64,000 nucleotides of DNA, taken from contig NC_135356.1 in assembly GCF_051622035.1 (NCBI RefSeq), positions 11,828,079-11,892,078 of the forward strand. The letters are read 5' to 3'. This stretch comes from Arctopsyche grandis (taxonomy: Eukaryota; Arthropoda; Insecta; Trichoptera; Hydropsychidae). A program made the translations under genes and the position numbers. A model generated the notes under the pieces. That model made no database searches and was not told the DNA's origin. It saw only the letters and a list, made by a program, of their open reading frames with translations. Shown one piece after another: positions 1 through 64,000 of the stretch (position 1 is its first letter; the number at the start of each line of letters is the position of its first letter).

Positions 1-20
1 TATATATATATATATATATA
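1..20. repeat. (TA)n microsatellite
   Basis: Pure TA dinucleotides at the window edge. The array probably continues outside the window. The next ~105 bases are AT-rich and look like the 3' untranslated tail of the LINE that follows on the minus strand. Confidence 0.9.
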
Positions 21-129
21 AATAAAAAATAGCATACATATATAAATAAAGATAAAACCAACACACATACACATTATGCTAAATAATAAAATTACAAAAT
101 GAAAACAACATGTGTAAATATGTATGTAG

Positions 130-1378
130 CTAGAAGTCATTTAAAATATGCTGCCTGACAGAACTGTATGATGAAGTAAAAACATCAAGGCTCCCAGAAA
201 GCAGGTTAAATAGTCGAATGGCTCTTGAAAGAGGTGAGTCATCAAGCATATTAGTTCTGGCCCGAATAGGCAGGAATAGAGTTCTGGAGCGAGATTCTCT
301 CAGTTTCTCAGGTACTCTAAGTTTAAGATTACACAGAACTTCAGGAAGATGACATTCACCCCTTAGAATTTTTAGAAAAAGCTTACCAAGATGATTGTTT
401 CTACGTGAAGCTAAGGAGTCAAAGCCCAAGGAGCCCATGACAAACTTACTGGGAAATAAGTAGGGATAGCGCCCAAACTCTCTCATGTAGAGATAGCGAA
501 GAAATTTTCTTTGCACCCTCTCTAACATTAGCGTGTACCTTAAATGATTAGGACTCCATATGGCCGAACCAGATTCAAGCAAACTGCGCACCAATGTAGT
601 ATACAGTAAACGCGTCACTCTGGTGCTATTAAAGGCGCGTGAGTTTCTGATGACGAAGCCTAAAGTTTTTGTAGCCCTATTGCACACATCTTGGATATGA
701 GAATTAAAATTCCAGATATTTGAAAAAGTAATTCCCAAATCCTTGATATGTGTGTGACGGGCAAGAATAGAGCCATCAATATTGTAACCAAATTCAATTG
801 ATGATCGAGATCTGGAAAAAGAGACAATGTGACACTTGTCAACGCTTATCGGAAGACAATTTGAGTGTGACCAAATAACGAGTGAATCTAAATCGCTCTG
901 TCGCAGTAGAGCATCGGAAGAAGATTCAACGCACCTAAAAAGTTTTAGATCATCTGCATATAATAAGAAGTTGCAGTTGTGGAATATTTCCCTAATATCA
1001 TTAACAAATAAAATGAATAGTAAGGGACCGAGATTAGAACCCTGTGGAACACCAGAGCAGGTTGGGTATTCAACAGAAGAATAAATTCCATATTTTACAA
1101 ACTGACGTCGATCCTTGAGATAATTTGTGAATAACTGAGAGAGACCATATGAGAAACCATAACCAATTAGTTTATTGATAAGGATGGAGTGATTTACTTT
1201 GTCGAAAGCCTTTTCGAAATCCGTGTAAACAGTATCTGTTTGAATATTAGCATCCAAGGAACCTGTTACAAAACCAGAAAATGACAACAAATTTGTGGTC
1301 GTTGAACGTTGTGGACGAAATCCATGTTGCTGATCAATAATCATACTCTGGCAATGATTGAAAATATACCTATGAAGT
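130..1378 (-). mobile_element. 5'-truncated LINE, reverse transcriptase part of ORF2 (Jockey/CR1-like)
   Basis: One open minus-strand frame of about 410 residues runs to a stop at the low-coordinate end. It has the order of a non-LTR reverse transcriptase: HGFRPQRST, an aspartate-bearing VYTDFEKAFD, GVPQGSNLGP, then the catalytic YADDLKLF, followed by a thumb/C-terminal part with VRSLLESGSAIWSP and LERVQRKFLRYLY. This motif set is known from Jockey and CR1-like insect LINEs. The frame stays open a little upstream of its first methionine, to about 1378, where a different repeat begins. The endonuclease and N-terminal parts are therefore missing, as in ordinary 5' truncation during reverse transcription. 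The surviving part has no internal stop, so the insertion is probably young. Clade assignment is by eye only. Confidence 0.88.
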
Positions 1379-1384
1379 ATAATA

Positions 1385-1535
1385 TATTATATATACATAG
1401 TACCGTTTACCATGCACCCTCTTTTTTTGATCTTTCGACATAAGATCTTTCGATTTTCGATCTTTGTCTTTCGATATTTGCTTTTTCGGGCTTTTCACTT
1501 TCGGTCCTGCGAGGTAGACCCGTATATATTCAGTT
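1385..1535. repeat. half copy of an inverted-repeat MITE family
   Basis: This stretch (ACCGTTTACCATGCACCC, then repeated ATCTTTCGA words, ending near GTAGACCCG) matches the right halves of the elements at 4326-4663 and 7366-7713. Only one end is present, so this is a truncated copy abutting the LINE. Confidence 0.7.
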
Positions 1536-1845
1536 GCGGATTTTTGCCTTGGGGTCCTAGCAGCTTTAAAACATAAATTTTTAATGAATTATTATTGTCA
1601 CTTTCTGAAAGAAAAAAAAGCTTGTACGTTCATTATTTTAATAAATGCTTCACATTTCCGAGAAGCTTCATATTGGAACTTGGCCAGAACACAGGAATCC
1701 GCATCTATATGCACAGACCCACGACAGGAAGTTTTTACCACTAGCGTAAAACTCGTTTTGTGTCGATTTTGTTAAATTTTAGAACAGGAAATGAAACAAA
1801 ACTTTTTATTATACACACATAATATATTCATCAATAATATTTACA
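1536..1845. other. no recognisable feature
   Basis: A short open stretch of about 63 codons occurs here (1584-1775, +) but shows no domain, splice context or similarity I recognise. I see no gene. Confidence 0.5.
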
Positions 1846-1849
1846 AAAA

Positions 1850-2925
1850 AAAACTGTAATTAACTTAATATTTAGTTGTCCCTCCCCTATTTGTTATAAC
1901 AGCCCGAATTGATCTCTACGCATGACTGTATTTTTTTACGTTTTTCCATGCATCTATTATTTTTTCTTTTAAATTATCTAACGTAGTATTAGGGCTGTTA
2001 TAAAAAATACTTTTTAATACCCCCAACAATTTTCAATCTGATTTAAATCCGGTGAATTACCTGGCCATAACAAAATTCGAATATTTTTTGTGTTCAGGTA
2101 GTTGTTAATTGTTTTGGCCGTGTGACATCTTGCATAAAAATGTAATTATGTTCATCCATCCCCTCTGATTCAAAATAAGGCAAAAATCCTTTCAAAAATA
2201 TTTTTTTGTATTGATCCTGCACCAATGTACGGGTCCAGCCCCTTATGGGTCCAGCCCCTTTTCCGCTAATAACAGACCACACCATACAGATGCATTATAT
2301 TTTGTTGTTTGAATGGTGCATTCATCGCTCAGCTTCTCGGAAGGTCGTCTTCTGATGTATTGGACAACATCTGTCATTGTCCTTAGAATTGTTTCGTCAG
2401 AGAAACAAACCTAAAATGAATGAAAAATTAGTACATAGGAGGTTATCAAGTATTTTTTAGTTTAATATTAATATTTAAACAACACATTTTTCCAATCATC
2501 AACAGTCCATTGCTGATGTTCCTGAGCTTTTTTTCATCGTTGGTGTCAGTTTTGGCTTTTTTATTGGAGTTCGGCTCTTGACGTTAACTTCACGAAATCT
2601 ACGTTGCATCGTCCTTGTGGAAATATCGATACCTTCTTGGTTCAGAATAGCTTGAATGCCTTTATTAGGCACCTTACGGTTCTCCAAAGCTATGGTGATG
2701 ATTTTTCGATCCGTTCGCGGTGTGGTTTTTCGTTTTCTCCCACATTTGTCGTATAATGTAGCAGTTGGAGAAACTCCCGATTGCACCAATAGTGCAATAT
2801 GGGCTACCGTAGGGTGAGAAACATGAAATTTTTTTGCAATTTGTCTGTAACTACATGTCTTTTCACTAATAAGCGTTGCAATGGCCACTTTCACATCTTC
2901 TGAAATGGTTTTTTTGGAGCCATTT
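1850..2925 (-). mobile_element. Tc1/mariner-type transposon, broken
   Basis: Reading the minus strand from 2923, an ATG opens a Tc1-like transposase. It starts MAPKK and, after a one-base frameshift in a run of A, continues ISEDVKVAIATLISEK with a helix-turn-helix (YRQIAKKFHVSHPTVAHI) and a second DNA-binding segment (STRTMQRRFREVNVKSRTP). The catalytic half lies at lower coordinates (MVWSVISGKG, MDEHNYIFMQD), ending with the Tc1 signature SPDLNQIENCWG near 2030-2060. Several frame breaks separate the parts, so no full transposase is encoded. I could not fix the terminal inverted repeats; the ends are approximate. Confidence 0.82.
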
Positions 2926-2939
2926 CAAAAAAAAAGTTT

Positions 2940-3230
2940 TTGATTAAAAAATCAAAAAATATATTAAAAAACACAATAAATTATACAAAATTATATAAAT
3001 TTACAACTTATATTTAAAATATTTAAAAAGAATTAAATCTTAAGTCTATTTTTAAGTCAATAATTGTTAATTTACGCAGCGTGTTAACAGGGCGAAAACT
3101 AACCGTGAACTGATTTTTTGTTTCTTTCATCCCCAGTTTCAAAATTTTCTGTTATTTTCATCACCACATGTGGGTTGCTATTCAATCTATCTGCCAGTGT
3201 TAAAATAAATACGTGTTTCCCTCTCGAATA
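2940..3230. other. AT-rich, no gene seen
   Basis: Low-complexity A/T sequence next to the Tc1 remnant. No open frame or repeat boundary could be supported. Confidence 0.5.
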
Positions 3231-3600
3231 GGCTCCTAAACCACTGAACCGATTACAATGGAACTTTCAGGATTTGTTGTATGCATGTCCGGGAAGATTA
3301 CTGTGAAAAAAAAAACGGGGAAAAATGGGAACGGAAACGGGTAAAACGTGAATAGAATTGCAACGCTATTATTTCAAATGTTTTCGCGTCGCGACGCGAA
3401 AACAACGTGTTCGTTGCCTCCGTTTTTCCGACAAATGGGAACGGGAACGGGAAACACACAGCGGATGGCCCACGTCATTAAATATATCTATACCTTTATA
3501 TAAAATTGAATGACTGTGGAACGGGAAGGAGAACGGGAACAAGAACGGGAACGAGAACGCGAACGGGAATTGCACGCGTTATTGTGGCATTGCAACGCAT
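3231..3600. repeat. interspersed repeat with a 22-bp palindrome and GGGAAC-type hexamers
   Basis: Contains a perfect 22-bp palindrome at 3381-3402 (CGCGTCGCGACGCG core flanked by TTTT/AAAA), then short GGGAAC-like hexamer runs around 3435-3455 and 3518-3569. A related piece occurs in the other orientation near 32140-32190 (CCCGTTCCCATTTGTCGGA), so this is a dispersed repeat rather than a local oddity. Confidence 0.6.
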
Positions 3601-4325
3601 GCTGGGTTCAGCTATTTTGTTTATAGGATAAGAAACCATTATTATTAGCATAAAACTGTTCAAACAAGCAAAATACACGTACATATAAGCCATTTCAACT
3701 TTTTTGAATTGTTGGAGTATTATAAATGTATAATGAATCATATTACGAATATTTGTACATGTGTAAGTCTAATGATGGTATTGTTTCTTGATCAATTTGG
3801 ATTTTCTAACATTCAATACACACATTAAAAATATATTATTTCGGAATGAATCAAAGGCGTGCACATATTTCAGTTTTTTATTTAATGTATTATGGTTGAA
3901 AAACCATAAAACTGAAAAAATGACCTTGCCAAGATGAAAATTATCCGAGTAATTTTCATAAAACGCTTGGTTCGACAAAGATATTAATGTTTACTTTTTT
4001 TATTGAAATATGTACTAGACAAAGACACAATTATAAAATTAATGTAATATTTCAAATTTAATTCGACACAATTTCAGTAGTTTTTATGGATTCATTTTTC
4101 TACCACTCCATTGAAAAATATAGGTAAGTGGTTATTTACATTTTTTTTTTGGGCCATAGCCCTAAAAAAATAATAATGGTATAAGTTTTTTGTGGAATAT
4201 TTGAAATATAAGTTAAATCCCGAATCCATAAGATAATTTAAAAAAATATATTTAACATATTTGAGATAGTGCTTTCATTTTAAATATTTTGGTAGCCACA
4301 TAAGTATTGGCATATTATTTTTCTC
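3601..4325. other. no recognisable feature
   Basis: AT-rich. Two minus-strand open stretches of about 70-80 codons are composed of common AT-rich codons and have no recognisable motif. Confidence 0.5.
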
Positions 4326-4663
4326 GGTCTCCGTGACGAGCCAGAATGTTAAATTACAGAAAACGCAAATGTCGGTATTAATGTGCGCGCGCAGAATACG
4401 GGAGGAAAAGCCTGTTCCTCTTGTTCCTGTTGTACCCTGCTCGCGCAAATTAAGTGAGTATGTACGTGAGTATGTACGTGAGTATGTACGTGAGTATGTA
4501 CGTGAGTATGTACGTGAGTATGTACGTGAGTATGTACGTGAGTATATACCGTTTACCATGCACCCTTTTTTTATCTTTCGACTTAAGATCTTTCGATTTT
4601 CGATCTTTGCCTTCCGATATTTGTGTTTTCTGTAATTTAACATTCTGGCTCGTCACGTAGACC
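4326..4663. mobile_element. MITE with ~44-bp terminal inverted repeats and an internal minisatellite
   Basis: The left end (GGTCTCCGTGACGAGCCAGA...) and the right end are inverted copies of each other over about 44 bp, differing by only a few bases. The interior shares long stretches with the elements at 1385-1535 and 7366-7713. No transposase is present, so it is non-autonomous. The 7366 copy has an 8-bp TSD, which suggests a hAT-type origin; a clear TSD is not visible here. Confidence 0.8.
4454..4549 (+). repeat. 12-bp minisatellite, eight units
   Basis: GTGAGTATGTAC is repeated eight times head to tail; the last unit has one change (GTGAGTATATAC). It lies inside the MITE at 4326-4663 and is absent from its relatives, so it expanded after insertion. 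Each unit contains GTGAGT, which equals a strong 5' splice-site consensus on the plus strand. Confidence 0.95.
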
Positions 4664-5307
4664 CGTATGTATTATAACCGTCAATCAAGCACTTAGTTCT
4701 TTCAAACCGAGTTCTTTCTTTCTGAAAAAAATACTGCGTTTTCATCCTCTGTTGTGTGGTGTCCTTAATTAGTCTGTCTGACAAGGTAAATATAAAATAA
4801 TGCAGGTATATGTATGTATAGGTATCGTAGAATATTGTATATTGGTAATTGGTAAATATAATGCAGACTCAATGCCAAGTAGACCAATTTATATAATTCA
4901 TGCAATTTCCAGTTAGTACTTACCTGAGATAAGAGTAAAATACACAAATATTAATTAAAAATGTATGATATTTTACAATGTTTTTGATGGGGAGCCATAA
5001 AATCGTTTGTTGGTGAACTATTTCAAATCGAATAAGTGTGGCTTTTTTTACATACCTCCTTTACGTTTCATTTATTTTTTTAAATTTTTATTCTAAAACT
5101 TAAAATTCAAAATATTTTTATTTCCTTTATTTATATATGTATATAATATATTAGCTTAATAAGCTAATTAAACTTACGAAATAAATCTAATAATATATTA
5201 TTATACATTATACATTCACATTATTTTGATATCATTCATATTACATATATCATTTCGACAAATTATTCAGAAAAAAATAATAACTTTTGCAAAATTCTTG
5301 TCTTAAA
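4664..5307. other. AT-rich, no gene seen
   Basis: No convincing coding stretch, RNA gene or repeat boundary. Confidence 0.5.
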
Positions 5308-5467
5308 GGCTACGTTTACACTACCGATATCTACACCCGATCCACCCGATATTTAGGAATTTTTCCATATCCAGTTCCCATATTGTAACCTGTGGTTGCT
5401 ATTTAGGAACTGGTTATGGAAAAATTCCTAAATATCGGGTGTAGATATCGGTAGTGTAAACGTAGCC
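5308..5467. mobile_element. fold-back MITE, 160 bp
   Basis: Begins GGCTACGTTTACACTACCG and ends with its inverted copy; the arms pair over most of the element. AAA flanks both sides and may be a 3-bp TSD, which would fit a PIF/Harbinger-type MITE, but that short match could be chance. It lies about 250 bp upstream of the acid phosphatase gene. Confidence 0.85.
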
Positions 5468-5499
5468 AAAGAGCACTGCAATTGATGTATGGTATGGTC

Positions 5500-5621
5500 C
5501 AGTGGCGTGCGCTGAAATTCTCTCTCTTTTTGTCGTACAGCCTTACTTAATGTGCACGAGCAGGATACAAGAAGAACAGGCTGTTCGACAAAAAGAGAGA
5601 GAATTTCAGCGCACGCCACTG
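5500..5621. mobile_element. hAT-type MITE, 122 bp, exact 8-bp TSD
   Basis: Terminal inverted repeats start CAGTGGCGTGCGCTGAAATT and pair over about 37 bp. The flanks are GTATGGTC at 5492-5499 and again at 5622-5629, an exact 8-bp TSD as hAT elements make. It sits about 60 bp upstream of the likely transcription start of the acid phosphatase gene. Confidence 0.92.
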
Positions 5622-5679
5622 GTATGGTCGTAATAGTATTGCGCTTAGATAGAATTCGGTTGAAAATTCACTGTTTACT

Positions 5680-5684
5680 TCAGT
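5680..5684 (+). promoter_or_regulatory. possible arthropod initiator (TCAGT)
   Basis: TCAGT, the arthropod initiator consensus, lies 38 bp upstream of the chosen ATG. No TATA box is obvious. A five-base motif is weak evidence alone, but the position is reasonable. Confidence 0.3.
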
Positions 5685-5721
5685 CACCCGTCGGCTGTAG
5701 TTGGGGTTGGAGGCGCAAATC

Positions 5722-8700
5722 ATGCTGCCATTAAACGCATTATTCTTCATAGTGGTGTCAATGATGACCGTTACATCGGAAATGCAACCCACTTCTGTAG
5801 TCATATTATATAGACATGGCGATCGTACTCCCGTTGATCCTTATCCTTTGGATCCTTGGCGGAATCCTTCCTACTGGCCCGTTGGTTTCGGTCAGCTGAC
5901 TGATCGCGGCAAACTTCAGCACTACGAACTCGGAAAGATTCTTAGGAACAAATATAAGGTAAAACTCACACGCTTTCATTCATTGGATGGTTGTAATTCA
6001 ACGTTATTTAACTTTTTTTTGTGCTTTCGTTATCGGATGACAGTTAGCGGTGTGTCCACGCGTGTCACTATTATGTACAATATTTTCGTCTTTCTCATTG
6101 GTCGATTTCGTAAACAATTAACTAAATGGGCCAATCAGCGACGACTTCGAATTTTTCGGCATTTGAGGTTAATGTTCGAAATTGTTTTCTACGTATATAG
6201 TAGCAGCTTGGATATTTATTTGGTCGTAGTGTTGACTAAATCGGCCAAATTTAAATTTAATAAAAAATCTCATCTTATTGTAATCAGACCAATCGATTAT
6301 ACACAATAATCGATTATTATTAATATGACTATATATGTATTTATATATTATAAAGAGTAACTGAAAAAAAGTACCGAATCATTCGAAATGTTTATTACAC
6401 TTTTTTTACGCAATCATGTACAACATCTCTATGTTATGAGAATGTGATTAATATATCTGAACCATCGCTAATTTGTAATCCTTGCCGTTCCTTATCTGAC
6501 TATGAACTACAGTTGCTGTTATAAATAGCAATTAATCTGTTTCCACTATAGCATAGTGACTTATCTTACAAATCAGTATTGCTCAACTGTCTCTTTAAAA
6601 AAGAAGAAAAAAAGTTGTTTTTTTTTAATTATTTGTATTGAAATGTTTCAGCATTTGATCGGATCAAAATTCGATCCCAAAACAGTACATATCCAGTCGA
6701 CGGATTTTGATCGCACTTTGATGTCGGCTGAGGCCAACTTGGCGGGTAATTATCCTCAATCTTCATGCGCAAATGTGAAATTTCCGGCGTTTTACTGTAT
6801 CTCATCTGGTTGTTCGTAGGTATGTTTCCTATTAACGAGACCGAAGCACCGATTCCCGGACTATTGTGGCAGCCGATTCCGATTCATACAATGCCCCAAG
6901 ACGAGGATCACGTTCTTATGATTGCACTGTGTCCGAAATTTGACGTGGAACAGCAAAAATTTTTCGATTCGCCCTTTTTCCAGAAATTAAACGAAGGGTT
7001 TCAACAATACTATCGGTTTGTGATGGCAATATTGTATGCGAATTTTTTTACTTACTTCACTATGGCGGATTTTTTTATGTTTTCCATACATATTCATACT
7101 TCATTACAGGCGATATTATAGTTTTCATACATATTCATAGTTCATTATAAACAGTAACTCGTATTCTAATGAACACCAAAAACAACCCCTTACAATTATT
7201 AAAATTAAACATTGCATGCGCCATTCCTAGATTTTCAATGTATTTTTTTTTTAGGAAAATTTATGAAACAAACATCATTACCATCATATTGATTACTATT
7301 TTTTTAATTACAGAATATTTCTCTAGAATTGGTGCGAACGTGTACATATATATATATGTTCGTACCAGTCTCCCTCGCGGGCCCGAAAGTGAAACGCCCG
7401 AAAACGCAAAGATCTTAAGTCGAAAGATAAAAAAAGGGTGCATGGTAAACGGTACATACTCACTTAATTTGCGCGAGCAGGATACAACAGGAACAAGAGG
7501 AACAGGCTTTTCCTCCCGTATTCTGCGCGCGCACACTAAACAAGGTTGTATGACAAAAAGAGAGATAATTTCACCGCATGCCACTCATATATATTATATA
7601 TACATAGTACCGTTTACCATGCACCCTTTTTTTTTGATCTTTCGACTTAAGATCTTTTGATTTTCGATCTTTGCCTTCCGATATTTGCGTTTTCGGGCCC
7701 ATGAGGTAGACCCGTTCGTACATATCTCCATATTGTTTTGGTAAATTGAATCGATGTATGTACAAGAATTTATTCATCAAAAGTATCCAGTTCAGTTTAG
7801 TAAATAAATAATAGTAGATTGATTTCAACAGCTTAATATATGTATTGTTATGTTCTTTTATCATACGAATTATGATACCAGTTTTGATATGTACAGTTCA
7901 TGCACATCTAAGTTCGAACACTCTGTACTCCAGGCTATTTTGTGTACCTGCTCCCGTTATGAATGACATTTTGGGTTAATTTTTTTTGTAAACAATGCAA
8001 AGTATCCTATTGTATTTACTTACAAAGTATTTGGTGGAGTATTGTTCATACAAATATTTTAAAACCCAACTGATTCCGAAATCTGCTCAGTATAGGCGTT
8101 TGCTTCCTTCCGAAAAAAAAAGTGCTTATGAAGATTGAAACGAAAATGTATTTTTTTCTGCATTTCTACAATATCTTTCTGAGAAGTATAAGTGTTTATT
8201 CTTTTAAAATATGAATTTATTAATGGGATTTAGGGATCAAAGTGTGCTTCTACACTCAATTGGGTTTTAAAATATGTGTATGAACAATACTGCATCAAAT
8301 ACTTTGTAGACAAATACAATAGGATACTCAGCATTGTTACAAAAAAAAATGAACCCAAAATGTCATTCATAACAGGATCCCATACACAAAATAGCCTTGA
8401 GAAACAATTGTTCAAACTTCGATGAGCAGGGACTGTATAAAACGTTTATATAAAAGAAAATAACACCAATAGATAAAAGTAATAACACCAACAATATGTC
8501 ATTTAATCATATATGTATGTAAATATAACATAATAATATTTAAATACAAAAAAAAGTAGCAAAAAAGATAAAAGAACATTCGAGGAAAAACAATGTGCTG
8601 TATATAGCTAATAAAATGACCTTGTCACATTAAATATGTCGATACTGTATGATCAGCTACATATGTATATGATTAAATAACCCCATGGCTGTGCATATTG

Positions 8701-11688
8701 TAGAATTATGTTTCAGGAAAAATGAAAGAGATTATTTATACAATGAATCTTTGTATCATACTTTTAAGAATACATTTTCAATAATCTCATAAGTATGATA
8801 CATATATTCGAATATATTTGAACTTGAGCTTCTGAACCTTTAGAACTAAAATGTGAACTTGAGACGATATCGCGTATTAGGTGGACTGGCTTGGTCTGAT
8901 GTTCTGGCCATGCCGTACCTTATTACACACTAATTATGAGCTCACGTTCATACTAACTACATATTATATTATACTGAACTAAATTGATACTGATTTCTTG
9001 TACTGAGGTTACAGTTTAAATAGCAATAATTTGCTGATGTTAATGTTTTATGTATGTATATACATAGGTCGTGAGAATTACATTAGAAGTAACCCCGGAG
9101 TTTCATCGAATCTATGATGTCAACGTCTGTCATTCCTGTCTTATCGAATCATTGCATTTATACCAGTCTCCTATTATTTGAATCTAGACTGTGAGAATTT
9201 TGACGATGTCGATATTTTGATTGTTGTATCTTACTTTAAATTAGCTCGTGTAAATTAAATAATGTCAATGTTTGAAATTCTTGTCTAGTTACATTTGCAA
9301 CAGTATTACATATGTACATGAATATTGAATTATTTGTGGAGGGTCCATAACAATATGTATTTAAGTTGGAATTGTAATGAATACTATCTTGGACTAAAAT
9401 TGTCCGTAGAAATTCATTTTATTCTATATCTTGTTTCTACACTATATACGTATGAGTCGTTATATTTAAAAATAGCGAAAGTCCAAATTTCAATTCCAAA
9501 ACCTCTTTCTGTTTGACTTAATTCACAAATTGTTATCACTTCTTTTAATTCGATTTATCCAAAATCTCAAAAAAGCAGAATAAACGTATTACAGGCCACC
9601 AGTATTTTTAAATATTGCTAAACGCAAAACATTGTATTTAATGTTTTGTGAGATATTTTTCGAAATGAAGAAAAGTGGACTTTTGCCACTTTCAAATATA
9701 AAGGCTCATATAATGATTTTTATTTTATCATCATACTTTTCAATAGGGAGATACCAAAATTTAACTGTATTTGCGTTTAATGTTGCGTTTGTAATAAATA
9801 CTACAGATAGACATGCAAATGAAAACATTTGCTTTCTATTTTATCTAACACAACGTTTATTATTTGTTATAGTTACGTTACAAATCACACAGGAAGATAT
9901 ATAGACAACATTGTAGATATGTCGTATATTTATGATAATCTTCACATTGAAGAAATGAATGGTTTTGCATTGCCAGAATGGACCAAAGAAGTATATCCTG
10001 ACGTGTTAAAGAACATAACAAAATATAGGTATTATTATTTATGTATGTACTTAACGTATTTTCCAATAATCTGCCCAAGAAACCTCAATTACAATGTTAA
10101 CAATAACAAAAAATTACCAGAGCAGAGAATAATCAATCTATACTAAGTTTGATCCAATACATTCGAATATTTCATTGATTTTTGTTGGCTTTTTCTCGTT
10201 TATGAGATATAATCGTTTTAAAAAATAAAATAAAAAATCATTGCTTTAAAATACTAAATGTATAAAAAATTATATTTTACTTTCAAAATTCGCTAGATAA
10301 TTAATTAAAATTAAATTTTGTGTTAAAGACTACAAAAGCCTGTAAAAATTGCCCCTTTTAAAACGCTTATATCTCATAAACGAGGCAAAGCCGACAAGAA
10401 TCATTGTCAAATTCGAATTTAGTGGGTCAAACTTAGTAAAGATTGATTGGTCTCCGCTTCGGTAAGAATAAAAAGTGGTTTTATGTTAGTCAGTCGTCAG
10501 TGTAACCATTTAATGTACACAACGATCGATCTGGATTTTGTAATTTACAATCTATACTTAAACACAACTAATCAATTTTGTAAATTTGATTGTTTCAGCT
10601 TCATATTGAACACATACACACCGACATTGGCAAAATTAAAAATTGGCCCTTTCCTTAAAGAGTTGACTGAACAGATGGTATCGCCAATGAGCCAATTCAA
10701 GATCAAGGTGCTAAGCGCACACGACACCACTATAGCCAGCATATTGAATGGCCTTAACTTGAAGAGTTTCGAAATGCCACCGTATGCTTCAAATCTCATT
10801 TTTGAAATATACGCAAGTAATTATCTTTCATCTTATTATAACACAAGATATGTATGTACATCAAAGTGTGTATGTCAAAAATTTTCCATTTTCTGTTTCA
10901 GACCAATATCCTCCTTCGGTTCGAATTCTGTACCAAATGGAGGAATTGGTGATACCCAAGTGTGGAGTAATGTGTCCGTTAAGTCAGTTCATAACCAACT
11001 ATGCTCATCTGATTTCCAAGAATTATTCTGAAGAATGTCGAATAGACTCTCCGGAAACTTTAAATTATTCCATACTCACGCTGTATTCGGTGAGTATTAT
11101 ATTTTTAATTATTTTTCCTACTAGTGTCTTTACCCGGCTTTGCTCGGTATTTGTAATATAAACCGCTTAAACATAGCCAATTTAATAGTAAACATTTTAT
11201 TAAATTTACTTGATTAGTTTTATTTTATTTATATTTATTTGAATATTCATTTGTTTTCTTTTTATTAAATTGAACGTTGCAGATTTTCCGAACCACAAAC
11301 ATACATATAAAGTCTCTTTCGAAACTATATATTAAGACTAGTGTTTTTAGCTTCGCTTGGTATTTGTATGTAATATAAACTGCTTAAACATCGCCAATCT
11401 AATAATAAACATTTTATTAAATTTATTTGAATATTCATTTGTTCTTTTATACGAACCAAACAAACATACATACAAAGTCTCTTTCGAAATTATAGATTAT
11501 AGATATTAGATGATGTCTCTTTAGAAATTATAGATAGATATTAGATGATGCAATAGAAGTTAATATATCTGTATTTTCATTTTCAGGTGATTTTCATATT
11601 CGGTGCGGCCATCATTATTTTATTAATTTTTATAATCTTGATCTTTATCAAAAGATCGAAGATTAGTCAAATTACTCCAAAACAATGA
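5722..11688 (+). CDS. histidine acid phosphatase, type I membrane protein (lysosomal/prostatic acid phosphatase family), 7 exons
   Basis: Exons read as 5722-5958, 6652-6745, 6820-7015, 9873-10028, 10599-10816, 10902-11089 and 11587-11688; all introns are GT-AG, phases agree, and the total is 396 codons plus stop. The protein starts with a hydrophobic signal peptide (residues ~1-19). It carries the phosphohistidine motif RHGDRTP at 31-37, the phosphate-pocket arginine in DFDRTLMSA (R100) and the catalytic acid pair in SAHDTT (H269-D270). N-glycosylation sequons (for example N180-H-T) lie in the lumenal part. Residues ~364-384 form one transmembrane helix followed by a short basic tail, the lysosomal acid phosphatase layout. 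It should hydrolyse phosphomonoesters in an acidic lumen. The ATG at 5722 was chosen because it gives the signal peptide; an upstream in-frame TTG is not a likely start. Intron 3 (2.86 kb) holds two MITEs. All key residues are present, so the gene looks functional. Confidence 0.93.
7366..7713. mobile_element. MITE with 8-bp TSD inside acid phosphatase intron 3
   Basis: Ends pair as inverted repeats (CAGTCTCCCTCGCGGGCCCG against the inverted right end). Flanks are GTTCGTAC at 7358-7365 and 7714-7721. It is a relative of the elements at 4326 and 1385. The 8-bp TSD points to hAT-type mobilisation. Confidence 0.88.
7894..8435. mobile_element. long fold-back MITE, Tc1/mariner type (TA target site)
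   Basis: Starts CAGTTCATGCACATC and ends with the inverted equivalent, GCAGGGACTG. The two arms match in inverted orientation over about 200 bases each (for example ATGAATGACATTTTGGGTT on the left). It is flanked by TA on both sides, and the CAGT...ACTG ends with a TA duplication fit Tc1 elements. No transposase frame. Lies in intron 3 of the acid phosphatase. Confidence 0.8.
11128..11545. repeat. interspersed repeat, two adjacent partial copies, in acid phosphatase intron 6
   Basis: ACCCGGCTTTGCTCGGTATT at 11133 and a diverged second copy near 11350 share the following ~120 bases. Related ends occur at 55095-55150, and the AAGTCTCTTT tail recurs at 59170. Family not identified. Confidence 0.65.
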
Positions 11689-11960
11689 AGAATATCAATC
11701 ATCACATAAACATTGATATTTGTATCGAAAACTGCAGATGTTTTGTTATTAATGAATTCACTATGGGCCGTAAGCACACGCACAGTTTTTTTTTCTTTAC
11801 TTTTCTATACTTTTCAAACTTTGTTCGATGGCCGTCAACACAGCGTTAGTGTTTTTAAATCCTCCAAACTATATACAAGTAGAAAGGATTATTTTAAAGA
11901 TTTATTTTCAAACTTCCATTCATTGATATCATGCCATTTTCTTTATCCAAAATATCGATC

Positions 11961-11966
11961 AATAAA
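11961..11966 (+). terminator. candidate poly(A) signal of the acid phosphatase gene
   Basis: AATAAA about 270 bp after the stop codon. In such AT-rich DNA this hexamer occurs by chance often; it is offered only because of its position. Confidence 0.3.
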
Positions 11967-12912
11967 TTTAAAAAAATATATATATATATTTCTATGGTTT
12001 AAAGCTTTACTTTTTTTTGATCGATTATATTCAGATTTAAGTTCCCCCGATTTTTTTCTGCATAAAATACATAGTTCTCAAATTGATTATTTCATTCAAA
12101 CGAATAACACGATGATTTATAAGATCCGATTTTTTATTTAATGGATAGAAAAGTTTCAAAGCTATGTTAAATTTTGAAACTCCATTACTTTTACCGTTAC
12201 TTTACGAAAATTACGTGGGCTACCATAGAGTTTTCAGAAAATTAAGGCGGTCCATAATGAGTTAATAACAAATTAAATTTATCTAAAAAAATTAATATCA
12301 AATCGTAATTAAAAAATATATATGAGCTCAAAATTTTAAATAATTATAAATTATTATATACATAAGTGTAATAAATTATTAATAAAATCTCATTTTAATC
12401 GTATCGCAATATATGTATTGCATTCGAATTAATCCAAAATTGATCTTAAAGGTTTTATGTATGATCATAATAAGTCTGGAAAATAAAAATATTATTCATA
12501 TTTAAATAAATTTGTACTATTATACATATAATCAATATGTATTTAAGAAATGAAATCTAATATTCCAGATTTTTTTCCACCTGTTATATTATATTATACA
12601 ATATTTGATAAGCCTATGTACGTGCATACACATGTCAATCTTTTCAAATTACTTACATAATATGTATGTACATATCGATGGTTTGGTGCACAGATATTGT
12701 ATGTCCATTTTTGAATTTGTATCGAATTTTAAATTTGTACACTACATAAATTTCGTTCAAAGGAAGAACCTGAATTATTCCGGCATCTACAAACTTACAT
12801 CTACAGCACCAAGCCATCGATATGTACGATTAATGAAATTTTCAACTTAATTTTATCGGTGTTTTTATCATCTAGAACTATAATAATTTAAAAAATTGAT
12901 TACAATTTAACA
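11967..12912. other. no recognisable feature
   Basis: AT-rich spacer between the acid phosphatase gene and the hAT element. Open stretches here are short and uninformative. Confidence 0.5.
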
Positions 12913-12920
12913 CGTATACA

Positions 12921-14350
12921 TAGGGTTGCCATAATTGTCAAGCATTGATATGGGACATTTAAGTGCTACATAAATAAAACATGGAAAAGTAGGTAGGAAA
13001 TAGTTTATTTGAAAAAAATAGTCTTTTTTAGCCCAATCGTATTTTAACGATGATTTAACTTTTTTAATTAAATCGTTTTCCTCTTTTACATGATGATAAA
13101 ATTGGGCGCAAGTCATTTTAAAATTATACTGGTAAACCAAAATTGTCTCAACTGCCAGCTTATTTCTTTCATCCGACCATTGTGTTGACATCAGGGAAAA
13201 TATTCTCTCCACATTGACATTGTGGGCTGGAATGGCAAATATATACTCACATAGTTTTATTAAACATGACTTCTGTTCAATATGCTTGGTATCTCTAAAA
13301 AACTTCAGCCATTTCTCTTCCATACTCAATTTCAGCGTTGTCTCCCAGTTTTCGTTGGTATTATTTTTATTTAAAAAATCTTTTAAATATACGAACTGGT
13401 TGAAAAGAAGATCATTGTTTCCAACATCGATGTTCCTTACTTGCAAATATTCAATGGTTCGTTCTATTTCCCCCCCATTCAGGAACTTGCTTCGGAGTCA
13501 TCCAATCGAAAGCATTAAATTTTTTGAATGATTGGGACCACTTATCAATATATTCCACAGCAGTGCTAAAGAAATCGACAGTCTGTTTTTCGAAAGTTTC
13601 CACTTTGGCACTGTTTCCAGAATCAAGCTTTAAGAGATTTAAGATTTTTTTTGTCGTCATTCCAATAAAATTGGATTTTTTTCTATCGATCATATGTCGT
13701 TTTGCCTCTTCTAATAAAGACTTTACTTCCAGGACTGTGATGTTTGATTTTTTAATTTGAGATTCAAATGTATTGAGCTGTGAATGCAAGAAGCAAAAAT
13801 AAGCTTCAATCATTGGATCATCAAAAAAATCTTTAAGGGCTTTTGGTGGTCTGTCTTCGTTAGCGAAAAAATCTTTTAATGGCTGCCACAGATTCAATAT
13901 TCTTTCAATTGCAGGTAAAAGTGATAACCACCTGGTCCCAACGTAGGATAATAAGTTTTGGTAGGCAACACCAACATATTCACAAAAGTCTTTGAGTTTT
14001 TCAGTCCTCACGGTGTAAATGTTAAAGTACTTGAATATCTTGACGACTATTGATTCAACGTCGACAGTCAAAACATCAGCGGCTATTCATAGAGTGTTAT
14101 GCAAAACGTGTGCTAGACATCCTATGCCTTCAATATCTCTTTCCAATTAAGAATTCAGTCTAAAAAAACATTATTTCTTCCAGCTCGGTCTAGACCTCCA
14201 AAGTTAGTGTTCGTATTATCTCCACAAAAAACGATAAGCTTATCCATGGGAATATTTCAGTTTAGGGAGAAAACGGGACAAATTGTAAAACGGGACCGGG
14301 TAGTGAAATACGGGACATGTTCCGTATATACGGGACGTATGGCAACCCTA
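12921..14350 (-). mobile_element. hAT transposon, internally deleted, exact 8-bp TSD
   Basis: The ends TAGGGTTGCCATA and TATGGCAACCCTA are perfect inverted repeats, flanked by CGTATACA at 12913-12920 and 14351-14358. On the minus strand the transposase remains from a FCGDNTNTNFGG segment (~14200) through YQNLLSYVGTRWLSLLPA and DDPMIEAYFCFLHSQLN to the hAT dimerisation region with the signature AHNVNVERIFSLMSTQW. A frameshift near 13450 and stops upstream of 14071 break it. The BED-finger N-terminus is absent, and at 1.43 kb it is shorter than an autonomous hAT. Dead, but with ends crisp enough to suggest moderate age. Confidence 0.92.
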
Positions 14351-14780
14351 CGTATACATATATATGTATCTGCGGGATAGTGGTTTAATTTTAGAAGCGT
14401 TTATTTATTGTTTGATCTATAATTGTAATATTATTACCTTAATTGTAAACTTTTTAAATGAAAATTGTTATAAAAAAAATGCATTTTCTTTTGAAACTAC
14501 TATAAAATCAACTGTAAAAAATTCTAAACCAAAAATAAGGTTGACGAAACAGTTTTAAACTCTTGGAAAAATGTAATTTTGGACTTGTAATAAATTAGGG
14601 CAGTGAAATGTTAGTATTGTGTGTGGTTTACCGAGCAGTTACAATTTAAACGACTACTCGTTCCGAATACATGTATAATACTAAGAGGAATCTGTATAGC
14701 TTTTTGAATATTACCGGTATTGCTTTGAATATACATATGTACATATCTTCCTTGTGGGAAAATGCTCAAAGGTTATCTAA
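14351..14780. other. no recognisable feature
   Basis: AT-rich; a 64-codon plus-strand open stretch at 14364-14558 has no motif. Confidence 0.45.
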
Positions 14781-15121
14781 AGCCGGGTACTCACTTGCGA
14801 ACTGTAACTGGGTGGATACAGTAGCACTCGGTAGATGAGTATTTAACGTCTTCATCAACACAAGCCGATGGTGCGAGCCCCCATTTCATTCAGTATTCAT
14901 TCGGAGCTTGGGCTAACGAGATGTGCAATTCGCCATTGTGCAAATATACTGATTTGAAATCCACTGGAGGCTCGCCACTTCAAACACTGTCCTTTAATTC
15001 GTTGCAAAAACTGACATAGTGATGGATTGCTGCGAGCTTACCTTGGCGGCTCGCAAACCAATAAAGCATCTACATGGTTACCGTATCGACTCGGCTACAG
15101 CAAGTGCATAATTACCCGGCT
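14781..15121. mobile_element. MITE, 341 bp, TAA target site (PIF/Harbinger-like)
   Basis: Ends AGCCGGGTA and TACCCGGCT are inverted, flanked by TAA on each side (14778-14780, 15122-15124). A 3-bp TAA/TTA target is typical of PIF/Harbinger elements. The interior is clearly more GC-rich than its surroundings, and it has no coding content. Confidence 0.82.
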
Positions 15122-15650
15122 TAAGAAATACTGAATTACTTCTTTTGTAACTGTGCTTTAATCATATTTAATGTTGACTTCAAATAATTTTCCTTTTTGA
15201 TTCAGAATTGCTACCAAACCTACGATGTTTTCACCTCACGAAAGCATATTTCCAAAATTCTATTAGACGTGTTAATTGTATTGGAAACAAATACGCACAC
15301 ATACATTGAAACTATATTAGTGATCAATATCTTATATGTTGAATATTATCTTATATATTTATAATATTATCAATATCTTTTTTGTTGAATGTTTTTTCGA
15401 GGGAAGAAAGCATTCCCCTTTATTTGCAAATCTCAAATCTTGATATAAGGTATGTCTTTATGAGATAAAAACGGTGTATATAGTATTAAAAAAATTGTCA
15501 ATTACATTTAAGTTGGAATAAATATAATATGTTTTATTAACTAGCGTGATTCACTTCTATCTTGTTCGGGTCGTAAAAGATCAACAGAGTCAAGTCTTCC
15601 TTTTTAGTATTTGCTTTAATTAATAGTATTACAATATATGTCAAATAGTC
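15122..15650. other. no recognisable feature
   Basis: AT-rich spacer without supported features. Confidence 0.45.
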
Positions 15651-15689
15651 TGAAATTTCAAATTTTTTAAAATCAAATTGTCTCAAAAT

Positions 15690-16330
15690 CAAATGTCAAG
15701 CCCTTGTCCTATTTACAAAAAAATTATATAAAAACATACATATACATATATAAGTTCTCCATCGAAAACGATTTGGTCACATGTGGTATGAGCATTAAAG
15801 AATTAATAATGAAAAATCATGTTTTTTACAAATTCACATATTTAAAGATAATTTTAAAACAAGATTTGTGTATGTATTCAGGTACCAAAATTTAAAATTA
15901 AACCTAATATATCAAAATGGACAAACCCTATTAAAAAAAATGTCAATTACATTTAAGGTGGAACAAATATAATATATTTTAATAACTTGTGTGATTCATT
16001 TCTATTTTATTCGGGGCTGTGAAGTCAGAGTCGTAAAAGATCAATGGAGTCAAGACTTCTCAAATTTCAATTTTTTTATTATCAAATGTCAACTCCACAG
16101 CCCTTGTTTTATTTACAAAAAAATTATAACATATAAAGGTTCTACATCGAAAAGGATATAGTCATATGTGGTATGAGCATTAAAGAATTAATAATAAAAA
16201 ATCATGTTTTTTACAAATTCATATATTTAAAGATACATGTGATATGAGCATTAAAGAATAAATAATGAAAAATCATGTTTTTTACAAATTCACATATTTA
16301 AAGATAATTTAAAATTAACAAGCCCTATAT
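15690..16330. repeat. local tandem duplications in the 3' flank of the unrecognised gene (copy 1)
   Basis: A block containing TATGAGCATTAAAGAATTAA and AATCATGTTTTTTACAAATT occurs at about 15780-15860, 16160-16220 and 16225-16310. An inverted single counterpart lies at about 22430-22540, downstream of gene copy 2. The 3' flank was therefore part of the inverted duplication and was later multiplied on this side only. Confidence 0.8.
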
Positions 16331-16428
16331 AACACAGTCACTGTGTAATTTAACATGTTAATTAATTAAAAAAATATCTAGTATTCACCTTAAGTAAAAA
16401 TTATCAGTAGAAATCAAAAAATAACAGT

Positions 16429-17630
16429 TTAATATAATGTCAACTGATTATTTGGATCGATGGCAGCTGACTGGCCGCCATTGCGCACAATGAAAAAAAT
16501 GCCATCGTAGTGCATTCTGCGATCGCCTCTTCTAAAATTGCACAAAACTCATTTAAAAACAAGAAACATTTAAAAACATTAACATTAAGAAAGAGACGTA
16601 CCTCACGAACAAATGCCCGTTTGAGTTCAACGAGGCAGTACATTGGAATTGCTGATTTTTGATCGAAACGGTCCCTTGAGTCGGATTTAAACATATTTCA
16701 TATGTATAGGCGTCATGATAAATCCTGAAAGAATCGTTGAGTCAATTTGATAATTTGATCGCAATAATTTCAACCAACTTTACCAACCTGATGTTTTCGT
16801 TCGACGACTGGCTTATATGAACGTTGCCGACTTTCCAATTTTCATGATTGATGTTGCTTAACCAGTATTGAGATGCGTGCATAACCGACCAAGCATTATT
16901 AATAGAACCCCAGCCATAATGAGAATTGCTGAAAACGATACACAACTTTATTGCTCTTACACACAATTATTGTTCGTAACTATCTTAATCATACATAGCC
17001 AAATTTCATACAAGTAAAACGCCTTCGTAGTGAGATCATTCTCCATTAATAAAAACCAATCGAAAGTAGTTTTTGTACCGCCAGCATCCAGTAGGTATGT
17101 TACGGCGTGGTCATCCGTAGTGAAAGACACACCTTTCTTCCACATTTTTGCATATCTAAAACGTTTCGCACACGCTAGAAACAATATCTATTACTTTTTA
17201 AAACGATCATACACACATGATTGGTTTTACCGAATTCCTCTTATATTAGCGGCTTGTATTTCTACTTGTGATGTGCATTCGAACACTTTTCCTTTGGGGT
17301 GTTCCATGACTGACATGGTTCCGCAAGCGGAAATTGCCACTTTTATGCCGTATTCCAAATTCGCAAGATATACTGCTCCATCGACGGTTAATTCAAGGCT
17401 GAAATTGTCATTGTATAATAATTAGAATAGAAACGGTGAGTACTAAGAAAAGTGATTGAGATGACTCACATGTGTCCCTTCAAAAGTATAAATATTGTTC
17501 CTTGTTCTGAGATCTGTATTCCCGGCACCTATTTGAATTCAATATACAATTAATTTAGTACAATTCATGTGTAATATTGATACTTATATTATTTGCATAC
17601 TATGGTGCATATTCCTTCGTCGTACGACAT
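16429..17630 (-). CDS. unrecognised gene, paralogue 1 (255 aa, 7 exons)
   Basis: I do not recognise the family. Exons on the minus strand: 17601-17630, 17470-17528, 17231-17398, 17012-17155, 16788-16928, 16602-16724 and 16429-16531; introns are GT-AG and phases agree, giving 255 codons plus stop. The protein starts MSYDEGICTI and ends in NNQLTLY. It is rich in short beta-type segments and in Gly, Asn, Tyr and Trp, has few cysteines, and has no signal peptide or membrane helix in this model. IYHDAYTYEIC in exon 6 resembles the triplets around exon 1 (an in-frame IYHR lies just before the ATG after a possible acceptor), so exon 1 may be internal and real 5' exons may be missing. The inverted paralogue at 21103-22299 keeps the same exon structure with mostly conservative differences, which argues that both were under selection. 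Start choice is the weak point. Confidence 0.75.
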
Positions 17631-18178
17631 TCTATGATAGATCCTTAAACGTTGAAACCAGAATGAATTATTGAATATCTGTTTTTATTATAATCATGAA
17701 AAGCCGGTTTTTAATTATTTTTTTAATTTTAATTGAAATTGTTCTATTTATATCTACAATATACGAGTAGGATTCGATCCGTGAAAGAACTTGTGGCAAT
17801 GATAGCTAATGACTCGTTCAGTGCTGATAAGTCACGTTAAGTTAAAGAAATTTGTGACGACGTTTAACAAAGTACAAACTATAACCATCAAAGTTGCCAG
17901 TCATTCGGATTTTGACGGGAATGTCCCGATTTAGTAACCAGTCCCGCGTTCCGAAATGCAGTCTGTAAATCCTGGTTTACAAAGAATTTTTTAAAATCTA
18001 ACTAATGGGTACATCGATACAAAATACGTAGCTGCAAACATCGTATGCATCGTTTCCGCAATCCTAGGATTCCCCCACAAGTACATACATGGATATGTGA
18101 GAAATGGATAATTGAATTATTAGTCACAAAGACAATTTTTGCCATTAAAATCGCGAATACACAATATTCGGCACTCAA

Positions 18179-18749
18179 GTTCTCGTTAGTATGATGGACT
18201 TTTCGGCTGCCAGATGTTCCGTCATAAACATTTTAGTGACTTTGTGACCAGTAATCACCGAGACGAGAAATGATGGATACAGAGCCAAAAAGCTAAGAAA
18301 ACATTTTAAACTTTTCAATTCTCCCACTTAAATACAAAAACAGAAAGAATTTTTACTTTAAAAACGATGGCAAGACGGAATTTTAAGGTGTCATATAAAG
18401 AGTTGGGTGAAATTTTAAAGAAAAATAAGATTCAAATTAATTTTAAATGCTTGTGCGATGACGAGTAATTTCATCGAGCGTTATCTCTATAAATATAATA
18501 CATTAATAATGAAATAATATTCACTGAATTAATAAAATCACATACTATAAAAGTTATAATCGCCCAGGCTGGAAATTGAATCTTTGGCTGTCGAATACAT
18601 TACATATGCTGTCGGTTTTTCCCCGAACATGTATTTACATATATGTACACTCATTCAAATGGTTCGGTGATTATTATTGGTCACAAAGTTATTAAAATCT
18701 CTATAACGGAACATCTTTCAGCCGAAAAGTCCATCGTACTAACGATAAC
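18179..18749. mobile_element. fold-back element with ~90-bp inverted arms
   Basis: The left arm (CTCGTTAGTATGATGGAC ... GTGACCAGTAATCACCGAG) and the right arm (TTCGGTGATTATTATTGGTC ... GTCCATCGTACTAACGA) are inverted copies. A third arm lies alone at 54590-54770, and a second whole copy lies in the duplicated segment at about 60455-61060. No coding content. Class undetermined. Confidence 0.72.
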
Positions 18750-19431
18750 TATCATACTAACCCGTGTAAGTATATACGCGAGAAGGGGCTTTCAACACAA
18801 GAAATAGTAAAAATAGGATTCGTTCGTTTCATAAATTAAAACAAAATAGTGAATCAATATCTATGCTGCAAATAACTTGCGAGCGTACGACAGGACAAGA
18901 TGTTTATAATAAAATTATGTTTCTTCATATTTAGAACAATTTAAAATATCATAGGAGTTACATATGTATGTGTACGGATGTTGCTCCGTCAATGGTTAGG
19001 GTTATTTAAAGTATTTGTTACCCTTGGTCTCTTGCAAAGACAAGAAGCCCTAATATTATATCTTCGCACAGTTTTTTTTTTATTAAATAGAGAATCATCT
19101 AGTTAAAAAAAAAACCAGCAGCACTGAAACTTATACTAGATAAATTTCATCAAATCGAGACCGTTAAAAACACACATTTTTAAAAAATTATGGAAGTTAT
19201 GGAAGTAGTTATGGAAGCTACATAAGTACAAATGTTTGCCTTTTCACACTCGAGTCAGGTGGTAGGGGTAAAGTTGTATGCCTTCATAAAACTTTGAATG
19301 AATTGTTTATCTTTTTCCGAAATTAAGGTATGAATGCTTTTGTAAAATATCTACAGAATAATGATTAGTGTGCTAAAATTGCATATTTATTAGGTATTTT
19401 TAATTTCTTTAATAACGTTAGCACAAGCGTT

Positions 19432-20736
19432 CAAAAGTCCTGTTCTTTTTATTAATAAATAAAAACTATGAAAAAATACGCGTTTTCTTGAATACACATA
19501 CTATTACGTACAAATTGGTAGATTTCCCGTTTTGAGGACAAAAATAAATCGTCACATTAATCATATCTGCATACATAGATAACGTTTATACATACAAACT
19601 GCTTCTTTTGGAAATACAATATAAACATTGAAATTGTTCATAATTTATACCATCTCCTACTCGTCCCCTACGAGCAGACATCGTTTATGGCCCGTGCGAA
19701 TTCCTCCCTATCATGGGCAAGCCGAAACAATTTTTCGAGTCCGAGTCCCATCCATGACCTGAATTTGGGTCTCTGGACTTGACCCAGCCGGGTAGCATCG
19801 GCCAACATATGACTTAAAAACCCGGATTCTGGGTATGTATTTAAAATTTCGATGGTTAACGTAAAAATTCAAAATGAGTTTCAGTCGATACGTTGAAAAT
19901 ATCCAAATATGTGTTATTTATGTACATGATTCATATATGTACATATGTATGACCTTTATTTGCTCGAGAACTTGATTTTATGACCTCTGAGCAAACTGGG
20001 AGCGATGGAAAGGTACCGAAAGCAATATAGCGTATGTACTGAAATTTGGCTAAATTTAGAATTTCACCCGTATACAGTGTACACATTTGCCTCTTCGAAA
20101 GCGAAGTAAGCTTTCGATTTTTATTATTATGTAGAATTTTGCCTTAGACTACTCAGACAATCGTTTCAACATTATCATATCTGATTTCGTTAACGGTAAG
20201 TACTTTATTTTAATTATTTCTTGTAATTCTCTTAAAAAAATCAGTTTCATTCTTGACCGAAAATAAGTATATGTAGTTTTCATTATATTTTTTGGAAAAC
20301 TACAAAATCCTATAATAATAATGATAGTAATAAAGGGACACAAAATCACATATTTGCTAAATGTGCCGATAATATTGTATTCCTCTAGCGAGATACATAT
20401 GTATATCTAATGTGACCATTTATTTTTGTCCTCAAAACGGGACATCTACCAATTTTTACATATGTGTATACAAGAAAACGCGTATTTTTTCATAGTTTTT
20501 TTTATTAATAAAAAGAACAGGAATGTTGATGAAGAATGTTTTTCTGATGAACAAATTTTCTTAAGTATTACTGGGTTTGCTTTTAAATAAGAATGAAATT
20601 CTTGGCAGGATTTCTTAAAATTGATTTTATTAACAACATCGCTTTAAGAACTGCGACTTGCAATTGCGTATTCATCTGTGAAAAGACTCTTTCTACGGCT
20701 GCATTAGTTCCGGGCAGGCATAAAATGTATTCAACA

Positions 20737-20740
<4 letters not shown>
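19432..20740 (-). mobile_element. hAT remnant with inverted arms and a transposase C-terminus
   Basis: Arms at 19432-19560 and 20404-20525 are inverted copies (shared words AATACGCGTTTTCTTG and CCGTTTTGAGGACAAAAATA). Next to the right arm, minus-strand codons 20740-20590 read CLPGTNAAVERVFSQMN, the hAT dimerisation signature, followed by QLQVAVLKAMLLIK. In the duplicate at 63.7 kb the same frame keeps seven extra residues (KLWTTEN) after SQMN, so this copy lost 21 bp in frame. Ends not resolved. Confidence 0.75.
19640..19805 (-). mobile_element. LINE 3' end fragment
   Basis: Minus-strand frame reads VQRPKFRSWMGLGLEKLF then RLAHDREEFARAINDVC, resembling the extreme C-terminus of endonuclease/reverse-transcriptase LINE proteins. 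Only about 50 residues are present. The solo LTR in the second copy of this segment sits inside this fragment. Confidence 0.55.

Positions 20741-20831
<91 letters not shown>
20741..20831. repeat. (TA)n microsatellite, about 90 bp
   Basis: Long uninterrupted AT dinucleotide run at the right edge of segmental duplication copy 1. A matching run lies at 63849-63910 at the edge of copy 2. Confidence 0.97.
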
Positions 20832-20834
<3 letters not shown>

Positions 20835-21102
20835 ATTCAATAAATATACTCACTAACGTGTATTTTTAGCGTATATTATTTTAAAAATTTCAATTAAAAT
20901 TAAAATTTTTTATTTAAATAAATAATAAAAACTAGCTTTTGTTTTCCTGTTTTTATCGAGCGTAACTCTTGTGGTGAAACATTATAAAGGTAAATTTATA
21001 CAATATATGTATTCCAATATAAAAACAGTGTAAATTTATACAATATAAAACAGACATTCAATAATTCATTCTGGTTTCAACGTTTCAAGGATCTATCATT
21101 CA

Positions 21103-22299
21103 ATGTCGCGCGACGGAAGAATATGCACCGTATTCAAAGAATATGCAAATAAGTATCAATACTTTTTTACACATGAATTGTACTAAATTAATTGTATATT
21201 GAATTCTATTAGGTGCCGGGAGTCCAAGTCTCACAACACGGAACAATATTTTTACTTTTGAAAGGACACATGTGAGTCATCTCAATCAATTTTCTTTGTG
21301 CTCACCGTATTTAGACTAATTATACGATGACAATTTCAGACTTGAATTAACCATCGATGGAGGAGTGTATCTAGTGAATTTGGAATACGGCATAAAAGTG
21401 GCAATTTCCGCTTGCGGAACCATGTCAGCCATGGAACATCCCAAAGGAAAAGTTTTCGAATACACATCGAAAGTAGAAATACAAGCTGCTAACAAAAGAG
21501 GCATTAGGTAAAACCAATCATGTGTGTATGGTCGTTTTAAAAAGTAATAGATATTGTTTCTAGCGTGTGCGAAACGTTTTAGATATGCAAAAATGTGGAA
21601 GAAAGGCGTGTCTTTCACTACCGATGACCGCGCCGTAACATTCTTACTGGATGCTGGTGGTCCAAAAACCACTGTGGATTGGTTTTTATTAATGGAGGAC
21701 GATCTCAATTCGAAAGCATTTTATTTGTATGAAATTCAGCTATGTATGATCAAAATAGTTGAGAACATTAATAACGTTGTGTATCGTTTCCAGCAATTCT
21801 CAATATGGCAGGGGTTCCGTTAGTGACGCTGTGTCGCTTATGCACGGATCTCAATACTGGTTCAATGATTTCGATCAGGAAAATTGGAAAGTCGGCAACG
21901 TTCGTATAAGCCAGTCGTCGAATGGAAGCATCAGGTTGGTAAAATCGGTCGAAATTGTTGCGATGAAATTATCAAATTTACTCTATGTACGATTCTTTTA
22001 GGATTTATCACGACGCCCATACGTATAAAATATGTTTAAATCCGACTCAAGGGGCCGTTTCGATCAAAAATCCACAATTTCAATGTACTGCCTCGTTGAT
22101 CTCAAACGGGCATTTGTTCGTGAGGTACGTCTCTTTCTTAAAATGTTAATGGTTTGAGATGTTTCTAGTTTGTAAATGAGTTTTGTCCAATTTTAGAAAA
22201 GGCGATCGCAGAATGCACTACGATGGAAATTTATTCGTTGTGCGAAATGGTGGTCAATCAGCTGCCATCGATGAAAATAATCAGTTGAAACTATATTAA
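21103..22299 (+). CDS. unrecognised gene, paralogue 2 (254 aa, 7 exons)
   Basis: Plus-strand exons 21103-21129, 21213-21271, 21340-21507, 21583-21726, 21794-21934, 22002-22124 and 22197-22299; all introns are GT-AG, phases agree, 254 codons plus stop. Exons 2-7 have exactly the same lengths as in paralogue 1, and every reading frame is intact. Conserved blocks include LEYGIKVAISACGTM, MEHPKGKVFE, RYAKMWKKGVSFTTDD, ENWKVGNVRISQSSNG and MHYDGNLFVVRNGGQSAAI. I cannot assign a function. The pair diverges from a 3.5-kb spacer (17631-21102), so the presumed promoters face each other; the spacer is transposon debris with TGATAA-like GATA sites, too common to interpret. As in the partner, IYH codons occur just upstream of the ATG after a possible acceptor, so further 5' exons may once have existed. 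Confidence 0.75.
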
Positions 22300-22985
22300 A
22301 CTCATTTTTACTTAATTTGAATACTAGATTTTTTTAATCAATTAATATGTTAAATTACAAAGTGACTGTACATATATAATATATATAATATAATATAAGG
22401 TTTGTTCATTTTAAATTTTGGTACTCAATACACAAATCTTGTTGTAAATCTATATTTAAATATATGAATTGGTAAAAAACATGATTTTTTTATTATTAAT
22501 TCTTTAATGCTCATACCACATGTGAGCATATTGGTTTCGACGGAGAACTTATGTAGGTAGGTGCCAACAGTATGTACCTTGCCATATTGCTTGTCCCACT
22601 ATCAATTTTTCGGTTTTGGTAAAAAAAATGAGAGTATTTTATTAAATAAAACAAAGAAATATGTTAATATGTATTATAAATTTGAGGATACACTTGATAA
22701 CACTCTTTTGAGGATACACCATAGATGTAGAAGATGTTATTCTACGTCTATGGGATACACTCGATGCATTTCTTGCATAATGAAAAAAAAGGGTCTGATT
22801 TTTTTTATATGGTCACGAGAAGTCACACAATAAATTAAGGAGTAATGTGTGTATACAAAAAAAAAGCATTCAGTTGACAAGGTTGCTCTCAAATGGTTGC
22901 TCTCATCGATTATATTAAGTATTATTAATTTCATATATGTTTCATGTTCATTTTAAATGAACCTATGTATATATTTACAGTATTT
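22300..22985. other. 3' flank of paralogue 2, otherwise no feature
   Basis: The first ~260 bases mirror 15690-16380 in inverted orientation. Beyond about 22560 I see no gene. Confidence 0.55.
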
Positions 22986-23011
22986 ACATATTCATATATT
23001 AATAAAATAAT

Positions 23012-23218
23012 ATGTTAAACACAGAGAAACTGCAGGTCGTTGAAATGTGCGCCATTTTAACGAAACTAAGGCCGAAGCGAGTCGAGAATATTGACTTGGC
23101 AATAAAGAATGTTATTTATTACCGAGCCGCTTTCGAGCATTCCGAAAAAATAAAACAATTTGCGTCTGGATTTCTTTCAGTACAACGCAAAAATAAGTAC
23201 CACGTTTCAAAGTTTTGA
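23012..23218 (+). CDS. small unrecognised open frame (68 codons)
   Basis: Starts MLNTEKLQVVEMC and continues RPKRVENIDLAIKNVIYY. Codon choice is more balanced than in the surrounding AT-rich DNA, which hints at an exon or coding remnant. No domain recognised, no splice partner found, no relative in the window. Confidence 0.25.
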   Translation: MLNTEKLQVVEMCAILTKLRPKRVENIDLAIKNVIYYRAAFEHSEKIKQFASGFLSVQRKNKYHVSKF

Positions 23219-23392
23219 TGTGGTTTGTAATAAAACTGCCGAGTTAATTATGTACTTAGTTTTAATTAGATTTTTATAGACAAAGAGGTTTTTTGCGTAA
23301 AGGGCTCTAAAATATAGTGCTCTCAATATTGATTGCAACTAATTGATACTGAATGCATTTACATATGTGTATGTACATACATACATACATAC

Positions 23393-23863
23393 AGCCAGCA
23401 GCGTGGCTCGGTCGTTAAGCTTCTGCTTAACACTGAGAGGCGCCGAGTTCGATCCCTTGAGCTGACCTCGATTGAAAAAAAAAATTTCTGAGTCTGTAAT
23501 GCTGCTGGTCAGACCAGGATTTGTGACTCCTGGTTGATCGTTTCCTATCAGAGTTTGCCAATTTTCTCTGATTTCATTGTTGAAACGATTCCCGATTAAA
23601 AATTGGCTAAAAATCCTTCCTACCCACTATGTCACCACTATTTGAGTATGATTAATGTAAATATTACAATAAAAATGTATGTACAATTCATAGATGTCTC
23701 GTTAATTGTCGAGTTTAAGTCAGTGTCTCGTAATTTAGCGACTTATATAATAAAAAATGCTGTATTGTTTGTAATTTGGCCAGGAAGGCGCATTGGGGTT
23801 TACCTGTAATGCCTTCCTGGTATGAAATAAAAATAAAAATAAATGAAATAAAATAAATACAAG
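23393..23863 (+). mobile_element. tRNA-derived SINE
   Basis: An internal pol III promoter is visible: A box TGGCTCGGTCG (23404-23414) and B box GAGTTCGATCCC (23445-23456), spaced as in a tRNA. A tRNA-unrelated body of about 340 bp follows, then a perfect 10-bp hairpin stem (CCAGGAAGGC at 23780-23789 with GCCTTCCTGG at 23811-23820) and an AAATAAA-type tail. A 3' hairpin before the tail is typical of SINEs that borrow a LINE's reverse transcriptase. The 5' flank is a TACA microsatellite, so the TSD cannot be read. Confidence 0.88.
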
Positions 23864-24690
23864 TCGATAAAATAACATATTCGTTTACAGCGAGTCCATT
23901 TTTATTTATTAACAACCTCTTCTTACTTTCACTAACGACTTTTTATATTAATAGCAAAGTATTTTTGATTTATACTTTTTATATTCAAGAAAGCTGTGAT
24001 TGCAATTGGAGAAAAATGTGCGCGATCTCGGTTGCATACGTGCGATCTAACAAAAAAAAAAGCATTCTGCAGGTGCATCGGACGGCATGGCTTCGTGTCA
24101 GGAAAGGGCGTTCCTATTTCATTGTTGATTCTTACGATGTTATTATTACGACAAGTTTCCCCTATATTTCTTCAAATATGGGTTTGCCGTTTGCTGCATT
24201 TTTTTCGCATGTTAAGTACCATAAATAACCGCGCGCCGCATGCCTTCCTGTGGGATTTCACCCAATTGTCTTAATCGTGTCGTTATATGTACTTTGGAAC
24301 AGTATTGTGCCCTTTATGAGTGACAGCCAATTTGGGAAAGAGATGGCTGGTGTAAAATGCGGTATATTTTATTTATCAGATAGTAAATTTGAGAAATTTA
24401 ATTTGCCAAACAAACAATTACAAGGAAAATGTTATAACGTATAATGAAATCTCATAACGTGTAAAGATGCAATTATTGCTTTTCTTGAGGAGGTCAATCT
24501 TTTCAAAATTAATTTTGGTCGACGTACAAATTGGTATTTGGCCTGAAAACCTGGCCAAAATTTTTTTTTTTCATTTGTTGCCAGAAAATAGCTTTCTGTA
24601 CTTATTACATGCGAGCTATTGCCGATTTTAAACAATTTTAAAACTGTTGATAATAATTCGAAATTCATCAAGTTTCGCAGGAGGGCACCT
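23864..24690. other. no recognisable gene
   Basis: Overlapping open stretches at 23965-24450 (+) do not agree in frame or with splice sites and resemble no family known to me. Confidence 0.4.
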
Positions 24691-24696
24691 TATAAC

Positions 24697-24829
24697 CAGA
24701 GGTAGGATAGCCAAGGGGCCGCTCATTGTTCCATTGTTGTAAATCTTTTGTAAAAAAGGTTCGGCAAACCTTAAACAATGCATTTACAACATTTGAACAA
24801 TACGCGGCACGCTCTGGGTCCGGGCTTTA
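24697..24829. mobile_element. small hAT MITE (copy 1 of 4), exact 8-bp TSD
   Basis: Begins CAGAGGTAGGATAG, contains the shared core TTCGGCAAACCTTAAACAAT, and is flanked by CTTATAAC on both sides (24689-24696 and 24830-24837). Confidence 0.88.
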
Positions 24830-25018
24830 CTTATAACAGTTACATACTAGTTTTTTTTTCTCAATCTTTGAATTTTTAAATGATAAGCCTTGCGGTGCTG
24901 CCTTTTATAGCTTTTGTAGATGCTTTCGGAACATAGACATGGCTGAATCCCTAGAAACTGGAATATAAAGAAAGAATGAAAATAAATAAGAAATTGGATT
25001 TCCAAAAGTATGTACGCT

Positions 25019-26570
25019 CAGTGGCGGACTGGGACTGAAATCAGTGCATGCCAGGAGTCAAAGGGGGCCCCCACCCAGGGTTAAAAAAAATTTGTCCCCC
25101 CCCCCCATATAACAAAATTTTCTTCTTTCCATCACGCTAAAAATCAAGGGCAAAAAATAAATAAAATTTTCAAAAATGGGAATAAACAAATTTAGGTACA
25201 AGAAAAATGGCAAAAGCAAAATAGATCCATAAATTACATTGTATATTTCGTTTTAATCCTTGTCATATAATGCATCATAAAAGAATGCGGCATAAAAGCG
25301 GCTTTTACTTTCGGTAGAAAACAATCAGGGACGTCATTTCAGCTTTTTCTTGGGGAGGCAGGCAAAGATTGGTCAAATTGAATTTTTTTTCAAAAAATCT
25401 TTTTTATATCGGAATAAAAATGGAAAATATAAAATATGAAAAAATTAAGCTTATTTTTGAAAAAATAATTATAAAAAAATATTATGTAAAAAGCCAAAAA
25501 AGCACCGCAGGCGAAAATTTTTTTCCAAAAATCTTCACATGGTTAACAAAAATCGACCATCTAGATGTATCACTATATCAAAAAATATACGAACATTCGG
25601 AAAAATAAACGATACACATCTGTTTTTGAGACAAAATAAAGTAAAGGGGACCTTTCTAACGATTCGCTCCATGGGATGAACAATTTCTTAGAATGTTACT
25701 AATGGCATACCACTTAAAAACCAAAATATACTTGCTTCAAAATAATAAAATCTTTTTTTTTCAAAGCACATAGCAGCGATTATTTTATTAGTTACCCAAA
25801 AGTAACATATGTACATAAGAAATAAACGCAGCATTCATAGATCCATAGTATCTCATTAATCATTAAATCCATAATATTTTCTAAATTCACACTATTCCTT
25901 AATTTAGAGGGGCGAGTGCCCCCCCAAATTACGTCCCTGAAAACAAAAAATGCATAATATTTTCAATTAATGTTAATCGAAAATCAGGATTTTGGGGAGG
26001 GGGCCCCTATCCTATGTTTCTATATACATGGATTTGTCTAGATTAGGAATAGATTTAATATTCGGAAACTGTTTAAAATTGTGTATTTAAATCTTACTAT
26101 ATCGTCGAAGTATAATCAAATGTTATTTTGAAAGTATGTATGAAGTAAATTTAAATCGCTGGTTGATGATGAATCGTCCTATCAAAATTGTTTTAAGCAA
26201 TTCAGTTTATATTATTCAGGGAAATTTGTTTATTCCCATTTTTATTTCAGTAGGTAGTTGTTACATAGGTATTGGTATATGCATAATATTGAGGTTGGAA
26301 ATGGGCCCGGTAAAAGGGCCCACGCAAATGTTGAAACTTACATTTCGAGCCTAATAAAAAAAGTTAACCGATCCTTGGGCTGTTAAAGCAGGCATTAGTT
26401 GTTTGTGTATATCGTAAGAAATTTGTTTTGTTGAAATACCCAAACTATTAAACACGTGAAATAGTTAAATTAAAAAGTTATTTAATTTTACTGAGGGCCC
26501 ATATTTTCTAACGGATAGTGGGGCCCACATGCCATCGGGCATGTACGCTTGTATGGCCAGTCCGCTACTG
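25019..26570. mobile_element. hAT-type element, 1.55 kb, exact 8-bp TSD, with a nested element
   Basis: Ends CAGTGGCGGACTGG and CCAGTCCGCTACTG are near-perfect inverted repeats flanked by TGTACGCT (25011-25018 and 26571-26578). No transposase can be read, so it is non-autonomous. The same terminal sequence begins again at 63941. A second element (25326-25939) is inserted within it. Confidence 0.9.
25326..25939. mobile_element. hAT-type MITE nested in the 25.0-26.6 kb element
   Basis: Ends CAGGGACGTCATTT and AAATTACGTCCCTG, flanked by AAAACAAT and AAAACAAA (one mismatch). It sits inside the larger hAT, so it is the younger insertion. Left ends of the same family occur at about 53766 and 58512. 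Confidence 0.85.
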
Positions 26571-26689
26571 TGTACGCTTACTTATTATTGATTATTTTTT
26601 AATGTGCAAATTCGGGCAAACTGTTTTACTTGAATAAAAGTAGAGATCCTAAAGTTTCATATCACATAACTTTGATTCGGACCAAGGAT

Positions 26690-26872
26690 TAGAAGATAAA
26701 ACTGAACGAGCTCAAATCAATACAAGTCACATTTACACTGCGACGAAATTATATCAACCTTCAGACTTTTATCAACGGGGTGCAATTTCCACAAGCTTTC
26801 TCAGCCAAATATTTAGGACTGCATCTTAACTCAACGCTTACATGGAGGCATCATATTCGGGTGTGACCAACC
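26690..26872 (+). mobile_element. Jockey-type LINE fragment
   Basis: The plus-strand frame includes IQVTFTLRRNYINLQTF, then FSAKYLGLHLNSTLTWRHHI, a segment just downstream of the reverse transcriptase core in Jockey-type ORF2 proteins. About 60 residues are kept. It abuts the CTTCCGG repeat. Confidence 0.75.
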
Positions 26873-26879
26873 CATGACT

Positions 26880-27900
26880 TTATCTATGTATTTGAGGAAT
26901 ATAAGAAAGTCACAAAACAAAATTCTATATTGAACGGTACAGATACATTCACACATACCGGCAGCATTATGAAATACTAATAGCTAAGATACCATTTTCT
27001 ATACAAATTGAGCGCAAATGTATGGAAATTTGCACAAGACAAAAGTTCTACTTCCGGTTGTCGGATTTTGTTCAATTTTTTGTTATAACTTAAAATCACT
27101 ATCAGTATTATACACATTAAATTTCGAGAAAATAAAAATAATTTAAAAAGTAAAAAAAAAATAATGAAATATTGTTTAAAAAAAAATACTACTTCCGGTT
27201 TACGAATTCTGACCAAAACGTTAGAAACTCTAAGTTAGTACATAAAGATAACAAATATAAATTTTCAGCTTAATACGTCCAGGGGTGTGGACAGGATTCA
27301 GGCGACAACATTTTTAACCTTTCTAAGAGGAGAAAATCCCACTTCTGGTTTTCATCACATTGATAGAAGAATTATACTTGAATTTTTTCATGAAGATCAC
27401 ACATGTATAAAGAGTCGAAAAAAATAGTGGAAGAAGAATCGAACAAGAGTAAACTGCCACTTCCGGTTGAGGGATGTTTACCAAATTTTATTCATAACTT
27501 GCTATTACGCTTAAACTTCTAGACATGAAATTTCAGTTCAATAAACCAAAAGGTTTCTGAGAAAAACATAAAAAACCTTGATTCTTTAGAGTAAAAGTAC
27601 TACTTCCGGTTCAGATAAAAATATTTTAAAATTATAAAATTATAAAGATTATTATTTCTATTACAAGTAAAAAAAATTTAATCTGATTAAGTTAGCGGTT
27701 TGGGAGATAATTGAATTTAAAAACTTGAAAAAAAGAGGACACCTATAAGGGGAGGTACCATTTCCGGTCAACTTAAAAATTTGAAAAAAATTTTCGTCGT
27801 GTCGATAAGAATTTCAGTAACCGATACTAAGTTTCGGTTCGATAGGAGTTTTTGAACGGTGTTCAAAAAATCCCCAAAATACACAAACACACAGACCCAC
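26880..27900. repeat. dispersed repeat with CTTCCGG motifs about every 140 bp
   Basis: CTACTTCCGGTT or a close variant occurs near 27049, 27189, 27350, 27461, 27603 and 27764, each followed by loosely similar sequence (ACCAAA, ATTTTCAG, TTCAATA words). This looks like an old degenerate tandem array. A shorter piece with the same start (CTATGTATTTGAGGAATATA) lies at about 35993-36300. Family unknown. Confidence 0.6.
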
Positions 27901-28339
27901 ACACATTTTTTCTAGATCATGAAAACGTGATCAGTAATCGATTTTGAGTTCGAATCAGTCAAAATCTCGAGTTCGAATTTTCGCATGATCACAAAACTTC
28001 ATCTATTGTTACTATGTACGTATGTACATACATAGATAAAGTAAAAATAGAACATATTCGAATCAAACAAAGGGAGATGTACTGACTAATAGGAGAACAC
28101 TCCAAATTAGACCTGCACTGCAAAATATGAATATACCAGGCAATTGTGAAGCCAATATGTGCAAAGATGTCAAAACCAGTGTCTGAGGATCATCACCGAT
28201 GCATATCGCTTTGTCACAAACGAAGAGATCCACAAGGGCCTTCAAATTTAAACCGTATGACAAGTTATCCGAGACGTTTTCAAAACCTGGTCACCCTACC
28301 ATACATGGCCTGAAGAACAGTGATATCACCGGTGATGAT
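27901..28339. other. no recognisable gene
   Basis: A minus-strand open stretch at 28063-28263 (begins MSYGLNLKALVDLFVCDKA) has balanced codon use but no motif I can name. Confidence 0.35.
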
Positions 28340-28483
28340 TAGAGCCCGGAATCTTAAGGGGCTGTTTATTGTTCAAAGATTGTAAATGCATTGTTAAAGG
28401 TTTGCCGAACCTTTTTTACAAAGGATTTACAACAATTGAACAATAGGCGGCACGTTTCCGGCCCCTTCAGATTCCGACCTCTA
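28340..28483. mobile_element. small hAT MITE (copy 2 of 4), exact 8-bp TSD
   Basis: Ends TAGAGCCCGGAATC and GATTCCGACCTCTA, flanked by GTGATGAT on both sides (28332-28339 and 28484-28491). Confidence 0.9.
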
Positions 28484-28636
28484 GTGATGATTTATCAGGG
28501 ATTGATAAGTTGGCACCAAATAAAATAAATAATTGCGACGTTTGCGCTACAGTTTGGATATTTTAGAGAATCGTGCTAATGCTATGTTTAGTCAATTTGT
28601 AATAACTTTCTAACTAAATAAATGCTATGTAATAAC

Positions 28637-28738
28637 TAGTCACCGGAGCCTGAGGGGGCCGTGTATTGTTCAAATGTCGTAAATGCATTATTATAGGTTT
28701 GCCGAACAATGGATAGCACTGTGACTATCCTACCTCTA
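28637..28738. mobile_element. small hAT MITE (copy 3 of 4), exact 8-bp TSD
   Basis: 102 bp, begins TAGTCACCGGAGCC, ends ATCCTACCTCTA, flanked by GTAATAAC on both sides. Nearly the reverse complement of the copy at 33717-33818. Confidence 0.9.
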
Positions 28739-28959
28739 GTAATAACTTTCATTTTGTTCATGAAAAGTTAATATTGCACAATTTGAACTAAACATGCCAA
28801 AAAGATGTCACTTTGTTTATTTGACAATGGATTGTTTATATATTATATATAGACGCCGTATATTTTTTTAGGTGGCCAGGCCACTATAATATGTATATTT
28901 GAATATGTTCGTGCAAAACGACGCGAAAAAAATGAAAATTGCGTTTCATCTAAATGCAG

Positions 28960-29960
28960 TTGGTATGGTCAAAGGGGCACAGTTGAGAAGCGTAGAAGCG
29001 GAGCTGAGCGGGCAGACACAGTTGGGGAGCTTAGTTCTACTTAGACCTTGAAGCCTCGAGGTTGTGTTTTCGCTCGTCCGCTTTCGAGCGGCCGCCGGCC
29101 ATTTTTGATGACCGCAAATTCACGGTTTCACACTGATCGTCAACCAGGATTCCAGGTGAAGGTCAGTACACCCATTTCGACACAAACAGAAGCGTTTATC
29201 GATAACGCGTTCGTCCGAGTCCTATGATTCCTACGACTTGTGTGGATTGCACAAGTTCGCGCGCCAACTTTTGCCGTAACAGTTTTTATGTTTCTTGGTT
29301 ATTATTCTTTGGCATTTGTGTTTGTTTGCACGTTGCGAAAGAGCTTTTTTATTTTGTACCGGAATCGTGGCGGGAGGTCTCTCTGATCAAAATGGCCGCC
29401 CGTTGCACGCGTCACGCTTTTTGGACCGGGCCGCACAGTGCAACTTTGTCAGCCTTGAGGGGGCTACAGAAGCTCCTGATTATTGGAACGGCCTTCGCGT
29501 CGGTTCGTACGTGTGTGGGTGAATTCATCGTCAGATTGAAACTTTTTCAGTCGAACCAAATTCTGTATTGTCGCCAGACGGTGGATACCCCCTCTCCCAG
29601 CCCAGCGTGCGTGTTTTGTTTTGTTTTTTATTACATACCTCTTTTTTTACTATTGTTGTTGCTGACATCCGGCTTCCGCTGTTCCGATTTCTTCGACAAT
29701 TATCATGTCGAAGGAAATCTTAGAAGAATTTATCTCTATATATCGAGATTCTCCTCGTCTTTGGCAAATTTTCGTCTTAGCTTGGTTACATTTAAAATAT
29801 GAAAACCCACCTTCAAATTTGTTACCTCCAATTGAGTTTCAAATTGTGCTTATAAGATTTTATGTGTACGTAGGTCCAAGACCCGGGGAGTCTTCTTATG
29901 ATCGAACTGTTGCGCATTTGTATTGCCCGAGTCTCATACATCATGGTTGACTACTGTCGA
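28960..29960 (+). other. GC-richer stretch with a MADF-like start; possible 5' end of a gene
   Basis: Base composition rises well above the surroundings from about 28980 to 29640, with several CG-rich words, as at some promoters or first exons. At 29705 an ATG opens MSKEILEEFISIYRDSPRLW, which closely resembles the first residues of MADF (Myb/SANT-like) DNA-binding domains in insects. The resemblance stops after about 22 residues and no continuing exon was found, so this may be a truncated copy. A BESS-type C-terminus lies far away at 56.5 kb and is not linked to it. An open plus frame at 29224-29802 is probably a by-product of composition. Confidence 0.4.
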
Positions 29961-30101
29961 TGCCTTTGTGTGAAGTTGTAAGTTATTTGTAGATATACCC
30001 ATATGTCCAAGATGAAGAGCTTTTTTATTAGTTTCATTTTATCTTTCAGCCAAAAGTAAGCGGGGAAGTTTCTAAACTTTTTGATTTTTTAAAAAGTATC
30101 T

Positions 30102-30244
30102 TCACCCTAGTATCTTTTCCAGTAGATGTGCTTTCCGTGTCAAATATTTACCCAATGCTTCCTTCGTAATGAAAATAACGACTGGAATGAAAACGCAAAA
30201 AAGAACGATCATATTGACTCTTAGGTGCCGAGGTAAAAAATAGC
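30102..30244 (-). CDS. probable last exon of an unidentified membrane protein
   Basis: A minus-strand acceptor (TTTATTTCAG) at 30245 opens a frame GYFLPRHLRVNMIVLFCVFI that continues as one strongly hydrophobic helix and a basic tail ending RKAHLLEKILG with a stop at 30102. This is the layout of a single-pass protein's C-terminus. A second exon-like stretch on the same strand is at 31405-31524. I could not connect them or name the protein. Confidence 0.4.
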
Positions 30245-30374
30245 CTGAAATAAAGAAAAATATTTGGTTTGATATATACAAAATTTTATAAAATATACAT
30301 ATATAAAATATGTATGTTAATATACATATGTACCATAGCCTTAAATAATTTAACAAGTTTTAATTGTTTTTTAC

Positions 30375-31090
30375 AGATTTATACATTGAAAATGTCATCT
30401 CCCAAACTACCAGTTGAATTCGTGATCGTAGTGAGTCTTCGAATTGCTCATTTTTCATGCTATGATATCAAACATACATTATTTGCATAAATCCGTCACT
30501 CAATTTACAGCATAAGAGAGGTACAAAGTGTAAAAATATACATTATAATAAAATGGCATACTATGTATACTGCATATTCATATTCGGTAGATTTTTTTCA
30601 TAGAGCTCTTTGAGCATTATATATAGATTTTATTTATATTGTATATGCTAAAAAGATGTATGTAGAAACATCGGTTGACTTTCAGAATTAAAGAAAATAA
30701 GACGGATCTTTTATTTTTCAGCCAAAAGTTTGGTGGATTCCAAACCTCTCACCGAGACATTGTGCCATCATGTCCGTTCAACGTTCTCTTCCTGGCAGAT
30801 GACAACTTACAATTCAAATACAAATATAACTTGGTAGACACCACCCAGATGAATTCCCATGACAGATGACATCCGAGTGCATATATGTAACGTCATCGAT
30901 TCAAAAGATGTGCACGTCTATTTTGTACATGTATTGTGCAAGAATATGGAGGTGAGATAAATATAAACACATATTTTTTTAAGCAAAATAGCTTATTATA
31001 AAATGTAATTTAACATGCCACTTTTTTTTATACATTTATAGATTGATTATTACTCCCCGAGCCGACTTCTAATTTTTTTGATCGAACTGC
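30375..31090 (+). other. exon-like stretches, plus strand, unresolved
   Basis: After acceptor-like TTTTTACAG, 30375-30430 encodes MSSPKLPVEFVI and meets a GTAGTGAG donor-like site. At about 30860-30950 an open frame reads MTDDIRVHICNVIDSKDVHV and ends at a GTGAGAT donor. 30720-30860 is open in more than one frame. These look like decayed or partly assembled exons; neither gene nor family can be stated. Confidence 0.25.
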
Positions 31091-31404
31091 AGTGAGTCAC
31101 CAAAATACTTAAATTTTTTTATGAATTGTTTTGTTGCAAATCACAATATGTACAGAAATGTATGTATAGTATTGGAAATTGCACATTATTTGTATGTGCC
31201 TCGATTTACATCGTAAAAGTGTTTTGGGTCTATAAATTCCAAAGAAAGTCGACTTTGGATTGAAAACACAAAAATATTATAGTAAAAAATGGTGTAGTAA
31301 TTTTCAAAGATATTCAAACTGTACATAGGAAATATTTACATTATATATATGTACATACATACTCGTATGATGTATCCAATATAAAGTATTGCAATCGAGA
31401 CAAC

Positions 31405-31524
31405 ATAGCAACATAGAGGTGGATATTTTTCATCACCATCTAGAATTCCAGCCAAGTGATAACTTTGCTTAAATTCAGAACCTCCGATTGGATTCAGCTT
31501 GTCTTGTGTGTTCTTTAATTCTAC
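31405..31524 (-). CDS. probable internal exon of the same unidentified minus-strand gene
   Basis: Bounded by an acceptor (CATACAG) at 31525; reads VELKNTQDKLNPIGGSEFKQ then SYHLAGILDGDEKYPPL, with balanced codon use. The donor is ambiguous (two GTTG sites about 8 bp apart). No family recognised. Confidence 0.35.
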
Positions 31525-31599
31525 CTGTATGTATATATGTATATTAAAAAGAAAAAAGTCAACTCACAATCGAGAAGTGGGTTTATGTAAATATGTACT

Positions 31600-32280
31600 A
31601 CTAGCATTCAATAAGCATGGAAAATACCTGGAATATTTATACACTCTGTGATAACTCATGGGAGGTGACGAAATGAATCATTTATTTCAAGCTTATAAAT
31701 ATACTTTTTAATTGAAATTTTCGTTATAAATTTTATCTTTCTGGTAATGATTCTCTGAATAGGACAACAGTTCTTTGAATAGGACAACACATTTGAAGGA
31801 TACGTTTGTATTACTATTATGCTCGTCGGCAATCACCCGGTCTATATTTCCTTTCTTTTTGGCCAGTGACGTTTTTTTAGATCCTGAGACAATTTATCAT
31901 TGTCATTGTCGAGAGGATCGTAGTGTTTGGCCAACAGATATAGTGTCTATTATTAAGGCCCATTTCAGGGGCCCCAAACGTGCACTTATTTTCATGTACA
32001 TATGATAAACCGCCGCTGCCAGTTCTTTCTTCTGAAGCGCAAGTTAACCTTATTAAATTTATCAATTGTAATCACTGCTTTCGATTTTGAACAACATCTC
32101 GTATCCGAATCGGTTTTTATGAAATGCATTATGATGAACGATGTTCTCATTCCCGTTCCCATTTGTCGGAAATACACAGGCAGCGAACATATTTGAAAAA
32201 ATTCAACTGTTTATTTATTTTACCCTAACAACTATAGCTTTGATATCGAATAATGGTCTATTAAACGTTGTAGGCTCAGT
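31600..32280. other. repeat scraps, no gene
   Basis: ATCCTGAGACAAT-containing sequence near 31880 recurs at about 33957 and 34031, and 32140-32190 is related to the repeat at 3.4 kb. No gene supported. Confidence 0.45.
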
Positions 32281-32640
32281 TTTCACTTTGAAATGCTGTT
32301 CTGGCGTTTGAAATTTTGAATTTTTAAACGCCAGACCAAAATTTTTTTGAAGTAACCCGACATATGGAAGGCCAGGTAGTTTTGTACTTTTTTTAACGTA
32401 TACCTCGGTGCATTATTTTGCATGAAATGGTATGCTGTACCTGCAGTCATAATGTCTGATATTGAGGGCAAAAAATCATTTTGCAGAGCAATCAGGTACT
32501 GATCCTGATATATAGTCCCTTTGACAAAAAAGGGGACCTGGGTCAGCTGAGCTTATGGATGTACAAATCGTAATTTTTGTTATTTTTACGATACAATCGT
32601 CTTAGAATGCTTCTTTGGCCCTTCTGCGAATAAATTCTTC
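32281..32640 (-). mobile_element. Tc1/mariner fragment, older relative of those at 39.3 and 44.5 kb
   Basis: Minus strand reads LPSISDIMTAGTAYHFMQNN then APRYTLKKVQNYLAFH, matching the catalytic part of the Tc1 fragments in the tandem array but with more differences. It breaks off before the PDLKPIEN segment. Confidence 0.78.
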
Positions 32641-33129
32641 ATCTGAGTCAATAAAGCTAGATGCATTATTTTATATGTATTACTTTTTTGGGTTTCAATA
32701 CAACGACGATTTTATTGTATGTATGTAGGTTAAGGATTGCGGTAATTCTCTTTTTTTGTGGTGGTTCAATGTTATTCTTCTGTGTAATAGATATTGTATT
32801 TTACATTATGGGGATAGGGTGATTGAGACGAAGGTGTTGGTTATGCACAAAAATTTATTTACATACATATGTAAATAGGGTATTTTTCCCTGTGTGTATG
32901 TACCTACGTATGTTTTGAATTCTCGCTGTTTTCATCCTTGTATGGCAAGAAAATCCACTATTGTTTCTTCTCATCGGCCGTCTTCTTACAATAATTTAAA
33001 TCAACTGACAGGCGCGATTTTTAAAACATACATCTGAGTCAATAGAGAAAGTTAAAGAAGTTTCCAAACTATTTTTACAACACCTATGGGCTATGTATAT
33101 GTATAACATGAAAACAACTCTTGCAATAT

Positions 33130-33590
33130 TTTCCGTAAGTATGATTCCTGGGTTCAGAATCCATTATTCGGGACAGCTAAACCAGTAGGCTTAAGCGCCT
33201 TAAAAATCTAATTAATTTAATTAGTGACTGATTTGAAACAAAAATACAAAGATCAGCCTTTAAATGATTTCTGGGTGAGTTGAGTTTGTCAGAAGAGTAC
33301 CCCAATTTTTTAAAACAAGCCATTATTGTTTTACTTCCGTTTTCTACAACCTATGTATTTATGCGAAGCGCGATTTTCTTATTATGCTGCAACGAAGTCA
33401 AAGTGCAGGGACAGGCTCGACAGCATACCAGATATTATGTAGAATACAACCTACCAATATTGTGTCTGATATCAAGAAGATATGCAATTCAAGGACTTAC
33501 ATATATCATCAAAGTCATTAAGTGCTTTATTTATTCATATTTTTATGTTTAGAGGTTTTTTTCTAATAGTTTTGATATATCTTCGACATA
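33130..33590 (+). mobile_element. hAT (ZBED/FAM200-like) transposase C-terminus, broken
   Basis: Plus strand reads SLSEEYPNFLKQAIIVLLPF followed by STTYVFMRSAIF, the C-terminal hAT segment seen in ZBED-type elements. It is a diverged, frame-broken relative of the minus-strand copy at 55.8 kb. Confidence 0.7.
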
Positions 33591-33716
33591 TTAAAAATAC
33601 TAATATCTATTTTTAATTTATCATAGGGCTCTACATTATCGTTCCAGGGCCTGGGATTCTTCTATATATCTACCTAGATATTTACATATGTTCATACATA
33701 ATCGAAATATGATGAC

Positions 33717-33818
33717 TACAGGTAGGATAGTCACAGTGCTATTCATTGTTCGGCAAACCTTAAACAATGCATTTACAACCTTTGAACAATACACGGCCCC
33801 CTCAGGCTCCGGTGACTA
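33717..33818. mobile_element. small hAT MITE (copy 4 of 4), exact 8-bp TSD
   Basis: 102 bp, begins TACAGGTAGGATAG, ends CTCCGGTGACTA, flanked by ATGATGAC on both sides (33709-33716 and 33819-33826). Confidence 0.9.
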
Positions 33819-34073
33819 ATGATGACTGTTACGTTCGTCCCTGGTCTAGCCTACTCGTGGTATTTTGCGACAGTGTCTTTTTTCAGTCATGGCGGCAGTT
33901 TCTTGTGTTTGATTATACGTCACACTTCCCAAAATATGTTTATACCATTTTTTAGATCCTGAGACAATATATATTGTCGCCAGAATCCTGGTGCTTAGCC
34001 AACCAAAATACTGTCGATTATTATCGGATCTAGATCCTGAGACAATCTGTCATTGTCATGGCGGTAGATATTA

Positions 34074-34869
34074 GGGTTTCTGAAAATCCGGGTTTTCAAA
34101 ACCCGACGTATCCGGGTCCACAATTTTGAAAACCCGGTGGATTCGGGTCCCAAATTAAAATCAAAAATTTCCAAATTTTGAATTCTTGTTTCATTATACG
34201 ATTCTGGAAAAAAATTATAGAAGGAGGTAAAAAACATATAATAAAGAAATACAAATATATTACAGTATATCAGTATATAAAAATAATATATGGGTGAAAT
34301 TCTAAATTTAGCGAAATTTCAGTACGCCGTATTGTTTACGTCTGCATTCCACTATTCGTAGATTTCTCTGAAGCTAATGCTGGGGAGGGAGATTATTATC
34401 TTTTCTGAGAGATTATTATCTTTTATTACCCTTTCGTGAAAATTGTAGTCACATTTCGAAGATAATTTTTATTAGTTAAGTCTCTTTTTAAGATTCTCCA
34501 TGTTAGAAAACCGGTGTTTCTAGCTGTCCTTCGCCAACAAGGAATTATCCTATGTGTTCTTTGGCAATTTCTCGGTTGACGTCTCCTCTCTTTTCGTTCG
34601 TTTACTATATTCTAAATGATAATTGGTGATTAATTTTAATAAACGTTTATATTTTTCCACATTGCCTGACGAGGGTATACACATTTGAAGTACCGCCATC
34701 CCAAAGATCTGCTTCTACAGCGTGGGCAGAGTTCTGCTGTTAAATTTATGGCGAATGCAAAGAGCTTCAATAACTTTTTTAATATAATTTCTGAGCGTTT
34801 CGCTAGTGCATCCGGAGCCGGGTTTTAAGTCATTACCCGGCCGGGTCGAGCCGAGTCCAGAAATCCTAG
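34074..34869. mobile_element. possible hAT-like element
   Basis: Begins TAGGGTTTCTGAAAATCCGG and ends CCAGAAATCCTA. The flanks GTAGATAT and GCAGTTAT agree at six of eight positions, so the TSD is imperfect. CCCGG-rich terminal words recur at 19.8 kb and 35.7 kb. Confidence 0.45.
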
Positions 34870-35475
34870 CAGTTATCTCTCAGGTCTGTCAGCGCCCAAT
34901 AACTGGAGATTCGCAAATCATTTTTGTGTTTGGTAATATTTCACATTTTCCAAAATACTAAAACTTGTATCAACGATTTATTTTTAACAAGTTATATTCG
35001 TTGATAGAGTCGTCGATATTTGAAATTGATGTTTTTGTGCCACGAATTGCATTCAGGAGTCGGATTTCTTTCATTGCCGAATAGGTGAATGATTTCGTGC
35101 ATTGACTCTTCTGAGAGATTATTATCTTTTATTACCCTATTGTGTAAATTTTTGTCACATTTCGAGGATAATTTTTATTAGTTAAGTCTCTTTTTAAGGT
35201 TCTCCATGTTAGAAAACCGGTGTTTCTAGCTGTCCTTCGCCAACGAGGAATTCTCCTATGTGTTCTTTAGCAATTTCTCGGTTGACGTCTCCTCTCTTTT
35301 CGTTCGTTTTTTATATTCTAATTGATAATTTGGTGATTATTTTTGATAATCGTATATATTTTTCCACATTGCCTGACGATGGTATACACATTTGAAGTAC
35401 CGCCATCCCAAAGGTGCTATGTTTTCATTTCTTTCTTAGTCTGAGGCTCTTAGGCAGAGTTCTGCTGTTAAATTT
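34440..35475. repeat. two direct copies of a ~370-bp repeat
   Basis: 34440-34800 and 35135-35475 align (GTTAGAAAACCGGTGTTTCT; GCCTGACGAGGGTATACACA; GGCAGAGTTCTGCTGTTAAA). Part of it recurs in each large tandem unit at 38978-39110 and 44167-44300. On the minus strand the shared part has a coding flavour, but no family could be assigned. Confidence 0.7.
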
Positions 35476-36481
35476 GTGGCGAATGTATGGAAAGACATGC
35501 CATCTTTCTCATTTTATTGTCATAAGACATCCTTCTTATGATATTGTAGAATTTATTGAGGACACGTGATGTAATTTCAATACACACACCTTTTTGTCCT
35601 TTTGTAATTTTGATGAACGCTGTTCTAGTTACATATGTGCAGACGTTTTCGATTGCTTCCAATCCCGGAAGGTTACTTCAGCACCGGGATTGCGGTGCTG
35701 GGAATTTCCGATCCCGGGATCCCGGTGCTAGCACCGGGATTTGAAATGTATAAGAAAAAAAAGTTCAATTGCATGTTTTCATATCTCATAAACGTTCAAT
35801 TGCGATTTGCAAACTCTCCCGATGTTTCACGCAAAATATACACCCATGTTGGCGTACTAATTTTGGGATTTTGGCTACATTATTTAAATTTTCGGTTCGC
35901 ATCCATAAATTTCTAAGATTAAATAAAACACATCCGAAAATTTTATAAAGTAAAAAACATCGCTTCATTGATTCGTTTTTTACATATAGTAATCTATGTA
36001 TTTGAGGAATATAAGAAGGATAAAAAACAAAATTCGATAATCGAACATACATATGTATGTATGTACTTACACGTTCACACATACCGGCAATGAGCATTTT
36101 CAATACAAATTGAACACAAATGTAGGACAACTTACACAAGACAAAAGTTCTACTTCCGGCTTACGAATTCCGACCAAAAAAGAATACAAATATAAATTTT
36201 CATCTAAATATGTTCAGGGCGTTGAAATAATCGTTTTCACAACATTTTTGTCTTTTCGGTTACGAATTTTGTGATTCATAACCGGAATGATTTTTGATTT
36301 GATTTTTGATTTGATTTTTGATGAAAAAAAATCACGAAGTGATTATTTTCACTCAACCATGTGTCTCAAAGTTAATTTTTTTCTTCATGGCTCTATAGTA
36401 TTCTGATTTCTAACTGGCATCTTCAGACGATCTCTTCTGATATAAATATTGCATCTATTAAATTATAATAGAATCGTAATT
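35476..36481. repeat. repeat debris
   Basis: GC-rich palindromic words (GATCCCGGGATCCCGG near 35710) and a partial CTTCCGG repeat at 35993-36300. No gene. Confidence 0.5.
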
Positions 36482-37512
36482 CCGATCAACGGAATTGATA
36501 ATTTATTAATAATTAAAATATTTAATTTTTTTGAATTAAAAATTCATCCGATCGCAATCATAATCATAATCTGTTAAGATGTATGCGGGATGCTTTGGAT
36601 GTTTGAGACCGAAAGCAGATTGAGTCTTAAATAAAAACTAAGGAATGATTGGTTGTTTTATGATATCCTCAGACAGCAACCTCCTGACGCCAATCCTCAG
36701 GAATTTTCTCCTGCGGTTCCCAAGTGTTCTATCTCTGGATACTGTTTACTTTATCTACACACAGTATGTAGTAACAACAATATTCTGAAACAACTGGTTT
36801 CATGACTTTTTCGTTGAAATTTCGAAAACTCCGATTTTCCGCACGAAGTCCACTCCTAGCAGGACTTCGTCATGGATATCGGCCACGGCGAAATTTCACT
36901 TGATTATGATTATGATTTGCTCATGCACTTGATCTTGACCTCTGCACCGGTGTCGAAAAATCTCTGCACCGGTGTCGACAACCATTTGACACGGTATGTC
37001 ACCAATCGTTGCCCGCCAATGTAAGCTCGCTGGGTGGTCCTCTCTCGCCTTTGAATGCCGCCAAATGCAATGCATGGCACATGGCATTCTGTCCATGGCA
37101 CGAAGTAGCTCAGCTGTCGTCAGATCTCTTCGGTCGCCGACTATTTCTATTTCTTCGTTGCTCTGCTCATCTCCGATTCCACTTGACTGACACCAATGTT
37201 GCGTGGACGTGAGGTGGGGGCTTCCAGAATCGGAGAGAAAGACGCAGGAAGTTGTAGTAGCGGTTTATTGGTCTGCTCTCGTTGGCGCTCCAGGTCGGAA
37301 TGCTTTCCAGACCGAGAGCGCCCCATATTTATACCCGTTGGGCACAATACACATACATGTAAACTATTGGTCGATGAGTGGGGCGATCCCATTGGCCGTT
37401 ACATACGGCTTATTCATTAGGCGAGGACATTTTGGCGCGAGCGAGAGATCAGGTGATCAGCGCTCGTAAGCCATTGGTCCACGAGCACCACCCACCTAAT
37501 CTCTACGTTACA
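36482..37512 (-). mobile_element. Gypsy-type LTR retrotransposon fossil, unit A (LTR 37197-37512)
   Basis: On the minus strand the 316-bp LTR (TG...CA; inner end next to TTGGTGTCAG, a primer-site-like word) is followed by a short internal region with a retropepsin-like DTGAE word. The element is broken, scrambled and clearly missing most of its body. Its near-identity to the unit B and C copies reflects the recent tandem amplification, not the age of the insertion. Confidence 0.8.
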
Positions 37513-39290
37513 TTATCAATAATAATTTCAGGTTCGTTGTCAAAATCATATAAAGAGTTATTACTTGGGAATTGATTATTATCGATTCATTCATTTTCAG
37601 AATCAGTAGAGCTGCGGAATTATTAATAATTAAAAATATATTTAATTTTTTTGAAAAAAAAAAAAACTCATGCGATCGCAATCATAATCACAATCTGTTA
37701 AGATCTATGCGGGATGCTTTGGATAATGTAATACATACAAGACGGTTTTTTTTTTTAAACCAGTGTGATCAGATCAATTTACAAACCTCATTTACGTTTC
37801 ACTTACGATTCCAATTCTGGAAAAAATTTGCCTCTTATCAGATCGTTTTCATACTTTGACACATTACTCATTTTGGTCATCAATTTAAGTAAATGGATCC
37901 TCCGCCATTACGATAGAGATAAAATATCGTTTAAGACGCGTTTGAAGTTTGCAAATTTGAAATCTTGGTGACGTCTATGTAGTCTTTAGTTTTATACATA
38001 GATGGCGGTAGTAAGATAAAATTATTGGTATTTTTATTCAAAATAATAATTTTGATTATATGTATATTCAAATTTTTTATTATAATGTGGGTTTCGAGGG
38101 AACCAGGTTGTTCCTCCTCCACCAGTCATGACTGAATGACTGGAAGTCCTCCTATTTTTTGAGCTTCTGGTTTTACTTCGCCGTCGGTCCCGATTACCGT
38201 GGCGTTGTTCTTTATCGAATATGACATTGGCGCCCGCTTCTGTGAGTCAGGACCGAATGACTGAGTGACAGCTCCAATGTCTCTTTGGGGTCGCCTCATC
38301 ACTCCCCACCTTTCGTCTTGGTGACACATGATCGCGGCTTTAAGTTGCCCGTGGAACCTCTACCATCCCATTTGCTCCAGTCAACCTATTTAAATTTTTA
38401 AATAGTGTTCTCCAATTGTCGTCCTTGGTCGGCTAGTTTTGACGGCTAACAGTTAATTTTGCTAGTGCATAACGGTAAAAATATAATGGTAAAAATAACA
38501 CTTTTTTCTACATGTTTCGCCCGATGTTTGCGGGATGCTTTGGATAATTTTGTACATACATGACGGTTTTGCGCTCTTTTTTGTTTTTTAAAACCAGTCT
38601 GATCAGATCCTTTTTTTGATTATACATATGTATAATCAAATTTTTTAATATAATGTGGGTTTTGTGGGAACGACCGACATTATATGCGCAAGCGTTGGCC
38701 ATGAGGCGCGTATTTTTGACCAATAAATCATATACATATCCATGAGTATTTTTGAATTTTTTCGCGTTCGATTCATTAGGATATCCTTGTGGAATACAAT
38801 AAATTTCAGATATATACTATTACTAGTAAGCAAATAGTTGAAAAACAACAATTTTGGGGTTGAGGAAAATTTTTTCGAATCAATAAGGATTTACATATAT
38901 TTAATATACATATAATATAAAATAATAATATTTAATATATAATATACAAGAAATAATTAAAATAAAGTACTTACCGTTGCCTGACGATGGTATACACATT
39001 TGAAGTACCGCCATCCCAAAGGTCTGCTTCTACAGCGTGGGCAGAGTTCTGCTGTTAAATTTATGGCGAATGCAAAGAGCTTCAATAACTTTTTTAATAT
39101 AATTTCTAAATGTCGGTGTGACTGCAATATTAAAGCATGTGCTACGCGAATGTACTTCTGACAAATTGTTTACCGTAAGTTTGTTTTGTGACAATCTGCC
39201 CAGTACGCGGCTTTTTTTCCATTGACAGATTTTGCAATACTTTTATTATCTATCTACCGCCACCCACATAATCTCAACGTTAAAGTACTC
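37513..39290. other. anonymous part of unit A
   Basis: AT-rich DNA in which TGCGGGATGCTTTGGAT recurs (also in the unit's left part), implying an older internal repeat. 38978-39110 matches the repeat at 34.7 and 35.4 kb. Open stretches here are identical in unit B and show no family resemblance. No gene supported. Confidence 0.6.
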
Positions 39291-39299
39291 TTTATTTTA

Positions 39300-39870
39300 A
39301 ATTTTAAAAGCTTCAGACATTTTCGATAGGCTTTAGGTCTGGTGATTTGCCTGGCCAAGGAAGTAACCGGATATTATGGAAGGCCAGGAAGTTTTTTACT
39401 TTCTTGTTTGTGTACCATGGTGCATTATTTTGCATAAAATGGTTTGCTATACCTGCAGTCATAATGTCTACTATTGAAGGTAAAAAAACATTTTGCAGAG
39501 CAATCAGGTACTGATCCTGATGCATAGTCCCTTTGACAAAAAAGGGGACCTGGGTCAACTGAGCTTATGGTCCATATGTTATGGATGCCCAAATCGTAAT
39601 TTTTGTTATTTTTACGATACAATCGTCTTAGAATGCTTCTTTGGCCCTTCTGCGAACAAATTCTCTAATTTGTGGAGAAATTACAACGCCTGATTCATCC
39701 GACAAATGAATTCTCGCTGTTTTCATACTCTGATGGCAAGAACTTGTGCTTTTCATATTGGGATAATCCACTACTGTGCCTTGGATCTTCTCATCGGCCA
39801 TCTTTTAACAATATTTTAAATCAACTGACAGACGCGATTTTAAAAATATGTCAAAGCTAGATGCATTATT
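39300..39870 (-). mobile_element. Tc1/mariner fragment, unit A
   Basis: Minus strand reads MTQVPFFVKGTMHQDQYLIA, FMQNNAPWYTNKKVKNFLAF and PWPGKSPDLKPIENV, the catalytic C-terminal part of a Tc1 transposase with the third acidic residue in PIEN. Frames break toward the N-terminal side (39560-39870). Confidence 0.85.
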
Positions 39871-40276
39871 TTATATGTATTACTTTTTTGTGTTTCCGAA
39901 GGTTTGAATTTTTATTAAACGACTTTAACCCTTTGTGGCCCAACCTCTTTTTGCTTTTTTTCTCTGGTAACGCTAAAATCGAAGTGGTGTCGAAATCGAA
40001 CCACTGGGACACTAGGGAAAAATATTGAAATTGTGGTCATTCCACGGCACCACTGGGACACAAAGGGTTAAGCAAATGTCACATTCGTATGGTTTTTATC
40101 CAATGTGATTTGTTTTGTTTATCGTGAGGTCCTATTGTTGATCAAACGACTTTTAACAAGTTTCACATTTATTCGATTTTTCCATTTTGACAGTCCCTTT
40201 GACAAAAAAGGGGCGAATGTATGGAAAGACATTCCATCCTTCTTATGATATTGAAAAAATTATTGAGGACATGAAA
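39871..40276. other. no gene seen (unit A)
   Basis: Contains an inverted pair AACCCTTTGTGGCCCAAC (39929) and ACTGGGACACAAAGGGTTAA (40053) around ~100 bp, a possible small fold-back element, repeated in unit B at 45118-45262. Confidence 0.5.
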
Positions 40277-40852
40277 TTACATAATTTTTGCGCCACGCAT
40301 TGCTGCTCACAACCTCGTCGACAGATTTCGTGCTTCCCCTCGGGCCTTCATGTAGAATTGATACACAAACTTCCGATTGCCGTAGCGTGTTGTGAGTTAC
40401 TCAATTATTAGCTGGTAGTCGTCCTGCGTATCCTGTGGAAGCCGGCAGACGAAGTTCATGGCCGCGCCACTCATTGCTGCACACAACCTCGTCGACAGAT
40501 TTCGTGCTTCCCCTCGGGCTTTCTTGTAGAATTGATATACGGACTTCCGATTGCCGTAGCGTGTTGTGAGTTTCTCAATTAGTAGCTGGTAGTCGTCCTG
40601 CGTATCCTGTGGAAGCCGGCAGACGAAGTTCATGGCCGCGCCACTCATTGCTGCACACAACCTCGTCGACAGATTTCGTGCTTCCCCTCGGGCTTTCTTG
40701 TAGAATTGATATACGGACTTCCGATTGCCGTAGCGTGTTGTGAGTTTCTCAATTAGTAGCTGGTAGTCGTCCTGCGTATCCTGTGGAAGCCGGCAGACGA
40801 AGTTCATGGCCGCGCCACTCATTGCTGCACACAACCTCGTCGACAGATTTCG
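40277..40852 (-). repeat. 174-bp tandem repeat within the gag part of the Gypsy fossil, unit A (about 3.3 copies)
   Basis: GAAGTTCATGGCCGCGCC recurs at 40451, 40625 and 40799, a 174-bp (58-codon) period, with a diverged partial copy at the left. Translated words such as MSGAAMNFVCRLP identify it as gag-derived. The same array has about six full copies in unit B. Confidence 0.93.
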
Positions 40853-42701
40853 TGCTCCCTCAAGTCGAGCTGTGAATCGGAATCTCGCCAGAAATTCCTC
40901 CGAGGAACCTGACCCATCGTATGTCGGGATTATTATTCTCGTCCAGGCCCCCGTTGCGTGGCATCTGATTGCTGATTTCAGTGCTAGAAGCCATCGTTCC
41001 ACTAGTCCATTTACCTGTGGGTGGTACGTCGTTGTCCTGTTGTGCTTCGTACCCAGCAGCTGGCTCAAGGCATTGAAAAGCTCACATTCGAACTGTCTCC
41101 TTTGATCAGTCGTAATCGTTTCTGGGCTTCCAAAACGGGCCAGCCCTACAACGAATGTTTTGCCTCTGTTTCCGCTTTTATGTCCGGGATTGGGATGGCT
41201 TCCGACCATCGTGTGTAGCGGTCCACACATGTCAAGATGTATGTGTGTCCATTGGATGGTGGTAATGGTCCCACTATGTCCACATGAGCATGAGCGAACC
41301 TTGATGTTGGCGTGGTGAAAATTCCTATCGGTGTCTGTGTATGACTCGTGGTTTTTGCTCTCTGGCAACTCGTACAGGTCCGTGTCTTGATCTTGACCTC
41401 GATCCATTTTACGATGTGTAGGTAAGAAGGAGACTTTGACGCCTGTCTCGCTCTCCTCCTTTTTTTCGTTCAGCACTTAATACCGGTTTCTGGGGAGCTG
41501 TTGATATAGTTCTAAGTTAGAACAAAAATCTCTGCACCGGTGTCGACAACCATTTGACAACCGATCAACGGAATTGATAATTTATTAATAATTAAAATAT
41601 TTAATTTTTTTGTATTAAAAATTCATCCGATCGCAATCATAATCATAATCTGTTAAGATGTATGCGGGATGCTTTGGATGTTTGAGACCGAAAGCAGATT
41701 GAGTCTTAAATAAAAACTAAGGAATGATTGGTTGTTTTATGATATCCTCAGACAGCAACCTCCTGACGTCAATCCTCAGGAATTTTCTCCTCCGGTTCCC
41801 AAGTGTTCTATCTCTGGATACTGTTTACTTTATCTACACACAGTATGTAGTAACAACAATATTCTGAAACAACTGGTTTCATGACTTTTTCGTTGAAATT
41901 TCGAAAACTCCGATTTTCCGCACGAAGTCCACTCCTAGCAGGACTTCGTCATGGATATCGGCCACGGCGAAATTTCACTTGATTATGATTATGATTTGCT
42001 CATGCACTTGATCTTGACCTCGATCCATTTTACGATGTGTAGGTAAGAAGGAGACTTTGACGCCTGTCTCGCTCTCCTCCTTTTTTTCGTTCAGCACTTA
42101 ATACCGGTTTCTGGGGAGTTGTTGATATAGTTCTAAGTTAGAACAAAAATCTCTGCACCGGTGTCGACAACCATTTGACACGGTATGTCACCAATCGTTG
42201 CCCGCCAATGTAAGCTCGCTGGGTGGTCCTCTCTCGCCTTTGAATGCCGCCAAATGCAATGCATGGCACATGGCATTCTGTCCATGGCACGAAGTAGCTC
42301 AGCTGTCGTCAGATCTCTTCGGTCGCCGACTATTTCTATTTCTTCGTTGCTCTGCTCATCTCCGATTCCACTTGACTGACACCAATGTTGCGTGGACGTG
42401 AGGTGGGGGCTTCCAGAATCGGAGAGAAAGACGCAGGAAGTTGTAGTAGCGGTTTATTGGTCTGCTCTCGTTGGCGCTCCAGGTCGGAATGCTTTCCAGA
42501 CCGAGAGCGCCCCATATTTATACCCGTTGGGCACAATACACATACATGTAAACTATTGGTCGATGAGTGGGGCGATCCCATTGGCCGTTACATACGGCTT
42601 ATTCATTAGGCGAGGACATTTTTGCGCGAGCGAGAGATCAGGTGATCAGCGCTCGTAAGCCATTGGTCCACGAGCACCACCCACTCAATCTCTACGTTAC
42701 A
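40853..42701 (-). mobile_element. Gypsy-type LTR retrotransposon fossil, unit A/B junction copy (LTR 42386-42701)
   Basis: On the minus strand: LTR 42701-42386, then the short internal region as in unit A, then integrase-related sequence (41480-40860) next to the gag array. The order is scrambled relative to an intact Gypsy element, no second LTR is seen on the far side, and there are several breaks. The broken copy is shared through the tandem amplification. Confidence 0.8.
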
Positions 42702-44480
42702 TTATCAATAATAATTTCAGGTTCGTTGTCAAAATCATATAAAGAGTTATTACTTGGGAATTGATTATTATCGATTCATTCATTTTCAGAATCAGTAGAG
42801 CTGCAGAATTATTAATAATTAAAAATATATTTAATTTTTTTGAAAAAAAAAAAAACTCATGCGATCGCAATCATAATCACAATCTGTTAAGATCTATGCG
42901 GGATGCTTTGGATAATGTAATACATACAAGACGGTTTTTTTTTTTAAACCAGTGTGATCAGATCAATTTACAAACCTCATTTACGTTTCACTTACGATTC
43001 CAATTCTGGAAAAAATTTGCCTCTTATCAGATCGTTTTCATACTTTGACACATTACTCATTTTGGTCATCAATTTAAGTAAATGGATCCTCCGCCATTAC
43101 GATAGAGATAAAATATCGTTTAAGACGCGTTTGAAGTTTGCAAATTTGAAATCTTGGTGACGTCTATGTAGTCTTTAGTTTTATACATAGATGGCGGTAG
43201 TAAGATAAAATTATTGGTATTTTTATTCAAAATAATAATTTTGATTATATGTATATTCAAATTTTTTATTATAATGTGGGTTTCGAGGGAACCAGGTTGT
43301 TCCTCCTCCACCAGTCATGACTGAATGACTGGAAGTCCTCCTATTTTTTGAGCTTCTGGTTTTACTTCGCCGTCGGTCCCGATTACCGTGGCGTTGTTCT
43401 TTATCGAATATGACATTGGCGCCCGCTTCTGTGAGTCAGGACCGAATGACTGAGTGACAGCTCCAATGTCTCTTTGGGGTCGCCTCATCACTCCCCACCT
43501 TTCGTCTTGGTGACACATGATCGCGGCTTTAAGTTGCCCGTGGAACCTCTACCATCCCATTTGCTCCAGTCAACCTATTTAAATTTTTAAATAGTGTTCT
43601 CCAATTGTCGTCCTTGGTCGGCTAGTTTTGACGGCTAACAGTTAATTTTGCTAGTGCATAACGGTAAAAATATAATGGTAAAAATAACACTTTTTTCTAC
43701 ATGTTTCGCCCGATGTTTGCGGGATGCTTTGGATAATTTTGTACATACATGACGGTTTTGCGCTCTTTTTTGTTTTTTAAAACCAGTCTGATCAGATCCT
43801 TTTTTTGATTATACATATGTATAATCAAATTTTTTAATATAATGTGGGTTTTGTGGGAACGACCGACATTATATGCGCAAGCGTTGGCCATGAGGCGCGT
43901 ATTTTTGACCAATAAATCATATACATATCCATGAGTATTTTTGAATTTTTTCGCGTTCGATTCATTAGGATATCCTTGTGGAATACAATAAATTTCAGAT
44001 ATATACTATTACTAGTAAGCAAATAGTTGAAAAACAACAATTTTGGGGTTGAGGAAAATTTTTTCGAATCAATAAGGATTTACATATATTTAATATACAT
44101 ATAATATAAAATAATAATATTTAATATATAATATACAAGAAATAATTAAAATAAAGTACTTACCGTTGCCTGACGATGGTATACACATTTGAAGTACCGC
44201 CATCCCAAAGGTCTGCTTCTACAGCGTGGGCAGAGTTCTGCTGTTAAATTTATGGCGAATGCAAAGAGCTTCAATAACTTTTTTAATATAATTTCTAAAT
44301 GTCGGTGTGACTGCAATATTAAAGCATGTGCTACGCGAATGTACTTCTGACAAATTGTTTACCGTAAGTTTGTTTTGTGACAATCTGCCCAGTACGCGGC
44401 TTTTTTTCCATTGACAGATTTTGCAATACTTTTATTATCTATCTACCGCCACCCACATAATCTCAACGTTAAAGTACTCT
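42702..44480. other. anonymous part of unit B
   Basis: Nearly identical to 37513-39290, including the recurring TGCGGGATGCTTTGGAT word. No gene supported. Confidence 0.6.
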
Positions 44481-44488
44481 TTATTTTA

Positions 44489-45059
44489 AATTTTAAAAGC
44501 TTCAGACATTTTCGATAGGCTTTAGGTCTGGTGATTTGCCTGGCCAAGGAAGTAACCGGATATTATGGAAGGCCAGGAAGTTTTTTACTTTCTTGTTTGT
44601 GTACCATGGTGCATTATTTTGCATAAAATGGTTTGCTATACCTGCAGTCATAATGTCTACTATTGAAGGTAAAAAAACATTTTGCAGAGCAATCAGGTAC
44701 TGATCCTGATGCATAGTCCCTTTGACAAAAAAGGGGACCTGGGTCAACTGAGCTTATGGTCCATATGTTATGGATGCCCAAATCGTAATTTTTGTTATTT
44801 TTACGATACAATCGTCTTAGAATGCTTCTTTGGCCCTTCTGCGAACAAATTCTCTAATTTGTGGAGAAATTACAACGCCTGATTCATCCGACAAATGAAT
44901 TCTCGCTGTTTTCATACTCTGATGGCAAGAACTTGTGCTTTTCATATTGGGATAATCCACTACTGTGCCTTGGATCTTCTCATCGGCCATCTTTTAACAA
45001 TATTTTAAATCAACTGACAGACGCGATTTTAAAAATATGTCAAAGCTAGATGCATTATT
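44489..45059 (-). mobile_element. Tc1/mariner fragment, unit B
   Basis: Copy of 39300-39870; the translated segment ending PWPGKSPDLKPIENV is unchanged. Confidence 0.85.
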
Positions 45060-45465
45060 TTATATGTATTACTTTTTTGTGTTTCCGAAGGTTTGAATTT
45101 TTATTAAACGACTTTAACCCTTTGTGGCCCAACCTCTTTTTGCTTTTTTTCTCTGGTAACGCTAAAATCGAAGTGGTGTCGAAATCGAACCACTGGGACA
45201 CTAGGGAAAAATATTGAAATTGTGGTCATTCCACGGCACCACTGGGACACAAAGGGTTAAGCAAATGTCACATTCGTATGGTTTTTATCCAATGTGATTT
45301 GTTTTGTTTATCGTGAGGTCCTATTGTTGATCAAACGACTTTTAACAAGTTTCACATTTATTCGATTTTTCCATTTTGACAGTCCCTTTGACAAAAAAGG
45401 GGCGAATGTATGGAAAGACATTCCATCCTTCTTATGATATTGAAAAAATTATTGAGGACATGAAA

Positions 45466-46563
45466 TTACATAATTTTTGCGCCACGCATTGCTGCTCACA
45501 ACCTCGTCGACAGATTTCGTGCTTCCCCTCGGGCCTTCTCGTAAAATTGATATACGGACATCCGAATGCCGTAGCGTGTTGTGAGTTTCTCAATTAGTAG
45601 CTGGTAGTCGTCCTGCGTATCCCGTGGAAGCCGGCTGACGAAGTTCATGGCCGCGCCACTCATTGCTGCACACAACCTCGTCGACAGATTTCGTGCTTCC
45701 CCTCGGGCCTTCATGTAGAATTGATACACAAACTTCCGATTGCCGTAGCGTGTTGTGAGTTACTCAATTATTAGCTGGTAGTCGTCCTGCGTATCCTGTG
45801 GAAGCCGGCAGACGAAGTTCATGGCCGCGCCACTCATTGCTGCACACAACCTCGTCGACAGATTTCGTGCTTCCCCTCGGGCCTTCATGTAGAATTGATA
45901 CACAAACTTCCGATTGCCGTAGCGTGTTGTGAGTTACTCAATTATTAGCTGGTAGTCGTCCTGCGTATCCTGTGGAAGCCGGCAGACGAAGTTCATGGCC
46001 GCGCCACTCATTGCTGCACACAACCTCGTCGACAGATTTCGTGCTTCCCCTCGGGCTTTCTTGTAGAATTGATATACGGACTTCCGATTGCCGTAGCGTG
46101 TTGTGAGTTTCTCAATTAGTAGCTGGTAGTCGTCCTGCGTATCCTGTGGAAGCCGGCAGACGAAGTTCATGGCCGCGCCACTCATTGCTGCACACAACCT
46201 CGTCGACAGATTTCGTGCTTCCCCTCGGGCTTTCTTGTAGAATTGATATACGGACTTCCGATTGCCGTAGCGTGTTGTGAGTTTCTCAATTAGTAGCTGG
46301 TAGTCGTCCTGCGTATCCTGTGGAAGCCGGCAGACGAAGTTCATGGCCGCGCCACTCATTGCTGCACACAACCTCGTCGACAGATTTCGTGCTTCCCCTC
46401 GGGCTTTCTTGTAGAATTGATATACGGACTTCCGATTGCCGTAGCGTGTTGTGAGTTTCTCAATTAGTAGCTGGTAGTCGTCCTGCGTATCCTGTGGAAG
46501 CCGGCAGACGAAGTTCATGGCCGCGCCACTCATTGCTGCACACAACCTCGTCGACAGATTTCG
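45466..46563 (-). repeat. 174-bp tandem gag repeat, unit B (about 6.3 copies)
   Basis: GAAGTTCATGGCCGCGCC recurs at 45640, 45814, 45988, 46162, 46336 and 46510, always 174 bp apart. The left copies carry the differences seen in the left copies of unit A, so expansion happened by adding central units. Confidence 0.95.
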
Positions 46564-49033
46564 TGCTCCCTCAAGTCGAGCTGTGAATCGGAATCTCGCC
46601 AGAAATTCCTCCGAGGAACCTGACCCATCGTATGTCGGGATTATTATTCTCGTCCAGGCCCCCGTTGCGTGGCATCTGATTGCTGCTTTCAGTGCTAGAA
46701 GCCATCGTTCCACTAGTCCATTTACCTGTGGGTGGTACGTCGTTGTCCTGTTGTGCTTCGTACCCAGCAGCTGGCTCAAGGCATTGAAAAGCTCACATTC
46801 GAACTGTCTCCTTTGATCAGTCGTAATCGTTTCTGGGCTTCCAAAACGGGCCAGCCCTACAACGAATGTTTTGCCTCTGTTTCCGCTTTTATGTCCGGGA
46901 TTGGGATGGCTTCCGACCATCGTGTGTAGCGGTCCACACATGTCAAGATGTATGTGTGTCCATTGGATGGTGGTAATGGTCCCACTATGTCCACATGAGC
47001 ATGAGCGAACCTTGATGTTGGCGTGGTGAAAATTCCTATCGGTGTCTGTGTATGACTCGTGGTTTTTGCTCTCTGGCAACTCGTACAGGTCCGTGTCTTG
47101 ATCTTGACCTCGATCCATTTTACGATGTGTAGGTAAGAAGGAGACTTTGACGCCTGTCTCGCTCTCCTCCTTTTTTTCATTCAGCACTTAATACCGGTTT
47201 CTGGGGAGCTGTTGATATAGTTCTAAGTTAGAACAAAAATCTCTGCACCGGTGTCGACAACCATTTGACAACCGATCAACGGAATTGATAATTTATTAAT
47301 AATTAAAATATTTAATTTTTTTGTATTAAAAATTCATCCGATCGCAATCATAATCATAATCTGTTAAGATGTATGCGGGATGCTTTGGATGTTTGAGACC
47401 GAAAGCAGATTGAGTCTTAAATAAAAACTAAGGAATGATTGGTTGTTTTATGATATCCTCAGACAGCAACCTCCTGACGTCAATCCTCAGGAATTTTCTC
47501 CTCCGGTTCCCAAGTGTTCTATCTCTAGATACTGTTTACTTTATCTACACACAGTATGTAGTAACAACAATATTCTGAAACAACTGGTTTCATGACTTTT
47601 TCGTTGAAATTTCGAAAACTCCGATTTTCCGCACGAAGTCCACTCCTAGCAGGACTTCGTCATGGATATCGGCCACGGCGAAATTTCACTTGATTATGAT
47701 TATGATTTGCTCATGCACTTGATCTTGACCTCGATCCATTTTACGATGTGTAGGTAAGAAGGAGACTTTGACGCCTGTCTCGCTCTCCTCCTTTTTTTCG
47801 TTCAGCACTTAATACCGGTTTCTGGGGAGTTGTTGATATAGTTCTAAGTTAGAACAAAAATCTCTGCACCGGTGTCGACAACCATTTGACAACCGATCAA
47901 CGGAATTGATAATTTATTAATAATTAAAATATTTAATTTTTTTGTATTAAAAATTCATCCGATCGCAATCATAATCATAATCTGTTAAGATGTATGCGGG
48001 ATGCTTTGGATGTTTGAGACCGAAAGCAGATTGAGTCTTAAATAAAAACTAAGGAATGATTGGTTGTTTTATGATATCCTCAGACAGCAACCTCCTGACG
48101 TCAATCCTCAGGAATTTTCTCCTCCGGTTCCCAAGTGTTCTATCTCTAGATACTGTTTACTTTATCTACACACAGTATGTAGTAACAACAATATTCTGAA
48201 ACAACTGGTTTCATGACTTTTTCGTTGAAATTTCGAAAACTCCGATTTTCCGCACGAAGTCCACTCCTAGCAGGACTTCGTCATGGATATCGGCCACGGC
48301 GAAATTTCACTTGATTATGATTATGATTTGCTCATGCACTTGATCTTGACCTCGATCCATTTTACGATGTGTAGGTAAGAAGGAGACTTTGACGCCTGTC
48401 TCGCTCTCCTCCTTTTTTTCGTTCAGCACTTAATACCGGTTTCTGGGGAGTTGTTGATATAGTTCTAAGTTAGAACAAAAATCTCTGCACCGGTGTCGAC
48501 AACCATTTGACACGGTATGTCACCAATCGTTGCCCGCCAATGTAAGCTCGCTGGGTGGTCCTCTCTCGCCTTTGAATGCCGCCAAATGCAATGCATGGCA
48601 CATGGCATTCTGTCCATGGCACGAAGTAGCTCAGCTGTCGTCAGATCTCTTCGGTCGCCGACTATTTCTATTTCTTCGTTGCTCTGCTCATCTCCGATTC
48701 CACTTGACTGACACCAATGTTGCGTGGACGTGAGGTGGGGGCTTCCAGAATCGGAGAGAAAGACGCAGGAAGTTGTAGTAGCGGTTTATTGGTCTGCTCT
48801 CGTTGGCGCTCCAGGTCGGAATGCTTTCCAGACCGAGAGCGCCCCATATTTATACCCGTTGGGCACAATACACATACATGTAAACTATTGGTCGATGAGT
48901 GGGGCGATCCCATTGGCCGTTACATACGGCTTATTCATTAGGCGAGGACATTTTGGCGCGAGCGAGAGATCAGGTGATCAGCGCTCGTAAGCCATTGGTC
49001 CACGAGCACCACCCACCTAATCTCTACGTTACA
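46564..49033 (-). mobile_element. Gypsy-type LTR retrotransposon fossil, unit B/C junction copy (LTR 48718-49033)
   Basis: Same parts and order as the copy at 40853-42701, with the 621-bp module (47272-47892) duplicated in tandem. Broken and scrambled like its relatives. Confidence 0.8.
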
Positions 49034-49890
49034 TTATCAATAATAATTTCAGGTTCGTTGTCAAAATCATATAAAGAGTTATTACTTGGGAATTGATTAT
49101 TATCGATTCATTCATTTTCAGAATCAGTAGAGCTGCAGAATTATTAATAATTAAAAATATATTTAATTTTTTTGAAAAAAAAAAACTCATGCGATCGCAA
49201 TCATAATCACAATCTGTTAAAATCTATGCGGGATGCGTTGGATAATGTAATACATACAAGACGGTTTTTTTTAAAACCAGTGTAATCAGATTATTTTTAC
49301 AAACCTCATTTACGTTTACGATGAAAAAGTCACCGGTTTTTTTCCATGCTTATTTTTGAGAAAAAATTCCTACGGAATTTTATTTCTATGCAATATTAAT
49401 TGCTGCTTTTATTAAAAATATTATTTTTCACTCATCTCAAACGAATGAAATTACCAAATTTAATGTACAATTTATTTTATTGTTCAATTATTTTTGTAAA
49501 ATTTCAAAAGTTTCATAACAACTGACCAACATCTGATTTGTGTTTATCCACATTGTTATAACCTTTTGATTTGGAAATTATTTTTAAAGTTTATATAATA
49601 AATAGTTATTATTATTATAATTACTGACCTTTTGATCATTTTATATTTTACAAATTACTATTTAACATATGTACATATGTATGTGCTTAGTTGTAATAAA
49701 AAATGTTCTTCATGTAATTTTTATTTATTTATTTATTGATCTTTAAGTGGAATTGTATATGAAAAATAAACAAAATGTTAATAATTAATTGTGTTTCTTT
49801 ATTGTTGATAATATTCCCACACACTTTGGTATTTTTATTGTAAATTATACATATATGTAGGTTCTGTTATATCCTCCTCCCATAATATAT
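49034..49890. other. end of tandem unit C, then no feature
   Basis: 49034-49318 matches 37513-37798 but with more differences than A versus B, and the array ends near CTCATTTACGTTT. 49320-49890 is AT-rich with a small TACATATG microsatellite and no gene. Confidence 0.6.
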
Positions 49891-49904
49891 AAAATAATTT
49901 TTGT

Positions 49905-50035
49905 CTCTTTTTATAAGATCTTCACAAAGATTATTACACAAAGGCTGAAGAATATCCTCAATGAAAACCAACCGACAGAACAGGCAGGGTTTAGGGCAAA
50001 TTTCAGGACAATGGACCATCTCCAAGTAATATAAA
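49905..50035 (+). mobile_element. LINE reverse transcriptase fragment (endonuclease-type LINE)
   Basis: Plus strand reads KIFTKIITQRLKNILNENQP then TEQAGFRANFRTMDHLQ, a reverse-transcriptase segment typical of RTE-like or related insect LINEs. About 43 residues; both ends lost. Confidence 0.78.
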
Positions 50036-50424
50036 GTTTTTTTCGGACATATGTCGAGCACCAAGCGTCAAATACAACTGATACTAAAATTATTTAGGAT
50101 TGTCTGTGGACAACCGTCACTTGACAACAATATAACACCTAAAGCCACTTCTATTAATATTACATTTCTCTGGCGCAACCCCATGAATATCTTGTCTTTC
50201 TTACATGCTGAAATTCAAACAGTCAAAATTCAATCGAAATGAGCATGCAGCGGCGTAATTTGCAACCATTTGTAGCAAACCCCTTTCCATGTTCAAATAG
50301 GCTATACAATACAAAATTATTTAGAACTAATTAACAGAACAAAATTATTTACAACTAGTAACACTAGTGGGGTTTTTGCCTCATGTGAATTTTTCACTAG
50401 TGGAAGTTTTTATCTTGCCAACAA

Positions 50425-51895
50425 GATATTTATTTATTTATTAAAATAGGCACACATACAGAATAAAATATAAAAAGAAAGTTGTATGGTGAGACAAAAA
50501 ATAATAATAAACACAAATAAAAATATAATATTCCATTTACAGTGAGCACCACATGGTAATATAAAAAAGTAAAATTACAAAAACATCAAGATTTTAAAAA
50601 AAGAAACAGATAAAGTAAAAGAGAAAAAGATAGACAAAGAAGGTGAAGAAGCAAATCAACCACAGATTATTTTCTTCACCTTTGTCCTAAAAATACTAAA
50701 AGAGTCACTAAAGAGGTTGGTACAATCATCTAAGCCAGTGCTTCCCAAATTGGGGGTCGCGACCCCCTGGGGGGGGCAGTAGGATTTCTCGCGGGGGCCG
50801 TGAAAATATTCAGTAGACAGTACAAATATTCATTTATGAATATTTTTCCACATTACATATTTAGGGAATGTATATATATATATTTAAGGAAATATTTCCC
50901 AAACTTGAATGAGGATGAAAGGTACAATTGGATAATAACACAATTTGCCAAGTCCTTAAAATATGATCATATTACGTGGACAGCCCAAGAAGAGTTGATC
51001 GATATCAGCTGAAATAATTTGCTTGAAGTGGAATTAAATGAATAAAGTATTTCAAAATTTTGGTTAAGGCGACAGCAAGAATATCCTGCTATTGGAAAAG
51101 AAGCCCTGGTAACTCTTATTCCTTTCGCGACTACGTACCTATGCGAAACAACATTTTCGTCATTATATTAAAAAATAAGCAAAGGTCATGCCTTTCCACG
51201 GAAACTTTGGAAGATTCTGACATTGAACCCGATATCGATTTGTTATGTAAAAACATGCGACCTCAACTATCGCATTAAATTGTTTCATGTGTGCATAGTT
51301 TTTATTTAAAAAAAATGTTTTTAAGCAAGTTCCTATAATTTTGTGTTGAATATAAATATGTGTATTATAATTGTAATAATTACTGCCAAATAAACCTTTT
51401 AACTAGAAAAAAAATTTTTAGGGGCCGGGAATTAATTATTTCTGATTTAGGGGGTCGGGACATGAAAGTAATTGGGAAGCACTGATCTAAGCTATCGTAA
51501 ATACGGCACATACGAACGATTGCACTATTGAAAGAAATGTTGCTTTGACAAATTGGTGGATAAAAAAGATTAGTGCATCTGGTGAATCGGGCATTAACGT
51601 TAAAGTTAGTCTCATTTAAAACATGTGTCAAGAGTACCATTAGCAATCTTGTATAATATTAAAAAATCAGAAACCCTTCTGCGCTGAGACAAACTTGCAA
51701 TATGGAAAAAAGAAAGTCTGTCATTATAAGATGGTAACAGTTTTTAAGACCAGTCTTATAGGATAAATGACGCAAAAAACGCTTCTGGATTGTTTCTAAA
51801 TGCTCAATATGAGTTTGGTAATAAGGAGACCAAATGATTGAGGCATACTTCACATTACTACGAACCAAACTAATAAATTTGTGAGCAAATGATCA
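50425..51895 (-). mobile_element. LINE remnant (Jockey/CR1-like ORF2 C-terminus and 3' tail) interrupted by a hAT
   Basis: Minus strand from 51895 reads FISLVRSNVKYASIIWSPYY and LETIQKRFLRHLSYKTG, then NARFTRCTNLFYPPICQ and MCRIYDSLD up to the hAT insertion, and resumes beyond it with LFSDSFSIFRTKVKKIICG. The 3' end is an AAATA-type tail near 50425. Frame breaks occur around 51600-51700. Same general type as the LINE at 130-1378, but a different, older copy. Confidence 0.82.
50736..51484 (+). mobile_element. hAT (ZBED-like) deletion derivative, exact 8-bp TSD, nested in a LINE
   Basis: Ends CAGTGCTTCCCAA and TTGGGAAGCACTG are perfect inverted repeats; flanks ATCTAAGC at 50728-50735 and 51485-51492. 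The plus strand keeps the transposase C-terminus: EYPAIGKEALVTLIPFATTY then LCETTFSS, ending with CKNMRPQLSH and a stop. The N-terminal two-thirds are missing and a frame break occurs near 51010. Confidence 0.92.
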
Positions 51896-52017
51896 AAAAC
51901 AAAATAAGATTTTAAAAATTAAACTAAATAAAAGTTTTTTTCATATGTAGAAGATGACTTTTTCGAGCAAAAAAAGATTTGAAGCAAAAAAAATCACATA
52001 ATTTATACAACTTTTTA

Positions 52018-53537
<1,520 letters not shown>

Positions 53538-53971
53538 GGTGTCGTAAATACAAATGTCCAAGTGACAACTGACCCGAGACGTCAAGACCAACTTTTTTTT
53601 ATGTTGACAATACTTCAACACCAGTAGCAAAATGAGTGACAATTGGACAAAAGCTAAATTTACTGATAAGTAGTATATAGAAAAAAATGTTCATTTTAAT
53701 AAAGAAATCATCAAAGATATTTTAATTGTATACTTCATTGTGTATTGTTGTAGAAATATTTAGTACAGGGATGTCATTTCAGTTTTTTCCAGGAGGGAGG
53801 GCAATTGTTGACTAATTTGTGATTATTTTTTGTCAAAATGGTCATTATTATATTATTTATCTTCAACATAAATAACAAGTAGACAGTATAAAAATTTGAC
53901 GTACATTCGCCAAAACTTACTGCAATGCCTGATGGATAAAATTGTCTATCCAGATCGTATTAAATTTGTAG

Positions 53972-54376
53972 TGTTACGTACACTCGGATTAGGCCGAGTA
54001 AGTGCGATCGGATTAGGCCAAGTAGCATCCCAGAGACTGTGTGACCGTTGTAATTGGTTTCGAGGATTATCTCCCCTGAATGCATTAGCGGGGGTAGCAG
54101 TAACTCGGTCGCAGTCCGGTAGAGTTCTCAGAATCCACAGCGATAGCGTGGGAAACTTCCGTGGCACATCCAGTACGTGACCATAACAATAGGTAAACAA
54201 ATCGGACGTCGAAGATGCTCTGAGAGACCTGCCCCTTATAAGGCGGTATTTAGGCGATATCAAGACATTTTGGACGGAGAACTGGCAGTGCGTGTACATA
54301 TCTCCTTAATCATCAATAAATGCTGTGACACGACTTTGGCCTTTTACTTGGATCCGCCACTCACCCCTACGCAACA
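53972..54376. mobile_element. solo LTR, 405 bp, 4-bp TSD
   Basis: TGTTACGTAC...ACGCAACA bounded by GTAG at 53968-53971 and 54377-54380. The partner duplication has the empty site TTGTAGTGATACC. Its terminal words resemble those of the 316-bp LTR at 37.2 kb, so it is probably from a related Gypsy-type family. A solo LTR has no internal region. It inserted after the segment was duplicated. Confidence 0.88.
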
Positions 54377-54484
54377 GTAGTGATACCAGCCAAAGAGTAA
54401 TATTGGTCATTCGTCAAAATAAAACTTGCCATTTCACATTAATACTCACCGTTTATGTTTAGAGACTGACCATTTATTATTTAT

Positions 54485-55150
54485 ACTGACCTTTTTTATT
54501 ATTATATTAACAAAAATAGACTAAAATTCTAAGTGCTTAGATGTTTTTAATATGTAATATTTGAAAAAAAGACGTATATCAATTTACGGTTCGGTGATTA
54601 CTGGTCACAAAGTCACTAAAATCTCTATAACGGAACATCTGGCAGCCGAAAAGTCCATCATACTAACGAGAACTTGAATGCCAAAGATTGTGTATTCGCA
54701 ATTTTCATGGCAAAAATTGTCTTTATGACCACGGCAAAGTGACGAATAGTCCAATTACCCAATTTACGAATTACGATTTATGTCGTATTATGAGAACGTT
54801 GGCTGCAGTGACTAGCATCAATTTGACAGCTGCTTTGGAGTACATATTACACTTATTTGACGTTAAATGTCAGAGCGATTTTTGAACCGTGGCCAGTGCG
54901 ACGATTCAGATTTTACACACCTTAAGAACTTAACGCAAAAGTCTTAAAATGATTTACGTATTTCCTAAAATTTTTGTCTGTTTTCTGTTTTTGAACAAAC
55001 AAACAAAACTTATTAAATTGTATTCACAATTATTGGGGTCCAGATTTCAGGTCCATTTACGAACGAGATGGTCACGCCATATTTATTGAACACTAGTTGT
55101 TTTACCCGGCTTCGCTCACTATTTGTAATATAAACGGCGTAAACATGGCG
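54485..55150. repeat. repeat debris upstream of the zinc-finger gene
   Basis: 54590-54770 is a single arm of the fold-back family at 18179-18749 in inverted orientation, with extra outer sequence shared with 18120-18180. 55095-55150 is the ACCCGGCTTCGCTC repeat. No gene seen. Confidence 0.65.
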
Positions 55151-55550
55151 AATCTAATTTATTTATTTATACAGGTAAAAACCCATTTAAGAAAATAACA
55201 TAATAAAAACATATTATACATATAATGGGGGATGAACGAATGAGACGACTGGCATGTTAATGCACGTGTTTTATTTATGACAGCTGAAGGCAGAGTGAGG
55301 TGGCCAGCTCCGAACATAATCGAGTTGGTCCCCACTCGCAGGAAGGTGACCAAACTCGACCATGTCGTATAGCGAGCCGCCACATCATAATGAAATCTTA
55401 TAATATAAAAATAACAATGAAAGAAAAAAGAATAAAAACATTTAATGAAATCTTATAATATAAAATTAATAATGAAAGAAATAAAGAAAATCAGAAAATA
55501 TGGTAAAAATTCAGGAAACACAATATTTTGAATGGATTCTATAAACCAGG
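55151..55550. other. no gene supported
   Basis: A 74-codon minus-strand open stretch (55159-55383) with ARYTTWSSLVTFLRVGT has GC-balanced codons and may be a LINE 3' scrap. Unassigned. Confidence 0.35.
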
Positions 55551-55551
55551 G

Positions 55552-56250
55552 TTTCCCAAACTTTTTCTGCAATGGAAATTTTAACGGAACACTAACTTTT
55601 TAGGTTGAGTAATTTCTACTAGTAAAAATAATTTTTTGTTTTATTAAAACACATTATTTATTTAGTAATTACTTTAAGATATAAAACTATAATATAATAT
55701 AAACATAAAAATGTGAATAAATAAATATCTGGTGTGGCGTCGAGCCTGTTCCTTCACTTTGACTTCGTTCCATAATAAAAAAATCCCGCTTCGCATAAAT
55801 TCGTTGTAGAAAACGGAAGTGAAACAATAATAGCTTGTTTTGAAAAATTGGGGTACTCTTCTGACAAACTCACCCAGAAATCATTTAAAGGCTGATCTTT
55901 GTATTTTTTATGTTTCAAATCGAAGTCACTAATTATATCAATTACATTTTCATAGTCACTTGCGCTTAAGCCTACTGGTTTAGCTGTCACGGAAAATGGA
56001 TTCCGAACCCAGAACTCGTCCTCTGGAAAATATTGCAAACGAGTTGTTTTCAAGGTACATATGTAACATAGTGATCTAAAAATACTTTGGAAACTTCTTC
56101 ATCTACTTTAAAATTTAACTTAAACATCAGTGGAGATTGATCATCACTCGCCTTTCAATATGAATAACTTTAAATGTGTTGCAGTGTATAAAACCTTTCC
56201 AAATTGTCACGGAGCACTGGTGTTCCTCGGAACATAGTTTGCGAAACGTT
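55552..56250 (-). mobile_element. hAT (ZBED/FAM200-like) deletion derivative
   Basis: Left end CAGGGTTTCCCAAACTTTTT; right end an imperfect inverted counterpart (inverted reading GAAACGTTTCGCAAACTATG). Minus-strand transposase C-terminus: DEFWVRNPFSVTAKPVGLSA, YKDQPLNDFWVSLSEEYPNF, then KQAIIVSLPFSTTNLCEAGF. The TSD is not readable, and the N-terminal part is missing. The copy at 33.1-33.6 kb is a relative. Confidence 0.82.
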
Positions 56251-56520
56251 TCTACACAAGGAATGTACATATACATACATTCAAATAATTTTTATTTTTT
56301 AAATTGTTTTAAATTACGCCAACTGGCACGCATGTAAAATAAACAAAAAGTAATGTGAATATGAGTCGTGTAGTATTAATACCGTCTATAATGGTTTTTG
56401 AACAAATTTTCAAAACTCAATACAAATCATCCGTATTTCCCAGGTATGAAGACGGAGATGAGTTGTGTTATGAAGAGGGAGTAGACATATTGGGGAGTTT
56501 GCATTGGATCTGCTGAAATG
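56251..56520. other. no recognisable feature
   Basis: AT-rich spacer, possibly one end of the Harbinger remnant that follows. No terminal repeat found. Confidence 0.35.
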
Positions 56521-56538
56521 GAAGAAGTAGGTGTGGAA

Positions 56539-56895
56539 TTATGACCATTGATTGGTTAATGTATGGGACTTATTTAAAGTGCCCATTTGAGCCTCAAACA
56601 AAACTTCACCAATTAGTTTTTCTGCCATGATTCGTTGCATTTTGGTTCCCGTTTGGTTTCATTTAACTTCCCGTAATACATTGCCAACATGTTTGGCGTA
56701 AAAATCGTGGCGATCTTCTTTACACTTAAAATGTTCTTTAACTGTCTTCAGTACATCAGTGACCAGTGCTGTATTAGAATAAGGTCGTTTAGGTGGTCTT
56801 GTTCTTGTGTGGGGCATAGATGTCGATGCTGGAGAGTTTACAGTAAGGTCCCCTCCTGCAATATTTTTGTTTATATTTGTTCTCTTCAGTTTCAG
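56539..56895 (-). pseudogene. BESS-motif accessory protein C-terminus of a Harbinger-type element
   Basis: Minus strand reads HTRTRPPKRPYSNTALVTDV, then KCKEDRHDFYAKHVGNVLRE, a TGA stop at 56659-56661, and in the same frame MQRIMAEKLIGEVLFEAQMG to a final stop at 56539. The last parts match the BESS protein-interaction motif found at the C-terminus of MADF-BESS proteins. The single in-frame TGA splits the motif. The neighbour on the other strand is a Harbinger transposase fragment, and PIF/Harbinger elements usually carry a second Myb/SANT- or MADF-like gene. I infer this is that second gene rather than a host gene. No MADF domain is found upstream. Confidence 0.6.
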
Positions 56896-57010
56896 TAAAC
56901 GACAGAAGAATGGAGAAGCATAGCAAAGGATTTTGAAGAAAATTGGAATTTCCCGCACTGTCTCGGCAGCTTGGATGGATAACATGTTAACCGTTTGCCT
57001 GCGGCCGTCT
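56896..57010 (+). mobile_element. PIF/Harbinger transposase fragment
   Basis: Plus strand reads EWRSIAKDFEENWNFPHCLG then SLDG, a stop in place of the usual lysine codon, then HV. WNFPHCLGxxDGKHV is the first catalytic-aspartate region of Harbinger transposases. Only about 35 residues are recognisable. Confidence 0.72.
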
Positions 57011-57119
57011 TCTATGGATGCTTTGGGCGACAAGTCTGTAGCGCGGCTGTCTTCCATAGAATTTCTGAACTTTGCACGGGATTTTGAGGCTTATATGCGC
57101 CTATTTCAACCGTTTTAAG

Positions 57120-57580
57120 GTTCAAAATTGGTTGAATATATTACTGAGAGTTGAATGCCATCTATTCAATTTGCTTAAAATGAATATACACCAGTCAAAA
57201 TTAGTTTTTTGTGGAACCATACTGAAACCTCGTTTATGTGACGTCACGTCTTCATACAATTGAGACGATACCTCTCAATTTTATGAACAATGATTATTTG
57301 ACAATTAAGCCAAAACTACGAGATATATTATGTATTTTATTGTTTAAAATAATACTTTATGTGTTAATTAACATATCTGGTTACTTGAGTAAATATTAAA
57401 ATCTGTATTTAAGGTCGAAAACTCGATTGCCAAATTCGCGAAAAAGGTGCCGCCGCGTACAGGGCTTGTTCGCTATTATATTGCCGCGGGCAAAGGGTTA
57501 ATATTATTCTCCCGAGTGGAAGTGGTTCGCAATTTTATAACTACAAAGGTCGCCACAGTCTAGTGTAAATGGCATTAGTG
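57120..57580. other. no recognisable feature
   Basis: AT-rich except for a short GC-rich patch near 57450-57490. No gene supported. Confidence 0.4.
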
Positions 57581-57618
57581 GATGCAAATTGTACATTTAT
57601 CATGTGTAATTTCAGAAC

Positions 57619-57866
57619 TAATGGAAGATTTTCGGACGGAGGAGTTCTACAACACACTTATTTTTGTTGAAAGACTTCAGAACAACTCCTTGAACATCCC
57701 GGATAAAGAGACAGTAAACCATACTTCTACCCAGGCGAATGAACAGAATTTGGTACGATGTCAGGTGACCTGTACGCTCTTCGACCTCAAGGTGAATCTT
57801 CCTACACACGTTACGGTCTGCGTCAACATCACGGTAGACCTCTCAGGTATTCCGGAGCGTATGTAG
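57619..57866 (+). other. open, coding-like stretch of unknown nature
   Basis: Plus strand reads MEDFRTEEFYNTLIFVERLQ and later FDLKVNLPTHVTVCVNITVD, with balanced codons; the minus strand is open too, so direction is uncertain. It stops where the zinc-finger duplication begins (57877). Confidence 0.3.
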
Positions 57867-57876
57867 CCCCCTCTAT

Positions 57877-58790
57877 AGTTAACTTGGGCGCTAAATTTAT
57901 ATTTTCTATAAAACGAATATTTACCTCATCTTTCCATTTAAAATCTTCAAGTAAAACTTCTTCCGTCTTAATTTGCACACGTTCAACTAACCTCAGCTTC
58001 GCCGTTTCGTTACTTTGAATACAAACGTTTCGGAAAGTGTTAATTAATTCTAGATTTTTGACACACCTCAAGCATATCGTATCTGGCAAATTGTCACCTT
58101 TCTCAACCTGCAAATGAGGATGATAACAACGAATGGTAACGAATTTTAATAGCAATGGATTAAAAATGCCCATAACGGACCGGCATCTGACAGCACTTCT
58201 GAATGCGCTGAACCAGTGGATGAGGGTCGTCATAGATGGAGACGGAAGAATCGAGTGGAGCAGAGCACAGACAAAGTCTGCACTCCATGCTGTTGTAAAT
58301 ACAAATGTCCAAGTGACAACTGACCCGAGACGTCAAGACAAACTTTTTTTTATGTTGACAATACCTCAACACCAGTAGCAAAATGAGTGACAATTGGGCA
58401 AAGCTAAATTTACTGATAAGTAGATATATAGAATAAAAAAATTTAATAAAGAAATCATCAAAGTTATTTTAATTGTATACTTCATTGTTTTTTGTTGTAG
58501 AAATACCTAGTACAGGGATGTCATTTCAGCTTTTTCCAGGGGGGAGGGGCAGAATTTGACTAATTTGTGATTATTTTTTAGTAAAATGGTCATTATTATA
58601 TTATCTATCTTCAACATAAATAACAAGTGGAATAACTGCAATGCCTGTTGGATGAAATTGTCTATCCAGATCGTATTAACCTTGTAGTGATACCAGCCAA
58701 AAAGTAATATTGGCCATTCTTCAAAATAAAACTTACCATTTAACATTAATACTCACCGTTTATGTTTGGAGACTGACCATTTATTATTGG
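57877..58790 (-). pseudogene. truncated duplicate of the ZAD zinc-finger gene
   Basis: Contains exon 1 (58181-58288, protein identical to the parent's 36 residues) and exon 2 (57925-58107), then breaks off in intron 2, so the whole finger exon is missing. Exon 2 lacks 22 codons before its donor compared with the parent; both versions end in GAG before GTAAAT, so the splice site is kept. Upstream DNA to 58790 matches the parent's upstream DNA without the solo LTR. It could at most make a ZAD-only peptide. Confidence 0.88.
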
Positions 58791-58794
58791 TTGT

Positions 58795-58888
58795 GGCTAT
58801 TTGCAGGTACTATATCTGTGAATTATTGGCTATTTGCAGGTACCATATCTGCGAATTATTGGCTATTTGCATGTACTATATCTGCGAA
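58795..58888 (+). repeat. 33-bp tandem repeat, about three copies
   Basis: GGCTATTTGCAGGTACTATA begins units at 58795, 58828 and 58861, with one to three differences between units. Confidence 0.9.
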
Positions 58889-59040
58889 AGGCGCAAAGCC
58901 TTCCCCATAAGACTGCGCCCCATAAGGCTGCGCCCGATAAGGCTGCGCCCCATAAAGCTGCGCCCCCTTTTGGGCCCCATGGGGCTGTGCCCCCTTCGGG
59001 GCCCCATAAGGCTGCGGGCCCTTCGGGGCCCCACGGGGGG
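58889..59040. repeat. GC-rich 15-bp minisatellite and GGGGCCCC-rich patch
   Basis: Units like CATAAGGCTGCGCCC repeat four times, followed by CTTCGGGGCCCCATAAGGCT-type sequence. Base composition is strikingly unlike the surroundings. Confidence 0.85.
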
Positions 59041-59661
59041 TGAATCCATTGAATCGAAAAAAAACAAATCGGCGCCTATGGATCGAAAAAAATCGAATCA
59101 CGTGTTCGATGACGTCACCGATATACGGACGACGACGAAGGATACTTACATACATACATACATACATACAAAGTCTCTTTCCAAATTATATATTAGAAGA
59201 TAAGAAGATATATAAAAACGGACTGTCGCTAAATATATATATTTGTATATTTTTATGTTTGTATATATGTGACGGACGATCAACCGTCAACCGGTATGGG
59301 GAACAAATTTTTTTTTTTTCATATTTTTCTATTTTGAGTTGGTTTTTAAGCTCTTTTTCCTATTATGCTTTAGATTAACACTAGAATAATATAATACTGT
59401 GATTACTAACCAAATTAAATTAAAATTGTAAAATAGAAAATGATCAGTAGCTATTAAAATAGATATAAGATGTATTGTGAACATAATTTCGTAATAATAA
59501 AAAGCATTTAAAAATCAAAAAATATCTTTCATTTTTTCAGTTTTTTCATTTTTTTCATTTTTTTCATTTTTTCAGTTTTTCAGTTTCCCAGTTTTTTCAG
59601 GTCCCGGGGTGCCGAAGGCATTGGGGGCGCTGGGGGCGCCGGAGGCGTCGGCGGCGCTGGA
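59041..59661. repeat. interspersed repeat tail and low-complexity DNA
   Basis: CGATGACGTCACCGATATAC, a TACA microsatellite (59148-59170) and AAGTCTCTTTCC resemble the tail of the repeat in acid phosphatase intron 6. 59520-59600 is TTTTTCA-type low complexity, and 59600-59660 a GGCGCTGGGG-type GC-rich patch. Confidence 0.6.
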
Positions 59662-59945
59662 GTATTCCAAATTCGCAAGATATACTGCTCCATCGACGGT
59701 TAATTCAAGGCTGAAATTGTCATTGTATAATAATTAGAATAGAAACGGTGAGTACTAAGAAAAGTGATTGAGATGACTCACATGTGTCCCTTCAAAAGTA
59801 TAAATATTGTTCCTTGTTCTGAGATCTGTATTCCCTTTTACCTATTTGAATTCAATATACAATTAATTTAGTACAATTCATGTGTAAAATATTGATACTT
59901 ATATTATTTGCATACTATGGTGCATATTCCTTCGTCGTACGACAT
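59662..59945 (-). pseudogene. truncated third copy of the unrecognised gene (exons 1-3)
   Basis: Minus strand keeps exon 1 (~59916-59945), exon 2 (59782-59841) and the first 49 bases of exon 3. Exon 2 is one base longer than in both intact paralogues, with its first bases changed, so the frame is lost. Exons 4-7 are absent. It arrived with the segmental duplication. Confidence 0.85.
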
Positions 59946-62153
59946 CCTATGATAGATCCTTAAACGTTGAAACCAGAATGAATTATTGAATATCTGTTTT
60001 TATTATAATCAGGAAAACAAAAGCCGGTTTTTAATTATTTTTTTAATTTTAATTGAAATTGTTCTATTTATATCTACAATATACGAGTAGGATTCGATCC
60101 GTGAAAGAACTTGTGGCAATGATAGCTAATGACTCGTTCAGTGCTGATAAGTCACGTTAAGTTAACGAAATTGGTGACGACGTTTAACAAAGTACAAACT
60201 TTAACCATCAAAGTTGCCAGTCCCGCGTTCCGAAATGCAGTCTGTAAATCCTGGTTTACAAAGAATTTTTTAAAATCTAACTAATGGGTACATGGATACA
60301 AAATACGTAGCTGCAAACATCGTATGCATCGTTTCCGCAATCCTAGGATTCCCCCACAAGTACATACATGGATATGTGAGAAATGGATAATTGAATTATT
60401 AGTCACAAAGACAATTTTTGCCATTAAAATCGCGAATACACAATATACGGCACTCAAGTTCTCGTTAGTATGATAGTTATAGTTAGTATGATAGACTTTT
60501 CGGCTGCCAGATGTTCCGTCATAGAGATTTTAGTGACTTTGTGACCAGTAATCACCGAGACGAGAAATGATAGATACAGAGCCAAAAAGCTAAGAATAAC
60601 ATTTTAAACTTTTCAATTCTCCCACTTAAATACAAAAACAGAAAGAATTTTTACTTTAAAAACGATGGCAAGACGGAATTTTAAGGTGTCATATAAAGAG
60701 TTGGGTGAAATTTTAAAGAAAAATAAGATTCAAATTAATTTTAAGCCATGCTTGTGCGATGACGAGTAATTTCATCGGGCGTTATCTCTATAAATATAAT
60801 ACATTAATAATGAAATAATACTCGCTGAATTAATAAAATCACATACTATAAAAGTTATAATCGCCCAGGCTGGAAATTGAATCTTTGGCTGTCGAATACA
60901 TTACATATGCTGTCGGTTTTTCCCCGAACATGTATTTACATATATGTACACTCATTCAAATGGTTCGGTGATTATTATTGGTCACAAAGTTATTAAAATC
61001 TCTATAACGGAACATCTTTCAGCCGAAAAGTCCATCGTACTAACGATGACTATCATACTAACCCGTGTAAGTATATACGCGAGAAGGGGCTTTCAACACA
61101 GTCAATATTACTAACAGTATCCAGTTATATTATAGTCCAGTAGTTTTTAACCGGTGCAACGCAAAAAAAATGATAAAAACAGAAAATCCGCGAAATAGTA
61201 AAAATAGGATTCGTTCGTTTCATAAATTAAAACAAAATAGTGAATCAATATCTATGCTGCAAATAACTAGCGAGCGTACGACAGGACAAGATGTTTATAA
61301 TAAAATTATGTTTCTTCATATTTAGAACAATTTAAAATATCATAGGAGTTACATATGTATGTGTACGGATGGTGCTCCGTCAATGGTTAGGGTTATTTAA
61401 AGTATTTGTTACCCTTGGTCTCTTGCAAAGACAATAAGCCCTAATATTATATCTTCGCACAGTTTTTTTTTATTAAATAGAGAATCATCTAGTTAAAAAA
61501 AAACCAGCATCACTGAAACTTATACTAGATAAATTTCATCAAATCGAGACCGTTAAAAACACACATTTTTTAAAAAACTTTGCATTGTTATGGAAGCTAC
61601 ATAAGTACAAATGTTTGCCTTTTCACATTCGAGTCAGGTGGTAGGGGTAAAGTTGTATGCCTTCATAAAACTTTGAATGAATTGTTTATCTTTTTCCGAA
61701 ATTAAGGTATGAATGCTTTTGTAAAATATCTCCAGAATAATGATTAGTGTGCTAAAAATGCATATTTATTAGGTATTTTTAATTTCTTTAATAACGTTAG
61801 CACAAGCGTTCAAAAGTCCTGTTCTTTTTATTAATAAATAAAAACTATGAAAAAATACGCGTTTTCTTGAATACACATACTATTACGTACAAATTGGTAG
61901 ATGTCCCGTTTTGAGGACAAAAATAAATCGTCACATTAATCATATCTGCATACATAGATAACGTTTATACATACAAACTGCTTCTTTTGGAAATACAATA
62001 TAAACATTGAAATTGTTCATAATTTATACCATCTCCTACTCGTCCCCTACGAGCAGACATCGTTTATGGCCCGTGCGAATTCCTCCCTATCATGGGCAAG
62101 CCGAAACAATTTTTCGAGTCCGAGTCCCATCCATGACCTGAATTTGGGTCTCT

Positions 62154-62890
62154 TGTTATGTGGTAGGATCTTACAACCTATGTATATACTTATGTATAAT
62201 ACCCTTTAACCTTAAGTTTGAACATCTGTTTCTAATTTAACTACTTATGATGTAATCTCTTAAAGCTATCCCTCATTAATTATGAGACTTTCAATATCTC
62301 TATTGCTTCCATCCTGTACAATCAACTATTCTGTTCAATCCTATCTACTTAACTTTTATCTATTATAATTTATGCGAGTTTCTAACACGATTGCTATATA
62401 AGACGACACAGTTAATGACCTGTTGAAATACAAAGTATTACTTTTAATAATCTTTATTGCTATAGCTGCATTTTGTCCCACGATACGTGTAAACCCTAAA
62501 ATATTATTATCTCTATTTATCTCTATGATAAATTGTGTTTCTACTCAAAATGTCTCGATACTCTCAAAGGATACATAAATCAAATATTAAAACTGTCTTA
62601 CACACGGATGTTGCTCTGTATCATAATCACTTTGTTATTTACCAAAATTCTGTGATTGGTTAAAGCTTATCATTCTTTTGTGTATAAATGCTCATGTTAG
62701 ATCTATTGAACCTCACTTAATAATTAAACTGCCTTACTAGTAACTTGTGGTAGGACATCGAGACTAGTAACTTGTAATACAAACTTGTATATTAGTCTTG
62801 TTTATATTTACTGCTAATTAAAGAATATAATCATTTGACAAAATCTGTGACTATAATATTCTACACCATCTCCTACTTGTCCCCGTAACA
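62154..62890. mobile_element. solo LTR, 737 bp, 4-bp TSD
   Basis: TGTTATGTGG...CCCGTAACA flanked by CTCT at 62150-62153 and 62891-62894. Copy 1 of the segment has the empty site GGGTCTCTGGACTTG near 19765. A TATATAAGACG word near 62395 could be the LTR promoter. Gypsy or BEL type cannot be decided from ends alone (4 bp favours Gypsy). It inserted after the segmental duplication. Confidence 0.9.
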
Positions 62891-63679
62891 CTCTGGACTT
62901 GACCCAGCCGGGTAGCATCGGCCTACATATGACTTAAAACCCGGATTCTGGGTATGTATTTAAAATTTCGATGGTTAACGTAAAAATTCAAAATGAGTTT
63001 CAGTCGATACGTTGAAAATATCCAAATATGTGTTATTTATGTACATGATTCATATATGTACATTTGTATGACCTTTATTTGCTCGAGAACTTGATTTTTT
63101 GACCTCTGAGCAAACTGGGAGCGATGGAAAGGTACCGAAAGCAATATAGCGTATGTACTGAAATTTGGCTAAATTTAGAATTTCACCCGTATACAGTGTA
63201 CACATTTGCCTCTTCGAAAGCGAAGTAAGCTTTCGATTTTTATTATTATGTAGAATTTTGCCTTAGACTACTCAGACAATCGTTTCAACATTATCATATC
63301 TGATTTCGTTAACGGTAAGTACTTTATTTTAATTATTTCTTGTAATTCTCTTAAAAAAATCAGTTTTATTCTTGACCGAAAATAAGTATATGTAGTTTTC
63401 ATTATATTTTTTGGAAAACTTCAAAATCCTATAATAATAATGATAGTAATAAAGGAACAAAATCACATATTTGCTAAATGTGCCGATAATATTGTATTCC
63501 TCAAAACGGGACATCTACCAATTTTTACGTAATAGTACATATGTGTATTCAAGAAAACGCGTATTTTTTCATAGTTTTTATTTATTAATAAAAAGAACAG
63601 GAATGTTGATGAAGAATGTTTTTCTGATGAACAAATTTTCTTAAGTATTACTGGGTTTGCTTTTAAATAAGAATGAAAT

Positions 63680-63838
63680 TCTTGGCAGGATTTCTTAAAA
63701 TTGATTTTAATTAACAACATCGCTTTAAGAACTACGACTTGCAATTGCGTATTTTCGGTCGTCCACAACTTGTTCATCTGTGAAAAGACTCTTTCTACGG
63801 CTGCATTAGTTCCGGGCAGGCATAAAATGTATTCAACA
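63680..63838 (-). mobile_element. hAT transposase C-terminus (duplicate of 20590-20740)
   Basis: Minus strand reads CLPGTNAAVERVFSQMNKLW then TTENTQLQVVVLKAMLLIK; it keeps seven residues that copy 1 lacks. The frame changes soon after. Inverted arms lie at about 61838-61940 and 63500-63600. Confidence 0.8.
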
Positions 63839-63844
63839 ATTATA

Positions 63845-63848
<4 letters not shown>

Positions 63849-63912
<64 letters not shown>

Positions 63913-63940
63913 TATAATTGTATATATATATATATATATA
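63849..63940. repeat. (TA)n microsatellites with inverted edges
   Basis: TATACGATATAT on the left and ATATCGTATAATTG on the right make the whole block palindromic. The paired block at 20741-20831 lacks these edges. Confidence 0.9.
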
Positions 63941-64000
63941 CAGTGGCGGACTGGCCATACATGCGAACATGCCCGATGGCATGTGGGCCCCACTATCTGT
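63941..64000. mobile_element. terminal part of a hAT-type element, continues outside the window
   Basis: CAGTGGCGGACTGGCCATAC and the following bases match the inverted right end of the element at 25019-26570 (GGCATGTGGGCCCCACTATC). Confidence 0.85.

What the first reader, a model, noticed from the sequence alone, without database searches (positions are those of the whole stretch)
16429..22299. Two intact, inverted paralogues of an unrecognised seven-exon gene
Seen: both copies have matching exon lengths for exons 2-7, agreeing splice phases and no broken frame (255 and 254 aa). Differences are mostly conservative and the introns are shared, so this was a DNA-level inverted duplication. Inference: keeping both frames open while transposon debris fills the spacer points to selection on both. 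I can attach no known family. Conserved Gly/Asn/Trp/Tyr patterns suggest a compact beta-rich fold. This is the best candidate in the window for something undescribed.
Basis: partly seen in the sequence, partly recalled or inferred. Interest (0 to 1): 0.8.

Follow-up and report, generated by a model that had tools for sequence, protein, structure and literature searches.

The report
Two copies of an unclassified, amplified gene
A real but unclassified animal gene sits here as a back-to-back pair that is one unit of a larger, very recent gene array; one copy is kept nearly unchanged, the other is drifting, and a single more distant copy lies elsewhere on the same chromosome.

Summary
Spliced models at the stated coordinates give open frames of 255 aa (A, minus) and 254 aa (B, plus), with identical lengths for exons 2-7. 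The pair is not alone. The window's own genome holds A three times and B three times with identical coding DNA, a fourth B with ACG at the start codon, at least nine partial copies, and one intact paralogue D about 2.5 Mb away with B's exon lengths. The array also carries histidine-phosphatase DNA (3 copies) and a zinc-finger gene (6 near-identical copies).

B-D dN/dS is about 0.15, so this is a conserved gene. Polarised by D, B is conserved (7 N, 10 S) while A is fast (35 N, 18 S), in exons and not in introns. "Selection on both" is firm for B, weak for A.

Pfam (A, B, D), NCBIfam and PHROGs (B only) and PDB sequences gave no match that holds across the copies. The one suggestive hit (A to aegerolysins, E 0.009) fails for B, D and both profiles. 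Molecular function unknown. Ordinary gene amplification, modest interest.

The parts
16429..16531 (-). copy A exon 7 with stop
   Evidence: spliced model
16602..16724 (-). copy A exon 6
16788..16928 (-). copy A exon 5
17012..17155 (-). copy A exon 4
17231..17398 (-). copy A exon 3
17470..17528 (-). copy A exon 2
17601..17630 (-). copy A exon 1, coding part (start ATG; one codon longer than in B and D)
20956..20989 (+). copy B candidate 5' non-coding exon (3' part; its 5' end is unknown), donor at 20990; homologous DNA in D, none found in A and C
   Evidence: alignment and blastn; in-frame stop upstream of the ATG after splicing; no RNA evidence
21090..21129 (+). copy B exon 1 (ATG at 21103)
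21213..21271 (+). copy B exon 2
21340..21507 (+). copy B exon 3
21583..21726 (+). copy B exon 4
21794..21934 (+). copy B exon 5
22002..22124 (+). copy B exon 6
22197..22299 (+). copy B exon 7 with stop
59662..59945 (-). copy C, truncated third copy (exons 1, 2 and the start of exon 3; exon 2 start altered; homology ends at a G-rich low-complexity stretch)
17693..21038 (.). spacer between the head-to-head copies; most of it recurs beside copy C (17350-20831 matches 59662-63940 in three pieces at 91-98%)

Best explanation
This is a genuine, conserved, spliced protein-coding gene family of one genome, most likely an insect. D, about 2.5 Mb away, represents the older single-copy state. The lineage leading to A and B separated from D, then made an inverted head-to-head duplicate (A/B). 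Later, blocks carrying A/B together with the neighbouring histidine-phosphatase DNA were copied in tandem very recently, giving extra identical copies and broken offshoots (C, B', B4). B is the working, constrained copy. A is loosening or shifting in function. The product is probably a soluble intracellular protein of about 28 kDa; the array would mainly raise its dosage. Shown: gene models as sequence, copies, rates. Inferred: transcription, order of events, dosage effect, location in the cell (no signal-peptide predictor was available; hydropathy only). The molecular activity is not established.
For: Identical exon lengths in B and D, and in A for exons 2-7. B-D dN/dS 0.15 by NG86, 0.15 by YN00, 0.19 by ML, bootstrap 0.10-0.21, with five alignable introns 35% diverged and 10 intron indel events against none in the exons. 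Own-genome DNA matches: 3 A, 4 B-type, 5 C-type, 4 B', 2 pieces of D, 1 fragment on C3 (19 matches from 18 scored candidates; counts are lower bounds). The 4201-bp stretches around the three A loci are identical; two other B surroundings differ from the window's by 1-2 mismatches and 8-10 gap positions in 4154 columns and have identical CDS. Phosphatase DNA repeats at the same spacing as A (88,368, then 72,993 against 72,994); of its three 4-kb surroundings two are identical and one differs by 3 mismatches and 25 gap positions. Relative-rate test A 53 against B 17, p 1.7e-5; introns 11 against 13. Highest 19-residue Kyte-Doolittle mean 1.24-1.34, which speaks against a membrane span.
Against: No RNA evidence: splice sites, start and expression are inferred. 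The start codon is uncertain: B4 and all four B' copies read ACG there, and D has a short upstream frame that ends in a stop just before the splice donor. In A-B, dS (0.22-0.29) exceeds intron divergence (0.09), so synonymous sites and introns disagree as a neutral yardstick. The N/S contrast between A and B is not significant (p 0.09) nor is synonymous against intron asymmetry (p 0.26). Identical copies could in principle be an assembly artefact.
Confidence: 0.75

Rival explanations
1. Both copies are under full selection and are functionally distinct, A being neofunctionalised by positive selection after duplication.
For: A-only changes are concentrated in exons: 53 against 17 for B, while introns show 11 against 13 (Fisher p 0.011; non-synonymous against intron p 0.002). 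A's non-synonymous rate per site (35/577) exceeds its intron rate (11/329). A keeps an open frame with no length change in exons 2-7.
Against: A's synonymous changes are also high (18 in 158 sites) and its N/S ratio is 0.53, below 1. N/S of A and B do not differ significantly (p 0.09). No match to the 5' non-coding exon was found in A. Counts are small and the D outgroup is distant (dS 0.67-0.99 by three methods).
Confidence: 0.2
2. A is a dying copy held open by chance and by gene conversion from B; only B and D are genes.
For: Accelerated evolution, no 5' non-coding exon found, N/S only modestly below neutral (35 of 53, two-sided p 0.04), P(no stop) 0.15 for half of the changes, one 75-bp identical run over intron 3 and the start of exon 4 (about 0.017 such runs expected).
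Against: No indel in exons 2-7 although about 5 would be expected if A alone drifted for half the divergence (P 0.005); the 3-nt difference in exon 1 keeps the frame.
Confidence: 0.35
3. The protein is a remote aegerolysin-like lipid-binding protein.
For: phmmer of A against PDB sequences: 6 of 7 sequences listed at E up to 10 are ostreolysin A6 or pleurotolysin A, E 0.009-0.051, query residues 110-168.
Against: B and D give no PDB hit at E 10; the A/B profile none, the A/B/D profile only an unrelated E 0.49 hit; Pfam none at E 10 for A, B and D. Two tryptophans in the matched stretch are A-specific (B has R and V, D has R and F).
Confidence: 0.04
4. The identical array units are an assembly artefact and the biology is just one A/B pair plus D.
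For: 100% identity of A over 4201 bp at three places.
Against: Unit spacings differ (88,368 and 72,994) and copy counts differ between markers (phosphatase 3, zinc finger 6, C 5, B' 4); B surroundings differ in 1-2 bases and 8-10 gap positions, one phosphatase copy in 3 bases and 25 gap positions.
Confidence: 0.15

Closest known systems
Recently amplified tandem gene families such as Drosophila Sdic (PMC7475035; only the search listing with the start of the abstract was seen)
   Same: tandemly repeated similar gene copies within one lineage
   Different: different protein; here an inverted pair is part of the repeated unit and one arm diverges faster
Aegerolysins (ostreolysin A6, pleurotolysin A)
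   Same: weak 59-residue similarity of copy A only
   Different: not reproduced with B, D or profiles
Strand-turn-strand proteins such as polo-box, SPAG17 or C5orf34-like (recalled, a lead only)
   Same: alternating hydrophobic strands around D-G turns, by eye
   Different: Pfam found nothing for A, B or D; the direct PF15025 search (accession recalled as a C5orf34 domain) did not complete

Membership tests
Aegerolysin | significant match to a family profile | tested here: not met
   0 Pfam families at E up to 10 for A, B and D
Aegerolysin | similarity shared by all paralogues | tested here: not met
   A hits at E 0.009; B, D and the two-sequence profile none, three-sequence profile no aegerolysin
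Aegerolysin | beta-sandwich fold | not tested
   no structure predicted; the tool as described takes proteins that the DNA gives letter for letter, and these are spliced
Functional duplicate gene pair | intact frame, splice sites and purifying selection in each copy | tested here: inconclusive
   B met; A intact but N/S 35/18
Recent tandem segmental duplication | near-identical multi-kb units repeated along one chromosome | tested here: met
   assembly artefact not excluded
Protein with internal repeats from exon duplication (exons 3-6 have lengths divisible by 3 and the same phase) | detectable similarity between exons | tested here: not met
   hhalign of exon 3, exon 4 and exons 5-7: probability 0.1-0.2 (on its 0-100 scale) in all 3 comparisons; exons 5, 6 and 7 were not compared with one another

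The most novel reading that the evidence does not exclude
A taxon-restricted protein family without a described fold whose copy A, in a recently amplified palindromic array, has undergone exon-only accelerated, adaptive change towards a new role while its inverted partner B is kept constant.
Probability: 0.12. Interest if true: 0.5.

Novelty: new member of a known kind. Interest (0 to 1): 0.3.

Why it matters
It shows a clean early stage of gene amplification: one conserved gene, an inverted pair with one constrained and one fast arm, and identical tandem units with broken offshoots beside them. It also gives an unclassified protein family with three distinct intact sequences to fold and name. 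Neither point overturns anything known.

Tried and rejected
Aegerolysin lead: rejected as above. Viral, bacterial and phage origin: no relative was returned from viral contigs (4 protein or alignment scans, and 2 DNA patterns), genome contigs or phages; the contig scans only reach what matches short peptide patterns. said that 1 of 2 pattern matches encodes a relative but returned no locus (records of this genome or a near one may be left out). Structural RNA or tRNA: none at Rfam's gathering scores or by ARAGORN. Internal repeats: none found. More distant paralogues in the own genome: two exon-7-like fragments on C3 (the one aligned carries a stop); two further hits at E above 1 are chance level. 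Structure prediction was not tried: the tool's description asks for proteins that the DNA gives letter for letter, and a spliced protein is not read in one frame. The PF15025 own-genome search was sent 8 times and never answered. One search printed nothing because of a scripting slip and was redone; one search failed because loci are stored together, redone. One search also printed hits for L011 where the newly fetched L032 was meant; L032 was not examined. One search tested the number of amino-acid changes against 49 although 47 were observed; that figure is not used. In the rate counts exon 1 was left out and 17 unpolarised exon differences and 12 ambiguous intron differences were dropped; intron 3 was left out of all counts with D because D carries a 542-bp intron there.

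Full report
Observation. Copy A lies on the minus strand (16429-17630) and copy B on the plus strand (21103-22299). All introns are GT-AG, exons 2-7 have identical lengths and the frames are open, 255 and 254 aa. The homologous block 16139-17692 / 22548-21039 is 83% identical over 1581 columns, introns included, so it is an inverted DNA duplication with the two copies head to head. A third copy C (59626-59945, minus) breaks off in exon 3 at a G-rich low-complexity stretch and its exon 2 start is altered. Most of the A/B spacer recurs beside C (17350-20831 against 59662-63940, three pieces at 91-98%).

Beyond the window. The window is C2:11828079-11892078 of a 475.7-Mb genome. The DNA search with copy A gave 19 matches from 18 scored candidates (counts are lower bounds): A three times at 100%, B-type four times at 87%, C-type five times, a 5'-half B' four times, two pieces of a diverged locus D on C2 near 14.385 Mb, and one fragment on C3. 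The A surroundings are identical over 4201 bp in all three places; two other B surroundings differ from the window's by 1-2 mismatches and 8-10 gap positions in 4154 columns, and B4 by 7 mismatches in the 2732 bp it shares. A histidine-phosphatase stretch occurs three times at the same spacing as A; of its 4-kb surroundings two are identical and one differs by 3 mismatches and 25 gap positions. The window's zinc-finger gene occurs six times near-identically on C2. These markers span about 11.745-12.173 Mb. Unit spacings differ (88,368 and 72,994), which speaks against a simple assembly duplicate but does not exclude one.

D. Locus L009 carries an intact gene of 254 aa with exon lengths 27, 59, 168, 144, 141, 123, 103, the same as B. 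D is 76% identical to B. B and D share a candidate 5' non-coding exon whose splice donor follows AAACATTATAAAG; no match to it was found in A and C. Spliced to exon 1 it puts an in-frame stop upstream of the ATG in B and in D, which makes that ATG the likely start, by inference. Against this, B4 and the four B' copies have ACG there; B4 differs from B by only two bases in the whole CDS, both in exon 1. D's upstream exon also holds a short frame, read by eye as MLLFFICLFF..., that stops just before the donor. So the true N-terminus needs RNA evidence.

Selection. B-D: dN/dS 0.15 (NG86; bootstrap 0.10-0.21), YN00 0.15, ML 0.19; five alignable introns 35% diverged with 10 indel events, exons none. 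The gene is therefore real and conserved. A-B: dN/dS 0.31 (0.21-0.51). Polarised with D, A carries 35 non-synonymous and 18 synonymous changes, B 7 and 10, with 17 not polarised. The relative-rate test gives p 1.7e-5. In introns A and B changed equally, 11 and 13, with 12 ambiguous in 329 columns, so the asymmetry is in exons (Fisher p 0.011; non-synonymous p 0.002; synonymous p 0.26). A still shows some constraint: no indel in exons 2-7 (P 0.005 if A alone drifted for half the divergence) and N/S below neutral (p 0.04). Results against a simple reading: N/S of A and B differ only at p 0.09; open frames alone are weak evidence (P(no stop) 0.15 for half of the changes); and A-B dS (0.22-0.29) is well above A-B intron divergence (0.09), so introns and synonymous sites disagree as neutral yardsticks. 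Patchy gene conversion is possible (a 75-bp identical run, about 0.017 expected).

What it is. Pfam for A, B and D and NCBIfam for B gave nothing at E up to 10. PHROGs for B gave only three hits at E 0.13 or worse. PDB sequences gave nothing for B, D and the A/B profile, one unrelated E 0.49 hit for the A/B/D profile, and for A alone six aegerolysin sequences (best E 0.009) plus an E 1.4 hit. The aegerolysin match includes two tryptophans that only A has and is treated as chance. Hydropathy speaks against a membrane span; no signal-peptide predictor was available. A soluble intracellular protein is the most likely reading; its activity is unknown. Resemblance by eye to polo-box, SPAG17 or C5orf34-like strand-turn-strand repeats is recalled and untested. 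(TTAGG)n arrays are abundant (24,896 forward and 18,545 reverse matches, control 0), which by general knowledge fits a non-dipteran insect or other arthropod; the species was not identified.

Verdict. A true, unclassified, conserved gene in a recent amplification array; B constrained, A loosened or shifted. Papers: only search listings with the starts of abstracts were seen; no paper was read, and no claim is made that this family is absent from print.

Noticed in passing
window 40397-41476 and 45934-47187 (minus): Two long, nearly identical frames with internal tandem copies of one segment that matches DUF1759 (retroelement-like, recalled).
   Followed up: no
window 52079-53482 (minus): C2H2 zinc-finger gene with a zf-AD match below its cut-off, present in six near-identical copies on C2 and with many relatives on other chromosomes.
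   Followed up: partly
window 5701-6309 and 10447-11031 (plus): Histidine-phosphatase (branch 2) gene pieces (the second match is below the cut-off); a 1-kb stretch of the first occurs three times with the array.
   Followed up: partly
window 12907-14071 and 63463-63993 (minus): Frames of which 12907-13446 and 63463-63993 show hAT dimerisation-domain matches below the cut-off; 13451-14071 had no Pfam match and looks like hAT transposase by eye only.
   Followed up: no
L009 about 2960-3023: D's upstream exon holds a short hydrophobic frame (by eye MLLFF..., then ICLFFIERGFHCGTL and a stop); B has a related frame (FIERNSCGETL and a stop) without the ATG.
   Followed up: partly
L010 4662-4763 (C3); also C3:34349983-34350084: Exon-7-like fragments of this family far from the array; the one aligned has an internal stop.
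   Followed up: partly
Viral-contig scan with B: One public viral-collection stretch was said to encode a relative of B but was not returned, perhaps an insect contig filed as viral.
   Followed up: no
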